The notes under the pieces were generated by a model, which saw nothing but the letters and a program-made list of their open reading frames with translations, did not search any database and had not been told where the DNA came from. From a virus: a stretch of 41,550 nucleotides of DNA. The number at the start of each line of letters is the position of its first letter. Within the stretch, counting starts at the first letter, position 1. Position numbers and translations under genes: made by a program. The stretch covers positions 1-41,550 of the IMG/VR virus record IMGVR_UViG_3300038954_000088; one strand, given 5' to 3'. Shown in pieces: positions 1-41,550 of the stretch.

Positions 1-19
1 TATTTCCGGCGCTCTGCTG

Positions 20-55
20 TAGACTTTTGACCCGCCCCTATAGCCTTTGCCTATC
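20..55. repeat. Left copy of an imperfect direct repeat shared with the right end
   Basis: This segment carries TAGACTTT, then CCTATAG, then TTTGCCTATC. The same blocks in the same order occur at 41483-41521 at the other end of the window. The left copy overlaps the stop codon of the HNH gene and the right copy overlaps the start of terS. If the ends join, the copies begin 87 bp apart and bracket the HNH-terS gap, the usual place for cos or terminase-binding sites. The matching blocks are seen; the packaging role is inferred. Confidence 0.45.
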
Positions 56-350
56 ACCAGCCGTCCGGCGCGCCGTCGATTCCGATTGCTCGCTTCGTCG
101 TCTTGCCCATTTCGCGCGCTGTTTTCTGAGCGTGATGGCTAGAACATAGACTTTGAAAAGGCCCGGCCCAGAACTTCGCCCTGTCTCCCTTATGCGGCTC
201 TATGTGGTCAACCTCATTGGCTGCGGTGATGACTCCGCGCTCCAGGCAGTGCCGGCACAGCGGCTCTTTAGCCAGATGCGCCCGTCTTAGCCGCCGCCAT
301 CTGCGGTTGCCGTACCAGCCTGTCCAGTAGCGGTCACCCTTTGCTGCCAT
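54..350 (-). CDS. HNH endonuclease (terminase-associated)
   Basis: A 98-residue HNH nuclease of the HK97 gp74 kind, which works with the terminase in cos-type phages. A CxxC pair (LCRHC, about residues 30-34) and a second Cys/His cluster (LCSSHH) look like the zinc ligands. EVDHIEPHKGD holds the catalytic His. The start is taken at MAAKGDRYW because the longer open frame upstream overlaps other genes and has no phage-like sequence. It is last in a run of overlapping minus-strand genes. If the map is circular, terS starts about 100 bp further on, matching the conserved HNH-terS-terL order. Confidence 0.9.
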   Translation of the reverse strand: MAAKGDRYWTGWYGNRRWRRLRRAHLAKEPLCRHCLERGVITAANEVDHIEPHKGDRAKFWAGPFQSLCSSHHAQKTAREMGKTTKRAIGIDGAPDGW

Positions 351-486
351 CGAGATATGAGGTCCGCTCGCCGTTCTCTTCTTGGCTCGCGCCCTCTGCA
401 ATGTGGAACAGACACCCAGCGATCTGAGCCAGCAACTCGCGGATGGCTGCAAGCTCCTTGGCTACCTCACTCTCCGGTGTCGTCAT
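334..486 (-). CDS. Small hypothetical protein (50 aa)
   Basis: A short gene starting MTTPESEVAKELAAIRELL. It overlaps the end of the preceding gene (stop at 467) and the start of the HNH gene (350), the tight packing typical of this transcript. The protein is mostly one amphipathic helix (about residues 5-30), with a single Cys inside a hydrophobic stretch (LLAQIAGCLFHIA) and a charged tail. It has no signal peptide or clear membrane span. I do not recognise the family. Its place between lysis-type genes and the HNH gene says only that it is late-expressed. Confidence 0.55.
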   Translation of the reverse strand: MTTPESEVAKELAAIRELLAQIAGCLFHIAEGASQEENGERTSYLDGSKG

Positions 487-712
487 CGTCTCTACGCCCG
501 AGGCCGAAGAAGCTGGAGCGTCCGGCCTCTGGCTCTGACTGTTGGATGCACACTTCTCTGTCTTGCACGGCCTCGGCGGCCTCAGTGGGCGGCCGCTCGC
601 CAATCGCCAGCGGAACGAGGTTCACGCCCGCAGCGTGGCTCTTGATCTGGTACTGGCGGCGAATCCCGTCAGTAATCCGGGTGAAATTGGTCTGGACGTA
701 TTCGGTCTTCAT
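467..712 (-). CDS. Small hypothetical protein (81 aa)
   Basis: It begins at MKTEYVQTNFTRITDGI, eight bases after the stop of the coiled-coil membrane gene, and its 3' end overlaps the next small gene. The upstream extension in this frame lies inside the previous gene and is not used. The protein is soluble, with a structured-looking N-terminal half (YVQTNFTRITDGIRRQYQI) and an acidic tail (RRDDDDTGE). No enzyme motif is visible and I do not recognise the family. Confidence 0.6.
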   Translation of the reverse strand: MKTEYVQTNFTRITDGIRRQYQIKSHAAGVNLVPLAIGERPPTEAAEAVQDREVCIQQSEPEAGRSSFFGLGRRDDDDTGE

Positions 713-719
713 GGCCACC

Positions 720-1082
720 TCAGTCAGTAAAAATCTTCCGCACCGCAGTCGCGCCAGCAATCAGCAGGCCGGCCAGACCGATCAGTGTGCCGATGATCCA
801 GGCCGCTGCCTTCTGCCCGCCGCTCATCATCGACCAGGCGATCTTGTTGGCGTTGATGGCGTTCATGATCCGATCGACCTCGGCGTGCCGGTCTTCTCGG
901 TCCGCCTTCATCTCAGCCCTCAGGGCAGCGAACTCATCCCTACCCTCTCGGCTCAGCCGCCTTAGCTCGCCCCACGCTGCCCGCTGCTGGCCTTCCACGT
1001 TTTCAATCCGGGCGATCGCATACGCATGGTCGCGCTCCAGTTGGCGCAGGCGGTCTTCGTGTTCATGCTCAATCTCGCTCAT
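720..1082 (-). CDS. Coiled-coil membrane protein, holin/XhlA-like in shape
   Basis: A 120-residue protein with a long charged helix rich in Glu, Arg and Ala (about residues 5-85, coiled-coil spacing). One C-terminal membrane span follows (AAAWIIGTLIGLAGLLIAG, about residues 94-112) with a short basic tail. This plan matches XhlA-type lysis accessory proteins and other phage proteins anchored by a C-terminal helix. The start is MSEIEHEHED, whose ATG overlaps the stop of the candidate spanin (ATGA). Next to a spanin-like gene, a lysis or membrane role is likely, but no signature fixes it. Confidence 0.6.
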   Translation of the reverse strand: MSEIEHEHEDRLRQLERDHAYAIARIENVEGQQRAAWGELRRLSREGRDEFAALRAEMKADREDRHAEVDRIMNAINANKIAWSMMSGGQKAAAWIIGTLIGLAGLLIAGATAVRKIFTD

Positions 1083-1537
1083 AGCGCCCCCGCCGCCAGT
1101 GCAACGAGCATTGCACCGGTGACCCCGCGATACATGAGGCCGTCGAGCCAGCCCTGGTGTATCTCTCCGACCCACAGCTCGTAGTACGCTCGGGCCTGCG
1201 TCTCGGCCAGCCTGCCGGCCTGCAGCAGCGACCGGCGCTCGGCGTTGATCGCCTGAATCTGACGGTTGCGCTCAATCAGCGCCGCCGTGTTCTCTCTGGC
1301 GACCTCAAGTGCGGCGGCGAGGATGCGGGCCTGCTCGGGCGTCAGGCGGAAGTGATCGACCTGATCCCCGTCCATGACGATCTCGACCTGCCCCACCTTG
1401 GGAATCGGCTCGACCTCGCCCGTCTCGTAGTCGGTCAGCTGGTATTCGGCTAGGGGCGTGCTCGGGGCCGGGGGCGTGTTGGGCGTAATGCCGCAGCCGG
1501 TCAGGGCCAGCGCAATTGTCAGGATCAGGTATCGCAT
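1079..1537 (-). CDS. Lipoprotein with C-terminal hydrophobic segment; candidate u-spanin
   Basis: The start MRYLILTIALALTGC gives a short signal peptide with a lipobox (L-T-G-C, lipidated Cys at residue 15). A proline-rich linker follows, then a long helix (about residues 60-130), and finally a hydrophobic C-terminus (GVTGAMLVALAAGAL). An outer-membrane lipoprotein tethered through a periplasmic helix to an inner-membrane segment is the plan of unimolecular spanins such as T1 gp11, which fuse the two membranes at lysis. The hydrophobic end is short, so an ordinary phage lipoprotein remains possible. It is first in its overlapping run and diverges from the plus-strand cassette at 1630. Confidence 0.6.
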   Translation of the reverse strand: MRYLILTIALALTGCGITPNTPPAPSTPLAEYQLTDYETGEVEPIPKVGQVEIVMDGDQVDHFRLTPEQARILAAALEVARENTAALIERNRQIQAINAERRSLLQAGRLAETQARAYYELWVGEIHQGWLDGLMYRGVTGAMLVALAAGAL

Positions 1538-1541
1538 AGAT

Positions 1542-1596
1542 TGTTTGTAAACGGTGTTGACAACAGCGCCAGAATGTGCGACACTGTTTACAACAC
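1542..1596 (+). promoter_or_regulatory. Promoter with three operator-like boxes
   Basis: A TTGACA -35 box (1557-1562) and a GACACT -10 box (1580-1585) are 17 bp apart and face the cassette starting at 1630. TGTTGACAACA (1555-1565) overlaps the -35, and TGTTTACAACA (1585-1595) starts exactly 30 bp later, just after the -10. Both are near-perfect 11-bp palindromes. A third related sequence, TTGTAAACGGTG, is at 1545-1556. Palindromes on the promoter at three-helical-turn spacing are the signature of repressor control. The XRE protein at 2278 is the obvious candidate regulator. Confidence 0.6.
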
Positions 1597-1629
1597 TAGA
1601 GGAAGCAGCCACACACCAAGGAGCACGGC

Positions 1630-2028
1630 ATGACCATCGAACTCACGACAACCGGACGAGACGGCGCGCTCACCAAGTTCCGCATCACCAATGCCGCCAG
1701 CCTCTGGGACGATTTTCCGGGCACCGGCTACTCGTGCGACATCGACGGTGATGACATCGTAGGTCGCGGCAGCAAGGGCGATATCCGGAAACTGGAGAGC
1801 TGGATTGCTCGGCAGAGCGCCCCGCAGGCCGTTAAGTCGGCTCCGGCTGCTACCAACCAACCCCGACGGGTTCTGGTCCCGTTCGGCAGCGTCAAGCCCG
1901 GCGACGAGATTGCGGGTCGCATCGTTCGGGGGCTGGGTCGCGATTTTTACCCGAATCCGGACCAATTCAGCCAGTGGGGAATCGACCCCAGCTACAGCGG
2001 CACCGTCCAATACGCTTATTTCGACTGA
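1630..2028 (+). CDS. Hypothetical protein, first gene of reversed cassette (132 aa)
   Basis: The ATG follows AAGGAG at a good distance, and the gene is read from the operator-rich promoter at 1542-1596. It runs opposite to every gene on both sides. The N-terminal half (MTIELTTTGRDGALTKFRI...) looks like a small beta-rich domain with an acidic loop (CDIDGDDIVGRG). A Pro/Ala-rich linker (about residues 60-80) leads to a C-terminal part with FYPNPDQFSQWGI. No signal peptide or membrane segment is seen. I do not recognise the family; being first in a self-contained regulated unit, it may be the effector. Confidence 0.7.
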   Translation: MTIELTTTGRDGALTKFRITNAASLWDDFPGTGYSCDIDGDDIVGRGSKGDIRKLESWIARQSAPQAVKSAPAATNQPRRVLVPFGSVKPGDEIAGRIVRGLGRDFYPNPDQFSQWGIDPSYSGTVQYAYFD

Positions 2029-2038
2029 GGAGAATTAA

Positions 2039-2281
2039 ATGCGCTTTTTCACTGAAAACGGGAACGAGTACAAAACCACCGTGCGTAACAGTTACAACCG
2101 AATCCACCACGTAGACCGATCCGGCGGAGGCTACTCGCTGAAATTCGTCTCCAGTGTTCCTCGCGGAATCTACGGAGACAGCAAATTCGACCCACAGCCC
2201 AACCGAGACGCGCACCAGCAAATACGTAGTGCAATCGAGTCGCACGCGGGCAGCCCAATAATCCGGGAGTCGGTCGCATGA
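2039..2281 (+). CDS. Hypothetical protein, second gene of reversed cassette (80 aa)
   Basis: It starts ten bases after the previous stop with a strong SD (GAGGAG) and ends in an ATGA overlap with the HTH gene, so the three genes form one operon. The protein is polar, with many Asn, Arg, Ser and Tyr (NSYNRIHHVDRSGGGYSLKF). It has no cysteine pair, membrane span or enzyme motif. I do not recognise it. Size and position next to an HTH gene would suit half of a toxin-antitoxin or exclusion pair, but nothing in the sequence shows that. Confidence 0.65.
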   Translation: MRFFTENGNEYKTTVRNSYNRIHHVDRSGGGYSLKFVSSVPRGIYGDSKFDPQPNRDAHQQIRSAIESHAGSPIIRESVA

Positions 2282-2472
2282 GCTTCGCCACCCAGCTCCG
2301 CCAACTCCGAACCGACCTGGGCCTCTCTCAGGCCCGGGCGGCAGAACTGCTCGGCCTTAGTCGCGGCGCTATCGCCTATTACGAGGCCGGGAAGCGCGAG
2401 CCGCCCGACGAACCGATCCGCTCGAAACAGCAGATACTCGACGACCTCAAAAGCCGGGCTCAGTCACTCTGA
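2278..2472 (+). CDS. XRE/Cro-family HTH regulator (64 aa)
   Basis: A complete HTH of the XRE type fills the protein: LRQLRTDLGLSQARAAELL then LSRGAIAYYEAGKREPP, followed by a short helical tail. There is no C-terminal dimerisation or cleavage domain, so it is Cro-like rather than CI-like. It is last in the cassette operon and the likely binder of the palindromes at 1555-1595, giving feedback control; that link is inferred. Its 3' end runs tail-to-tail into the minus-strand gene ending at 2464, overlapping by nine bases, with no terminator visible between them. Confidence 0.85.
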   Translation: MSFATQLRQLRTDLGLSQARAAELLGLSRGAIAYYEAGKREPPDEPIRSKQQILDDLKSRAQSL

Positions 2473-2820
2473 GCCCGCAATCCTCTCTGCCAGCTCCCGC
2501 GCCTCGGTTGCGCCCATGCGCTTGCCTTCCTTTTTGCGCAGCTGCTTGATGACCCTGCGGGCGCGGTTCTGATGCCTGACCGCCGCCCGGTCGTGCTCAT
2601 GAGCTGTCGCTCGGGCGTCCAATGCATCCTTGATGCGCTCGACCTTGCCGCCCTCGGCCTCGTGTGCCTGCCGCTTTAGATCGATGGACTTACGGCGGTT
2701 GCGGTTGCTGAGCGCCACGTAGATCGCCACCAGCAGGACGGACACGCCAGCGGCGAGCGCCTTCCAGTATTTCCGGGCGAACTTCCACGCCTTGCGGGCT
2801 TTGGCGATTACGGTTTCCAC
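2464..2820 (-). CDS. Membrane-anchored coiled-coil protein, candidate lysis accessory
   Basis: The reading starts at a GTG (VETVIAKARKAW) overlapping the end of the holin-like gene by 13 bases, with GGGAGG about ten bases upstream. The longer frame upstream only shadows the holin gene. The product (118 aa) has a basic amphipathic N-terminus and one membrane span (ALAAGVSVLLVAIYVALS, about residues 21-38). A long charged helix rich in Lys, Arg, Ala and Glu reaches the end. This is the plan of an Rz-type inner-membrane spanin or of a membrane-tethered coiled coil. The basic, not periplasm-typical, helix argues for caution. Confidence 0.55.
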   Translation of the reverse strand: METVIAKARKAWKFARKYWKALAAGVSVLLVAIYVALSNRNRRKSIDLKRQAHEAEGGKVERIKDALDARATAHEHDRAAVRHQNRARRVIKQLRKKEGKRMGATEARELAERIAGSE

Positions 2821-3041
2821 AGCGAGATATCCTCCCACGTGGCCCCCCAGACATAGCTGGCAATAACCGCCATCGCCATCAGGCGATTGCCGCCGGCGAT
2901 GGTGACCAGCAGGGGCGAGCTTTCCACGCCGACGAACGCTGTCAGCAGCAGAACCACCTCCACAGCAGCGCAGAACCAGAGCGCACCAAAAATGGTGCGG
3001 CGGCGATTTACCCACGTCGGCTTGTATTGCGGGTCTGACAT
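2808..3041 (-). CDS. Holin candidate (two membrane spans)
   Basis: A 77-residue membrane protein. A short polar N-terminus with a basic patch (VNRRR) is followed by two hydrophobic helices, about residues 17-38 (TIFGALWFCAAVEVVLLLTAF) and 43-65 (LLVTIAGGNRLMAMAVIAS). The N-terminal charge, two spans and small size match class II-type phage holins, which open the inner membrane at lysis. It lies between a short gene and a membrane coiled-coil gene in the late transcript, the usual place for a lysis cassette. No family name can be given from sequence alone. Confidence 0.65.
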   Translation of the reverse strand: MSDPQYKPTWVNRRRTIFGALWFCAAVEVVLLLTAFVGVESSPLLVTIAGGNRLMAMAVIASYVWGATWEDISLWKP

Positions 3042-3042
3042 T

Positions 3043-3222
3043 TCAGTTAACCAAGTCCCAAAACTTTTCGTCGATCACCCTCATCATGTCGGCGGGCAGG
3101 TCTAATCGTTTTTCTGACAAGTGACGTGCAATTCGCTCCATTTCCGCGCGCAGATCGTCATTGAACTTTTCGCCTCCGCCATTCAGTGGCGCGTGCTGGG
3201 TGATCGGGATAATGTAGCTCAT
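3043..3222 (-). CDS. Small hypothetical protein (59 aa)
   Basis: It begins at MSYIIPITQHAP, with its ATG overlapping the stop of the DUF5675 gene (ATGA). It ends just before the holin candidate. The second half is one charged helix (LRAEMERIARHLSEKRLDLPADMMRVIDEKFWDLV). No cysteines, signal peptide or membrane span are seen. Translational coupling to its neighbour supports it as a real gene. The function is unknown; its place between the DUF5675 and holin-like genes hints at the lysis module. Confidence 0.6.
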   Translation of the reverse strand: MSYIIPITQHAPLNGGGEKFNDDLRAEMERIARHLSEKRLDLPADMMRVIDEKFWDLVN

Positions 3223-3644
3223 GGATACTCCGGCTGATTCACTCGAATGTCGATATCCCACTGCCCGCGCGCTTCAAGCAGCCCCATAAGCCGTCGGAGT
3301 GACTCTCGGCTCTCACGGACCATCGGGCCGTCAATCGTCCAACTGTGCTGCGAGCCGATCAGCAGGCAGCCGTCGGTGTTTTTGACCCAGTTCCCGACAT
3401 GCAGCATGATCAAGCTGCGGCCGGGAACGTCAGTGACCTCCCAGCCCACGTTGTACTCGCCGTCAGTCGACCGGCGCACCACACCGCTTGAACGCTTGGC
3501 CATCCTGTACACGCCCTCCGGGATACAGGACTCGGAGCGGGCATTGCCGCGCCACGGCAACTCAATCGTGCGGAACGTCTCGTCACCGACTGTCAGGACA
3601 CCTAGGGTCGCCTCCGGGAGATAAGCCCGGCGCAGAGTGAGCAT
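3219..3644 (-). CDS. DUF5675 family protein
   Basis: A 141-residue protein matching the DUF5675 pattern: an N-terminal LTLRRAYLPEATLGVL, then TIELPWRGN, CIPEGVYRM, VPGRSLIMLHVGNW and TDGCLLIGS. The order and the Gly/Cys/His residues resemble L,D-transpeptidase-like folds. The family occurs near phage lysis genes and is sometimes suspected of acting on the cell wall; no activity is proven. The ATG at 3644 overlaps the stop of the preceding gene (TGATG). A GTG one codon upstream is less likely. I see no canonical endolysin elsewhere, so this gene is one candidate for that role. Confidence 0.8.
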   Translation of the reverse strand: MLTLRRAYLPEATLGVLTVGDETFRTIELPWRGNARSESCIPEGVYRMAKRSSGVVRRSTDGEYNVGWEVTDVPGRSLIMLHVGNWVKNTDGCLLIGSQHSWTIDGPMVRESRESLRRLMGLLEARGQWDIDIRVNQPEYP

Positions 3645-5362
3645 CACAGCACCCTCGCCCCGGACGGCAGCTCGGTCACGCGCTCGCTAGCGCCGGATTC
3701 ACCGTGGAGGCCCTTGTACTGGCACTCGGGTCCGTACACGCGCCAGTCGCCCTCGGGGCCGGTGTAGACGGCCCAGTCCGGTGCGTCGCCCTGATACGTG
3801 AATTCGTAGGCAATCGACTCGTCACCCAGGTCGAGAACGCTGACGCCCTGCAGCTCGCCGGTCTCCCACACGCCCGAGCTGGCACCGCCGCGCTCGGCCA
3901 GTCGCTCAAGGTGCTGGTGGTCGACGCCGAACGTCTGGCAGCGATACTTGATGATTCCCTCATCCGGTCCAGTCAGGTACAGCCGCGCCGCGCCGTCGAG
4001 CTGGCGCTCCCGGCCATCAGTGCGGTAGACATCGAGCAGGACATGTCCGTCCTCGATGTGCCCGTCTAGGAACAACCAGACGCGACCACCCTCGGGCAGG
4101 TGTGTGAACCAGTAGCCGACGACGTGCGTGCCCTGCACGTGCAGGCGGAATCCCTGAAACTGATACTCAGGCGCGTACCAGATACCCGCCGCAGTCTCAT
4201 CCATCGCGTGGATATCGGCCGGCACCGCAGGCCAGTCCGGGAAGTCAGGCCGCTGGTCACTGTCGACGGCAATGCGCGTCACGCCGTCCTTTCGGCCCGT
4301 GACCGTCACGACCGCACCGTTGGGCAGCTCGATCGGCTCGTCTGGATTCCATCGGCCCATCTCGTACGTCCTGAATGACGGCCGATTCGGCGGGTCATAG
4401 CGGTGTATCCACACGTAGCCATCGATCAAACGGCCCTTGCCCCACGCGGTCTGGTGGTCGTCGCGGTGTACCGAGACGATGTTGATTTCGTTGTTACGAA
4501 TAATCCGGGCAGCCCGGTATTCACCCGGACGTGCATCTTCTGGCCGGCACTCGACCGGAAGCAGGAACGTCGCCCCGGTATCAATATCGACCACCTCGTG
4601 GTCCTGGATCTGGCCAAGGTAGAGCAGGTGCGCGGCGTTGTGGCCCGAGTAGTGCTTGCCTTGCATAGACGACCCGCCATAGGCGTCCATGCCGCGCCAG
4701 TCGTGCTCGATGCCGCAACAGTGGTACAGCTCATGGATTACCACGCGCGGGTCGCTCATACCCAGCGCGAACACGGCAAACTTCCATGACCCAATATGCG
4801 CAATTCCTTTCAGGCCGCTCTGAGCGCCGCCGACGGTGCCCATGTAGTTATGGCGCTGCCAGTCCGGGTCGATCTGTGCTAGCTGCTCGGCCTCGCGCTG
4901 GAAATTGAATTGCAGGCCCGGCGATTGGTCGCTCACCACCACGAACGGCGTTATCTCGACGACATCCCACGCCACGTTGCTCAGGTGCACGTACTGCTCA
5001 ATCGAGCGCGCCATCCGGCGGACTTGGCCCCATGCGGCCTCAACCTGCCCCCCAGACCGGACCACGCGGACCAGCGCCACGCGCTTCTGGGCCTCGTCAC
5101 GGTAGGCCGCGCCGATTACGTCATAGGACTCCAGCCGGTCACCAGCAAGGTGCGCCCTGACCAAGACATTGCGCGGTGCGCCAGCGATATCTTGGATGCC
5201 CTCGAAAACCCGGCCGTCAAGGCACTCGAAGTCATGCCGGCCCGCGCCGGTTTTGCGTAGCCAGCCTTGCATAACGAGGTCCGTTAAATGGGGCGCAATC
5301 GGCCGGGGTGCTATGACCCAATCGGCCGGTGGAAGTCGCCGCAGCGCATATCTCAGTGGCAT
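3644..5362 (-). CDS. Metzincin-like metalloprotease domain protein
   Basis: A 572-residue protein. The N-terminal part (1-110) is beta-rich and unrecognised. At 210-220 lies HELYHCCGIEH, the HExxHxxGxxH zinc site of metzincin peptidases, followed by SSMQG at 231-235, a plausible Met-turn. The C-terminal 300 residues look like repeated beta-sandwich units rich in Trp, Tyr and Gly (for example VWLFLDGHIEDGHVLLDVY). A virion or lysis protein that cuts surface protein or matrix would fit. The start codon lies in a hairpin and lacks an SD; MQGWLRKTG at 5272 is an alternative start. It is the first gene after the non-coding stretch and overlaps the DUF5675 gene downstream. Confidence 0.75.
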   Translation of the reverse strand: MPLRYALRRLPPADWVIAPRPIAPHLTDLVMQGWLRKTGAGRHDFECLDGRVFEGIQDIAGAPRNVLVRAHLAGDRLESYDVIGAAYRDEAQKRVALVRVVRSGGQVEAAWGQVRRMARSIEQYVHLSNVAWDVVEITPFVVVSDQSPGLQFNFQREAEQLAQIDPDWQRHNYMGTVGGAQSGLKGIAHIGSWKFAVFALGMSDPRVVIHELYHCCGIEHDWRGMDAYGGSSMQGKHYSGHNAAHLLYLGQIQDHEVVDIDTGATFLLPVECRPEDARPGEYRAARIIRNNEINIVSVHRDDHQTAWGKGRLIDGYVWIHRYDPPNRPSFRTYEMGRWNPDEPIELPNGAVVTVTGRKDGVTRIAVDSDQRPDFPDWPAVPADIHAMDETAAGIWYAPEYQFQGFRLHVQGTHVVGYWFTHLPEGGRVWLFLDGHIEDGHVLLDVYRTDGRERQLDGAARLYLTGPDEGIIKYRCQTFGVDHQHLERLAERGGASSGVWETGELQGVSVLDLGDESIAYEFTYQGDAPDWAVYTGPEGDWRVYGPECQYKGLHGESGASERVTELPSGARVL

Positions 5363-5377
5363 ACGCTGCGGCGTATG
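5360..5377 (-). promoter_or_regulatory. Hairpin enclosing the start codon of the metzincin gene
   Basis: CATACGC and GCGTATG pair perfectly (7 bp) around a four-base loop. The ATG of the gene ending at 3644 is inside the 3' arm. No SD precedes this ATG. A start codon closed in a stem and without SD should be poorly translated unless the RNA refolds or something binds it. The structure is seen; control of translation is inferred. Confidence 0.45.
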
Positions 5378-5769
5378 GCAGCGATTTATGCGTCAGTGAG
5401 AGGCCGCTGCCGAGATTTGATGCCCGACATTACTGCCGGGCGAAAACGCACTTAAGCGTCGGCCCGCCGATGCTATCGACGGGGTATCACTACGACGGGA
5501 GGCCATCCCCGCCGGCCTAGGAGTGCGGGACTTCCCTAGGACTTGAATGCAGGTTTTACCCTGCCGACTTGGAGCGGGATCAACTGGAGTCGAACCAGCC
5601 ACTCCGGCGCATCTAGAATTGCCAGAGATCGAGCGCCCGGCGCGCCAATCCCGCATAAAACTGCAAGCGCAGGCCGCCAAGGCGGTTGCCGGCGCTTTAA
5701 CCTATGCGGATTGCAAACCGCAAATGCTTGCGGTCAGGACTGCAATTCAGGGAAATTGCACCCGATGTT
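5363..5769 (-). other. Non-coding, structure-rich stretch
   Basis: No convincing gene lies here; the open frames on either strand have no SD and odd composition. Seen on the minus strand: ACCGCAA-GCAT-TTGCGGT (near 5721-5738); CCGC-CTTG-GCGG inside a longer GCGC-closed stem, followed by TTTTAT (near 5660-5697); the tRNA-like element at 5570-5654; inverted CCTAGG copies at 5516-5521 and 5535-5540; an 8-bp stem with a GTAA tetraloop (5422-5441); and a small stem followed by TTTT (5443-5459). This looks like a stable RNA or long leader. No promoter was recognised. Confidence 0.5.
5570..5654 (-). tRNA. tRNA-like element, Cys-like 3' half, probably degenerate
   Basis: The 5' GCGGGAT and 3' ATCCCGC form a perfect 7-bp acceptor stem, followed by a U discriminator and encoded CCA. 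A T-arm with GGTTCGACTCC and a D-like arm (GCGC-GCCGG-GCGC) are present. U73-CCA and this T-arm resemble tRNA-Cys. The total of 85 bases is long. The T stem carries two extra weak pairs, and the anticodon arm has a bulge and an 11-base loop (containing GGCAA) instead of seven bases. It is therefore either a decayed tRNA or a tRNA mimic, not a clear working tRNA. It could also mark an old tRNA-type attachment site. Confidence 0.4.
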
Positions 5770-5985
5770 CTAAATTCCAGAACCTGGAATCAGCACAGCT
5801 CCACCGCTGGGCCTTTCACGAGGCAAATCGTCCAGGCACCTGAGGCTGCGCTCGTGGACGTAGACAGGGAACGCCTCGCGGAACCCCGTCACCGCGCGCT
5901 CGATGCGCTGGTGAAGCTCAGGATTCTCTGACCAGACGTCATGCTGTATTTCAGGCCAGCACTCGTCTAGGCGTATCCAGGTCAT
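5770..5985 (-). CDS. Hypothetical protein (71 aa)
   Basis: The ATG overlaps the stop of the metallophosphoesterase gene (ATGA), so the two are translationally coupled. The protein starts MTWIRLDECWPEIQHDVW, is rich in Glu, Arg and Trp, has a helical middle (ELHQRIERAVTGFREAF) and ends in a small Gly/Pro tail. No membrane span or metal-binding cluster is seen. I do not recognise the family. It is the last gene before the structured non-coding stretch. Confidence 0.6.
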   Translation of the reverse strand: MTWIRLDECWPEIQHDVWSENPELHQRIERAVTGFREAFPVYVHERSLRCLDDLPRERPSGGAVLIPGSGI

Positions 5986-7157
5986 GCCGCAATCATCTCG
6001 GGCTTGACGCTATGACGCCAAACCTCGCCATATCTTTTGTGGTATGTGATAACGGCGGCGCTACGCTTTGAAAGCCAGCCCCCACGGGACGCATGGGCAT
6101 CGGCAGCGGCCAGCGTCGGGTGCTGCTCCACCTCCATCAGCTCCAGTTCCTTAGCGTCCTTGTGGTGCAAATGACCTAGATGCGCGTAGCTGTATTTCGT
6201 GCGGCCCAAAATTTCCCGGAATTTCGCGGCGAACACGGCCTGAATGTTCCCAAGCTTACGTCGGTGGCCGTGGTGGAAAAATAGGCTTGTCGAGCCATGC
6301 TCGTAGCAGTAGTAGGGGTCTGCTGACTGGTCAACCGTCACACGCGGCTCGTTTTCGTAGAGCGCGTGGAAAAACTCACGAAGCCAGACCGAAGATGCAA
6401 GGTCGTGATTGCCCTCGGCCATCAACACCACGACCCTCTGATGCTTCTGTAGCATCAGGTCGATACATTGGCGCAAAACCCGAATAGCTGACCGCACCAG
6501 CTTCTGAAAGCGCGTGTCAGCGTCAAGAATGTGACCAGACGATGGGGTCAGGGCTTCGAGCCCATCCCAGTGAAGCAGATCCCCGATATTCGCGAAATAG
6601 CCAGTCTCAGCATCCGGAGAATTGCTGATTGCGTAGTGCATCCATCTAACCAGCATGTCTTCGGCAATGCTCAGGTCCCAATCCGCGCCAGTTTCCTCGT
6701 GCCAAGCCAGCATGCCGAGGTGATAGTCCGTCAGAACGTACAAGTTCAGCAGGTCGGAATCGCAAGTTCCCGGCGGCTTGGAAGGCTTTAGGCGAGGGAT
6801 GGACCCTGCCATCTCCAACGCAGCCTCGCGCATCGCCTGGGCTTGCCGCTCTTCCTCTCGCGTGGTCTTGACCCACTGGGCAGCGACCTTCTCGCCATCC
6901 TCGCCCATCGTGTAGAGCGTGGAGGTGCCCTTCACACCAAACCCAGGGGCGGCCGGCTTGGCCATGTCCTGGCCCGGTGCCCACCCAATCTTGGCGGCTT
7001 CCTTCAGCGCCCGCTTGTGCTTGGCGGCGAAGCTGCTTGGGTCTTCGCCGATCTTCTTGGCGGCTCGGTGAGGGTTGCCGTATCTCTCTACCGCTTCAAG
7101 GGCGGCGACCTGCGTTTCTCTCAGCCGGTCCCTTACGATCTGAGGGATGCTGCTCAT
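5982..7157 (-). CDS. Calcineurin-like metallophosphoesterase with N-terminal HTH-like region
   Basis: A 391-residue protein. Residues 1-60 are helical with a repeated HTH-like pattern (VERYGNPHRAAKKIG). The catalytic domain shows the metallophosphoesterase motifs in order: DYHLG (about 144), GDLLHWDG (about 193), GNHD (about 250), HGH (about 300) and GHLHH (about 330). These bind two metal ions and hydrolyse phosphodiesters or phosphomonoesters. Similar phage proteins are usually annotated as DNA-acting phosphoesterases, but the substrate is not known. It is the first gene downstream of the attenuated late promoter, with a modest SD (AAGGGG), and is coupled to the following small gene. Confidence 0.85.
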   Translation of the reverse strand: MSSIPQIVRDRLRETQVAALEAVERYGNPHRAAKKIGEDPSSFAAKHKRALKEAAKIGWAPGQDMAKPAAPGFGVKGTSTLYTMGEDGEKVAAQWVKTTREEERQAQAMREAALEMAGSIPRLKPSKPPGTCDSDLLNLYVLTDYHLGMLAWHEETGADWDLSIAEDMLVRWMHYAISNSPDAETGYFANIGDLLHWDGLEALTPSSGHILDADTRFQKLVRSAIRVLRQCIDLMLQKHQRVVVLMAEGNHDLASSVWLREFFHALYENEPRVTVDQSADPYYCYEHGSTSLFFHHGHRRKLGNIQAVFAAKFREILGRTKYSYAHLGHLHHKDAKELELMEVEQHPTLAAADAHASRGGWLSKRSAAVITYHKRYGEVWRHSVKPEMIAA

Positions 7158-7180
7158 TCAGGCCCCTTGGTTTGGGCACG

Positions 7181-7214
7181 AAAAAACCGCCTCGCGGCCG
7201 GAGCCGGGGCGGTT
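7181..7214 (-). terminator. Intrinsic terminator in the late leader (tR'-like)
   Basis: On the minus strand AACCGCC pairs with GGCGGTT, with further GC pairing in the loop region, and a run of six T follows. It lies about 35-70 bases downstream of the expected start of the promoter at 7258-7286 and before the metallophosphoesterase gene. A terminator so close to a strong promoter must be overridden for downstream expression. Confidence 0.85.
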
Positions 7215-7257
7215 AGCACTGCGCTTTGAGCGCATTTATTCCACTTTGCTATACGCG

Positions 7258-7286
7258 AGTGTACCGGGTGTGTCACGGCTTGTCAA
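7258..7286 (-). promoter_or_regulatory. Strong promoter, candidate late promoter (pR'-like)
   Basis: Minus strand: TTGACA (7286-7281), a 17-base spacer, then TACACT (7263-7258). It sits directly after the Q-like gene and fires into a leader of about 70 bases that ends in the terminator at 7181-7214. This copies the lambda Q / pR' / tR' arrangement. A small stem (GCGCTCAAAGCGC) lies in the leader. A Q-binding site between the boxes cannot be recognised by eye. Confidence 0.75.
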
Positions 7287-7288
7287 CC

Positions 7289-7723
7289 TCAGAGCGAAAT
7301 GACCCAGTAGCGATATTCGGCATCCTCGAGCAGCCGGTAATACTGCTTGCGGGAAACGTTGGCGATTCTGGCCTTCGTATGCGCGGCCTTGCTGGTCATG
7401 TAGTGCAACCGCAGAACCAACAGTAGTTTTGCCAGATAGTGCCGGGCATACGGCTCCGCCTCTTTCGCCACCAGCCTCCACATCACGAAATTGTCCTCGG
7501 TGGTCTTCGCCTTTTCTACATCACAAACTGGCGGGCAGCCGGATGGCGAAGCGCCCTTCATCTGGTCATAGAAGTTTGCCTTGTGCGCGTGGCCCAAGTC
7601 AGGCTTCCCGCCATGTGACCATATAGCCCAGTTCCGCAATTCTTCCTGTACCTGAATCCTTAGCTCGGGGCTTTCGTCCCACTTTGAGCGGTGGTCGCGC
7701 TGCTTTCGTGCCGGTTCACTCAT
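7289..7723 (-). CDS. Antitermination protein Q-like
   Basis: A 144-residue basic protein whose C-terminal end forms an HTH (KARIANVSRKQYYRLLEDAE), as in the PF06530-type phage Q proteins. N-terminal features are LRNWAIWSHGG and a Cys-containing loop (GCPPVCD). Q proteins bind the late promoter and let polymerase pass downstream terminators. The context is the best evidence: last gene of the nin-like early region, ending three bases before a strong promoter followed by a short leader and a terminator. The sequence match alone is modest, so another HTH protein such as a DUF1133-type is possible. ATGA overlap links it to the gene upstream. Confidence 0.6.
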   Translation of the reverse strand: MSEPARKQRDHRSKWDESPELRIQVQEELRNWAIWSHGGKPDLGHAHKANFYDQMKGASPSGCPPVCDVEKAKTTEDNFVMWRLVAKEAEPYARHYLAKLLLVLRLHYMTSKAAHTKARIANVSRKQYYRLLEDAEYRYWVISL

Positions 7724-7950
7724 CGCATCCTCCGTTTCTGCTCTCGCCTGCTACGTTCGTACGCTTCTCGGACCAGCTTCCTGCCCTTGTCGGTCTGCAT
7801 TTCTCTCAGCGCCTGTTGCTTCTCGGGGTCGCTCTGGTTGAGCCACGCCATCCAAAGGCTGTAGGCCTCCATACTCTGCTGTGCCAACCAGCCCATCGCC
7901 GTAGTGGTCAGGCGCTCGCCAAAAGTCTTCCTTTCGCTGTCAACGGGCAT
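7720..7950 (-). CDS. Hypothetical protein (76 aa), nin-like region
   Basis: The start MPVDSERKTFGERLTTTAM overlaps the end of rusA (stop at 7940). The 3' end overlaps the Q-like gene by four bases. The protein is helical and highly charged, with a Trp-rich middle (MGWLAQQSMEAYSLWMAWL) and a basic tail (SRREQKRRMR). It has no metal-binding or membrane features. I do not recognise the family. Coupling to both neighbours supports it as a real gene of the early operon. Confidence 0.65.
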   Translation of the reverse strand: MPVDSERKTFGERLTTTAMGWLAQQSMEAYSLWMAWLNQSDPEKQQALREMQTDKGRKLVREAYERSRREQKRRMR

Positions 7951-8329
7951 CGAACCTCTCCGGCCAAGGGTCGCCCCAACTCCAGGGGCTGACGTTGATG
8001 CTGCCGTCAAAGCCCCACAGCTTCCGCGCCGCAATCATGTGGATGTGTGAGTCCTCGTCGTGGATTGCATCGAGCAGCGCCTTGATGAAGTTGTCCAGGT
8101 CGGGCCGCTGGGTGTGCGGCTGACTCAACATCTCCACCTGCTTTTTCTTGCTCCATGACTTCGGCATCGGCACAACGAACGTGACCATTGCGCCGTCCTC
8201 TGGAACCGTCACGCCACGCAACCGGCACTCGTCACAGAAAGCCCGGTAGCGCATCACGGCGGGGCGTTTGGCCCACTTGTCGCGGCGGGTCATGCGGGGC
8301 TTAGCAATTGGGGTGATCGGGTATATCAT
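7940..8329 (-). CDS. rusA: Holliday junction resolvase, RusA family
   Basis: A 129-residue RusA. The N-terminal PITPIAKPRMTRRDKW and MPKSWSKKK match the family's basic start. RPDLDNFIKALLDAIHDEDSHI holds the conserved Asp residues that bind the metal for cutting four-way DNA junctions. It would resolve recombination or replication intermediates before packaging, serving the ERF/exonuclease system on the other strand. The length is normal for the family. It overlaps its neighbours on both sides. Confidence 0.92.
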   Translation of the reverse strand: MIYPITPIAKPRMTRRDKWAKRPAVMRYRAFCDECRLRGVTVPEDGAMVTFVVPMPKSWSKKKQVEMLSQPHTQRPDLDNFIKALLDAIHDEDSHIHMIAARKLWGFDGSINVSPWSWGDPWPERFDAR

Positions 8330-8952
8330 GATTGAAATTCGCCCGTTGGAATATATCTATCAACCTTATCTAGGTTGCCTAACGAGAAATTCTTGGCGTC
8401 ATCCTTGGTTCGCAAAATATACACAGGGGCGGGCCATGTTTCAGCCCACTTCCTTTGATTCTTGTTAAGCCCTTTTCTGCCGTAGTGGTTTTCTGGATTC
8501 TTAACCTCAAACAGCGTGGGCTCGCCATTAACCATTGCAATACCATCTGGACACCCAAAGCCAACCTCGCTGAAGTCAAGCGCATGAGATACAGACCTGA
8601 TGACTTCAAAAATTTCGTCGTGGTTCAAATCTTTTTTACAGCCATCTTGCAAAAGATTGAGACCCTGAACCTCTTGGTTTTTCTGATAGCAATTGTGAGA
8701 GCAATACTTTCTGTCCTTGTTGTAGGAGTGATATATTTTCCCGCAAAAACCACACCTTCTTTCTGACGCGGACTTATAGTTCGGGTTTTGCTTACCTAGC
8801 ATCCTTGTTTTATAAGCTTCGCTGACGCAACTATTCGAGCAATACTTCTTTCTTTTCTGGTGGGCGGTAGCTCTTTTCCTCACACCACACTGCTCACAAA
8901 CCCAATCTACCTCGGGCTGGTTCGCGTCGATCTTGGCGGCCCGTCTAGGCAT
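8326..8952 (-). CDS. Zinc-finger plus PD-(D/E)XK (VRR-NUC-like) nuclease
   Basis: Two zinc-ribbon units lead the protein: CEQCG...YCSNSC and CGFCG...YCSHNC. A nuclease core follows, with GCPDGIAMVNGEPTLFEVK, where the Asp and the ExK pair are the metal-binding residues, and a Gln/Trp motif (NQRKWAE). It probably cuts DNA. The start is put at 8952 because GGGAGG lies nine bases upstream; ATG at 8958 is also possible. Base use is strikingly AT-rich and Lys/Asn-rich compared with both neighbours, suggesting recent acquisition. It may be a homing-type or exclusion nuclease, or part of replication. Confidence 0.8.
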   Translation of the reverse strand: MPRRAAKIDANQPEVDWVCEQCGVRKRATAHQKRKKYCSNSCVSEAYKTRMLGKQNPNYKSASERRCGFCGKIYHSYNKDRKYCSHNCYQKNQEVQGLNLLQDGCKKDLNHDEIFEVIRSVSHALDFSEVGFGCPDGIAMVNGEPTLFEVKNPENHYGRKGLNKNQRKWAETWPAPVYILRTKDDAKNFSLGNLDKVDRYIPTGEFQS

Positions 8953-9190
8953 CTCCATCAACCTCCCTAAGTTTCCCGCTCAGCCCGTCTTCCTCCAAAA
9001 CCGGCTTTTCCAAAGCTTGAGCCATGCGGCCAAGGCAGGCCGAAAGGTCATCTAGCGTGTCCCCGCCAATCGCACCAGCAGGGAACCGGCTCCACAATTC
9101 AGGCTTGCCGTCGCGGTAGTAGACTTCATGGATGGCGTAAGTGTCCTCAAAGTCGGTCGTTTCCTTGATTACGCGGTAGTTCCATGTCAT
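8945..9190 (-). CDS. Hypothetical phage protein (81 aa)
   Basis: It starts MTWNYRVIKETTDFEDTYAIHEVYY, a beginning common in small conserved phage proteins. A C-terminal helix (LDDLSACLGRMAQALEKP) follows. The ATG overlaps the stop of the Ref-like gene (ATGA), and the end overlaps the nuclease start. It is soluble, with no catalytic motif. The function is unknown; the family often lies in early nin-like regions, which agrees with this position. Confidence 0.7.
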   Translation of the reverse strand: MTWNYRVIKETTDFEDTYAIHEVYYRDGKPELWSRFPAGAIGGDTLDDLSACLGRMAQALEKPVLEEDGLSGKLREVDGDA

Positions 9191-9525
9191 GCCGCCACCC
9201 CCAGCATCACGTTCACCCGGTCGAGGATTTCCAGTTCAGTGCCGAACTCACTGACGAACGCTCGCTTGTTCCGGGCCAGCGACGGCCCGAGCGTTGCTTC
9301 CTCCTGGCTGGGCCGGTCGCACGTCCAGGGCGTGCCCCGGTGGTGCCAGCAACAGAGCGGGACCGTGTGGTCGTGGCCGAGACGACGACCGCATTGGGTG
9401 ATGTGGTGGATTTCTGCCGGGATGATGCCGAGCCCGTATTCCCGGCAGAGAACGCAACCAATTTCCTTGAGTGCGGACATGCGCCGGCGCTGGGCTGCGG
9501 TGGGCGCCTTCGTCTTGCCGACCAT
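9187..9525 (-). CDS. RecA-dependent nuclease, P1 Ref-like
   Basis: A 112-residue HNH-type protein. CVLC pairs with a later Cys/His cluster. IHHI...GHDHTVPLCCWHH is the HNH-like core, and PSLARNKRAFVSEFGTELEIL matches the C-terminal half of Ref-type proteins. P1 Ref cuts single DNA strands at RecA-bound sites, enhancing recombination. In lambdoid phages the comparable place holds NinG/Rap. It lies upstream of rusA in the same operon, consistent with a recombination role. Confidence 0.8.
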   Translation of the reverse strand: MVGKTKAPTAAQRRRMSALKEIGCVLCREYGLGIIPAEIHHITQCGRRLGHDHTVPLCCWHHRGTPWTCDRPSQEEATLGPSLARNKRAFVSEFGTELEILDRVNVMLGVAA

Positions 9526-9989
9526 TACGCCGCACCTCTCTCATATTCCTGCGCCATCTGCTCAATCTCCTCGACCGTGGTATCCGGCCAGTATTGATTC
9601 ACGAGGTGGTGGCAAATCCCGGCCATCACCTCTTTAAATTCGTCCTGCGCCATAGTGGAAAAGGACAGCGATTTGGGCATCCGGTGGATTGCCATCTGCC
9701 CGCCAAGCCTGATCGCCATCTCATCGCAGCCGACGCCGCTTTCGACCTGGAGTCGCTTAATCACGCGATGCGCGTCCATGCCGTGGAAGTCGTCAAGGTT
9801 CTCGGCGACCAGTCCGCCAATGGCGTGGGCCAGCCGGTGAAACTGGATGCTTCTAGGCTTCGTCAGCTTCCCGCCCCGCGTCTCGCCCTCGCGCCACTTG
9901 CTCGCGACCTCTGCCGTTGCCCGGTCGGCTGGGGCTAGCCCCGTCGTGCCGTTCTTGCGGACGGTGCGCCAGAAAGTCTTTTCGGTCAT
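9525..9989 (-). CDS. DUF1367-like phage protein
   Basis: A 154-residue protein. The middle RSIQFHRLAHAIGGLVAENLDDF and the later MPKSLSFSTMAQDEFKEVM resemble DUF1367 proteins of lambdoid phages, which sit in the nin/Q region. The function is not established; recombination or replication support is presumed. The N-terminus is basic (FWRTVRKNGTTGLAPADRATAE). Its ATG overlaps the stop of the methyltransferase gene (ATGA), and its stop overlaps the start of the Ref-like gene. Confidence 0.6.
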   Translation of the reverse strand: MTEKTFWRTVRKNGTTGLAPADRATAEVASKWREGETRGGKLTKPRSIQFHRLAHAIGGLVAENLDDFHGMDAHRVIKRLQVESGVGCDEMAIRLGGQMAIHRMPKSLSFSTMAQDEFKEVMAGICHHLVNQYWPDTTVEEIEQMAQEYERGAA

Positions 9990-11182
9990 GCCTTCACCCC
10001 GATCCCTGATCGCCGAAAAAGCTCGACAAGTGCTGTCGCAGCCTGTAGCGGTACGACGCCATTTCCGATTGCGCGGAGCTGGTGAGTCCGGGATTCGTCC
10101 ACCACCAGGGGCAGCCCATCAACCAGCCCGCAAACGCCGGGTTCAGTCGCCGGGGCGAGGTGGGGGAATTGCTCGAGGATTCCTGCCCATCGGTTATCTT
10201 CGGGGCCCGGGGCGAAAATGGGCAGTGCGCCACAAACTCCGCGCTGTTCGAGCCTTTCACGTCCCGAGTCGCCGGGGTCGGCCACTGCTGAGCCAGAACC
10301 TGAAGGCTGGTGATCGACTTCCGTGCCCCGCCCTTCATGCGGGCCTTCATCGCCATGTGCGCTTCCGGCGTTTTGTTGTCGTCGTTCGACACCGGTGTCG
10401 GCCAGTGGCGGCTCTGCGACTCCAGTCCGACAGTGCGCTTGCCGCTCTCCGTCATGCCCTTGCTCGACACGATCTCCGGCGGCACGCTCCGGCCTCCGTT
10501 CGGGGTGTTCGGAGTCAGCCAATAGTTCGCCTGCCCCGCAAGCGTCGGCCGTTCCGCGCCCTTCTGGCCCTGGTCGCGCGTGTACTCGCTCCCTAGCGCA
10601 CTGACCACGCTTGGAGTCATCCACCCGCCAAGCGAGGCAGAACCATCTGGCGCGCTGGTGGCTGGCTCCCACGTCGGACGCTCGAACAGTGATCCACTCC
10701 GAGTCCCACCCGCGGTCGGCCAGTTCCCCCACGACTCTGGAGGCTGCTCGTTCGTCGAGCTCTTCGGTTTCGTCCACAACGGTGGCGGTGGCAGAAGCGA
10801 TGGCACTGACGTTCTCCAGAACGAGCAGCTGCGCTCCGCAATCATCTGCGATGCTGAGGATGTCGAAGAACAGCCCGGATCGCTTTCCGTCGAGCCCTGA
10901 TCTGCGCCCGGCAATGGATAGATCTTGACAGGGGAATCCGGCAATGAGGCAATCCACTTTTCCGCGCCACGCTGCGCTGTCGAAAGTAAGCAGGTCAGAC
11001 CAGACAGGCGCCGGATCAAGGATTCCCGCTTCCATAAGCGTGACAAGCTGGCCGGCTGCAGCGGCTTCGAGTTCCACGTAGCAAACGGTTCGGTGTCCGA
11101 TGCCAAGAAAGTCGAATGCGGCTCGTGTGCCTTCTCCGAGCATCCCGACTCCGGCGCATAGCTCGATGGAATGTATAGCCAT
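9986..11182 (-). CDS. DNA (cytosine-5)-methyltransferase
   Basis: A 398-residue C5 methyltransferase: ELCAGVGMLGEG (motif I, AdoMet site), GFPCQDLS (catalytic Cys at about 85), LENV (about 120), RARWFCLAW (motif VIII region) and HQLRAIGNGVVP near the end (motif X). It would protect phage DNA from host restriction. The start MAIHSIEL has GGGAGG six bases upstream; a frame beginning at 11187 is too close to that SD. The middle (about residues 190-320) is low-complexity and repetitive (LADSEH, LADTGV, VADPGD), where a target-recognition domain is expected. The same strand is open in a second frame over almost the whole gene. Confidence 0.88.
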   Translation of the reverse strand: MAIHSIELCAGVGMLGEGTRAAFDFLGIGHRTVCYVELEAAAAGQLVTLMEAGILDPAPVWSDLLTFDSAAWRGKVDCLIAGFPCQDLSIAGRRSGLDGKRSGLFFDILSIADDCGAQLLVLENVSAIASATATVVDETEELDERAASRVVGELADRGWDSEWITVRASDVGASHQRARWFCLAWRVDDSKRGQCARERVHARPGPEGRGTADACGAGELLADSEHPERRPERAAGDRVEQGHDGERQAHCRTGVAEPPLADTGVERRQQNAGSAHGDEGPHEGRGTEVDHQPSGSGSAVADPGDSGRERLEQRGVCGALPIFAPGPEDNRWAGILEQFPHLAPATEPGVCGLVDGLPLVVDESRTHQLRAIGNGVVPLQAATALVELFRRSGIGVKA

Positions 11183-11183
11183 G

Positions 11184-11378
11184 TCATGCCTCCCCCTCAA
11201 TCGCCGCCACAATCAGCTCCAGTTCGGGCGGCGCAATGCCCTTCGTGACCGGCGCCCCATCCTTCGTCGTCTGCCGCCACTGCCCGTCGATCAGGGTCAG
11301 GTAGGCGTGTCTTGGGCCGCGTGAGGCGCGGTAGCGGGATTCGGTGATTCGGGTGAGGGTGTAGCCGGCTGGTTTCAT
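11184..11378 (-). CDS. Small hypothetical protein (64 aa)
   Basis: It starts MKPAGYTLTRITESRYRA and ends SELELIV-type helix plus EGEA; the ATG overlaps the stop of the upstream PP-loop gene (ATGA). A strand-rich core (HAYLTLIDGQWRQTTKDG) is followed by a short helix. The first 19 coding bases are identical to those of the gene at 12157. I do not recognise the family. Tight coupling on both sides supports expression. Confidence 0.6.
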   Translation of the reverse strand: MKPAGYTLTRITESRYRASRGPRHAYLTLIDGQWRQTTKDGAPVTKGIAPPELELIVAAIEGEA

Positions 11379-12157
11379 TCTTCCCGCTCCTCGCAGAAAA
11401 TCCCGCACTCAAAGTCCATGTTTTTCATGTCAGCGCCAGCGGCATCTTCTGGCAGCTCGTCAAGAAATATCCGCTCGTTTTTGTAGCGAACCAGCCGAGC
11501 GCCAAGCCTCCTTGACTGTTCTGCTCTGTCGGCAAATACCTCTGGATGGTTTTCTCTAACGTGGTTCCAGTACGTCGGGCTTGTTGCCTTAACGCACCCA
11601 ATGCAGTTGGCGTTCGGATAGCCCATTCGGTAGACGCGGGGCAGCTTTATGCCCGCCTCAAGAATCCGCTGGTAGCACTCGGGCTTGCTGATCTTGTCCT
11701 CAATCAGCACAGGGAGGATGTTTTCCCGCTCCATCATCTTGAAGCGGTCGAAGCGCGGCTGTTCTTCCCATGTAAACCCAAGAACTATCCAGTCGTGGTG
11801 GTTATTTGCCTCCCACTGCTGGCGGGCTTTCTTTTTCAGCTCAAGGGTGCATGGCGCGCCTGCTACGCCCTCCATGTACTTGCGCTTTTCCCAAACCTCG
11901 CGCGCCGAGCACTCCGGGTAGTTTTCGTTTGTCGCGATTTCAATCTCTTGCCCGATCCATCGCTCGACATCTTTGAGAAATCGACGGTTATCCTCGTCCT
12001 CCTCTTTGACCGGATTGTTGATAACTCGGACGGTGCATTCTGGATGTTTCTCTAGGGTCAGTTTGGCGGCCACGGCGCTTGCCGCGCCGCACGAGAACCA
12101 GACCGCTATTACGTCGCCTGCTGATGGCTCATTGCTCTTGTAGCCGGCTGGTTTCAT
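11375..12157 (-). CDS. PP-loop ATPase, PAPS reductase-like (second of a pair)
   Basis: A 260-residue protein of the adenine-nucleotide alpha-hydrolase (PP-loop) class. VWFSCGAASAVAAKL is a variant SGG-type loop, with Cys and Ala in place of the usual glycines, that would bind ATP or PAPS. Cysteine pairs (ECSAREVW, GAPCTLELKKKAR, ANCIGC) follow, and could bind an iron-sulfur cluster or metal. Such phage proteins are annotated as phosphoadenosine phosphosulfate reductases, but their reaction is unknown; DNA sulfur or base modification is a fair guess. Start MKPAGYKSN overlaps the stop of the first PP-loop gene. Confidence 0.8.
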   Translation of the reverse strand: MKPAGYKSNEPSAGDVIAVWFSCGAASAVAAKLTLEKHPECTVRVINNPVKEEDEDNRRFLKDVERWIGQEIEIATNENYPECSAREVWEKRKYMEGVAGAPCTLELKKKARQQWEANNHHDWIVLGFTWEEQPRFDRFKMMERENILPVLIEDKISKPECYQRILEAGIKLPRVYRMGYPNANCIGCVKATSPTYWNHVRENHPEVFADRAEQSRRLGARLVRYKNERIFLDELPEDAAGADMKNMDFECGIFCEEREE

Positions 12158-13041
12158 GCGGCATCCTCCCAATTGACTTCGCAGGACTCTGTGCAGCCGC
12201 CGCCAACGTCTAGATCAAGCTCTAGCTGGTCGGTGTAATCACGCGCATCGTCGGCTGCGGGCTGCCAGCCGCCTTGGGCGGCGATCTGGCGAATGTCATC
12301 AACGCACCGGCCGCCCCGAAAGAACACTCTGGGGGTGCCATCAATGTTGTGGCCAGAAAGCCCGTGCTCGCGCTCCATCCGCTCGGGGAACTTGTACCAC
12401 TCAGGATGCTCAGTAATCAGCGTCAAGTGCTTTCTAAGAGACTTTTTCCAGCACCATTTGCAGTTGCCCTCATAGCCCTTGAGGTTTAGTCTGAAAGGCT
12501 GCCCTGACCACCACTGGTTGATGCGAGGCTTAGTCATTGGCTTATCAGTGACCAGGGGGTAGATCAGCCGTAAGCGTTCTCGCTCTGGTGAGATCCGGTC
12601 AATTTCATCAGAGCGAATGCCGATAGCCGTGTCGTAAGTGCCCTTCTCCCATCCAATGGAGTCTAGATAGCTACGCATGGGATTAAGTTTTAGTTCGCGA
12701 GTGCAGTGGGGGTACGCCTGATTCGGGATGCCATACTTTTCAATAACCGACTCGAACGGCTCGCCTTGGCGTGAAGCGGTCACGAAATCCACGACGCGGT
12801 GCTTGGTGCTCTCCCGCGATCCGTGCTGCACATCCGCTTCAACCCAGACCACGTTTAGCCCGAATTGCTGATCGCACCGCTCTACGAAATACAGCGTTTC
12901 TTCGTTTTCCTGGCCTGTGTTGGCGAACAGGCAAAGAACCTCGTCATACTGGTCAGCGCGGTTTTCAATAAGCCACTGCGCCATGAATGCCGACGTCTCG
13001 CCGCCGGAAAAGCTGATGAATAATCGGTTTACTGGTTTCAT
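12154..13041 (-). CDS. PP-loop ATPase, PAPS reductase-like (first of a pair)
   Basis: A 295-residue protein with ISFSGGETSAFMAQWL, the SGGxTS PP-loop near the N-terminus, then FANTGQENEETLYF. YPHCTRELKLNPM and GNCKWCWKKSLRK add a Cys-x-x-Cys cluster. This is the phage form of the PAPS reductase superfamily. The order of motifs is complete, so it looks active. Its true start is MKPVNRLF, overlapping the dnaB stop. With the next gene it forms a divergent tandem pair, probably subunits of one complex or successive enzymes. A role in nucleotide or DNA modification is inferred from the family only. Confidence 0.85.
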   Translation of the reverse strand: MKPVNRLFISFSGGETSAFMAQWLIENRADQYDEVLCLFANTGQENEETLYFVERCDQQFGLNVVWVEADVQHGSRESTKHRVVDFVTASRQGEPFESVIEKYGIPNQAYPHCTRELKLNPMRSYLDSIGWEKGTYDTAIGIRSDEIDRISPERERLRLIYPLVTDKPMTKPRINQWWSGQPFRLNLKGYEGNCKWCWKKSLRKHLTLITEHPEWYKFPERMEREHGLSGHNIDGTPRVFFRGGRCVDDIRQIAAQGGWQPAADDARDYTDQLELDLDVGGGCTESCEVNWEDAA

Positions 13042-14423
13042 GCTGCGCCTCCTGCCATCTTCTGGAACCGACTTTGCTTGCGGCCGGTCTGCTGTCCCTG
13101 CTCGAGCAGCGACTTGTACTCGGCGATAGCCGAAGCGTCGGCGTTCGCAAACTTCGTGCGCTCGGGCAGCCACATCGTGTAGTGGACTCCGGTCGGACCG
13201 CCCCGGTGCTTAGCCCGGATCCACTCGGCCACGTTGGAATCAAAGTCGTCGTGGTAGTAGCCGTGGCGGTAGAGAAAGATGATCTGGTCAGCGTCCTGTT
13301 CGAGCTGGCCGCTCTCGCGCAGGTCAGACATCTGCGGGCGCTTGTCGCCACGGGCCTCGACGCTGCGGTTGAGCTGCGAGACGGCCACCACCGGAACCGC
13401 CAAGTCCTTCGCCAGCTTCTTGAGCGACCGGCTGATTTCGGAGATTTCGTTCGTGCGATTCTCGCCGCCGGCCTTGAGCAGTTGCAGGTAGTCCACGACG
13501 ATCAGCGCCGTGTCGTGCTTGCGGTGCGTGTACCGCGCCCTCGCGGCGACCTGGTTGACGTGCAACCCCGCCGTGTCATCGATGATCAGCTGGTGCGACT
13601 TGAGCAGCGCCAGCCCCTCGCGGATCTTGCGCCAGTCGTCTTTCGTCAGCCGCTTCGGGTCACGCAGCCGCTCGGGCGGGATGCCCATGCCGGCCGCGCG
13701 GGCCACCAGTTGCTCGCCCGCCATTTCCAGGCTGAAGACCTGAACCGGCTTCGACCGGCTGACGTGTTCGGCGATTTGCAGGGCGGCGGCGGTCTTGCCC
13801 GAGCCGGGTCGGCCAGCGAGCAGGATCAGGTCAGACGGGAGCATCCCCATCATTCCCCGGTCCACATCCACCAGCCCGGTGGTGATCGGCTCGAAGTCCG
13901 GTTGCGCCCGGCGGTCGAGGTCGTCAAGCCACCGCGCGGCGAACTGCGTGATCGGCTTCGGGCCGGTGAACGTGTCCTTGCCCGTCCAGTCCAGCAGCCG
14001 CTCGCTCATGTCCGAGACGATGGCCTCGGGTTCCTCGCCCGCCATCGCCCGGTCGCCCAAGTCCGCCGACAGACCTATCAGTCCGCGAAGGATTGCCTTC
14101 TGGCGCACGATCTTGGCGTAGCCGACCATATTCGCGGGGCCAGGGGTTTCATTGGCGAGCATCGTCAGGTAAGCGCCGTTGTCCACCTTCTTGAACTTGC
14201 CCTGGCGCTGGAACCATTCGCCGACCGTGACCGCGTCGCAGCGGTCGCCGGCCGCGTCGATCTCGACGCAGGCTTTCCAGATCAAGCGATGAGTTTCGCG
14301 GTAGAAGTCATCCTCGGTCAGCAGGTGCGCGACCTTGCCGACGCCGGCCATCATCACCGCGCCCAGGACCGATTGCTCGGCTTCGTTGCTGTGCGGGGGC
14401 GCTTTGACGTTGGGGTCAATCAT
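13038..14423 (-). CDS. Replicative DNA helicase, DnaB family
   Basis: A 461-residue DnaB-type helicase. The N-terminal domain (PPHSNEAEQSVLGAVMM...) is followed by the RecA-like motor with Walker A GRPGSGKT (about 203-210), Walker B ALIVVDYLQLL and the QLNRSVE and SDLRESGQLEQDAD motifs. It unwinds DNA at the fork, moving 5' to 3' on the lagging strand. The length is normal. It starts at the stop of the initiator gene with a small overlap, the O-P-like arrangement in which the initiator loads the helicase. Confidence 0.95.
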   Translation of the reverse strand: MIDPNVKAPPHSNEAEQSVLGAVMMAGVGKVAHLLTEDDFYRETHRLIWKACVEIDAAGDRCDAVTVGEWFQRQGKFKKVDNGAYLTMLANETPGPANMVGYAKIVRQKAILRGLIGLSADLGDRAMAGEEPEAIVSDMSERLLDWTGKDTFTGPKPITQFAARWLDDLDRRAQPDFEPITTGLVDVDRGMMGMLPSDLILLAGRPGSGKTAAALQIAEHVSRSKPVQVFSLEMAGEQLVARAAGMGIPPERLRDPKRLTKDDWRKIREGLALLKSHQLIIDDTAGLHVNQVAARARYTHRKHDTALIVVDYLQLLKAGGENRTNEISEISRSLKKLAKDLAVPVVAVSQLNRSVEARGDKRPQMSDLRESGQLEQDADQIIFLYRHGYYHDDFDSNVAEWIRAKHRGGPTGVHYTMWLPERTKFANADASAIAEYKSLLEQGQQTGRKQSRFQKMAGGAA

Positions 14424-15198
14424 CGTACTTGCCCTCCATCACCTTCACGCAGTTGCCCTGCTTGATCAGGAAGTCCAGGTCGGCGCGGAACGGTTTTTGC
14501 CTTGCACCGCTCGGTGGTGCCCGGCCCGATAGGAAGTCAGACATCTCGACCGTTCTGAAATACTGCTCCCAGTCCTCGAGCGTCGGCAGCTCGTTTCGCC
14601 ACCGCGCCCTGATGGCCTGCTCCCGCGCTGGCGTCAGCTTCACCACGTCGGGCAGGCTGGGGCAGCACGAGCGGTACAGCTCCAGGATTTCCTTGAGCGG
14701 GGTTGGTGGCTTCTTGCTCGCGCCGTCGTCGTCGGGTGATTCGCCGTCAGGCGATTCACACTCACCGTCAGGTGAGTAGTCTTTACTGGCTTGGCTAGGC
14801 TTGGCTAGGCTAGTAGTAGCCCCTGGGGGCGGGTCTTGTCCCTCTCTTAAGTCTGGACTTAAGTCCGGGCTTATGATTGCCCTTCCCTTTTTCTTAAGTT
14901 TGGCGTGAACCCAGTTGGGGGCATGGTCTGACCAGTCGTGTACGAGCAGTCTGTGATCGTCGTTTTCGTCGAGAAAGCCGACGCTTATGAGCGCGCTGAC
15001 AAACTGATCGGCATCGCCCTGCCAGCCTGCCTCGCCGGCGATCACCTGGTTCGACCACTTGCCGATATTCCCCTGCGGTGTCTGCTGAGCCACGAAGGCC
15101 CACAGCAGCTCAAGCAGACCGATGGCATGGGGAAGCGGGATCTCAAGCGTGAAGGCCAGCTCTTTGGTCTTGGGGTGCGTGAGGCCGTCTATCTTCAT
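14416..15198 (-). CDS. Replication initiator (O/DnaD-like, winged HTH)
   Basis: A 260-residue protein. The N-terminal 120 residues (MKIDGLTHPKTKELAFTLE...NIGKWSNQVIAGEAGWQG) read like a winged-helix domain of phage replisome organisers. A low-complexity Ser/Pro/Asp middle (about 110-165, SPDL and SPDGE repeats) follows, and then a helical C-terminus that may contact the helicase. Position next to dnaB matches lambda O next to P. The DNA coding for the middle carries tandem repeats, as lambda ori does inside O. A DnaT/DnaD-type protein is the alternative name. Confidence 0.75.
   Translation of the reverse strand: MKIDGLTHPKTKELAFTLEIPLPHAIGLLELLWAFVAQQTPQGNIGKWSNQVIAGEAGWQGDADQFVSALISVGFLDENDDHRLLVHDWSDHAPNWVHAKLKKKGRAIISPDLSPDLREGQDPPPGATTSLAKPSQASKDYSPDGECESPDGESPDDDGASKKPPTPLKEILELYRSCCPSLPDVVKLTPAREQAIRARWRNELPTLEDWEQYFRTVEMSDFLSGRAPPSGARQKPFRADLDFLIKQGNCVKVMEGKYDD
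14742..14904. repeat. Iteron-like repeats inside the initiator gene, candidate origin
   Basis: Four repeat types lie within 165 bp. CGCC-GTCA-GGCG (14742-14753) and CTCACC-GTCA-GGTGAG (14761-14776) are palindromes around the same GTCA. TTGGCTAGGC is directly repeated at 14791-14810. A 12-bp unit CTTAAGT(C/T)(C/T)GG occurs at 14846, 14858 and 14893, with a weaker copy at 14870. Lambda's origin is likewise built of iterons within gene O. A clear AT-rich unwinding block is not evident. Confidence 0.55.
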
Positions 15199-16049
15199 GC
15201 TGCGGCCCGATCCGCCAAGAATTGCCTAAACTTCTCGCGAACACTCGGGCGTGCCTTGCCCCATGCCTCGATAAGCGCCCGAAACTCTTCATCGGCCTTT
15301 TCCGCTTGGCGCTGCTTTTCGCTTTCCTTATGTTTCTTTTGTTCGGCCTTGCGCTTCGCTTCCCGTGCGGCTTTACGCGCCTTGCGCTCTTCGACAATTA
15401 CCTGAAGTTCATCAGCAGGTGACGACGCCTTGGCGATGCGCTCCAGAGCGGATTGGTTGTCCGCAAGCCCCGCATCCGCTGCCGCCTGTTTCACTTCGTC
15501 GGGAATGCTGGCGATTAGCTTGGCGCGGTGTGCCTGCGTCTTGGATATGCCGAGTTCGCGGGCGGCTGCGTTGGTGCCGGACTCGGATTGCGGTGGCGGT
15601 TTCTTGTACCCAATTTCAGCCGTTCCAACTTGGGACGGCTGATTTTGCTCCTCCCGCTCCCGCTCCTGCTTTTCCTCTAGCAGCCGTATCCATTCGGCGA
15701 TATGGTCGGAACGCTCTTGGGCGGTCAATTCGGCGCGGTGAAGGTTTTCTGCAATCTCCCAGAGTTCCGCGTCGATCTCATCATCACCATCGAAAATGAA
15801 GCACTCAATGGTGTCCCATCCAAGGGCTTTAACGGCTTCGAGGCGGTGCCGGCCAGTGACCAGTACAGGCTGCCCGTCGAATACTTCGCCACCATCTTCC
15901 CAGCCATCAACGATACGAATCGTGATCGGCGTTCTTAGACCGACAGAACCGATTGATTCCTTCAGTCGGTCCACCCCCTCAGAATTGAGGGGGCGGTGGC
16001 GATTGGCGATTGCAATGATGTTCGGGTCTAGTTGCTCAACCTGTCGCAT
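15195..16049 (-). CDS. ParB N-terminal domain protein
   Basis: A 284-residue protein. Residues 1-110 form a ParB/Spo0J nuclease-like domain: RHRPLNSEGVDRLKESIGSVGLRTPITI, then VLVTGRHRLEAVKALGW and ENLHRAELT. An HTH-like stretch follows (AARELGISKTQAHRAKLIA). The C-terminal third is a Lys/Glu-rich coiled coil. ParB domains of this kind bind CTP or DNA; in phages they may partition DNA or regulate transcription. The ATG is chosen over a GTG one codon earlier; it overlaps the previous stop (TGATG). Confidence 0.82.
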   Translation of the reverse strand: MRQVEQLDPNIIAIANRHRPLNSEGVDRLKESIGSVGLRTPITIRIVDGWEDGGEVFDGQPVLVTGRHRLEAVKALGWDTIECFIFDGDDEIDAELWEIAENLHRAELTAQERSDHIAEWIRLLEEKQEREREEQNQPSQVGTAEIGYKKPPPQSESGTNAAARELGISKTQAHRAKLIASIPDEVKQAAADAGLADNQSALERIAKASSPADELQVIVEERKARKAAREAKRKAEQKKHKESEKQRQAEKADEEFRALIEAWGKARPSVREKFRQFLADRAAA

Positions 16050-16927
16050 CACTTCAACTCCGGCAGCTTTTCATGCCGCTTCATGCTGTGCTGAAGGGTC
16101 CGAACTTTGCGCCCTGCCCGGCGGTTGTTCCAGGCTGAAAACAGCGTCTTCAGACGCTCATTCGGGGCAAGTCTTTTCGTGGGGTCCATCAACTTGTCAC
16201 GAGCAACGAACACCGGATCTCCCGCTTCCAGCCCGGAGCCTCGGATAAGATCGCTCATGAATTGGTCGGCATCTTCTGGCGATACCTGGCTCATGATGTA
16301 GTGCGCCGTGACCAAGAGCGACAGCGGCGAAATTCTGCCGTGACCAGACTTGTTGCATGTGCGCAAACCGAATGCCAGATCAGGTGCAATCTCCATTGCG
16401 AAGTTTGTGATCTCCGGCTTGGAAAATTTCTGATCCATGCCTGTCGTGATCTTGCCCCACCGATTGATCTTTAGGATGTAGTGAGACGCAGCGGCCACGT
16501 GGGTTCCGCTGCCAACGCCCTCCATACCGAGAAAATCGGCGACAGTGCGAACGCGGCCAATATCCATCCGCTTTCTAGCTTCCCGGTCGATACCGAAAAC
16601 CATAAAGGTTGGGATGGACTTATCAGCCATAACCACTGCCATCGACCTGTTCTGCCCATCATTCAGAAGACCACATCTGCTGACTACGATTGTCTGACCA
16701 TTGAGCTCCCAGCGGCCCGCCTTGATGTCTTCGGCCATTTCCTGAATGTGCCAAGTCTTTTTTGGTCGGTTCTCTGGATTTCTTGACAAGAGGATTTCGG
16801 CCAACTCCGGCGTCAGCTCGACGCGCAACGCAAACGGCTCGCGCTCGCCGCGCTTCACCATACTGTCCAGCCAGCTCCTTGTGGCCTCGATTGAATTGGT
16901 TTCAGTTGGTAGTTTTGCTATACTCAT
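16049..16927 (-). CDS. ParB/DGQHR-like fold protein
   Basis: A 292-residue protein starting MSIAKLPTET, with AAGGAG upstream. The core ELTPELAEILLSRN...GRWELNGQTIVVSRCGLLNDGQNRSMAVV resembles the ParB-like and DGQHR families, where the NDGQxR loop is conserved. A helical C-terminal half follows. This phage family lacks a known reaction. It is second in the early right operon, right after the Cro-like gene, and feeds directly into a true ParB-domain gene. Two ParB-fold proteins side by side suggest a shared DNA-binding task. Confidence 0.65.
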   Translation of the reverse strand: MSIAKLPTETNSIEATRSWLDSMVKRGEREPFALRVELTPELAEILLSRNPENRPKKTWHIQEMAEDIKAGRWELNGQTIVVSRCGLLNDGQNRSMAVVMADKSIPTFMVFGIDREARKRMDIGRVRTVADFLGMEGVGSGTHVAAASHYILKINRWGKITTGMDQKFSKPEITNFAMEIAPDLAFGLRTCNKSGHGRISPLSLLVTAHYIMSQVSPEDADQFMSDLIRGSGLEAGDPVFVARDKLMDPTKRLAPNERLKTLFSAWNNRRAGRKVRTLQHSMKRHEKLPELK

Positions 16928-16956
16928 TACGTAACATCTCCTTACTTGAGGTAACG

Positions 16957-16997
16957 AACGCCCGGAATGCTTTGCTCGGCACCGGGCGTTTTCTTTT
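16957..16997 (+). terminator. Hairpin with plus-strand T-run
   Basis: AACGCCCGG (16957-16965) pairs with CCGGGCGTT (16982-16990), a 9-bp stem, followed on the plus strand by TTTTCTTTT. It lies between the Cro-like gene and the next gene of the minus-strand operon. On the minus strand the stem is followed only by TTCG, so there it would act as a pause or weak attenuator, while stopping stray plus-strand transcription. Confidence 0.6.
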
Positions 16998-17190
16998 ACG
17001 CAGCGTCTTGCCCGCTGCGTTGCTCTGCCAGCATGGCGCGAATTTGCCACTGCCTCGCTTCCGAAAGTTCGTCATCCTCGCCCGCCGCGTACATTGCCTG
17101 GCGGCTGACGCCAAAAACCTTCGCTAGCTGGTAATCGGTCTTGACCCCGAACAGCTCGCGCGCTTCTCGCTTCGTGTATTTCTTGTCCAT
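16996..17190 (-). CDS. Cro-like HTH protein (64 aa)
   Basis: Starting MDKKYTKREARELFGVKTD, it holds a compact HTH: TDYQLAKVFGVSRQAMYAAG, close to the Cro/YdaS pattern in which a short first helix is followed by VSRQA. The tail (LSEARQWQIRAML) resembles a dimer helix. Its own promoter (TTGACT-17-TATATT) is directly upstream, and it heads the replication operon, just as cro heads the lambda right operon. It probably binds the inverted repeats at 17203-17249 to damp both early promoters. Confidence 0.8.
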   Translation of the reverse strand: MDKKYTKREARELFGVKTDYQLAKVFGVSRQAMYAAGEDDELSEARQWQIRAMLAEQRSGQDAA

Positions 17191-17197
17191 GAGGCGT

Positions 17198-17226
17198 AAT
17201 ATACCCGATAAAAAAAATCTAGTCAA
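17198..17226 (-). promoter_or_regulatory. Early rightward-type promoter (pR-like)
   Basis: Minus strand TTGACT (17226-17221), 17-base A/T-rich spacer, TATATT (17203-17198), eight bases before the Cro-like start codon. The match to the sigma-70 consensus is close. It drives the Cro-like and replication genes. An ACCCGAT motif in its spacer is the inverted partner of ATCGGGT in the opposing promoter. Confidence 0.85.
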
Positions 17227-17231
17227 ACCCC

Positions 17232-17260
17232 TTGACACGTCAATCGGGTTGCCGTAATCT
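17232..17260 (+). promoter_or_regulatory. Early leftward-type promoter (pL-like) with operator
   Basis: TTGACA (17232-17237), 17-base spacer, TAATCT (17255-17260). A 12-bp palindrome TTGAC-AC-GTCAA (17232-17243) covers the -35, and ATCGGGT (17243-17249) pairs with ACCCGAT at 17203-17209 in the divergent promoter. The two -35 boxes are only five bases apart, so one bound repressor could block both promoters. It drives the plus-strand recombination operon. Confidence 0.85.
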
Positions 17261-17292
17261 GCTCTCATCAAATCACGAAACGGGAGCAGCAA

Positions 17293-17469
17293 ATGAACCA
17301 AACACAGAAGCAAATGCGTGACCGAGCAGCCCAAGGCTGCGACCCGTTAACCGGCCGGCCAATGCAGGTTGTTGGGCCGATTACAGCAGGCTTGGATGGC
17401 AAATGCCGCGATTCTGAGGGAATTGAGGTCACGCTGTCCAAGCATGGTGACTGGGTGCCGGTGCAATGA
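17293..17469 (+). CDS. Small early protein (58 aa)
   Basis: The first gene of the plus-strand operon, reading MNQTQKQMRDRAAQGCDPLTG and ending GDWVPVQ. GGGAG lies six bases before the ATG. Its stop overlaps the next start (AATGA). It has two cysteines, no membrane span and no recognised family. First-expressed small phage proteins often modify host functions; nothing here shows which. Its position right after the pL-like promoter and the coupling to the next gene support it as real. Confidence 0.65.
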   Translation: MNQTQKQMRDRAAQGCDPLTGRPMQVVGPITAGLDGKCRDSEGIEVTLSKHGDWVPVQ

Positions 17470-17570
17470 AAAGAAAGAGTGACTTTAACTGGCTCCTCGA
17501 TGTTGTTTGGCCGATTGCCTTGGTTCTAAGCATCTTGGTTATAGGAGCCACAATGCTGGGAGCGAAATGA
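17466..17570 (+). CDS. Small membrane protein (34 aa)
   Basis: A tiny gene: MKRKSDFNWLLDVVWPIALV then LSILVIGATMLGAK. A basic N-terminus precedes one membrane span of about 20 residues (VVWPIALVLSILVIGATML). Both ends overlap neighbouring genes by a few bases, forming a translationally coupled chain, the strongest argument that it is real. Similar one-span peptides are common in early operons of lambdoid phages, where some alter host membranes or proteases. The function here is unknown. Confidence 0.6.
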   Translation: MKRKSDFNWLLDVVWPIALVLSILVIGATMLGAK

Positions 17571-18172
17571 TGCGAGTGTTGGTCGCTTGTGAATATTCCG
17601 GCGTAGTTCGCGATGCGTTTATCGCCGCCGGGCATGAGGCCATGAGCTGCGACCTGCTGCCCACGGACTCGCCCGGCCCGCACTACGAAGGCGACGTGTT
17701 CGACATCATCGACTACCCGTGGGATTTGGCGATCATGCACCCGCCCTGCACTCACACGGCAGTGAGTGGGGCGCGGCACTTTGCCGATAAGCGCATGGAT
17801 GGCCGCCAGCAATGCGGCATCAGTTTCATCATGCGCCTGATTCGACGGAGCCAGCATATTCCCATGACGGCCATTGAGCAACCGGTAAGCATCCTGTCAA
17901 GCCACTATCGCAAGCCCGATCAGATCATCCAGCCGTGGCAATTCGGTCACGGCGAGGTCAAAGCGATCTGCCTGTGGCTAAAAAATCTTTCCGAGTTGCA
18001 GCCGACCAAAACTGTGGATGGACGCGAGGCTCGTGTACACCGGATGGCTCCGTCTCCAAACCGATGGAAAGAGCGAAGCAAGTTTTACCCCGGTATTGCC
18101 AAGGCAATGGCTGATCAATGGGGCGAAGAGACGCCGCCGCGCGGCAAATTTATGGAACTAGTGAGCTATTGA
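17567..18172 (+). CDS. DNA methylase-like protein (C5-methyltransferase superfamily)
   Basis: A 201-residue protein: MRVLVACEYSGVVRDAFIAAGHEAMSCD is an AdoMet-binding start. LAIMHPPCTHTAVSG holds a Pro-Pro-Cys like the catalytic loop, and AIEQPVSIL stands where ENPVS is usual. VHRMAPSPNRWKERSKFYPGIA is the family's C-terminal hallmark. The family is usually called DNA cytosine methyltransferase in phage annotations, though it lacks a target-recognition domain and is short. The start may be this ATG or the next one; an SD (GGGAG) lies four or seven bases away. It is the second methylase-type gene here. Confidence 0.75.
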   Translation: MMRVLVACEYSGVVRDAFIAAGHEAMSCDLLPTDSPGPHYEGDVFDIIDYPWDLAIMHPPCTHTAVSGARHFADKRMDGRQQCGISFIMRLIRRSQHIPMTAIEQPVSILSSHYRKPDQIIQPWQFGHGEVKAICLWLKNLSELQPTKTVDGREARVHRMAPSPNRWKERSKFYPGIAKAMADQWGEETPPRGKFMELVSY

Positions 18173-18173
18173 T

Positions 18174-18377
18174 ATGAAACACAAATCCACCCAACCCCTC
18201 GACTACGGAGCACCGGACTGGACGTCTAAGAAAATGACACGCAGCGCCCCATTCACCTACGCGGCCTCTGCGCGAGCCGTCAGGCGCGTGGAGCGATCTG
18301 AGCGGCATATCCCATGGCTGGTCGTTGGCTGTATCGTTGTGGCCGCTGTGTGTGCGGTTGGGATGGTGGTGGTATGA
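18174..18377 (+). CDS. Small membrane protein (67 aa)
   Basis: The N-terminal 48 residues are polar and basic (SARAVRRVERSERHIP), followed by a single C-terminal membrane span (WLVVGCIVVAAVCAVGMVVV). The topology suggests the positively charged part stays in the cytoplasm. It starts one base after the methylase stop and its stop overlaps the next ATG (ATGA). The SD is weak, so translation may rely on coupling. I do not recognise a family. Confidence 0.6.
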   Translation: MKHKSTQPLDYGAPDWTSKKMTRSAPFTYAASARAVRRVERSERHIPWLVVGCIVVAAVCAVGMVVV

Positions 18378-18853
18378 GGGGCTACGCTGCAATCGGCCTA
18401 GATAACCCGAAGAACGGAATCAACGTCGGTTCCGTACTCAGGGCAGCGGGCTGTTATGGGGCAAGCCTCGTGGCCGTATCCGGGCCGCGCCCCAACTACT
18501 ACCTGCACAGGATGGCGACTGACACTCAGAAAGTGCATCGGCATATCCCCGTGCAAAAAGTGGAGGATCTGCAGTCGGTCATCCCGCATGGCTCTGTCCC
18601 CGTCGCGGTTGATTTTATTGAAGGCGCTACACCGCTTCCCGAATACTGCCATCCAGAGCGGGCCTTCTACATCTTCGGTGCGGAGGACGCAACGCTAGGT
18701 GCCAGGATCACTAGCTGGTGCCGAGACGCGATCTATGTGCCGACAAGCGACTGCATGAATCTTGCAGCGACGGTCAACGTAGTCCTGTATGACCGCGCTT
18801 GCCAGATCGGCTTCCCGGCGGCCGCACCGAAGCGAAAAGTGGAGACCACATGA
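18374..18853 (+). CDS. SpoU/TrmH-family RNA methyltransferase-like
   Basis: A 159-residue protein with the three SPOUT (TrmH) motifs in order: NGINVGSVLRAAGCYGAS (motif 1), YIFGAEDATLG (motif 2) and SDCMNLAATVNVVLYDR (motif 3). These form the knotted AdoMet-binding fold and dimer surface. Family members 2'-O-methylate tRNA or rRNA. The length equals the minimal catalytic domain without an RNA-binding extension, as in TrmL. Phage copies are uncommon; it might mark host tRNA or rRNA, or counter an RNA-targeting defence. It is coupled at both ends by ATGA overlaps. Confidence 0.82.
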   Translation: MRGYAAIGLDNPKNGINVGSVLRAAGCYGASLVAVSGPRPNYYLHRMATDTQKVHRHIPVQKVEDLQSVIPHGSVPVAVDFIEGATPLPEYCHPERAFYIFGAEDATLGARITSWCRDAIYVPTSDCMNLAATVNVVLYDRACQIGFPAAAPKRKVETT

Positions 18854-19086
18854 TTATCGACTTCCCCAAAGCTGGCTCCCTCCCTAGCCAGCCTGCGCGG
18901 CGCAGTATCGCCGCCCGCCCTGTCGCTGCCTCCCTCCAGCGACGGGGCACCTTTTCGGCCCGTTACGCGCCAAACGTCTCAGCGCAAAATGGAGGCGAAA
19001 CCCTGTGTCGGTTATGCCCCACAGGTTGTGTCAACCACTCCCGGTCGAGAGGCCGGGCGGGCCACCTATTCCGGGGTGCGTCATGA
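18850..19086 (+). CDS. Small hypothetical protein (78 aa)
   Basis: It starts MIIDFPKAGSLPSQPARRSI after GGAG, with the ATG overlapping the previous stop; its own stop overlaps the next ATG. The product is Arg/Ser-rich and low in hydrophobic residues, with a CRLCPTGC Cys cluster (two Cys pairs) near the C-terminus that could bind zinc. The composition is not strongly gene-like, so the coupled start and stop are the main support. No family recognised. Confidence 0.45.
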   Translation: MIIDFPKAGSLPSQPARRSIAARPVAASLQRRGTFSARYAPNVSAQNGGETLCRLCPTGCVNHSRSRGRAGHLFRGAS

Positions 19087-19451
19087 TCACCCTCAGCACC
19101 CACGCCCCCACTAACCGCCTCCGCCTGCTCGCGTGGCGCGCCAGACAGGCCCGCTACAGCCGTGAGCTGGCAGAGGCGTCGGGTGTCCGCAGCGGCGGTC
19201 GTCAAGGCGCTGCTTGCGGTTGTGCTTCTCCCCGGTCTTCGGGCCGGGGAGCTTTCTACACCGCCGTCACGGAGACCCTGGGTGGTATCGGCCTGTGCCT
19301 CGCGCTGGCTGCCGTTCTGACGGCGGCTGACTGGCTGCCCGATGTGTTCGTGGCCAAGCAACCGGAGTGCCGCAAGCAATGGACGCCCGACGCGCGTTAC
19401 GTGCGGCACTGTGATTTTCACGATGGGAAAGGGTTTGTCGAAGATGAGTAG
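19083..19451 (+). CDS. Hypothetical protein with one membrane span (122 aa)
   Basis: The ATG overlaps the previous stop. The N-terminal half is Arg- and Ala-rich (RLRLLAWRARQARYSRELAEASG). A membrane span follows at about residues 72-90 (GGIGLCLALAAVLTAADWL), and the C-terminal tail has two Cys (PECRKQW, RHCDFHDG). A strong RNA hairpin lies within the reading frame between these halves (19228-19251). Either this is one protein, or the halves belong to separate small genes; no second start with a good SD is evident. Confidence 0.5.
   Translation: MITLSTHAPTNRLRLLAWRARQARYSRELAEASGVRSGGRQGAACGCASPRSSGRGAFYTAVTETLGGIGLCLALAAVLTAADWLPDVFVAKQPECRKQWTPDARYVRHCDFHDGKGFVEDE
19228..19251 (+). terminator. 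Terminator-like hairpin within the reading frame at 19083-19451
   Basis: CTCCCCGG (19228-19235) pairs with CCGGGGAG (19244-19251) around an eight-base loop; CTTTCT follows. The stem is very stable, but the U-tract is interrupted. It could reduce transcription into the ERF, exonuclease and SSB genes unless antiterminated. Confidence 0.35.
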
Positions 19452-19974
19452 CGAAAAGATGGGCGGGCCTGCGTTCCCGCACGGTAACCCGGAGCAAGGT
19501 GGACACTCCGGCAACATGACAATGTGGGACTACTACGCTGCGCGCACGCCTGACAAATTTATGAGACTGCGGCCAACGCTTGAAGCGCCGGCAGCCTGCG
19601 CGGAATTTGCCGACGCCATGATCGCCCAACGCGCCAAGCGCATGGAGGGCGGGGGAATGAGTGGCATGCCGAAAAAAATATATGCATACCACCGTGAATA
19701 CGGCACAGGGACTTGGATTGATTTTGACGACTCAAGCCCTGGAGACCCGGCAACTGAATACATTCGCGCCGACCTCGCCGCCGAGCGTGAGCGGGCTCTT
19801 CGGGGACTACTTTTTAAGATTCTCGTCAGCGGCAGCTTTTATCCGAATGCATTAGATATTGATGTGCATGATGCCAACGGCTTTACTGATGGCCTGGATA
19901 TGGCCGAAGCCATCAAGAGCGCCCTCGCCCGAACCGAACAACACACTGCCCGCGATGGCGGGCAAGGAGATTGA
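19444..19974 (+). CDS. Hypothetical protein, apparent fusion of two small phage families (176 aa)
   Basis: The first half (MSSEKMGGPAFPHGNP...MTMWDYYAARTPDKF...FADAMIAQRAKRM) resembles small phage proteins that normally end soon after the ADAMIAxR helix. The second half, from MPKKIYAYHREYGTGTWIDFDD through EYIRADLAAERERALRGLL, resembles another small family with a YIRADL motif. Both are in one frame here without an intervening stop. The SD before 19444 is weak. No function is known for either half. An internal start at MSGMPKK would separate them, but the preceding purine-rich stretch is only a fair SD. Confidence 0.65.
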   Translation: MSSEKMGGPAFPHGNPEQGGHSGNMTMWDYYAARTPDKFMRLRPTLEAPAACAEFADAMIAQRAKRMEGGGMSGMPKKIYAYHREYGTGTWIDFDDSSPGDPATEYIRADLAAERERALRGLLFKILVSGSFYPNALDIDVHDANGFTDGLDMAEAIKSALARTEQHTARDGGQGD

Positions 19975-19975
19975 G

Positions 19976-20401
19976 ATGGTACAGAAAAGCACCACAGAGA
20001 CTGACCCCGAAGCCGCCTTCGTTCAGGCGATAGCCGATGCGCTGTTTGAGGCCGGGTATACACGCGACATAGAAACGGTGGAAGCCGCCGATGCGCGTTG
20101 CGCCGTTGGTTGGGGCCTCAAGGTGCTGACGGCCCTTGAAGACTGGTCGTTTCTCGGAGAGTTCGTCCACGAGGGCGGCCCTGATTCCGACCGGGCTACC
20201 TTCAACGCGCTGTCCGAGTTCATGATTGAGCCAAGCGCCGAAGCCGCAGTAGCGGTTTCCTATCAGCTGTCACGGACGGCTCGCTGGTACGGCGATAGCT
20301 GGATTGAGAGGGCGCTGGCCGAGCTGCCGAGCGCTTCGGAAATTCAGCGCGGGCGGCAGATTGACCACGACATCAAGGCGAGAAAGGAGGCGGCGCTGTG
20401 A
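19976..20401 (+). CDS. Hypothetical protein (141 aa)
   Basis: It begins MVQKSTTETDPEAAFVQAIADAL with AAGGAG six bases upstream. The protein is acidic and mostly helical (ALFEAGYTRDIETVEAADARC; ALSEFMIEPSAEAAVAVSYQL), with no membrane span or catalytic pattern. It precedes the recombination genes and its stop overlaps the GTG start of the ERF gene. It may be an accessory to recombination or simply share the operon. No family recognised. Confidence 0.65.
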   Translation: MVQKSTTETDPEAAFVQAIADALFEAGYTRDIETVEAADARCAVGWGLKVLTALEDWSFLGEFVHEGGPDSDRATFNALSEFMIEPSAEAAVAVSYQLSRTARWYGDSWIERALAELPSASEIQRGRQIDHDIKARKEAAL

Positions 20402-20964
20402 GCCAGAGCAAGTCAAAAAGTATCTACGCCAAGCTGGCCGAGGCCCGCAAGGCGTTCCACAAGATGAACCTTAAGAAGTCGGGGAAGAACACGTTTGCCG
20501 GTTACAGTTACTTTGAACTGGCCGATTTCATCATCCCCGGCATGGACTGCATGCGCGAGGCTGGCCTTGTGCCAGTCATTTCGTTCGACGATGCCTACGC
20601 GTCAATGACGATCTATGACACGGACGGTTCAGATTCAATCACTGTCACCTCGCCCATGTCCACAGCCAACCTCAAGGCTGCGCATCCCGTCCAGAACCTC
20701 GGCGCTGTTCAGACCTACATGCGCCGATACCTTTGGATGGCAGCCCTGGAGATTGTCGAGCATGACGCGGTAGACGCCAGCAAGCCCGGTGACCAGCCGA
20801 AGGCGACCGACGATCAAGTCGAGCAGGTTGTTTCTCTCATCGAGGAAACCGGGTCGGACAAAGAAAAGCTGTGCGAATATTTCCAGGTCAGCGAAATTTC
20901 GGCGATGACCAGTCAGCAGGCGCAAGATGCAATTGCCATGCTCAACAGGAAGAAAGCGGCGTGA
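20398..20964 (+). CDS. ERF-family single-strand annealing recombinase
   Basis: A 188-residue ERF-type protein, related to P22 Erf, which anneals complementary single strands. SIYAKLAEARKAFHKMNLKKSGKNTF, then YFELADFIIPGM and the conserved GAVQTYMRRYLWM region identify it. The C-terminal part (KATDDQVEQVVSLIEETGS...MLNRKKAA) is the usual flexible tail with a helical end. The start is GTG with AAAGGAGG seven bases upstream. It acts with the exonuclease encoded next and with SSB to recombine or repair replicating phage DNA. Confidence 0.88.
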   Translation: MSQSKSKSIYAKLAEARKAFHKMNLKKSGKNTFAGYSYFELADFIIPGMDCMREAGLVPVISFDDAYASMTIYDTDGSDSITVTSPMSTANLKAAHPVQNLGAVQTYMRRYLWMAALEIVEHDAVDASKPGDQPKATDDQVEQVVSLIEETGSDKEKLCEYFQVSEISAMTSQQAQDAIAMLNRKKAA

Positions 20965-21590
20965 GCAAGATCCTGAACATTGCACAGCGGTCTGACGACT
21001 GGTTCGCCGCAAGAGCAGGGTGCGTAACATCCTCGCGGGTGGCTGACCTTTGCGCCCGGACGAAGACGGGCTGGGGCGCATCACGCAAGAACATGATCGC
21101 CGCGCTGGTTCGAGAGCGTTTGACCGGCACTTGTGCTGAAACGTTCCAGAACGCCGCGATGGCTTGGGGCATTGAGCACGAGCCAAAGGCGCGGCAAGCC
21201 TACGAGATACTAACCGAGAATGATGTATCTGAGGTTGGATTTGTCTACCACCCTAGCCTGCCTTGGTCGGGCGCGAGTCCTGACGGGCTGGTCGGCGATG
21301 ACGGGCTGGTGGAAATCAAATGCCCGACCGAAGCAACGCACATGGCAACGCTGGAAGGCGCAGCGATCCCGAAGAACTACATGCTGCAAATGCAGTGGCA
21401 GATAGATTGCTGCGAGCGTGGGTGGTGTGACTTCGTGAGCTATGACCCGCGCTGGCCGGTTGCCATGCGGTTGCATCATCAGCGCGTCGAGCGCAATCAG
21501 GAAATCATCGACCAGTTGCGGGCTGACGTTCAATCCGCACTGGATGAAATCGAGCAACGAGTAGAGAAGTTAAAGGAGCAGTACCAGTGA
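20961..21590 (+). CDS. YqaJ/lambda-Exo-type exonuclease
   Basis: A 209-residue nuclease starting at a GTG that overlaps the ERF stop. RSDDWFAARAGCVTSSRVADL and WGIEHEPKARQAYE open the domain. SPDGLVGDDGLVEIKCP contains the Asp and ExK metal-binding residues, and MLQMQWQIDC supplies the conserved Gln motif. It would resect duplex DNA 5' to 3' to expose single strands for ERF annealing, as lambda Exo does for Beta. The length is normal and all key residues are present. A coiled-coil-like C-terminal helix (IIDQLRADVQSALDEI) may contact ERF. Confidence 0.92.
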   Translation: MSKILNIAQRSDDWFAARAGCVTSSRVADLCARTKTGWGASRKNMIAALVRERLTGTCAETFQNAAMAWGIEHEPKARQAYEILTENDVSEVGFVYHPSLPWSGASPDGLVGDDGLVEIKCPTEATHMATLEGAAIPKNYMLQMQWQIDCCERGWCDFVSYDPRWPVAMRLHHQRVERNQEIIDQLRADVQSALDEIEQRVEKLKEQYQ

Positions 21591-21952
21591 TTAACACCAC
21601 CGTAGCAGGACGCCTCGGCAAAGACGCCGAGATCCGACAGGCAGGCAGTACGAATGTCTGCTCATTCTCAGTCGCCGCCGATGTCGGCTATGGCGAGCGG
21701 AAGCAAACGATTTGGTTTGACTGCTCGCTGTTCGGCAAGCGCGGCGAGGCACTGGCGCAGCACTTGACGAAAGGCTCGTCTGTAACTGTCAATGGCGAGT
21801 TTAGCCAGCGAGAGTACGAAGGCAGGACGTACAACCAGCTCAAGGTTAGCGACATCACATTGCAGGGGGGCAAGCGCCAGGATTCGGCCCCGTCTGGTAG
21901 TGCGCCGAATGGTGGGTTTCAGGATGACGATCCGTCTAGCATTCCTTTCTGA
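21587..21952 (+). CDS. ssb: Single-stranded DNA-binding protein
   Basis: A 121-residue SSB with the OB-fold pattern: MINTTVAGRLGKDAEIRQ, CSFSVAADVGYGERKQTIWFDCSLFGKRGEALAQHL, then GSSVTVNGEFSQREYEGRTYNQLKVSDI. A short Gly/Ser/Pro linker leads to the acidic tip DDDPSSIPF, which recruits partner enzymes. It coats single strands made by the exonuclease and by replication. It starts inside the end of the exonuclease gene, completing the ERF-Exo-SSB set. Confidence 0.95.
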   Translation: MINTTVAGRLGKDAEIRQAGSTNVCSFSVAADVGYGERKQTIWFDCSLFGKRGEALAQHLTKGSSVTVNGEFSQREYEGRTYNQLKVSDITLQGGKRQDSAPSGSAPNGGFQDDDPSSIPF

Positions 21953-21970
21953 AATAGTATGAGGAAGGCA

Positions 21971-22375
21971 ATGACTGAACACGACGATCCGCTGGTGATT
22001 TTAGATGATCTTGAGGCAGTGCTAGGCAAACACACACGGCTCGTAAGGCCGGGTTTGCAACGCCTTCGCGCCGCAGTCGAGGCGCAGGCTGCGAGGATTG
22101 CGAGATTAGAAAGCGCAGCAAATTTGATGATGAGACAAGCCGACAAATGGGATTGGTTGCTGCACTCTGACGAAAGAGGGAGGGCGTCCGGTGAAATGCG
22201 AGTGGCCCTCAACGAGTCACCCCGCCAGTCCGTCGCTGAGTTGCAGGCGAGGGGGTTGGAGGCGCTGGCCGACGAGTTTACGGACGGCATCGACCACTTC
22301 CCTGAGACGCTGCGTTTGGAAGCCGACCGCATCCGATCCGAGGCGAGCGAGGGGCGGGAGGAAGGGCTGGCGTGA
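21971..22375 (+). CDS. Hypothetical coiled-coil protein (134 aa)
   Basis: The likely start is MTEHDDPLVILDDLEAVLG, just after GAGGAAGG; an ATG at 21959 has no SD. The protein is nearly all helix (LRAAVEAQAARIARLESAANLMMRQADKWDWLL; LEALADEFTDGIDHFPETL). It looks like a small phage scaffold or accessory protein, but no family is recognised. It is the last complete gene of the plus-strand operon and overlaps the GTG of the broken gene that follows. Confidence 0.65.
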   Translation: MTEHDDPLVILDDLEAVLGKHTRLVRPGLQRLRAAVEAQAARIARLESAANLMMRQADKWDWLLHSDERGRASGEMRVALNESPRQSVAELQARGLEALADEFTDGIDHFPETLRLEADRIRSEASEGREEGLA

Positions 22376-22695
22376 GCGACCTCCTGACATTCGACGCGGC
22401 AGCCAAGAGACTGGCCGTCAGCGCCCCGCATTCTGACCTCGAGCCGAGCCGATTTCTTACAGACCCACCCTGCCCGACCGTGGCAGGATTACCCATGCCG
22501 CCCGAGTCAGCGTGTAGCCCGAGGCTCAGTGAACGCGATGACGGCGGCTCACCTCATCTCCAGCACATCGCCCCCAGCACGCCAGCCCGAGGCCTGCGGC
22601 ATTCGCTCCGGCCGGGCCTGAGCGAACGCTTCGAAAAGACCATAGGTGGATTCGTGGAGGTTTGTGTCATCGGGGATAAGAATGACCGGCGATGA
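22372..22695 (+). pseudogene. Broken HTH (excisionase-like) gene
   Basis: A GTG start with GGGAGGAAGG upstream overlaps the previous stop (GTGA), so translation should begin here. The first 16 residues, MSDLLTFDAAAKRLAVS, match the opening of HTH_17/excisionase-type proteins, in which AAxRLxVS leads into the recognition helix. The match stops abruptly, and the rest (PHSDLEPSRFLTDPPCPT...) has no protein-like pattern and runs antisense over the end of the tail gene at 22549. I read it as a gene cut off by a deletion or rearrangement. A normal but unknown protein is the alternative. Confidence 0.5.
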
Positions 22696-23334
22696 CCTGC
22701 CGACCAGCGCGGTTATGCCAAGCCAGTTGGGCATGGACGGGCCAGAGTATTCGGACCGGGTCAGGACGTTGGTCTGGAATGTGACCCGGTTGACTACCTG
22801 CCGCGAGACGGGCCAAATGCTGGAGTCAATGCGCGTCCATTGCGCCAGTGTGTCCGGTGTCAGCCCGTATCCGGTTAAGCTAAAGCCGCGATCTGGACGG
22901 AAACTTTCCGACGCCCAAAGGCAGCCGAGACGCACCGCCGAGCTGCCGGCGCTTGATACCTCCACTGTCAGAGTGTCGAAATTCGCCGTAGAGTCCGTCA
23001 CTACTATTGCGTTCTGCGCCCTGTTGGCGGCGTTCGAGACGGTAACACTGCCCAATGTAGTCGTTCCGTCCTTGAACGTCACAACGGCGCTGTCAGGCAG
23101 CGTGTGGCCGATGAGGGCGAAAACGTCGGGGCTGAAATTCTCCGGGCTGCCACCTGAATCCTGAGCCTGGAAGGTGAGATCAAAGTCTCCAGAAGCGGGG
23201 GTGACCTCCGCATACCTCTGCGGCTGCATGTTGCCGAGGTTGTCAATGGCCGGACTAGATGACCATGTACCGGTCCCCGCCGTGAACGCGCCGTTCCCGA
23301 GCGCCCTGTTGTCGTATGCGAGAAGCGATGCCAT
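22549..23334 (-). CDS. Tail-tip/minor tail protein (beta-rich)
   Basis: A 261-residue protein directly after the large tail gene (four-base gap). It is rich in Thr, Ser, Gly and Asn, with strand-turn repeats (SVTVSNAANRAQNAIVVTDSTANFDTLTVEVSSAGSS). A C-terminal GLFEAFAQARPERMPQASGWRAG ends it. It resembles small beta-sandwich proteins at the end of siphovirus tail modules and is the last late gene before the convergent early operon. Adhesion or tip assembly is inferred from position; no family name can be assigned. It begins MASLLAYDNRALG. Confidence 0.65.
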   Translation of the reverse strand: MASLLAYDNRALGNGAFTAGTGTWSSSPAIDNLGNMQPQRYAEVTPASGDFDLTFQAQDSGGSPENFSPDVFALIGHTLPDSAVVTFKDGTTTLGSVTVSNAANRAQNAIVVTDSTANFDTLTVEVSSAGSSAVRLGCLWASESFRPDRGFSLTGYGLTPDTLAQWTRIDSSIWPVSRQVVNRVTFQTNVLTRSEYSGPSMPNWLGITALVGRSSPVILIPDDTNLHESTYGLFEAFAQARPERMPQASGWRAGGDVLEMR

Positions 23335-23337
23335 GGA

Positions 23338-26300
23338 TTACACCTTTTCCAGAATGAGGTCGCGGCCAACCGTTGAAGCTTCTTGCAACTGCTCATCGGT
23401 CAGGCGCTTGGGGTAGTAGTAGAGGGCGCGGATGCCGCCGTTGAGGTATGCGCCGGTTTGACCTGCGGCGTTTTTACCTGCCCCTATGTTCCACTGAGAA
23501 ACTGCGGGCACGCCGCCGGCGACGTTGCTATCAGAAATTGTTGCGCCCCCATTAGCAGAAAACCCCTCGCTGCTCGAAGAAAACGAATACGCCAGCCGCT
23601 GAAAGTTTGTTGTGTTCGAGTCACCTGACTGGTAGAACTGCTCAGTTGTGCCGCTTACGCGGCGCTGAAGATCCCAATCGTTAAAACGGAAGATCCTGAT
23701 CACGTTGTTTGACGCGCCATCATTGACAGCATAGATCGTGTTAAAGCTATCCTCATCCGCAGACTGAGCAGCTTCCGCAACAATCGTCCCCTCGCTATCG
23801 TTCCAGATCGTGCTGAAGTTGGTGCCGTCGATTAGTACGTCGTCGGCGGCGCGGGTGGCGGTTGAGCCTTCGGTGGGGATGTAGCTGGTGGGGGCGGAGC
23901 CCTGTTCTATTTGAGCACCCCACAGATGCAACCCGCTCGATCCGTCTCCGGTGTAGCTTTTGCTTCCGTTCAAAGCGATGCCAAAGCCAATCCGGCCAGT
24001 TGCGGTAGCGTTGGCGGTTACCAGGGCGCTGCATCTATACCAGCCGCCACCGACATCTTCAATCGCCCCATCCGACCAATCTGACCCGCTATAACTAACA
24101 GACTCGGAGTCAAGATCGAAGTACACCTCATCGGCTGTAAATACAGAGTTTAAGGACAAGGCCCAAAAATAAATCTCGTCCCGCTCATCAGCCCTGGCAA
24201 AGACAGAGACGGCGTATTGCTGTCCATTAACGAACGACTCCTCCCTGAGCTGGTAGTGGCTAGTGGATGAGCTTGTGTCCTCAACGATTTTGTACGCATC
24301 TTCGTCGCCGTCAGGCGCGGTCTGTGATGTGGCTGAACTTGAGGATCGAACATCAATCCACTCCGACTGTGACAAGTCTTCGGAATAAACCATTTCATTC
24401 GTCGCAGCCCCCTCAATCAGCCACCCTCGGAACTCCAGCGTGACCGGATCGTAGTCAACTCGCAGGACGTTTTCGCCGACTTCTTCCAGAAGCCCTTGTT
24501 CATTCCAGCGGGTAGCCGTGCTGGCGCGGGTGACTTCGATGCGGGGGTCGATTCGATTCTCCGCCAGCAACGTAAGTGGCGCGATGCCATTAACCCAAAG
24601 CGTCAGCGTGACCTTGCCGGGCGTCGCAGTGCCGGAGCGCCCCAACACGAGCGCCCAAGTATCCTCAAGGCCCGGATAGTCGAGTTCGACCTTGACCGTC
24701 TCGCCGACAGCCACATCGGCAAACTCGCCAATATCAACCTGCGTCGGAATCTCATAGAACGTCGGGCGGTCAATCCAATTGTCCATGCCCTCATTGGCGA
24801 CAAGCTGCGCGGTGGTCGCATCGCGAAGGGCGGTAGACAGTGGCTCGCGTGAGGCCACCATCGGCCAGCGGCGATCGAACGCATCATCCTGATCTGTGGT
24901 CGGCTCCCATACGCGGGTGATGCGCCAGTCCTGCGTCACCTTGGCCCGCTCTGATTCGGTCCATGTGGTGGTAACGCCAGCCGTGTCATCAGTGTCTAGC
25001 GGCTTCCAGTTGCGCAGCGCGTTGACCGACCGCCGAAGGTTCGGTGCATCGTCGTCATAGGCCACGATCTCGGCAGGATCAGCCCGCGTGGAGTCGATTA
25101 CAAACGGCGTGCCGCCGGGATCGCTCGGGCCTTCAAGCCGCTTGCTGCGCACCTTGCCGTCTAAGCCGTGCCAGATGTAGCCATTCAGTGAACCGGCAAG
25201 CCGGAACAGCACTTGGTCCGCGCTTTCATTGCCGGTGACAAGCCAGCCAAGTTCGGGGTCGCCGTATTCGTCGGCGTGGGTGTCGAAAGAAGTCTGGTCA
25301 TATTCGCTGGACGTGTAGCCGACTTCTTCAATTATGGTTGGGGCGAGGGATTTGTAGGATTTGTTTCCACTGGCTTGCTCCTCAATGGATATTCGGGTAA
25401 GCACTTGCGTAACGTTATCTTCAGCGCCCGGCGAAGCAAGTATTGAAAAGTCCCCTCCAGTAAATTTAAATGTGCCGGTCTTATTAGATGAGCCAGAAAG
25501 CAAGGTGTAGGTAAATTCTTGGCTATTATCAATATAAACAGCTTTGTTTGATGTAGACTTTTCTCCCAATAAGACGTGCAAAGGTGGGCTTTGGCTTTCA
25601 AATTCCATTAAATATTTGTAGTAGCCCCCAACTGTTAAAGTAACATCAGGGGTCATTCTGAGCCCGTAAATCTTTGAGTCGTCGCTGTTGTAATTGAAAC
25701 TTAAAGAGGCTGTGAAAGTGACATCCCCGCCTCCGGGGTAAAATGAAACGATAATCTTACTTACTTCAACGAATTCGCTAACCGAGCCTGTTTTGATAGA
25801 ATCATAATCTGCTTTTGAGAGCGTATCTGTATATGATGTCAAAGACAGCGGCACATTCCTTTTCAATGACTCGCCGTTATCAAACTCATACAATACGCTT
25901 CTTATAAAAATGCTTGCATCCGACGCGTTATCAGAAATACTCAAATTTATCTGACTTACGCTCCCATCCTCTGGGGTAATTTCTATTGAGGCTATGTTCG
26001 ATGGAGAATCGCTGTCTGATATGTTTATGTCAGCATCGTCCGCATTACCACTGTTCTCGTTTATAGTCCATTGCTCGGCGTCTTCTGGGTCGTCATCAGA
26101 CCCTGAATTCATATCAACCTCTGAGTATTGGGGGTGCGCGGACAGGATCTCATTATATGAGTCTATCTCTATGCCCCCAGATGATGGCTCGGTTGCAGAG
26201 CTTGTGCCCAATAACCCCCCTGGGTTATAAGCTTCTATGGTCCATCCGTCCGGAGACCCGCCGGACCAAGTGTCGAAAGATCCAATGCTCGACAAAATGT

Positions 26301-26994
26301 CAGACCTTGGGCTTCCCGGCCCCTCAAACGTCGCAGTAATCGGGAGCGTTTGCGACCCCAGAAGACCAAAAGTTGGCTCGTCCTCTAGTGTCCACTTCTG
26401 CGTCGGATTCCCACCTTCGGTTACTTCGCCAATGAGCGAAGCGTTCGCAGCGGTGTAGTACGTCAGGTTGGCCGGGTCATACTCCAAAACTGGAGCTTGC
26501 GTGACCTTGCCTAGCACATAGGGGATTTGCTTGCCGACCAGTTGCGGGTTCGGGGTGTCGCTGCCAAACGTCTCTGTATAGACAGGACCCGCCAGCTTTG
26601 CAAGCCAGTTCTCCAGGCCTATCAGAACCTGATACCCTTGAAAGCGCCGACCGGCAATCCGTGCGATAAAAATTTCCTCCATGTCATCCCACGAGTCGGA
26701 CTCATAGCCGCGCTTCAAAGTACACTGCATGCCGACGATATCGGCGTTCAGCAAGAAATCAAGCGCGCCGGACTGGTTCGCGAGAACAAGGTCGCCGACC
26801 GTCAGTTCTCCGCCCTGCTGTTGGTAGGGGTGACGTGCCGACTCTGACCAGTTTACGTCCTGGTTTAGCACCGGATACCAGAGACCGTCACGTAGCGTGA
26901 CGCCGGTGGTATCGGTGTACTCCGAATCAGTGACGCCAAGATAACGGGTTGTTCCGTCATCGTTGTACTCAATCAGCGCGGCAAGGATGCTCAT
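23338..26994 (-). CDS. Large tail hub/tip protein with carbohydrate-binding-like C-terminus
   Basis: A 1218-residue protein. Residues 1-220 (LAALIEYNDDGTTRYLGVTD...VGKQIPYVLGKV) resemble the hub region of siphovirus tip proteins. Residues about 220-555 are Ser/Asp-rich and encoded by visibly AT-richer DNA. Residues 560-820 return to hub-like sequence. From about 830 a sugar-binding-type part begins (RASTATRWNEQGLLEEV...NEMVYSEDLSQSEW), and SYIPTEGSTATRAADD (about 1045) opens a Laminin-G-like end. Together it would form the tail tip and bind the host surface. It overlaps the tape measure by four bases. Confidence 0.8.
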   Translation of the reverse strand: MSILAALIEYNDDGTTRYLGVTDSEYTDTTGVTLRDGLWYPVLNQDVNWSESARHPYQQQGGELTVGDLVLANQSGALDFLLNADIVGMQCTLKRGYESDSWDDMEEIFIARIAGRRFQGYQVLIGLENWLAKLAGPVYTETFGSDTPNPQLVGKQIPYVLGKVTQAPVLEYDPANLTYYTAANASLIGEVTEGGNPTQKWTLEDEPTFGLLGSQTLPITATFEGPGSPRSDILSSIGSFDTWSGGSPDGWTIEAYNPGGLLGTSSATEPSSGGIEIDSYNEILSAHPQYSEVDMNSGSDDDPEDAEQWTINENSGNADDADINISDSDSPSNIASIEITPEDGSVSQINLSISDNASDASIFIRSVLYEFDNGESLKRNVPLSLTSYTDTLSKADYDSIKTGSVSEFVEVSKIIVSFYPGGGDVTFTASLSFNYNSDDSKIYGLRMTPDVTLTVGGYYKYLMEFESQSPPLHVLLGEKSTSNKAVYIDNSQEFTYTLLSGSSNKTGTFKFTGGDFSILASPGAEDNVTQVLTRISIEEQASGNKSYKSLAPTIIEEVGYTSSEYDQTSFDTHADEYGDPELGWLVTGNESADQVLFRLAGSLNGYIWHGLDGKVRSKRLEGPSDPGGTPFVIDSTRADPAEIVAYDDDAPNLRRSVNALRNWKPLDTDDTAGVTTTWTESERAKVTQDWRITRVWEPTTDQDDAFDRRWPMVASREPLSTALRDATTAQLVANEGMDNWIDRPTFYEIPTQVDIGEFADVAVGETVKVELDYPGLEDTWALVLGRSGTATPGKVTLTLWVNGIAPLTLLAENRIDPRIEVTRASTATRWNEQGLLEEVGENVLRVDYDPVTLEFRGWLIEGAATNEMVYSEDLSQSEWIDVRSSSSATSQTAPDGDEDAYKIVEDTSSSTSHYQLREESFVNGQQYAVSVFARADERDEIYFWALSLNSVFTADEVYFDLDSESVSYSGSDWSDGAIEDVGGGWYRCSALVTANATATGRIGFGIALNGSKSYTGDGSSGLHLWGAQIEQGSAPTSYIPTEGSTATRAADDVLIDGTNFSTIWNDSEGTIVAEAAQSADEDSFNTIYAVNDGASNNVIRIFRFNDWDLQRRVSGTTEQFYQSGDSNTTNFQRLAYSFSSSSEGFSANGGATISDSNVAGGVPAVSQWNIGAGKNAAGQTGAYLNGGIRALYYYPKRLTDEQLQEASTVGRDLILEKV

Positions 26995-29900
26995 ACGGCT
27001 CGGACAGTCTCGCTCTTACGGGCAATGGCCCGGCGGGTTGATTGTTCTTCGCGTATCACAGCGCCAAAACCATCACGGCGGTCATGGTTCCCGCGCTCTA
27101 TGTGGCTAGAGATGCGTTCCAGCTCAGCTTTGACTTCTGCAAAGTCGTGAGAATTGCTCGTGGTTTGTGCCGTATTGCTTAGCGGCGCAACGAACTCACC
27201 AGACAGACTGTTCGTGCTTACGCCTTCGTCCCAAGGAGGGTTAAAATCTTCGTATGTGCCCCCAAGCTGCTCCAGAATCTGCACAAGCACATCACCGATT
27301 GCCCACAGATTAACCTCAAGGGTGCCGAGCATGAATTCCAGTTCGTCGATAATGCCCAGGTTCGACTCCTGGATCGCAGCGACTAACGGGTTCTGCTCGG
27401 CAATCTCACTGACCACATCGTTGAAGTGGTCTCGAAGGCTGACCTCAGTGCCGGCCGGGATATCCTCGCCAAGCGCGGACAGGATCTGGCGCATATCCGC
27501 GTCGGTGAATCCGAGCTGCGCTGCGATTTCGGCAGGCGTTTGCTCTTGCGCTGTCGCCAGTGCGTTGATTTGGTCGGCAAGCTGCCACGCTGTCAGTTCT
27601 TCATTCAGGTCGGCGATCTGCTGACCAAATTCCGAGTTAGTATTGATGAGCGTGTCGATCTGAGCAGCGTTCGGCGGCAACTGCTCAGGCGGCGGCTCGA
27701 TATCAGCCGCCTGGTTCATCATCGCCTGCACTTCGTCCCAGATGTCTCGGAACTGCTCGGTAGACGTCCCGAAGAACCCGGCCGCCTCGCCGAGGAACGC
27801 ATCGGCCAAGGACGGCAGCTCAGACAGTGCGTCGAAATCGCCGCCCATAGCGGCCGCGAAGGCGTCTCTGAACTGTTGCTCTGCCTCTCCAATGCGCTGT
27901 GCGGGCGTCAACGGAGATACGTCATCCAACTGTGAGCGCATCAGCCATTCGTCGATACTGCCCAGCGCACGGAGCGCAGTATCCCGCATATTCTGTGCGG
28001 TGGCCGCAACCGCATTGCCGACGCTGGTGAACGACTGCTCGGCCGAGAAAAAGTCCTCGGCAAGTTGAAGCGTGGACAGCTTCATCTCGCTTATCCAGCG
28101 CGCCAGTTCCGCGCTTGCCGCCCGGCGGACCATTGCGAGTTGCTGTTCTGTCGCACCAAGCTCGCGCGCCTGTGCCTCAAGTTCAGCCCAGCGGTCAACC
28201 AGTCGTTTCAGCGACGCCCTGGCGGGCGAGACGGCTTCCAGGAACGACAGCTCGATATCGTCCATGAAATCGCTCAGTTCCCGTCTCGCCTCACGTGTGG
28301 CCTCACGCGAGTCGATAGCGTCTTGAAGCGCGTCTTCCCGAACTTCGGCAAGCCGCTCCTCAGCGCTGATAAGATCAGCAATTGCATTGCCGGCCTCGAC
28401 CAATAGCGCCGTATTCTCGGGGCTTAGCGTGCCGAATAGGTCGTCGAAGACCTGCCGGAAACCACCTTGGGTCAGCATGTCCTCGGTGACGGTCAAGCCG
28501 ATATCCGTCAGAAGGTCAGTGGCCCTCTGGCGCGCCTGCTCGGCCATGACGGTGAATCGTTCTTCGTCAGAGAAGAACGTCTCAAAAATGCGATTGAGCT
28601 TCCCGGTCAGGGCTTCGACGTTATCGCCAAACACCTGGCTGAGGTTGTCCCCAAAGCGGATTAACTGCTCGCGAGTGCCGTCAAATGAGCGGCCAAGGAG
28701 CGCCATTGCCGTATCCAGAGAGTCGGCAATGGTGCGCACACGGAGGAAGGTTTCGGCGAGAGTTTCTGACGGACGTGAAAGTTCTTCGACAATCTGAAGC
28801 GTCTGCCGGAGGACAGGGGTGGTAACGTCCGCCGCATCGCCAGTGCCCTGGAGGGCGGCGTTGAACGCCTGTATGCTGTGCGCGATATCGTCGCCGGGTT
28901 TGGGGGGGATGGCTGGATTGCCGGGGCTCGGTCCACCTGGGCCGGGGACGCCCGCGCCCGGAATGTCTGCGCCCGGCAGCCCAAGACCGCGCCCGAGGAA
29001 AATCTCGCGCTCGATTGTGAACGCATCAGACAGCCGCTGGAGCTGGTCCTCGATAGTGTCGCCGCGCTTGACCAGTTCAGCCACGAACCCGTCAACCGCA
29101 CGCAGAGCGGCGTCAAGGCGCGCCTCCATCATGTGGTCAAGGCTAAGGCCCTGCTCGTCCGAGATGAACGTGAACGACTCCAGCGCCTCTCTAACCGCAT
29201 CGCCGTAGCCGCTGCCCTCAATGGCAGTAGCCAGTGCCCGGTCAAAGTCCTGCAGCCCACGAACAAACTGACTGATCTGGTCGTCGCTGAGGCCCGTATT
29301 GCCGTACGCAATTTCGCCAAGCGCGGTGTCGAAAAAGTCCGGGGTTACACTGCTCTTGCGATTGAGAAGCGGGCCAACCTGACCAAAATCAAAGCGGGGA
29401 TTTTTCGAGTCATCAAACAGCCCGCCGATCAGGCCGCCCAGAATGCCGCCGGCAATCGCCCCGAGCGGACCGGCCGCACTGCCGAGAGAAGCGAGAAACT
29501 TGGAACCTGCCGCTTGCCCGGCTACGGTGCCAAGGCTAGCACCGACAGAGGCCGCCTCAGAGCCGCCGCCAAGGGCAGCCCCAAGACCAGCGCCAGCAGC
29601 CAAAGAGACAGAATCTGAGAGCGCCTGCGCAAAGTCCCCATCCTCACCGAACAGAGAGTCAATGGTCTCCTCAAACCCACCAGTGACAGATTCAATGATG
29701 TGAGATTCAAGCGTGCGTCCGAGCGCATCAAATACGCCCTCAGAGTCGGCAGAGATGATGCCACGGGCGACAGAGCGGGCGATGTTGGAGCCAAGGTCCT
29801 GGCCCCCGAAAGAGCCGCCTTGATCGCCCAGGAGGGCGTTAAAGAAGGGGAGGCCGGTGGTGTTCTGCGTGACGGCGTTGGCGAGGTTCAGGAAGCTGGC

Positions 29901-31517
29901 GACCGCCGCATCAGCCTCTCGGCGAGTCATGGAGAGGCCATCGGCGACGCTATCTAGCCATTCCGAGAGGGTCTGATGTTCCTCATTGATGTCCTGGGCA
30001 GTGAACAGGTAGTCTTCAAACTGCCGGGTGACAACGGGGATAACGCGGGAGGTGTCGCTGAACTCATTACTCAAGCCGGCCTGGCTGTTCCGGGCTTGTT
30101 CCGTGTCCTGACCGACTTGGATAAGCTTGCGGCCCAACAGCTCAAGCTGGCGCGTGTGCCGCCGATATTCCTCTCGCAGCTCTTGCAGCCTGCGCTCGTC
30201 TTCGGCCGTGAACTGGACCAGATCCCGCCCCGGCCCGAACCGCTGCCCGGATTGCGCGCGCTCCAGCTTCTTTTCCAGCCGGTCAATCTCATCGGCCGTT
30301 TCGCTGATGGCCGTCTGGACCTCAACCATAGCCTCCTGAATCCGAGACCGGCTGAGGGCATCAAAGTCCTCAATCAGCAGGGCAACGCGAGAGCTGAGGT
30401 TGGACGTTTCATCGTCGGCATCGCGAGCGCTCAGGGCGAACGCAGCTAGTGCGCCTGCGGCAATACCGATGGGGCCGGTGGCAACGCGCATGACGCGCCC
30501 GAGGCGGACTGTCGCAGTGGCCGCTGCAGCCGATGCGCCCTGCAGCGCCAGCTTGCGGCGTGTAAGCATCGCCACCCTGGCCGAGAGGACGACGACCTCT
30601 GCAGACGCCTGGATGAGCGAGAGCGTGAAGCGCGTGGCGATGATGCCGCTGACCACCTTGGCGACATTGCCCAGGCGTTCCAGCATCTGATTGAGCTGCC
30701 GCTGGCCTTCCTCGGTCTGAGCGAGCCAAGTCACGTACTCGGCAAGCGGGCCGATGAGGTCGCCGAATATCTGGTTGCGTACCCCCTTGGCTTGCTGGAT
30801 GAGCACCTGTAGCGAGTCGTTGAACTGGACGGTCGCCTGGACCGTCTCACGCGACATGATGCCGCCCGCACGACGCGCCTGCTCTCGGTACTGCTCGATG
30901 GCATCCGACCCTTCGCGGAGCAGCGTGACCATCCGAGCGCCTTCGGAGTCAAACAGCTTGAAGGCAATTCTGAGCGCTTCCTGCTCAGACTCAGCGTTCT
31001 TGATGCGGTCGGCGAAGATGCCAAGTAGCTCGGTCTGAGACTTCAGGGTTCCATCTGCGTTGCGGAGCTGCACCCCTAGCTCCTTGACGATGGTGTTGAG
31101 CTCGCCGGTATCGTTCGCCGCCTCACCCACGCGACGCGAGAAACGCTGCATCGCCATATCCAACGTCTGGCTGGTGATGCCCGCCGCCTGCTCGGCGGCA
31201 AAACGAAGCTCTTGCAATTCCTCGACGGTCAGTGAGACTGTCTTTGATACTTTGTCAAGCGCGTTCGCTTCCTGAGCAAACTTGCGGAACTCACGCCCCA
31301 CGCCGGCAATCGCCACGCCGCCAAGCGCCCCCAAAGTGGTCGCAAGGCCCCTGACCTTCCCGCGCGCACGCTCCAGGTCACGCTCGGCTTTCCAGAGTTC
31401 GCGCGAGACTTTGTTCAGTTCTCGCTTGGCGCTCCTGGAAATGCCCTTCATGTCGCGCTCGAATCCGGCGACATCCGCCGCCATATCGAGTACGAGCCTG
31501 CCGAGAGACTGAGACAC
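26991..31517 (-). CDS. Tail tape measure protein
   Basis: A 1508-residue protein starting MSQSLGRLVLDMAADVAGFERDM. It has the tape-measure plan: an N-terminal coiled coil (SAKRELNKVSRELWKAERDLERARGK), then VSLTVEELQELRFAAEQAAG and phage-tail motifs. A Gly/Ala-rich hydrophobic stretch lies at about residues 640-710 (GAIAGGILGGLIGGLF), and long helical segments fill the C-terminal half. It sets tail length (a length in this range predicts a tail well over 150 nm) and helps DNA enter the cell. It is the longest gene and follows the chaperone pair, as expected. Confidence 0.95.
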   Translation of the reverse strand: MSQSLGRLVLDMAADVAGFERDMKGISRSAKRELNKVSRELWKAERDLERARGKVRGLATTLGALGGVAIAGVGREFRKFAQEANALDKVSKTVSLTVEELQELRFAAEQAAGITSQTLDMAMQRFSRRVGEAANDTGELNTIVKELGVQLRNADGTLKSQTELLGIFADRIKNAESEQEALRIAFKLFDSEGARMVTLLREGSDAIEQYREQARRAGGIMSRETVQATVQFNDSLQVLIQQAKGVRNQIFGDLIGPLAEYVTWLAQTEEGQRQLNQMLERLGNVAKVVSGIIATRFTLSLIQASAEVVVLSARVAMLTRRKLALQGASAAAATATVRLGRVMRVATGPIGIAAGALAAFALSARDADDETSNLSSRVALLIEDFDALSRSRIQEAMVEVQTAISETADEIDRLEKKLERAQSGQRFGPGRDLVQFTAEDERRLQELREEYRRHTRQLELLGRKLIQVGQDTEQARNSQAGLSNEFSDTSRVIPVVTRQFEDYLFTAQDINEEHQTLSEWLDSVADGLSMTRREADAAVASFLNLANAVTQNTTGLPFFNALLGDQGGSFGGQDLGSNIARSVARGIISADSEGVFDALGRTLESHIIESVTGGFEETIDSLFGEDGDFAQALSDSVSLAAGAGLGAALGGGSEAASVGASLGTVAGQAAGSKFLASLGSAAGPLGAIAGGILGGLIGGLFDDSKNPRFDFGQVGPLLNRKSSVTPDFFDTALGEIAYGNTGLSDDQISQFVRGLQDFDRALATAIEGSGYGDAVREALESFTFISDEQGLSLDHMMEARLDAALRAVDGFVAELVKRGDTIEDQLQRLSDAFTIEREIFLGRGLGLPGADIPGAGVPGPGGPSPGNPAIPPKPGDDIAHSIQAFNAALQGTGDAADVTTPVLRQTLQIVEELSRPSETLAETFLRVRTIADSLDTAMALLGRSFDGTREQLIRFGDNLSQVFGDNVEALTGKLNRIFETFFSDEERFTVMAEQARQRATDLLTDIGLTVTEDMLTQGGFRQVFDDLFGTLSPENTALLVEAGNAIADLISAEERLAEVREDALQDAIDSREATREARRELSDFMDDIELSFLEAVSPARASLKRLVDRWAELEAQARELGATEQQLAMVRRAASAELARWISEMKLSTLQLAEDFFSAEQSFTSVGNAVAATAQNMRDTALRALGSIDEWLMRSQLDDVSPLTPAQRIGEAEQQFRDAFAAAMGGDFDALSELPSLADAFLGEAAGFFGTSTEQFRDIWDEVQAMMNQAADIEPPPEQLPPNAAQIDTLINTNSEFGQQIADLNEELTAWQLADQINALATAQEQTPAEIAAQLGFTDADMRQILSALGEDIPAGTEVSLRDHFNDVVSEIAEQNPLVAAIQESNLGIIDELEFMLGTLEVNLWAIGDVLVQILEQLGGTYEDFNPPWDEGVSTNSLSGEFVAPLSNTAQTTSNSHDFAEVKAELERISSHIERGNHDRRDGFGAVIREEQSTRRAIARKSETVRAV

Positions 31518-31876
31518 TAGACGTTACCTCTGCGGTTGTACTTGATTTCCGCGCCCGCCTTGCTGAAGGCGGCAATCATGCGATCAATGTCATGCTTGAC
31601 CGCGTGCTTCTTGTTTTGCTGTGCGTACCAGTCGGGCAGCACTAGATCGTGCGCTTCAGGCGCTTTGTGGCCCTTCTTGTTATTCGCCGAAATAAATGTG
31701 GACAGAAGGCGGCACACGGCAAACTCGACACGCCTGCCGCTATCCGGCTCGCGCGAGAGCCAGCTAGACCAGTAGGGAAGCTCCCACTCGGGAATCTCCG
31801 ACAGAACCCAGGAGAGGGGCCGACCAAGGCGGTCGGCGATCCTCATGCAGAGCCTGAGACCGTCGGAGTCAATCAG
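31517..31876 (-). CDS. Tail assembly chaperone extension (GT-like), made by -1 frameshift
   Basis: The open frame holding MRIADRLGRPLSWVLSEIPEWELPYWSSWL is typical of tail assembly protein T/DUF4035, the second half of lambda-type GT chaperones. The ATG at 31846 lacks an SD. Reading in the -1 frame from A-AAA-AAC (31882-31876) continues without a stop through LIDSDGLRLC into this ATG and on to 31517. The fused product would be about 259 residues. In the family, G and GT bind the tape measure and tail tube subunits during assembly. The tape measure start overlaps the end of this frame. Confidence 0.82.
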   Translation of the reverse strand: MIDSDGLRLCMRIADRLGRPLSWVLSEIPEWELPYWSSWLSREPDSGRRVEFAVCRLLSTFISANNKKGHKAPEAHDLVLPDWYAQQNKKHAVKHDIDRMIAAFSKAGAEIKYNRRGNV

Positions 31877-32295
31877 TTTTTTTCAGGCTCCCCCTCGTCC
31901 TGCTTCTTCAGCGCGGAACCCTCGGCGTAGAAAGCCTGGATGAATTCGTCGGGGACTTCCGCGTCGAATTCCTTTCGGCTTTCATACGCCCGGCTACCGT
32001 CCTTGTTGGCGAGATGAAGAAAGCAGAACAACGCCTGAAACTTGAACATGGCCCGCATCTGGTCTGGAGAAAGGCTCTGCCGAGCCTTTTCCTCAGCTTG
32101 CTCGACATCGCCTTCTGCCAGGCCTCGAACCGCATCGCCCGCCTGATCCAACAGGTCGGCAAACGCGTCCTTCAGCTCCAGCCCCTCGCCAGCGCTAAGC
32201 CTGCGAAAGTACACGTCGTCGATTTGACCCACCCCCGGAACTTCCAGGGGCAGGTGCTGGGCCTTGTTGTTGTTGAGATACTGACTAAGTTTCAT
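31873..32295 (-). CDS. Tail assembly chaperone (G-like)
   Basis: A 140-residue protein of the G type: MKLSQYLNNNKAQHLPLEVPGVG, then FRRLSAGEGLELKDAFADLL, and FQALFCFLHLANKDGSRAYES before the acidic tail KKQDEGEPEKN. It lies between the tail tube and tape measure genes. Its last codons are GAA-AAA-AAC-TGA, the slippery sequence from which a -1 shift yields the longer GT form. Most ribosomes stop here, giving more G than GT, as in lambda. Confidence 0.85.
   Translation of the reverse strand: MKLSQYLNNNKAQHLPLEVPGVGQIDDVYFRRLSAGEGLELKDAFADLLDQAGDAVRGLAEGDVEQAEEKARQSLSPDQMRAMFKFQALFCFLHLANKDGSRAYESRKEFDAEVPDEFIQAFYAEGSALKKQDEGEPEKN
31876..31882 (-). promoter_or_regulatory. Programmed -1 frameshift heptamer A AAA AAC
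   Basis: The heptamer A-AAA-AAC lies in the zero frame immediately before TGA. This is one of the most efficient -1 slippery sequences known in bacteria. After slipping, the frame joins the GT reading directly. No obvious stimulating hairpin was looked for in detail downstream; the seven-A run alone supports slippage. Confidence 0.8.
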
Positions 32296-32298
32296 GGT

Positions 32299-32763
32299 TT
32301 ACGTCGCAGCCGTGATAGTGATTGCACCGGAAATGCGCAGACTGACTGTCCCGCGCACCACGTCATTGGCGCTAAAGTCCTTCTGGAACGAACGGACGCC
32401 GGCATTGAAGTCCAGAGTCGTCCGGTCGGTTGGGAGGGTGAAATCGGACGTGTACGTAACATCCGTGTCTCCCTCCGAACAGGCAATGACAAAACGCTTA
32501 TTGTCACCGCCGACAAGAGCGTCCAGAGTCTGGTGGCTCTCGTCTTGCGGATCCCAATTCACGTTCATGCTGATGCTGCCGTTGTCCTTCAGCGCGGCCA
32601 GATACTCCATCGCCGTGGAGTCGAAATCGGTTACGTCGATCTCGCCAGCCTCACCACCAACACCGGAAAACCCGGTAACCTGACCGATTTTGCGGACTTC
32701 GTTGCCGCTATCGGTATCATCGAGAAGGAACAGCTCGGTTCCCTGCGTCTTCAGCTCTGCCAT
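32299..32763 (-). CDS. Major tail tube protein
   Basis: A 154-residue tail tube subunit: KTQGTELFLLDD, then VTGFSGVGGEAGEIDVTDFDSTAMEYLAALKDNGSISMNVNWDP and a terminal beta region (DVVRGTVSLRISGAITITA). The strand-rich body and length fit siphovirus tube proteins of the TTP type. Hexameric rings of it stack along the tape measure. A very good SD (GGAGG, eight bases upstream) suits high expression. A terminator hairpin lies just upstream of it, so its transcript must come from read-through. Confidence 0.88.
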   Translation of the reverse strand: MAELKTQGTELFLLDDTDSGNEVRKIGQVTGFSGVGGEAGEIDVTDFDSTAMEYLAALKDNGSISMNVNWDPQDESHQTLDALVGGDNKRFVIACSEGDTDVTYTSDFTLPTDRTTLDFNAGVRSFQKDFSANDVVRGTVSLRISGAITITAAT

Positions 32764-32790
32764 TGGAAGTACCTCCGTTTATCAGGCAAT

Positions 32791-32813
32791 AAAAAAGCCG
32801 CCCGGAGGCGGCT
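32791..32813 (-). terminator. Intrinsic terminator inside the late operon, before the tail tube gene
   Basis: On the minus strand AGCCGCC-TCCG-GGCGGCT forms a 7-bp stem with tetraloop followed by TTTTTTATT. This is a near-ideal terminator between the tail completion gene (ending 32839) and the tail tube gene (starting 32763). No promoter was seen after it, so tail genes depend on read-through or antitermination. Confidence 0.85.
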
Positions 32814-32838
32814 GCTTAAGCGACAATTGAACTTGTCT

Positions 32839-33192
32839 TTAGCGACTAACCCAAAGGGAGTAGTCGAATTGAATTCGGTATGACTTTGTGTCGGGGTCAA
32901 TCGGGTGAACGATTTTTACCGTTTGATGACCGTATTGGTCCATCTCGGTCCGCACGGCGCTTGCCAGGTCAAGCGCTTCTTGTTGGCTCCGCGCCCAACA
33001 GTCAATCTGCACACGGTCGTTATCAACGTTCGGCGATTCACCCAAGTAGTTCTCTGCGCCACTTGATGGCAAGAACCACGTCACGTATGGATAAGTTGGG
33101 CTGTCCCCGGCATCCCCGAACGGATATAGTCGTGTCCCCGCAATGGCATTGATCGCCGCGACGTTGAGCCATGCGTAGATATTCGGAATCAC
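32839..33192 (-). CDS. Tail completion/terminator protein (DUF3168-like)
   Basis: A 117-residue protein: MIPNIYAWLNVAAINAIAGTRLYPFG, then PYVTWFLPSSGAENYLGESPNVDNDRVQIDCWARS. The start, VQIDCWA and C-terminal YSLWVSR resemble the DUF3168 family, which caps the tail tube at the head end. Between the gp10-like gene and the tube gene it is in the standard place. The start overlaps the preceding stop. Confidence rests on both motif order and position. Confidence 0.82.
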   Translation of the reverse strand: MIPNIYAWLNVAAINAIAGTRLYPFGDAGDSPTYPYVTWFLPSSGAENYLGESPNVDNDRVQIDCWARSQQEALDLASAVRTEMDQYGHQTVKIVHPIDPDTKSYRIQFDYSLWVSR

Positions 33193-33644
33193 TTCTTAAG
33201 CCTTTTAGCAATTCGGTCAATGTCACGACTCAAGGCGCGCCGAAAAATTTCTATGGGCTTATTGCCCGCCTGATCAATCGCAGGGCGCAGGAACGGCTGT
33301 GCCCCCTGCTTTTCCGTCCCAAGCTCCACGAAATAGCCCCAATAGACCCGAGGGGCGTAGGTCACGAACACGCGGGCATAAAAGCCATCACGCTCCGGTT
33401 CTGGATCGCGCCGCCGCACGATGTTGTCCTTGAGGCGACCCACAATTGAATAAGCGCTTGAACCTGACCCTCTGCGGTGATTGCCCGGACCAAGACTAGA
33501 AGCATTATCCGATGCGTGGTCTTGCCACGGCTTGGCGGCCTTGAAAAGCGCTCGGTTTATGGGTCCGCCGCCTTGAGGGGAGACGTGCTCCGGGAACCGC
33601 CTCAGGTTATCTAACGCCTGCCGAAGCCCTTTGATTTCAGCCAT
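33189..33644 (-). CDS. HK97 gp10-like tail component
   Basis: A 151-residue protein: MAEIKGLRQALDNLRRFPEHV, a basic middle, then FVTYAPRVYWGYFVELGTEKQGAQPFLRPAIDQ, where the YxxFVExGT...PFLRPA pattern is the hallmark of HK97 gp10-like proteins. These help join tail and head or form the tail terminator ring. It ends in a basic helix (DIDRIAKRLKK). Overlaps with both neighbours keep the standard order. Confidence 0.9.
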   Translation of the reverse strand: MAEIKGLRQALDNLRRFPEHVSPQGGGPINRALFKAAKPWQDHASDNASSLGPGNHRRGSGSSAYSIVGRLKDNIVRRRDPEPERDGFYARVFVTYAPRVYWGYFVELGTEKQGAQPFLRPAIDQAGNKPIEIFRRALSRDIDRIAKRLKK

Positions 33645-33987
33645 CGGTCATACCCCGCTTGGCCTTAATCTTTATTCGGCGCTTGCGTGTCTCGTCATAC
33701 TGCGGCGGCTCTAACTCCCAATTCTCACCCTCGAATAAAATCCGGTCTTTAGCGGTGATCGCAAAATCGGCCCGCAGCTCGAACTCAACCTCAACCTCGC
33801 TGTTGCGCGCGGCCGCCGCTTGCTGCTCACGAGAGGTCAGGGGTCTCACAGCGGCGGGTATGTCCACCATGCCGCTCTTGTTTGACCAAGAACGAGTTTT
33901 GACGCCAGTATTTGGGTCGGTCGTTTCCACGTATTCCTGGACCGTGATGCGGTGGCGCATCTGTCCGGGTTTGCTCAGTGGTGCCAT
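33637..33987 (-). CDS. Head closure protein (head-tail adaptor)
   Basis: A 116-residue protein beginning MAPLSKPGQMRHRITVQEYVET, with TRSWSNKSGMVDIPAAVRPLTSRE and FAITAKDRILFEGENWELEP. This is the SPP1 gp16/HK97 gp9 type, a small beta-barrel that closes the head after packaging. It overlaps the gp10-like gene by eight bases and the sulfotransferase-like gene by thirteen. In most relatives it directly follows the connector gene; here three enzyme genes come between them. Confidence 0.88.
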   Translation of the reverse strand: MAPLSKPGQMRHRITVQEYVETTDPNTGVKTRSWSNKSGMVDIPAAVRPLTSREQQAAAARNSEVEVEFELRADFAITAKDRILFEGENWELEPPQYDETRKRRIKIKAKRGMTDG

Positions 33988-34565
33988 AACGTCGGGTCCA
34001 CGAAGTCATCGGCAATCGCCGGGTCGAAGGTCAGGCCGCACGCGTCAAATGCGCGCTCAAGGCTGCTGTAGTCGCCTTTAACCACCTCATCGGTAAACAC
34101 GTCCACACCACCGAGATTGTCCCGCACGTAGTCCATTGCCTCGACGTGCGGCTGAATCGCAGCCGTACGCGTGAGCATCCCCGAGCTTTGGCCTGACCGT
34201 TCAATGGCTTTAAGGTTGCGCCGAACGCAGATAAAACGTGGGTCAAATTCGTGCCAAAGCGGGTAGTACATTGCAGAGTGCTTCACTAGCCAAGGTCCGC
34301 CGGTGTAGCCATAGCGCTTAATCAGACCAACCGCTTCCGCTTTCCAGCCAGCCGCCTGCGGCGCTAGAATGCCTCTATGGACAATGCGCCCCACTTTTTT
34401 GATTATTGCTTCCTTAAAAGGAAGCGACTCAAAATAGCCTTTCGCGTTATGGCGGTCACCCTGCTTGTAAGGACCAACCCATACGCCATGCTTGGCAAAG
34501 ATCCCGGCGGTCATGCTTGACCCGCTACGGGGTAGCGAAATGATAATTATCGGGCTGTCGACCAT
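33975..34565 (-). CDS. Sulfotransferase-like protein
   Basis: A 196-residue protein starting MVDSPIIIISLPRSGSSMTAGIFAKHG. SLPRSGSSMTAG is the 5'-phosphosulfate loop of sulfotransferases, which binds PAPS. NAKGYFESLPFKEAI and a later PRFICVRRNLKAIERS (3'-phosphate site, where CVRRN is expected to be R-x-P or similar) support the fold. It would transfer sulfate to a sugar or protein. It sits in a three-gene enzyme set in the head-joining module. The start sits where the frame leaves the overlap with the neighbouring gene. Confidence 0.8.
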   Translation of the reverse strand: MVDSPIIIISLPRSGSSMTAGIFAKHGVWVGPYKQGDRHNAKGYFESLPFKEAIIKKVGRIVHRGILAPQAAGWKAEAVGLIKRYGYTGGPWLVKHSAMYYPLWHEFDPRFICVRRNLKAIERSGQSSGMLTRTAAIQPHVEAMDYVRDNLGGVDVFTDEVVKGDYSSLERAFDACGLTFDPAIADDFVDPTLWHH

Positions 34566-35053
34566 CCTGTCTCGTGCGGCCTCGGTTTTCCGTGGTAGCA
34601 AATGACCGACGCGCCTTCTGGTGCGCCGCCGTTGCAGTGAACCTTGTAGCTGACGACCTTGCCGGGGTGATCGTCCTGCCAGAATCGGTATCCACTCCAC
34701 ACATCGCGCAAAAACTCGCCATCGCCCCGGTAGCGGCGCATCCATTCTTCGGGTTGCTTGATCCACTCGCGCCAAGCGTGATCAGCGGCGTCGGCGGTGA
34801 CGTACATGAAACCCGACTGTGCAAGCTGTGGCCGGTAGAAGTCCCGAAGCAGTGTTAGTTCGGACGCCTGCGGGATGTCGCCGATTATGATGGTGTCGAG
34901 GTCTGCATACAGGAAATCGACGCCCAACTCGAACAGCGCCATCTTTGCCCACCAGCCCGGCCAGCGAGAGTCGGCAATGGCGGTGAAACCAAGCCGCTCG
35001 ACATACTCCCAGGTATAGACCGGGCTAGGTCGCCACGCGGTCAGACAAAGCAT
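34547..35053 (-). CDS. Glycosyltransferase-like protein
   Basis: A 168-residue protein: GWWAKMALFELGVDFLYADLDTIIIGDI contains the DxD pattern (ADLDT) of GT-A type glycosyltransferases. GKVVSYKVHCN and VICYHGKPRPHE match the C-terminal part of phage GT-like proteins, where the HG/PRP region closes the active site. It probably transfers a sugar from a nucleotide donor; the acceptor is unknown. It overlaps the genes on both sides by 19 or more bases, so the three enzyme genes are co-translated. Confidence 0.72.
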   Translation of the reverse strand: MLCLTAWRPSPVYTWEYVERLGFTAIADSRWPGWWAKMALFELGVDFLYADLDTIIIGDIPQASELTLLRDFYRPQLAQSGFMYVTADAADHAWREWIKQPEEWMRRYRGDGEFLRDVWSGYRFWQDDHPGKVVSYKVHCNGGAPEGASVICYHGKPRPHETGWSTAR

Positions 35054-35603
35054 CTTCTAGCGGCATCTGTGGGAAGCAATCAACCGCCGTCTCACGCGAT
35101 GCGTTGATAATCTCGGCGTCGGTCTCGGCGGCGTAATGCCGAAGCCAGCCAACCCACTGGCGGAAATTGTCAGCAGTCGGATTGGGAAAGCCCTTGTGCT
35201 CGCCATGCCAATGGCTTCCCTGCATGTCATAACCCAACAAAATCACGCTGCCAGCGCCGAAGTGATCAATCGCCAATCGCAGCGCCTGATAGCCCGAGTT
35301 GCCTCCGGTTCGCTCAGGCTTCCAGCGATTCAGGCCATATTTGCTTTCTGCCTTTTGATGATGGCACCAAAACTCACCCCTACACCGGCTACTTGCGTCT
35401 TCGAAATATCGGTCCCACCATCGAAGGTCGCAGGCATACAGAACATCAGCCCAAGGCGCAAGCTGATATGTATTGTTGATCGCAATCGCCCTACGTCTTT
35501 CGCCATCTCGCCAGTTGCGCACCATATCTGCATCGGATTGGCACATAGACGGCCCGGAGGCCATGACGCAGAATGTCAGACGCCCAGAACTCGGTGCGGC
35601 CAC
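35025..35603 (-). CDS. DUF115/MptE-like protein (surface glycan-type)
   Basis: A 192-residue protein. TFCVMASGPSMCQSDADM is the GPS-type opening; INNTYQLAPWADVLYACDLRWWDRY and GGNSGYQALRLAIDHFGAGSVILLGYDMQ follow. This pattern is shared by phage and bacterial DUF115/Maf-like proteins, linked to sialic or pseudaminic acid transfer. The start is a GTG (MAAPSSG) with no good SD; coupling to the connector gene, which it overlaps by 28 bases, probably allows translation. It opens the enzyme cassette. Confidence 0.7.
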   Translation of the reverse strand: MAAPSSGRLTFCVMASGPSMCQSDADMVRNWRDGERRRAIAINNTYQLAPWADVLYACDLRWWDRYFEDASSRCRGEFWCHHQKAESKYGLNRWKPERTGGNSGYQALRLAIDHFGAGSVILLGYDMQGSHWHGEHKGFPNPTADNFRQWVGWLRHYAAETDAEIINASRETAVDCFPQMPLEDALSDRVAT

Positions 35604-36193
35604 AGCAAGGACTCAAATGCAAACTGCACTTTGTGCGGCTCATCACCAATGACGACCGCCTCTCTGTTTTCGTACATGTGCCCGACCAAGAGCAAAATTG
35701 CGTTCTTCACCGCTGCCGGTACATTGGCACGGTAGTCTGTGGGAGATTGCGACGTGTCAGGCTCATACCCGGCCCGAAAGGTGATCGTCACGTCACCAAG
35801 GTGGCCCCTGGCATCGGGCCACGATTCGCCGTAGTCAGGGACCAAAACAGACTCAGACTCCGTGAACTGCGTCGAGAAATCAGCAAATGTTTGCTGGTTA
35901 CTGTTGGAGTCAACGTAGCTGATTGACTCGACCGAAAGCGCGGGATTCCTCGGCAGCACAAGACGCTCAGCGCTGCCCGGAAACTGATTGAACCTCCACT
36001 CAAACTCGGTCTCGATAATCGTCCGCTGCATGAATGACTCTGCATGTTCGCGGGCGGCCTGAATCGCGCGCTCAAGAAAAGAGTCGTCGGGGTGCGTTTC
36101 AGGGCTACCCGTTGCGACAAGGCGGCAATGGTCCCGCGCCACGGCAACGGTGACCGGCTCAACCGGAGGCTTTGTCGCTACGCTTACGGCCAC
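35576..36193 (-). CDS. Head-tail connector (gp6/phiE125 gp8-like)
   Basis: A 205-residue protein: VAVARDHCRLVATGSPETHPDDSFLERAIQAAREHAESFMQRTI, then FNQFPGSAERLVLPRNPALSVESISYVD and a helical end (VPAAVKNAILLLVGHMYENREAV). This matches HK97 gp6-like connectors, a ring beneath the portal. The length is normal. It follows the small basic protein after the capsid gene and precedes the enzyme cassette. Confidence 0.88.
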   Translation of the reverse strand: MAVSVATKPPVEPVTVAVARDHCRLVATGSPETHPDDSFLERAIQAAREHAESFMQRTIIETEFEWRFNQFPGSAERLVLPRNPALSVESISYVDSNSNQQTFADFSTQFTESESVLVPDYGESWPDARGHLGDVTITFRAGYEPDTSQSPTDYRANVPAAVKNAILLLVGHMYENREAVVIGDEPHKVQFAFESLLWPHRVLGV

Positions 36194-36416
36194 GGCCGGC
36201 TCCCTTTTTGGTCTTCGGCTTGCGCTTCACGACCTTGGTTTCGTATTCCTGCGCCGGCGGCTCCTCCGGCTGCTGACGCACGGTCTTAGTCTGCACCGGG
36301 TCGTCTTCGGCCAAGCCGATAGAGCGCAAGTGCTGGCCGTGCTTGTTGTTAGGAATCGGGTCGCCCTTCTGGACGTTCCCGAGTACCGTTGATTGAAAGT
36401 TCTTCGTTGCTCGCAT
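36159..36416 (-). CDS. Small basic protein after the capsid gene (85 aa)
   Basis: MRATKNFQSTVLGNVQKGDPIPNN followed by a very basic end (KVVKRKPKTKKGAGRGRKRSDKASG). Small genes between the capsid and connector genes are frequent and of unknown role. Its ATG lies immediately after the stable hairpin at 36425-36447 and has no SD, so its translation may be low. The basic tail could contact DNA or RNA. Confidence 0.55.
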   Translation of the reverse strand: MRATKNFQSTVLGNVQKGDPIPNNKHGQHLRSIGLAEDDPVQTKTVRQQPEEPPAQEYETKVVKRKPKTKKGAGRGRKRSDKASG

Positions 36417-36424
36417 AATAGAAA

Positions 36425-36447
36425 GCCGGGAGGTTGACCCTCCCGGC
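36425..36447 (-). terminator. Stable hairpin after the capsid gene (terminator or stabiliser)
   Basis: GCCGGGAGG and CCTCCCGGC form a perfect 9-bp stem with a five-base loop. On the minus strand it is followed by TTTCTATT, a weak U-tract. It starts 17 bases after the capsid stop codon. It could limit read-through and protect the capsid mRNA end. Confidence 0.6.
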
Positions 36448-36463
36448 CCCGTTAGGCGGGTTA

Positions 36464-37660
36464 TCAGTTGAACGAACCGTAACGGATCGCGGTCGGCTGG
36501 AACACCGCAAGAGCGGCACGCAGCTCGGCGCGGATCGTCACAAGGTTGGACTGCACGTTCGTGTCGTCCTGCTCGAACATCTCGACAACAGCGCCCTGCC
36601 GCATCATCAGCATCATCGAGTTGATATCAACGCAGAAGAACTCTCCGCTCGACACGTTGTTATTGGCGATGACCGGCAGACCCCACGCAAGCGGCTGCAA
36701 GCCGTTGGCGATGTAGCCGACCGCGTTGCCGTTGGCCGCCGCGTACTCGTTGCCCGAGCCAGCCTTGAGCAACTCGATTTCGCTCCAATCGGCGGGGTTG
36801 ACGAAATAGTGCGTCGCCACGAAGTCAGCGCCGATGACGTCGTACTTCGCGCGGTTCAGCGAATCCAGCCGGTTCGCGCCGGAGGCTGCGGTGAAGTCCG
36901 TGTGCCGACCGGTCGCGGTCAGGCCCTCGATGTTCGGCGAGGTGCCGTTGCCGGTCAGAATCTGCGACTCAAGACGCTGACGCAGGCCATGACGCAGGCG
37001 GCGGTCGATGTAAGATTCCAGCGCCGGAGCGTCATCCAGAACCTGCCGAGATGCCTTGATCCAGTGCGCGATGGTGCGAACCGGGTCAGAGACAAGCTCG
37101 AAAGTCAGGTCGGATTCAGGCTTGGCGCTATTTTCAGCCGTTTCAGCGGCGTCGTTTGTCCAGCTAGACTCTCGGGTGTACTCGACCGCGTTGCTATTGG
37201 TCGTGCCCATCGGCACAACATCCAAAACCGAAAGCTGCCGGAACGCGCCAGGGACAATGCCCGGCAGTCGGTCGGCAGGCGTCAGCGTGTCAACCGGGTC
37301 TTGCGGAGAGCCGACCTCACCGATAATCGTGTTCTTGACGTTGACCCGAGCGTGCTTGGAGCCTTCGACCATAGCCTTGAACGACTCGGAGTCGACCAAC
37401 TTCTGCCCCCAGGTCGGCTCTCGCTCGCCACCGCCCTTCATGGACGTCATGGCGTTCTGCTCAAACTCTTGGAACTTGGCGGACAGGGCCTCGCTCTGTT
37501 CGACCAGCTCGGAGTGCTTCTCGGCCAACTGCCGCACTTCGTCACGCACCTCATTAGCGGCGGACTTGGATTCCTGCAGCTGCCCTTCGTACTTCTGAAT
37601 CGCTGAATCCAGGGCGGATTCGACGCCCTTAATCAGATCTTCGGTGTTTTCAGTAGTCAT
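36464..37660 (-). CDS. Major capsid protein, HK97 fold
   Basis: About 398 residues. The N-terminal 100 (KGVESALDSAIQKYEGQLQESKSAA...) form a coiled-coil scaffold (delta domain) cleaved by the protease. The capsid body has SFKAMVEGSKHARVNVKN, then YTRESSWTNDAAETAENSAKPESD, a typical E-loop/spine pattern, and ends LAVFQPTAIRYGSFN. The start MTTENTED at 37660 has GAGG at eight bases; ATG at 37666 is closer to that SD. It is the main building block of the head. Confidence 0.95.
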   Translation of the reverse strand: MTTENTEDLIKGVESALDSAIQKYEGQLQESKSAANEVRDEVRQLAEKHSELVEQSEALSAKFQEFEQNAMTSMKGGGEREPTWGQKLVDSESFKAMVEGSKHARVNVKNTIIGEVGSPQDPVDTLTPADRLPGIVPGAFRQLSVLDVVPMGTTNSNAVEYTRESSWTNDAAETAENSAKPESDLTFELVSDPVRTIAHWIKASRQVLDDAPALESYIDRRLRHGLRQRLESQILTGNGTSPNIEGLTATGRHTDFTAASGANRLDSLNRAKYDVIGADFVATHYFVNPADWSEIELLKAGSGNEYAAANGNAVGYIANGLQPLAWGLPVIANNNVSSGEFFCVDINSMMLMMRQGAVVEMFEQDDTNVQSNLVTIRAELRAALAVFQPTAIRYGSFN

Positions 37661-37665
37661 TGTCA

Positions 37666-38352
37666 TTACCTCGTTTGGGACTTAAGACGCAGCGCATGCT
37701 GTATGCGCCACCGATTGATGGCCTCAGACACGGCATCACCGCCGCGCTCTTCTGCCCCAGCGTTACGCTGGCACAAGGTCTTGACCTGCGACACAAGGGC
37801 CTTCGCAGCAGACCGAGAAAGCCCGCAAGCGTCACGCAGGCAGGCTTCCGCATCTTTGAGCGTCTCCAACTCAGAGACGTGCTCGGAAAATTCCTTTACG
37901 TTGCCGACCCTCGCTCCAAGGTCGGCCGGCTCTTCCACGACACTAATCTCGACAAGTTCAATCTCGTCAATGTCAAAGCCTCCATGTTCGTTTTCCTGAA
38001 ATTTGCCAGCCTTCATCCGATAGCCGATGGACAGGCCGTCGACAGCACCGTGCTTCAAAGAGGCATAAGCGTCTTCAGCGACCGAGTGACCTGGGGTAAG
38101 CTGGCCCCGAACGAAAAGGCCCTTCTCGTCTTCGTAGATTTCCAGGTACTTGCCGATCACCGGGCCGAAGTGGTTCCAACGCATGCGAATCGGTCGCTCC
38201 CGGTTCTTGAGCGTATTCTTATAAGCGCCTGGCAGGATCGTGTCTCCGTAGGAGTCGACGCCGTTGAACATCGAGGCGTAGCCCTCGAACGTCCTAGATT
38301 CCTCATTGAATTTGAAATTGGTCGATTCAATCGCTAGGTGTTTGTACTTCAT
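37666..38352 (-). CDS. Prohead protease, HK97 type
   Basis: A 228-residue protease of peptidase family U35/S78: EGYASMFNGVDSYGDTILPGAY, WNHFGPVIGK (catalytic His region) and HGAVDGLSIGY (Ser in GLSIG). VEISVVEEPADLGARV is the conserved end of the catalytic domain, after which a basic helical tail is removed or used as a signal. It cleaves the capsid delta domain during maturation. Overlaps with portal and capsid starts keep the standard gene order. Confidence 0.93.
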   Translation of the reverse strand: MKYKHLAIESTNFKFNEESRTFEGYASMFNGVDSYGDTILPGAYKNTLKNRERPIRMRWNHFGPVIGKYLEIYEDEKGLFVRGQLTPGHSVAEDAYASLKHGAVDGLSIGYRMKAGKFQENEHGGFDIDEIELVEISVVEEPADLGARVGNVKEFSEHVSELETLKDAEACLRDACGLSRSAAKALVSQVKTLCQRNAGAEERGGDAVSEAINRWRIQHALRLKSQTR

Positions 38353-39587
38353 GTGTCGTCCTCCGCCATGTCAATCCTGGCGTTCGGTGGTCGGTTGTCT
38401 GCGGTACGGCCTAGCAAGGGTTGAATCGTGCCGTTCGCATAGAGTTCGTCGCCACCGTCAAGCGGCGGCAAGTCCTCTTCCTGGCGGGCTTCGTTAGGCG
38501 TAATGACTCCGGAGTTTATTCCTTTCTGGTGCGCCTCCATTCGCTCGCCTTTATCAAGCTTCAAGAGGTCGTCGAAATCGTGCGTAATGCGCATTCGGCT
38601 TCTTGCCGCTGCAGGAATCAAGCTTGCGCGCATCGACTCTTGCAGAGAGCGTACGCGATTTCGCAGCGACCGCTTGTACCAGCCGCGCATGATCTGGCCG
38701 ATGCCGCTTCCCCATGCCGTCGTGCCTGCCGTGTCGTTAATCAGAACGCTCGGAACGTCCATAAAACGCGCTACATCCTCGACTTGGAACCGCCGCGAAT
38801 CCAGCAACTGAATATCAGTCGGGTTCATAGAAATCGGCTGGAACTTCATGGCCGCCTCAAGGACCATTAGCGTGTCGGTGCCGCCCTCAACCAGGTCCTT
38901 GAACCTTTCTCGGACCATCTTCCTCTGGTCGTCCTTAAGCGTGCCGTCAATGGTTAAAACGCCAGAAGGCTTGCCAGCGTTTTTGAAGACCTGCCCAATC
39001 CGCTTGTCTCCGGCCAGACCGACCGAAACCGCGTTGCGCGCGTAAGAGAGCGGAGACAATCCGATGACCCCATTGCCAAACATCTTCCAGTGCCAGACAT
39101 TTTCGGCGCTTAAGGCAGTTACACCTCCATCATGGTGGTAGTGATAAACAACCGAACCGTCCTTCAACAGCTCAGGAACGACCTGCCCGGAGTTCATTGG
39201 CAAGAGACCAACAAGGCGATTCCCGCTTCGCACCTTCATTGCGTAAGCGTTTCCGAAAACAACGTGGTTTAAAACAAACGTCTCAAAAAACTCGACGCTG
39301 TTTTGATACCGGTTGATTCGGGTCCGAATCAGCGTAGACAGGTCGCCCTCTGTGTCATCAATCCATTCCTGCCCATCCCACGACTGAACCTTGACCGGCA
39401 AAGATGCGATTGTTTCAGCCCACAAGCGAGCAGCCGCCCAGAATGCGGACAGCTGCATGGCCGTGTCGAAGTTGACCGGCTCGCTCGCCTCTGCCGCGCG
39501 GGTAATCGGTTCGGATAGCTGGACCCCCTCATTGCGACTGAGGCTGCGTGACCCAAACCACGTCCAGGGCTTCCAGAAAGAGGCCAT
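38349..39587 (-). CDS. Portal protein
   Basis: A 412-residue phage portal (HK97 type): LSAFWAAARLWAETIASLPVKV, then NVWHWKMFGNGVIGLSPLSYAR and DVARFMDVPSVLINDTAGTTAWGSGIGQIMRGWY, with the C-terminal GVITPNEARQEEDLPPLDGG that is nearly universal in this family. The dodecamer forms the DNA entry ring. The start MASFWKPWTW is used; five extra upstream codons overlap the terminase. Confidence 0.95.
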   Translation of the reverse strand: MASFWKPWTWFGSRSLSRNEGVQLSEPITRAAEASEPVNFDTAMQLSAFWAAARLWAETIASLPVKVQSWDGQEWIDDTEGDLSTLIRTRINRYQNSVEFFETFVLNHVVFGNAYAMKVRSGNRLVGLLPMNSGQVVPELLKDGSVVYHYHHDGGVTALSAENVWHWKMFGNGVIGLSPLSYARNAVSVGLAGDKRIGQVFKNAGKPSGVLTIDGTLKDDQRKMVRERFKDLVEGGTDTLMVLEAAMKFQPISMNPTDIQLLDSRRFQVEDVARFMDVPSVLINDTAGTTAWGSGIGQIMRGWYKRSLRNRVRSLQESMRASLIPAAARSRMRITHDFDDLLKLDKGERMEAHQKGINSGVITPNEARQEEDLPPLDGGDELYANGTIQPLLGRTADNRPPNARIDMAEDDT

Positions 39588-39588
39588 T

Positions 39589-41109
39589 TCAGTAACCCAC
39601 AATGATCGGGTCGTTAATGAAAGCGTCTATGTCCAATTCTTCCTCCTCGTGCTTGGACATGACTCCTATCGCCATAGCGAGGGCGACCATGCCGTCGATT
39701 CGTCCGCTGCTCTTATCCTTGGCTAACTTCCGGTTGCCCGCCGGATCTTGCTGAACAACTGCATTAGCAGCACACATCCTCAGGACCGGGTGCATTCCGT
39801 GTCTGATCTCTTCGTTCAGCAGCATGGATTCGGTGGCCCGGAGCGCCGGCGACATGTCCTTGAAACCCTGCCCGAACGGCTCGAAGCGCTCCATTTCCTC
39901 TTCGCTAAAACCAGCCTTTGCCAGCCAGGGCCGAAGGTTGTTCATGTTCCAGCGGTCAAATGCGATGGCCCGTACGTTGTAGGTATCAAAAACCTCTCGA
40001 AGCTCGTGCGCAACGAACTCGTAATTGATGGACTTGCCGGGGCACAAATCTAAATTGCCCTGATCCGCCCATACGTCATACGGAACACGATCCTTGCGCG
40101 ACTTCTCCGAGATGCCATCTTCGGGCAGCCAGAACTTTGATTGAACATCGCCGTCTGGCGCAGCCAGTTCCAGCGAGGTCAGGTCGTTAACGCTTGACAG
40201 GTCAAGGCCACCGTAGACTTCCGCGCCCGGCTCTATCTCCGGCTCGCCCCCGTTGGCATCCCAGACCGACTTTGACACGAACGGGTCATTCGCCTCGACG
40301 CGCTGATTGAGGATCAGGTTGCGGTAGCTGGCCTCCATGCTCGGGAGCCGCTTGGCCTTCTCGGCCTGCGACATCACCTCATCGGTGTTCATGAAAGCGT
40401 CGAAGTGAGGGTTACAGGCCCGTATCACTTCTTCGTCGAACGGGTCGGCATCCTCTGGAGCTTGGTACAGCGCGACCTTTATGCGGGGGTCAGTCCCCCG
40501 CTCCGCGTCGTCAATAAGCATCGACAGCAGGTCGCCGTCCGTAGGGGCTTGCGTCGAAATGATGACCGACAGCGGCGATTCCTGCGCACCCGCTGCCGAT
40601 TCGATGGCGTCATACAACTCCGACCGGGGGCCGCGAACCTGCCCCAACTCGTCATGCACCGCGAACGCAGGCGAAAGCCCGTAGGCCGTCGAGGCTTCAG
40701 CGGACAGCGCCTTATACTTGGTGCCCAACTCCGGGCACAGCAGCTCCTTCGCCGTGTCGCGAATCGTGACGAATTCGTTAAGCGACGGCGACATGCGAAC
40801 CATCTTGGCCGCGTAGTGGAACAGGATCGCCGCCTGATCGCGCGATTGCGCTGCCGAGTAAAGCTGGCTGTTTTGTTTCGCTTCCGGCCCGACCGTGTGA
40901 AGCAGAAGCAGGAACGCGGAAAAAACCGTCTTGGCGTTCTTGCGCGGCATCGACAGAATGAACGTCCTAGTTGGCGTGTCATATATAGCCGCCAGCCATT
41001 CACGCTGGTGATCTGTCAGCCGAACAGGGCGGTTTACGAACCGGCCCTCGGGGATGAAGCAGTGCGCCTCAATCCATTCGGCGTTGCGCTGGCTTCTCAG
41101 CTTTCCCAC
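39589..41109 (-). CDS. terL: Terminase large subunit
   Basis: A 506-residue packaging motor. The ATPase part has PRLT-like DHQREWLAAIYD and SMPRKNAKT (Walker A-like), with AFAVHDELGQV (Walker B plus catalytic Glu). IISTQAPTDGDLL is a coupling motif. The nuclease part has YGGLDLSSVNDLTSL and RIDGMVALAMAIG, with the acidic metal ligands. It pumps DNA into the prohead and cuts it at cos or headful sites. The length is normal. Confidence 0.96.
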   Translation of the reverse strand: MGKLRSQRNAEWIEAHCFIPEGRFVNRPVRLTDHQREWLAAIYDTPTRTFILSMPRKNAKTVFSAFLLLLHTVGPEAKQNSQLYSAAQSRDQAAILFHYAAKMVRMSPSLNEFVTIRDTAKELLCPELGTKYKALSAEASTAYGLSPAFAVHDELGQVRGPRSELYDAIESAAGAQESPLSVIISTQAPTDGDLLSMLIDDAERGTDPRIKVALYQAPEDADPFDEEVIRACNPHFDAFMNTDEVMSQAEKAKRLPSMEASYRNLILNQRVEANDPFVSKSVWDANGGEPEIEPGAEVYGGLDLSSVNDLTSLELAAPDGDVQSKFWLPEDGISEKSRKDRVPYDVWADQGNLDLCPGKSINYEFVAHELREVFDTYNVRAIAFDRWNMNNLRPWLAKAGFSEEEMERFEPFGQGFKDMSPALRATESMLLNEEIRHGMHPVLRMCAANAVVQQDPAGNRKLAKDKSSGRIDGMVALAMAIGVMSKHEEEELDIDAFINDPIIVGY

Positions 41110-41507
41110 GGCCTCTTGCCGCCGCCCTGGCTCGCAGAATCAGCGCCCCGTGCGCCGTACTTGCTCTGCTGACTGAGACGCATCTTTGTTGCCAGACGCG
41201 CCAACTGCGAAGCCAGACGATCCTGGATTTTGTGCAGCTTCTCGTAGCTAGCAACGTCCTCGTCACACTCAATGGCGTGGCGCTCCACAAGGTCGCTGAT
41301 GCGCCGATGCTCCAAGCACGTCTTCACATACGCATCAAGCAGGGGCAGTGTCCCAGCATCCCACCAGTCCATCGGCTTGCTGGCCGTAATATGTGCCCAA
41401 AGCGCCGCTGCGTCGTCGCTGTAATGCTCCGGCGGTTTCGGCAGGCCGTTCTCCAACGGCTGAACGACCGAAAGCGAAGCGCTAGACTTTCTTCCGCGCT
41501 GTCCCAT
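41097..41507 (-). CDS. terS: Terminase small subunit, P27 family
   Basis: A 136-residue protein: MGQRGRKSSASLSVV, then PKPPEHYSDDAAALWAHIT and WDAGTLPLLDAYVKTCLEHRRISDLV, the P27-type small terminase signature. It recognises the packaging site and recruits the large subunit. It ends in a Gln/Gly/Arg tail overlapping the terL start by 13 bases. Its start codon lies within the right copy of the end repeat. Confidence 0.92.
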   Translation of the reverse strand: MGQRGRKSSASLSVVQPLENGLPKPPEHYSDDAAALWAHITASKPMDWWDAGTLPLLDAYVKTCLEHRRISDLVERHAIECDEDVASYEKLHKIQDRLASQLARLATKMRLSQQSKYGARGADSASQGGGKRPWES

Positions 41508-41521
41508 AGTTTTTGCCTATC
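41483..41521. repeat. Right copy of the imperfect direct repeat shared with the left end
   Basis: TAGACTTT, CCCATAG and TTTGCCTATC occur in the same order as at 20-55, the last block identical over ten bases. The copy spans the terS start codon. Together the copies may be terminase-binding sites of a cos region. The remaining 29 bases to the window end hold no gene. Confidence 0.45.
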
Positions 41522-41550
41522 GTGTTTGTTGCCGTTTATGGAAAGAAACG

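Follow-up and report, generated by a model that had tools for sequence, protein, structure and literature searches.

In lambda, late genes are held back until needed by an antiterminator gene followed by a strong promoter, whose short leader runs into a terminator. The window analysed here, a viral stretch of 41,550 bases, carries a 144-aa open reading frame (ORF) in the last delayed-early position, after the nin and RusA genes and before the late genes (Table 1), raising the question of whether this late switch is present with an antiterminator that homology searches fail to recognize. The reading that we consider most likely, with considerable confidence, is an ordinary lambda-type late switch of the Q/pR'/tR' kind whose Q has diverged strongly. 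That the 144-aa protein acts as a Q is likely, judging from its position, its size and analogy.

Table 1. Features of the Q-slot region and of the late genes in the window
Feature	Position	Strand	Basis
RusA resolvase, usual upstream neighbour of Q	7940..8329	minus	PF05866, 4.9e-13; phrog_140, 1.5e-21
Q-like gene, probable late-gene antiterminator, 144 aa	7289..7723	minus	ORF, ATG start, slot after RusA
pR'-like promoter, TTGACA-17-TACACT	7258..7286	minus	10/12 matches
Candidate Q-binding element, speculative: TGACA twice, 10 bp apart	7271..7285	minus	overlaps -35 hexamer and spacer
Sigma-dependent-pause-like element: -10-like CAAAGT (7248-7243), then GGAATAAATGCG	7231..7248	minus	pause matrix
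Small perfect leader hairpin, TGCGCT-CAA-AGCGCA	7220..7234	minus	-7.0 kcal/mol
tR'-like intrinsic terminator	7181..7214	minus	-18.5 kcal/mol stem and T-run
Exonuclease/phosphoesterase, first gene past terminator	5982..7157	minus	phrog_704, E 2.6e-125
Lysis-type and unknown late genes	720..3647	minus	weak holin-like and spanin matches
DUF5675/phrog_1501 protein	3219..3647	minus	
Holin-like protein, weak match	2464..3015	minus	E 0.063
Rz-like spanin, weak match	720..1175	minus	E 0.0016
HNH endonuclease adjoining right end	54..452	minus	phrog_2323, E 1.9e-28
Terminase small and large subunits, left end	39589..41507	minus	

Genomic context of the Q-slot gene

The phage map is lambdoid, with the late genes extending from Q through the lysis genes and across cos into those for terminase, head and tail. 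Upstream of the Q-slot ORF lie replication genes, including DnaB, followed by NinB, Ref and RusA, and a GGAGG ribosome site is found directly 5' of the ATG of the ORF. HK97-type portal, protease and capsid genes are present in the window, together with tail genes and a tape measure gene, and Erf and RecE genes are located on the opposite strand. The large terminase subunit is closest to that of Pseudomonas phage PAJU2 (68% identity; 48% to HK022), and among genome contigs only remote relatives of it were detected. The terminase genes would be reached by late transcription once the genome ends join. The only near-identical viral record found (L145, 99.99%) runs from window base 9598 to base 41550, and hence stops short of the Q-slot region; because this second record of the same virus ends at exactly the last base of the window, the shared end suggests a true DNA end (cos).

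The original prediction had the late genes beginning past the terminator. This held for the region as a whole, where lysis-type, HNH and terminase genes follow, but the first gene encodes the phrog_704 exonuclease/phosphoesterase rather than a lysis protein. This late-operon exonuclease occurs in further phages, the coliphage Lidtsur group among them, and may be a transferred module; none of the 23 loci carrying its relatives has a detectable Q-like neighbour. For the small ORF at 7720-7947, no relatives were found.

Elsewhere in the window, two neighbouring minus-strand genes beside the DnaB helicase gene (11375-12172 and 12154-13173) both encode phosphoadenosine phosphosulfate reductase-like proteins, and a plus-strand ORF with a SpoU rRNA methylase match (18314-18853) occupies the place where a repressor might be expected. 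In Acidovorax phages Alfacinha1 and 3, the corresponding gene is ~82% identical in DNA to a cytosine methyltransferase gene of the window (9994-11187, minus strand), a likeness that may hint at the host group.

A promoter and a terminator directly behind the gene

The original prediction placed a Q-like gene three bases 5' of a strong promoter, with a leader of only about 70 bases and a good terminator behind it, and each of these elements was recovered. On the minus strand, the 144-aa ORF closes with a stop codon whose last base is 7289; the promoter, which matches the consensus at 10 of 12 positions, opens with its -35 hexamer at 7286. With a predicted start at 7250-7252 and a 3' end near 7181, the leader comes to ~70 nt. 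It ends in a hairpin with the stem AACCGCC...GGCGGTT (7214-7185), followed by a T-run to 7181; no other minus-strand terminator in the window is as strong. A second intrinsic terminator on this strand (32796-32813) lies within the late operon, between tail genes, with the major tail protein gene directly behind it, and an antiterminated polymerase would need to pass it as well.

We assessed how readily such elements arise by chance using 150 dinucleotide-preserving shuffles of the whole window. Promoters of 10/12 quality occurred on average 1.3 times per shuffled window, compared with two on both strands of the real one, so that the promoter by itself is within chance. The other real site (TTGACT-17-TATATT, 17198-17226, minus strand) takes up a pR-like position, preceding the replication genes. 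The pair of promoter and terminator, however, exceeds chance, because a 10/12 promoter with a terminator of -15 kcal/mol or better within 150 nt was absent from all 150 shuffled windows, where three promoters were followed by a weaker terminator. A chance origin of both elements, beside a gene with some other function, is therefore very improbable: as frequent as single promoters of this quality are, the strong pair never recurred, and it sits exactly at the boundary between Q and the late genes, with a pause-like element in between.

A pause-like element in the leader

Q proteins load on polymerase that is held at a -10-like sequence within the first transcribed bases (PMC6606751). In the window, such a sequence is found at the start of the leader, and the 3' end of the pause would be expected near 7232. 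The leader, CAAAGTGGAATAAATGCGCTC, can be compared directly with that of HK022, CAACGATGGATAAATGCACTC. On a matrix of the pause regions of lambda, HK022 and HK225, the window leader ranks first among 83,056 positions; the matrix was picked after the likeness had been noticed, and an equal score occurred somewhere in 16 of 200 shuffled windows, so the strength of the match lies in its position, just where a pause is expected.

The promoter region was also searched for direct repeats that might constitute a Q-binding element. The repeated TGACA is not beyond chance, repeats of equal quality being found in 31% of shuffled promoter cores. No family in Rfam matched the region 7050-7400, and no close relative containing the Q-slot and leader region was found. 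Behind its pause-like element, the window leader has the small perfect hairpin listed in Table 1. PAJU2-type leaders (L124-L139) carry a different, invariant hairpin, GCGGTTTTACCGC, shortly after the promoter and just before a mosaic boundary; it is unchanged in all copies seen, and the sequence behind it varies.

Comparison with late-control loci of other phages

The slot occupied by the 144-aa ORF is annotated as Q in DLP12, PAJU2, HK225, HK639, HK97, phi80, phi9.2 and BZS1. In HK022, the Klebsiella phage phi9.2, a PAJU2-type Q locus (L139) and a locus with an unrecognised Q-slot protein (L112), Q is followed by a promoter at 2-43 nt and a terminator at 58-133 nt, and the spacing in the window (promoter at 3 nt, terminator at 75 nt) falls inside the range of these surveyed loci. 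The same survey found no consensus promoter behind Q in HK639, HK225, BZS1 or L140, and neither promoter nor terminator in L106. Among the database records, that of phi80 annotates pR', a Q site and the terminator, and those of HK639 and HK225 annotate the terminator.

The proposed lambda late-control layout is borne out by gene order, promoter, leader length, terminator and pause-like element, all of which agree with lambda, HK022 and phi80. As in lambda, HK022 and HK97, nin genes lie upstream, Q is followed within ~50 nt by a strong promoter and then a short leader, here with a candidate pause sequence similar to theirs, and a terminator precedes the late genes. Gene order, promoter and terminator are direct observations, as is the likeness between the pause-like region and its counterparts in lambda and HK022. 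In contrast to those phages, the promoter here begins 3 nt past the gene and an exonuclease is the first late gene. Lambda Q itself, at 207 aa, is larger than the 144-aa protein and unrelated to it in sequence. The terminator of lambda is ~190 nt away, whereas that of the window is nearer.

The late region of PAJU2, beside which the published case of YA3 can be set (PMC7326022), shares with the window not only the closest terminase but also the order of NinB, Q-like gene, promoter, leader hairpin, lysis genes, HNH and cos. Its Q-like protein, however, is a clear member of PF06530, and its terminator lies further away. A more distant parallel is AlpA of Pseudomonas aeruginosa, which acts at a promoter element, needs the -10-like pause sequence CACGAT and reads through a nearby terminator (PMC9371919). 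The CAAAGT of the window keeps the key A and T of that sequence, but AlpA is a chromosomal regulator of cell lysis, and no sequence match between it and the 144-aa protein was found.

A divergent Q-slot protein

The 144-aa protein had no match above threshold in Pfam, PHROGs, PDB sequences or phage records, and no relatives of the ORF were found in phages, plasmids, viral contigs or species genomes. The merely weak resemblance to known Q proteins noted at the outset was confirmed: the PF06530 profile (curated cut-off 26 bits), which had been proposed for the comparison, left the protein unmatched even at E 10 and matched nothing anywhere in the virus record. Membership in PF06530 (Phage_antitermQ) was dropped on this result. 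Comparison with lambda Q and with the phi80/HK225-type Q by hhalign gave E-values of 0.64 and 0.74 over 7 and 1 columns, respectively.

A home-made Q21-type profile, built from ten Q21-type proteins, ranked the 144-aa ORF first of the 251 ORFs in the window, over 98 columns and above all 400 shuffles. This rank is only suggestive, because omitting groups from the profile lowers the score from 26.4 to 17-21, while genuine distant members still score at least 55. A W-x-x-W motif near the N-terminal start is common to the protein and all aligned Q proteins.

The predicted structure lies closest to the Q of phage 21. The sequence alone gave no usable model (pLDDT 45); a second model, built from an alignment with Q-family rows, reached a pLDDT of 71. 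With VIA-align, Q21 entries took ranks 1-4 against the second model (Z 8.1-6.6, aligned over 94-98 residues), and sigma region 4 domains came next; this fold match is partly circular because Q-family rows were used in the model alignment; Foldseek with the same model returned nothing significant from the PDB or a viral library. The fold of Q21 resembles sigma region 4 (PMC6606751). On these predictions, we infer that the 144-aa protein may have the Q21 fold. It also resembles Q21 (PF06530; PDB 6P18-6P1C, 6JNX) in size, in the W-x-x-W near the start and, in the model, in HTH-like C-terminal helices, with Q21 the best structural match. The differences are that there is no Pfam-level sequence match and that the promoter element of Q21, TGAGCA-type direct repeats 8 bp apart (PMC6606751), is not evident in the window promoter.

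Two other readings of the protein have to be weighed against this evidence. In the first, the ORF would encode a DNA-binding activator or another nin-region protein, the promoter and terminator would belong to a small-RNA gene or to an ordinary late promoter under attenuation, with some other factor activating the late genes. The lack of a recognised Q family match fits this account, and HTH-like helices would suit other regulators, with DeoR among the fold matches besides sigma region 4. Nevertheless, we regard it as unlikely, given that many phages have a Q of this size in this slot and with these neighbours, and that no other Q candidate emerged: PF06530 matched nothing in the record, and no other ORF of the window scored above this one on the Q21-type profile.

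The second reading, which is doubtful but somewhat harder to set aside, would make the protein not a divergent member of the Q21 type but a Q from a further, undescribed family that arrived at the same function independently. Such a family would show no sequence relationship to lambda Q, Q21 or the phi80 type, would recognise a sequence of its own within the promoter spacer, and would perhaps give the leader hairpin a role. There is precedent in that lambda Q and Q21 are themselves unrelated in sequence; the Q-slot protein of L104 and L112, with promoter and terminator right behind it, likewise goes unrecognised by the Q21-type profile; and for the window protein that profile gives weak, unstable support and the lambda Q and phi80-type profiles give nothing. 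The W-x-x-W and the order of features shared with Q21-type proteins, the first rank on their profile and the best fold match all point instead to the Q21 type. As regards the switch, an independent family is a sub-case of the late-switch explanation, which we continue to prefer.

A model for late-gene control

For the lambda-type switch, we propose the following scheme, in which the identity of the Q, its loading at the pR'-like promoter and all kinetics are part of the model. Polymerase would start constitutively at pR' near 7250 and pause ~20 nt in at the -10-like sequence, with sigma still held. Without help it would then stop at tR' near 7181, yielding the ~70-nt leader RNA, which may accumulate as a stable RNA as long as the 144-aa protein is absent. 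Once the early transcript had yielded enough of this protein, it would bind the promoter region, load on the paused polymerase and narrow the RNA exit channel. The loaded polymerase would pass tR' as well as terminators further along, that at 32813-32796 among them, and thereby reach the late genes, from the exonuclease gene through those for lysis and packaging to those for head and tail.

This environmental lambdoid phage thus provides a compact case of late control whose probable antiterminator would escape a search by homology alone. The locus suggests that layout can serve to find Q genes, the pattern being RusA and a small gene followed by a promoter and then a short leader with a terminator.
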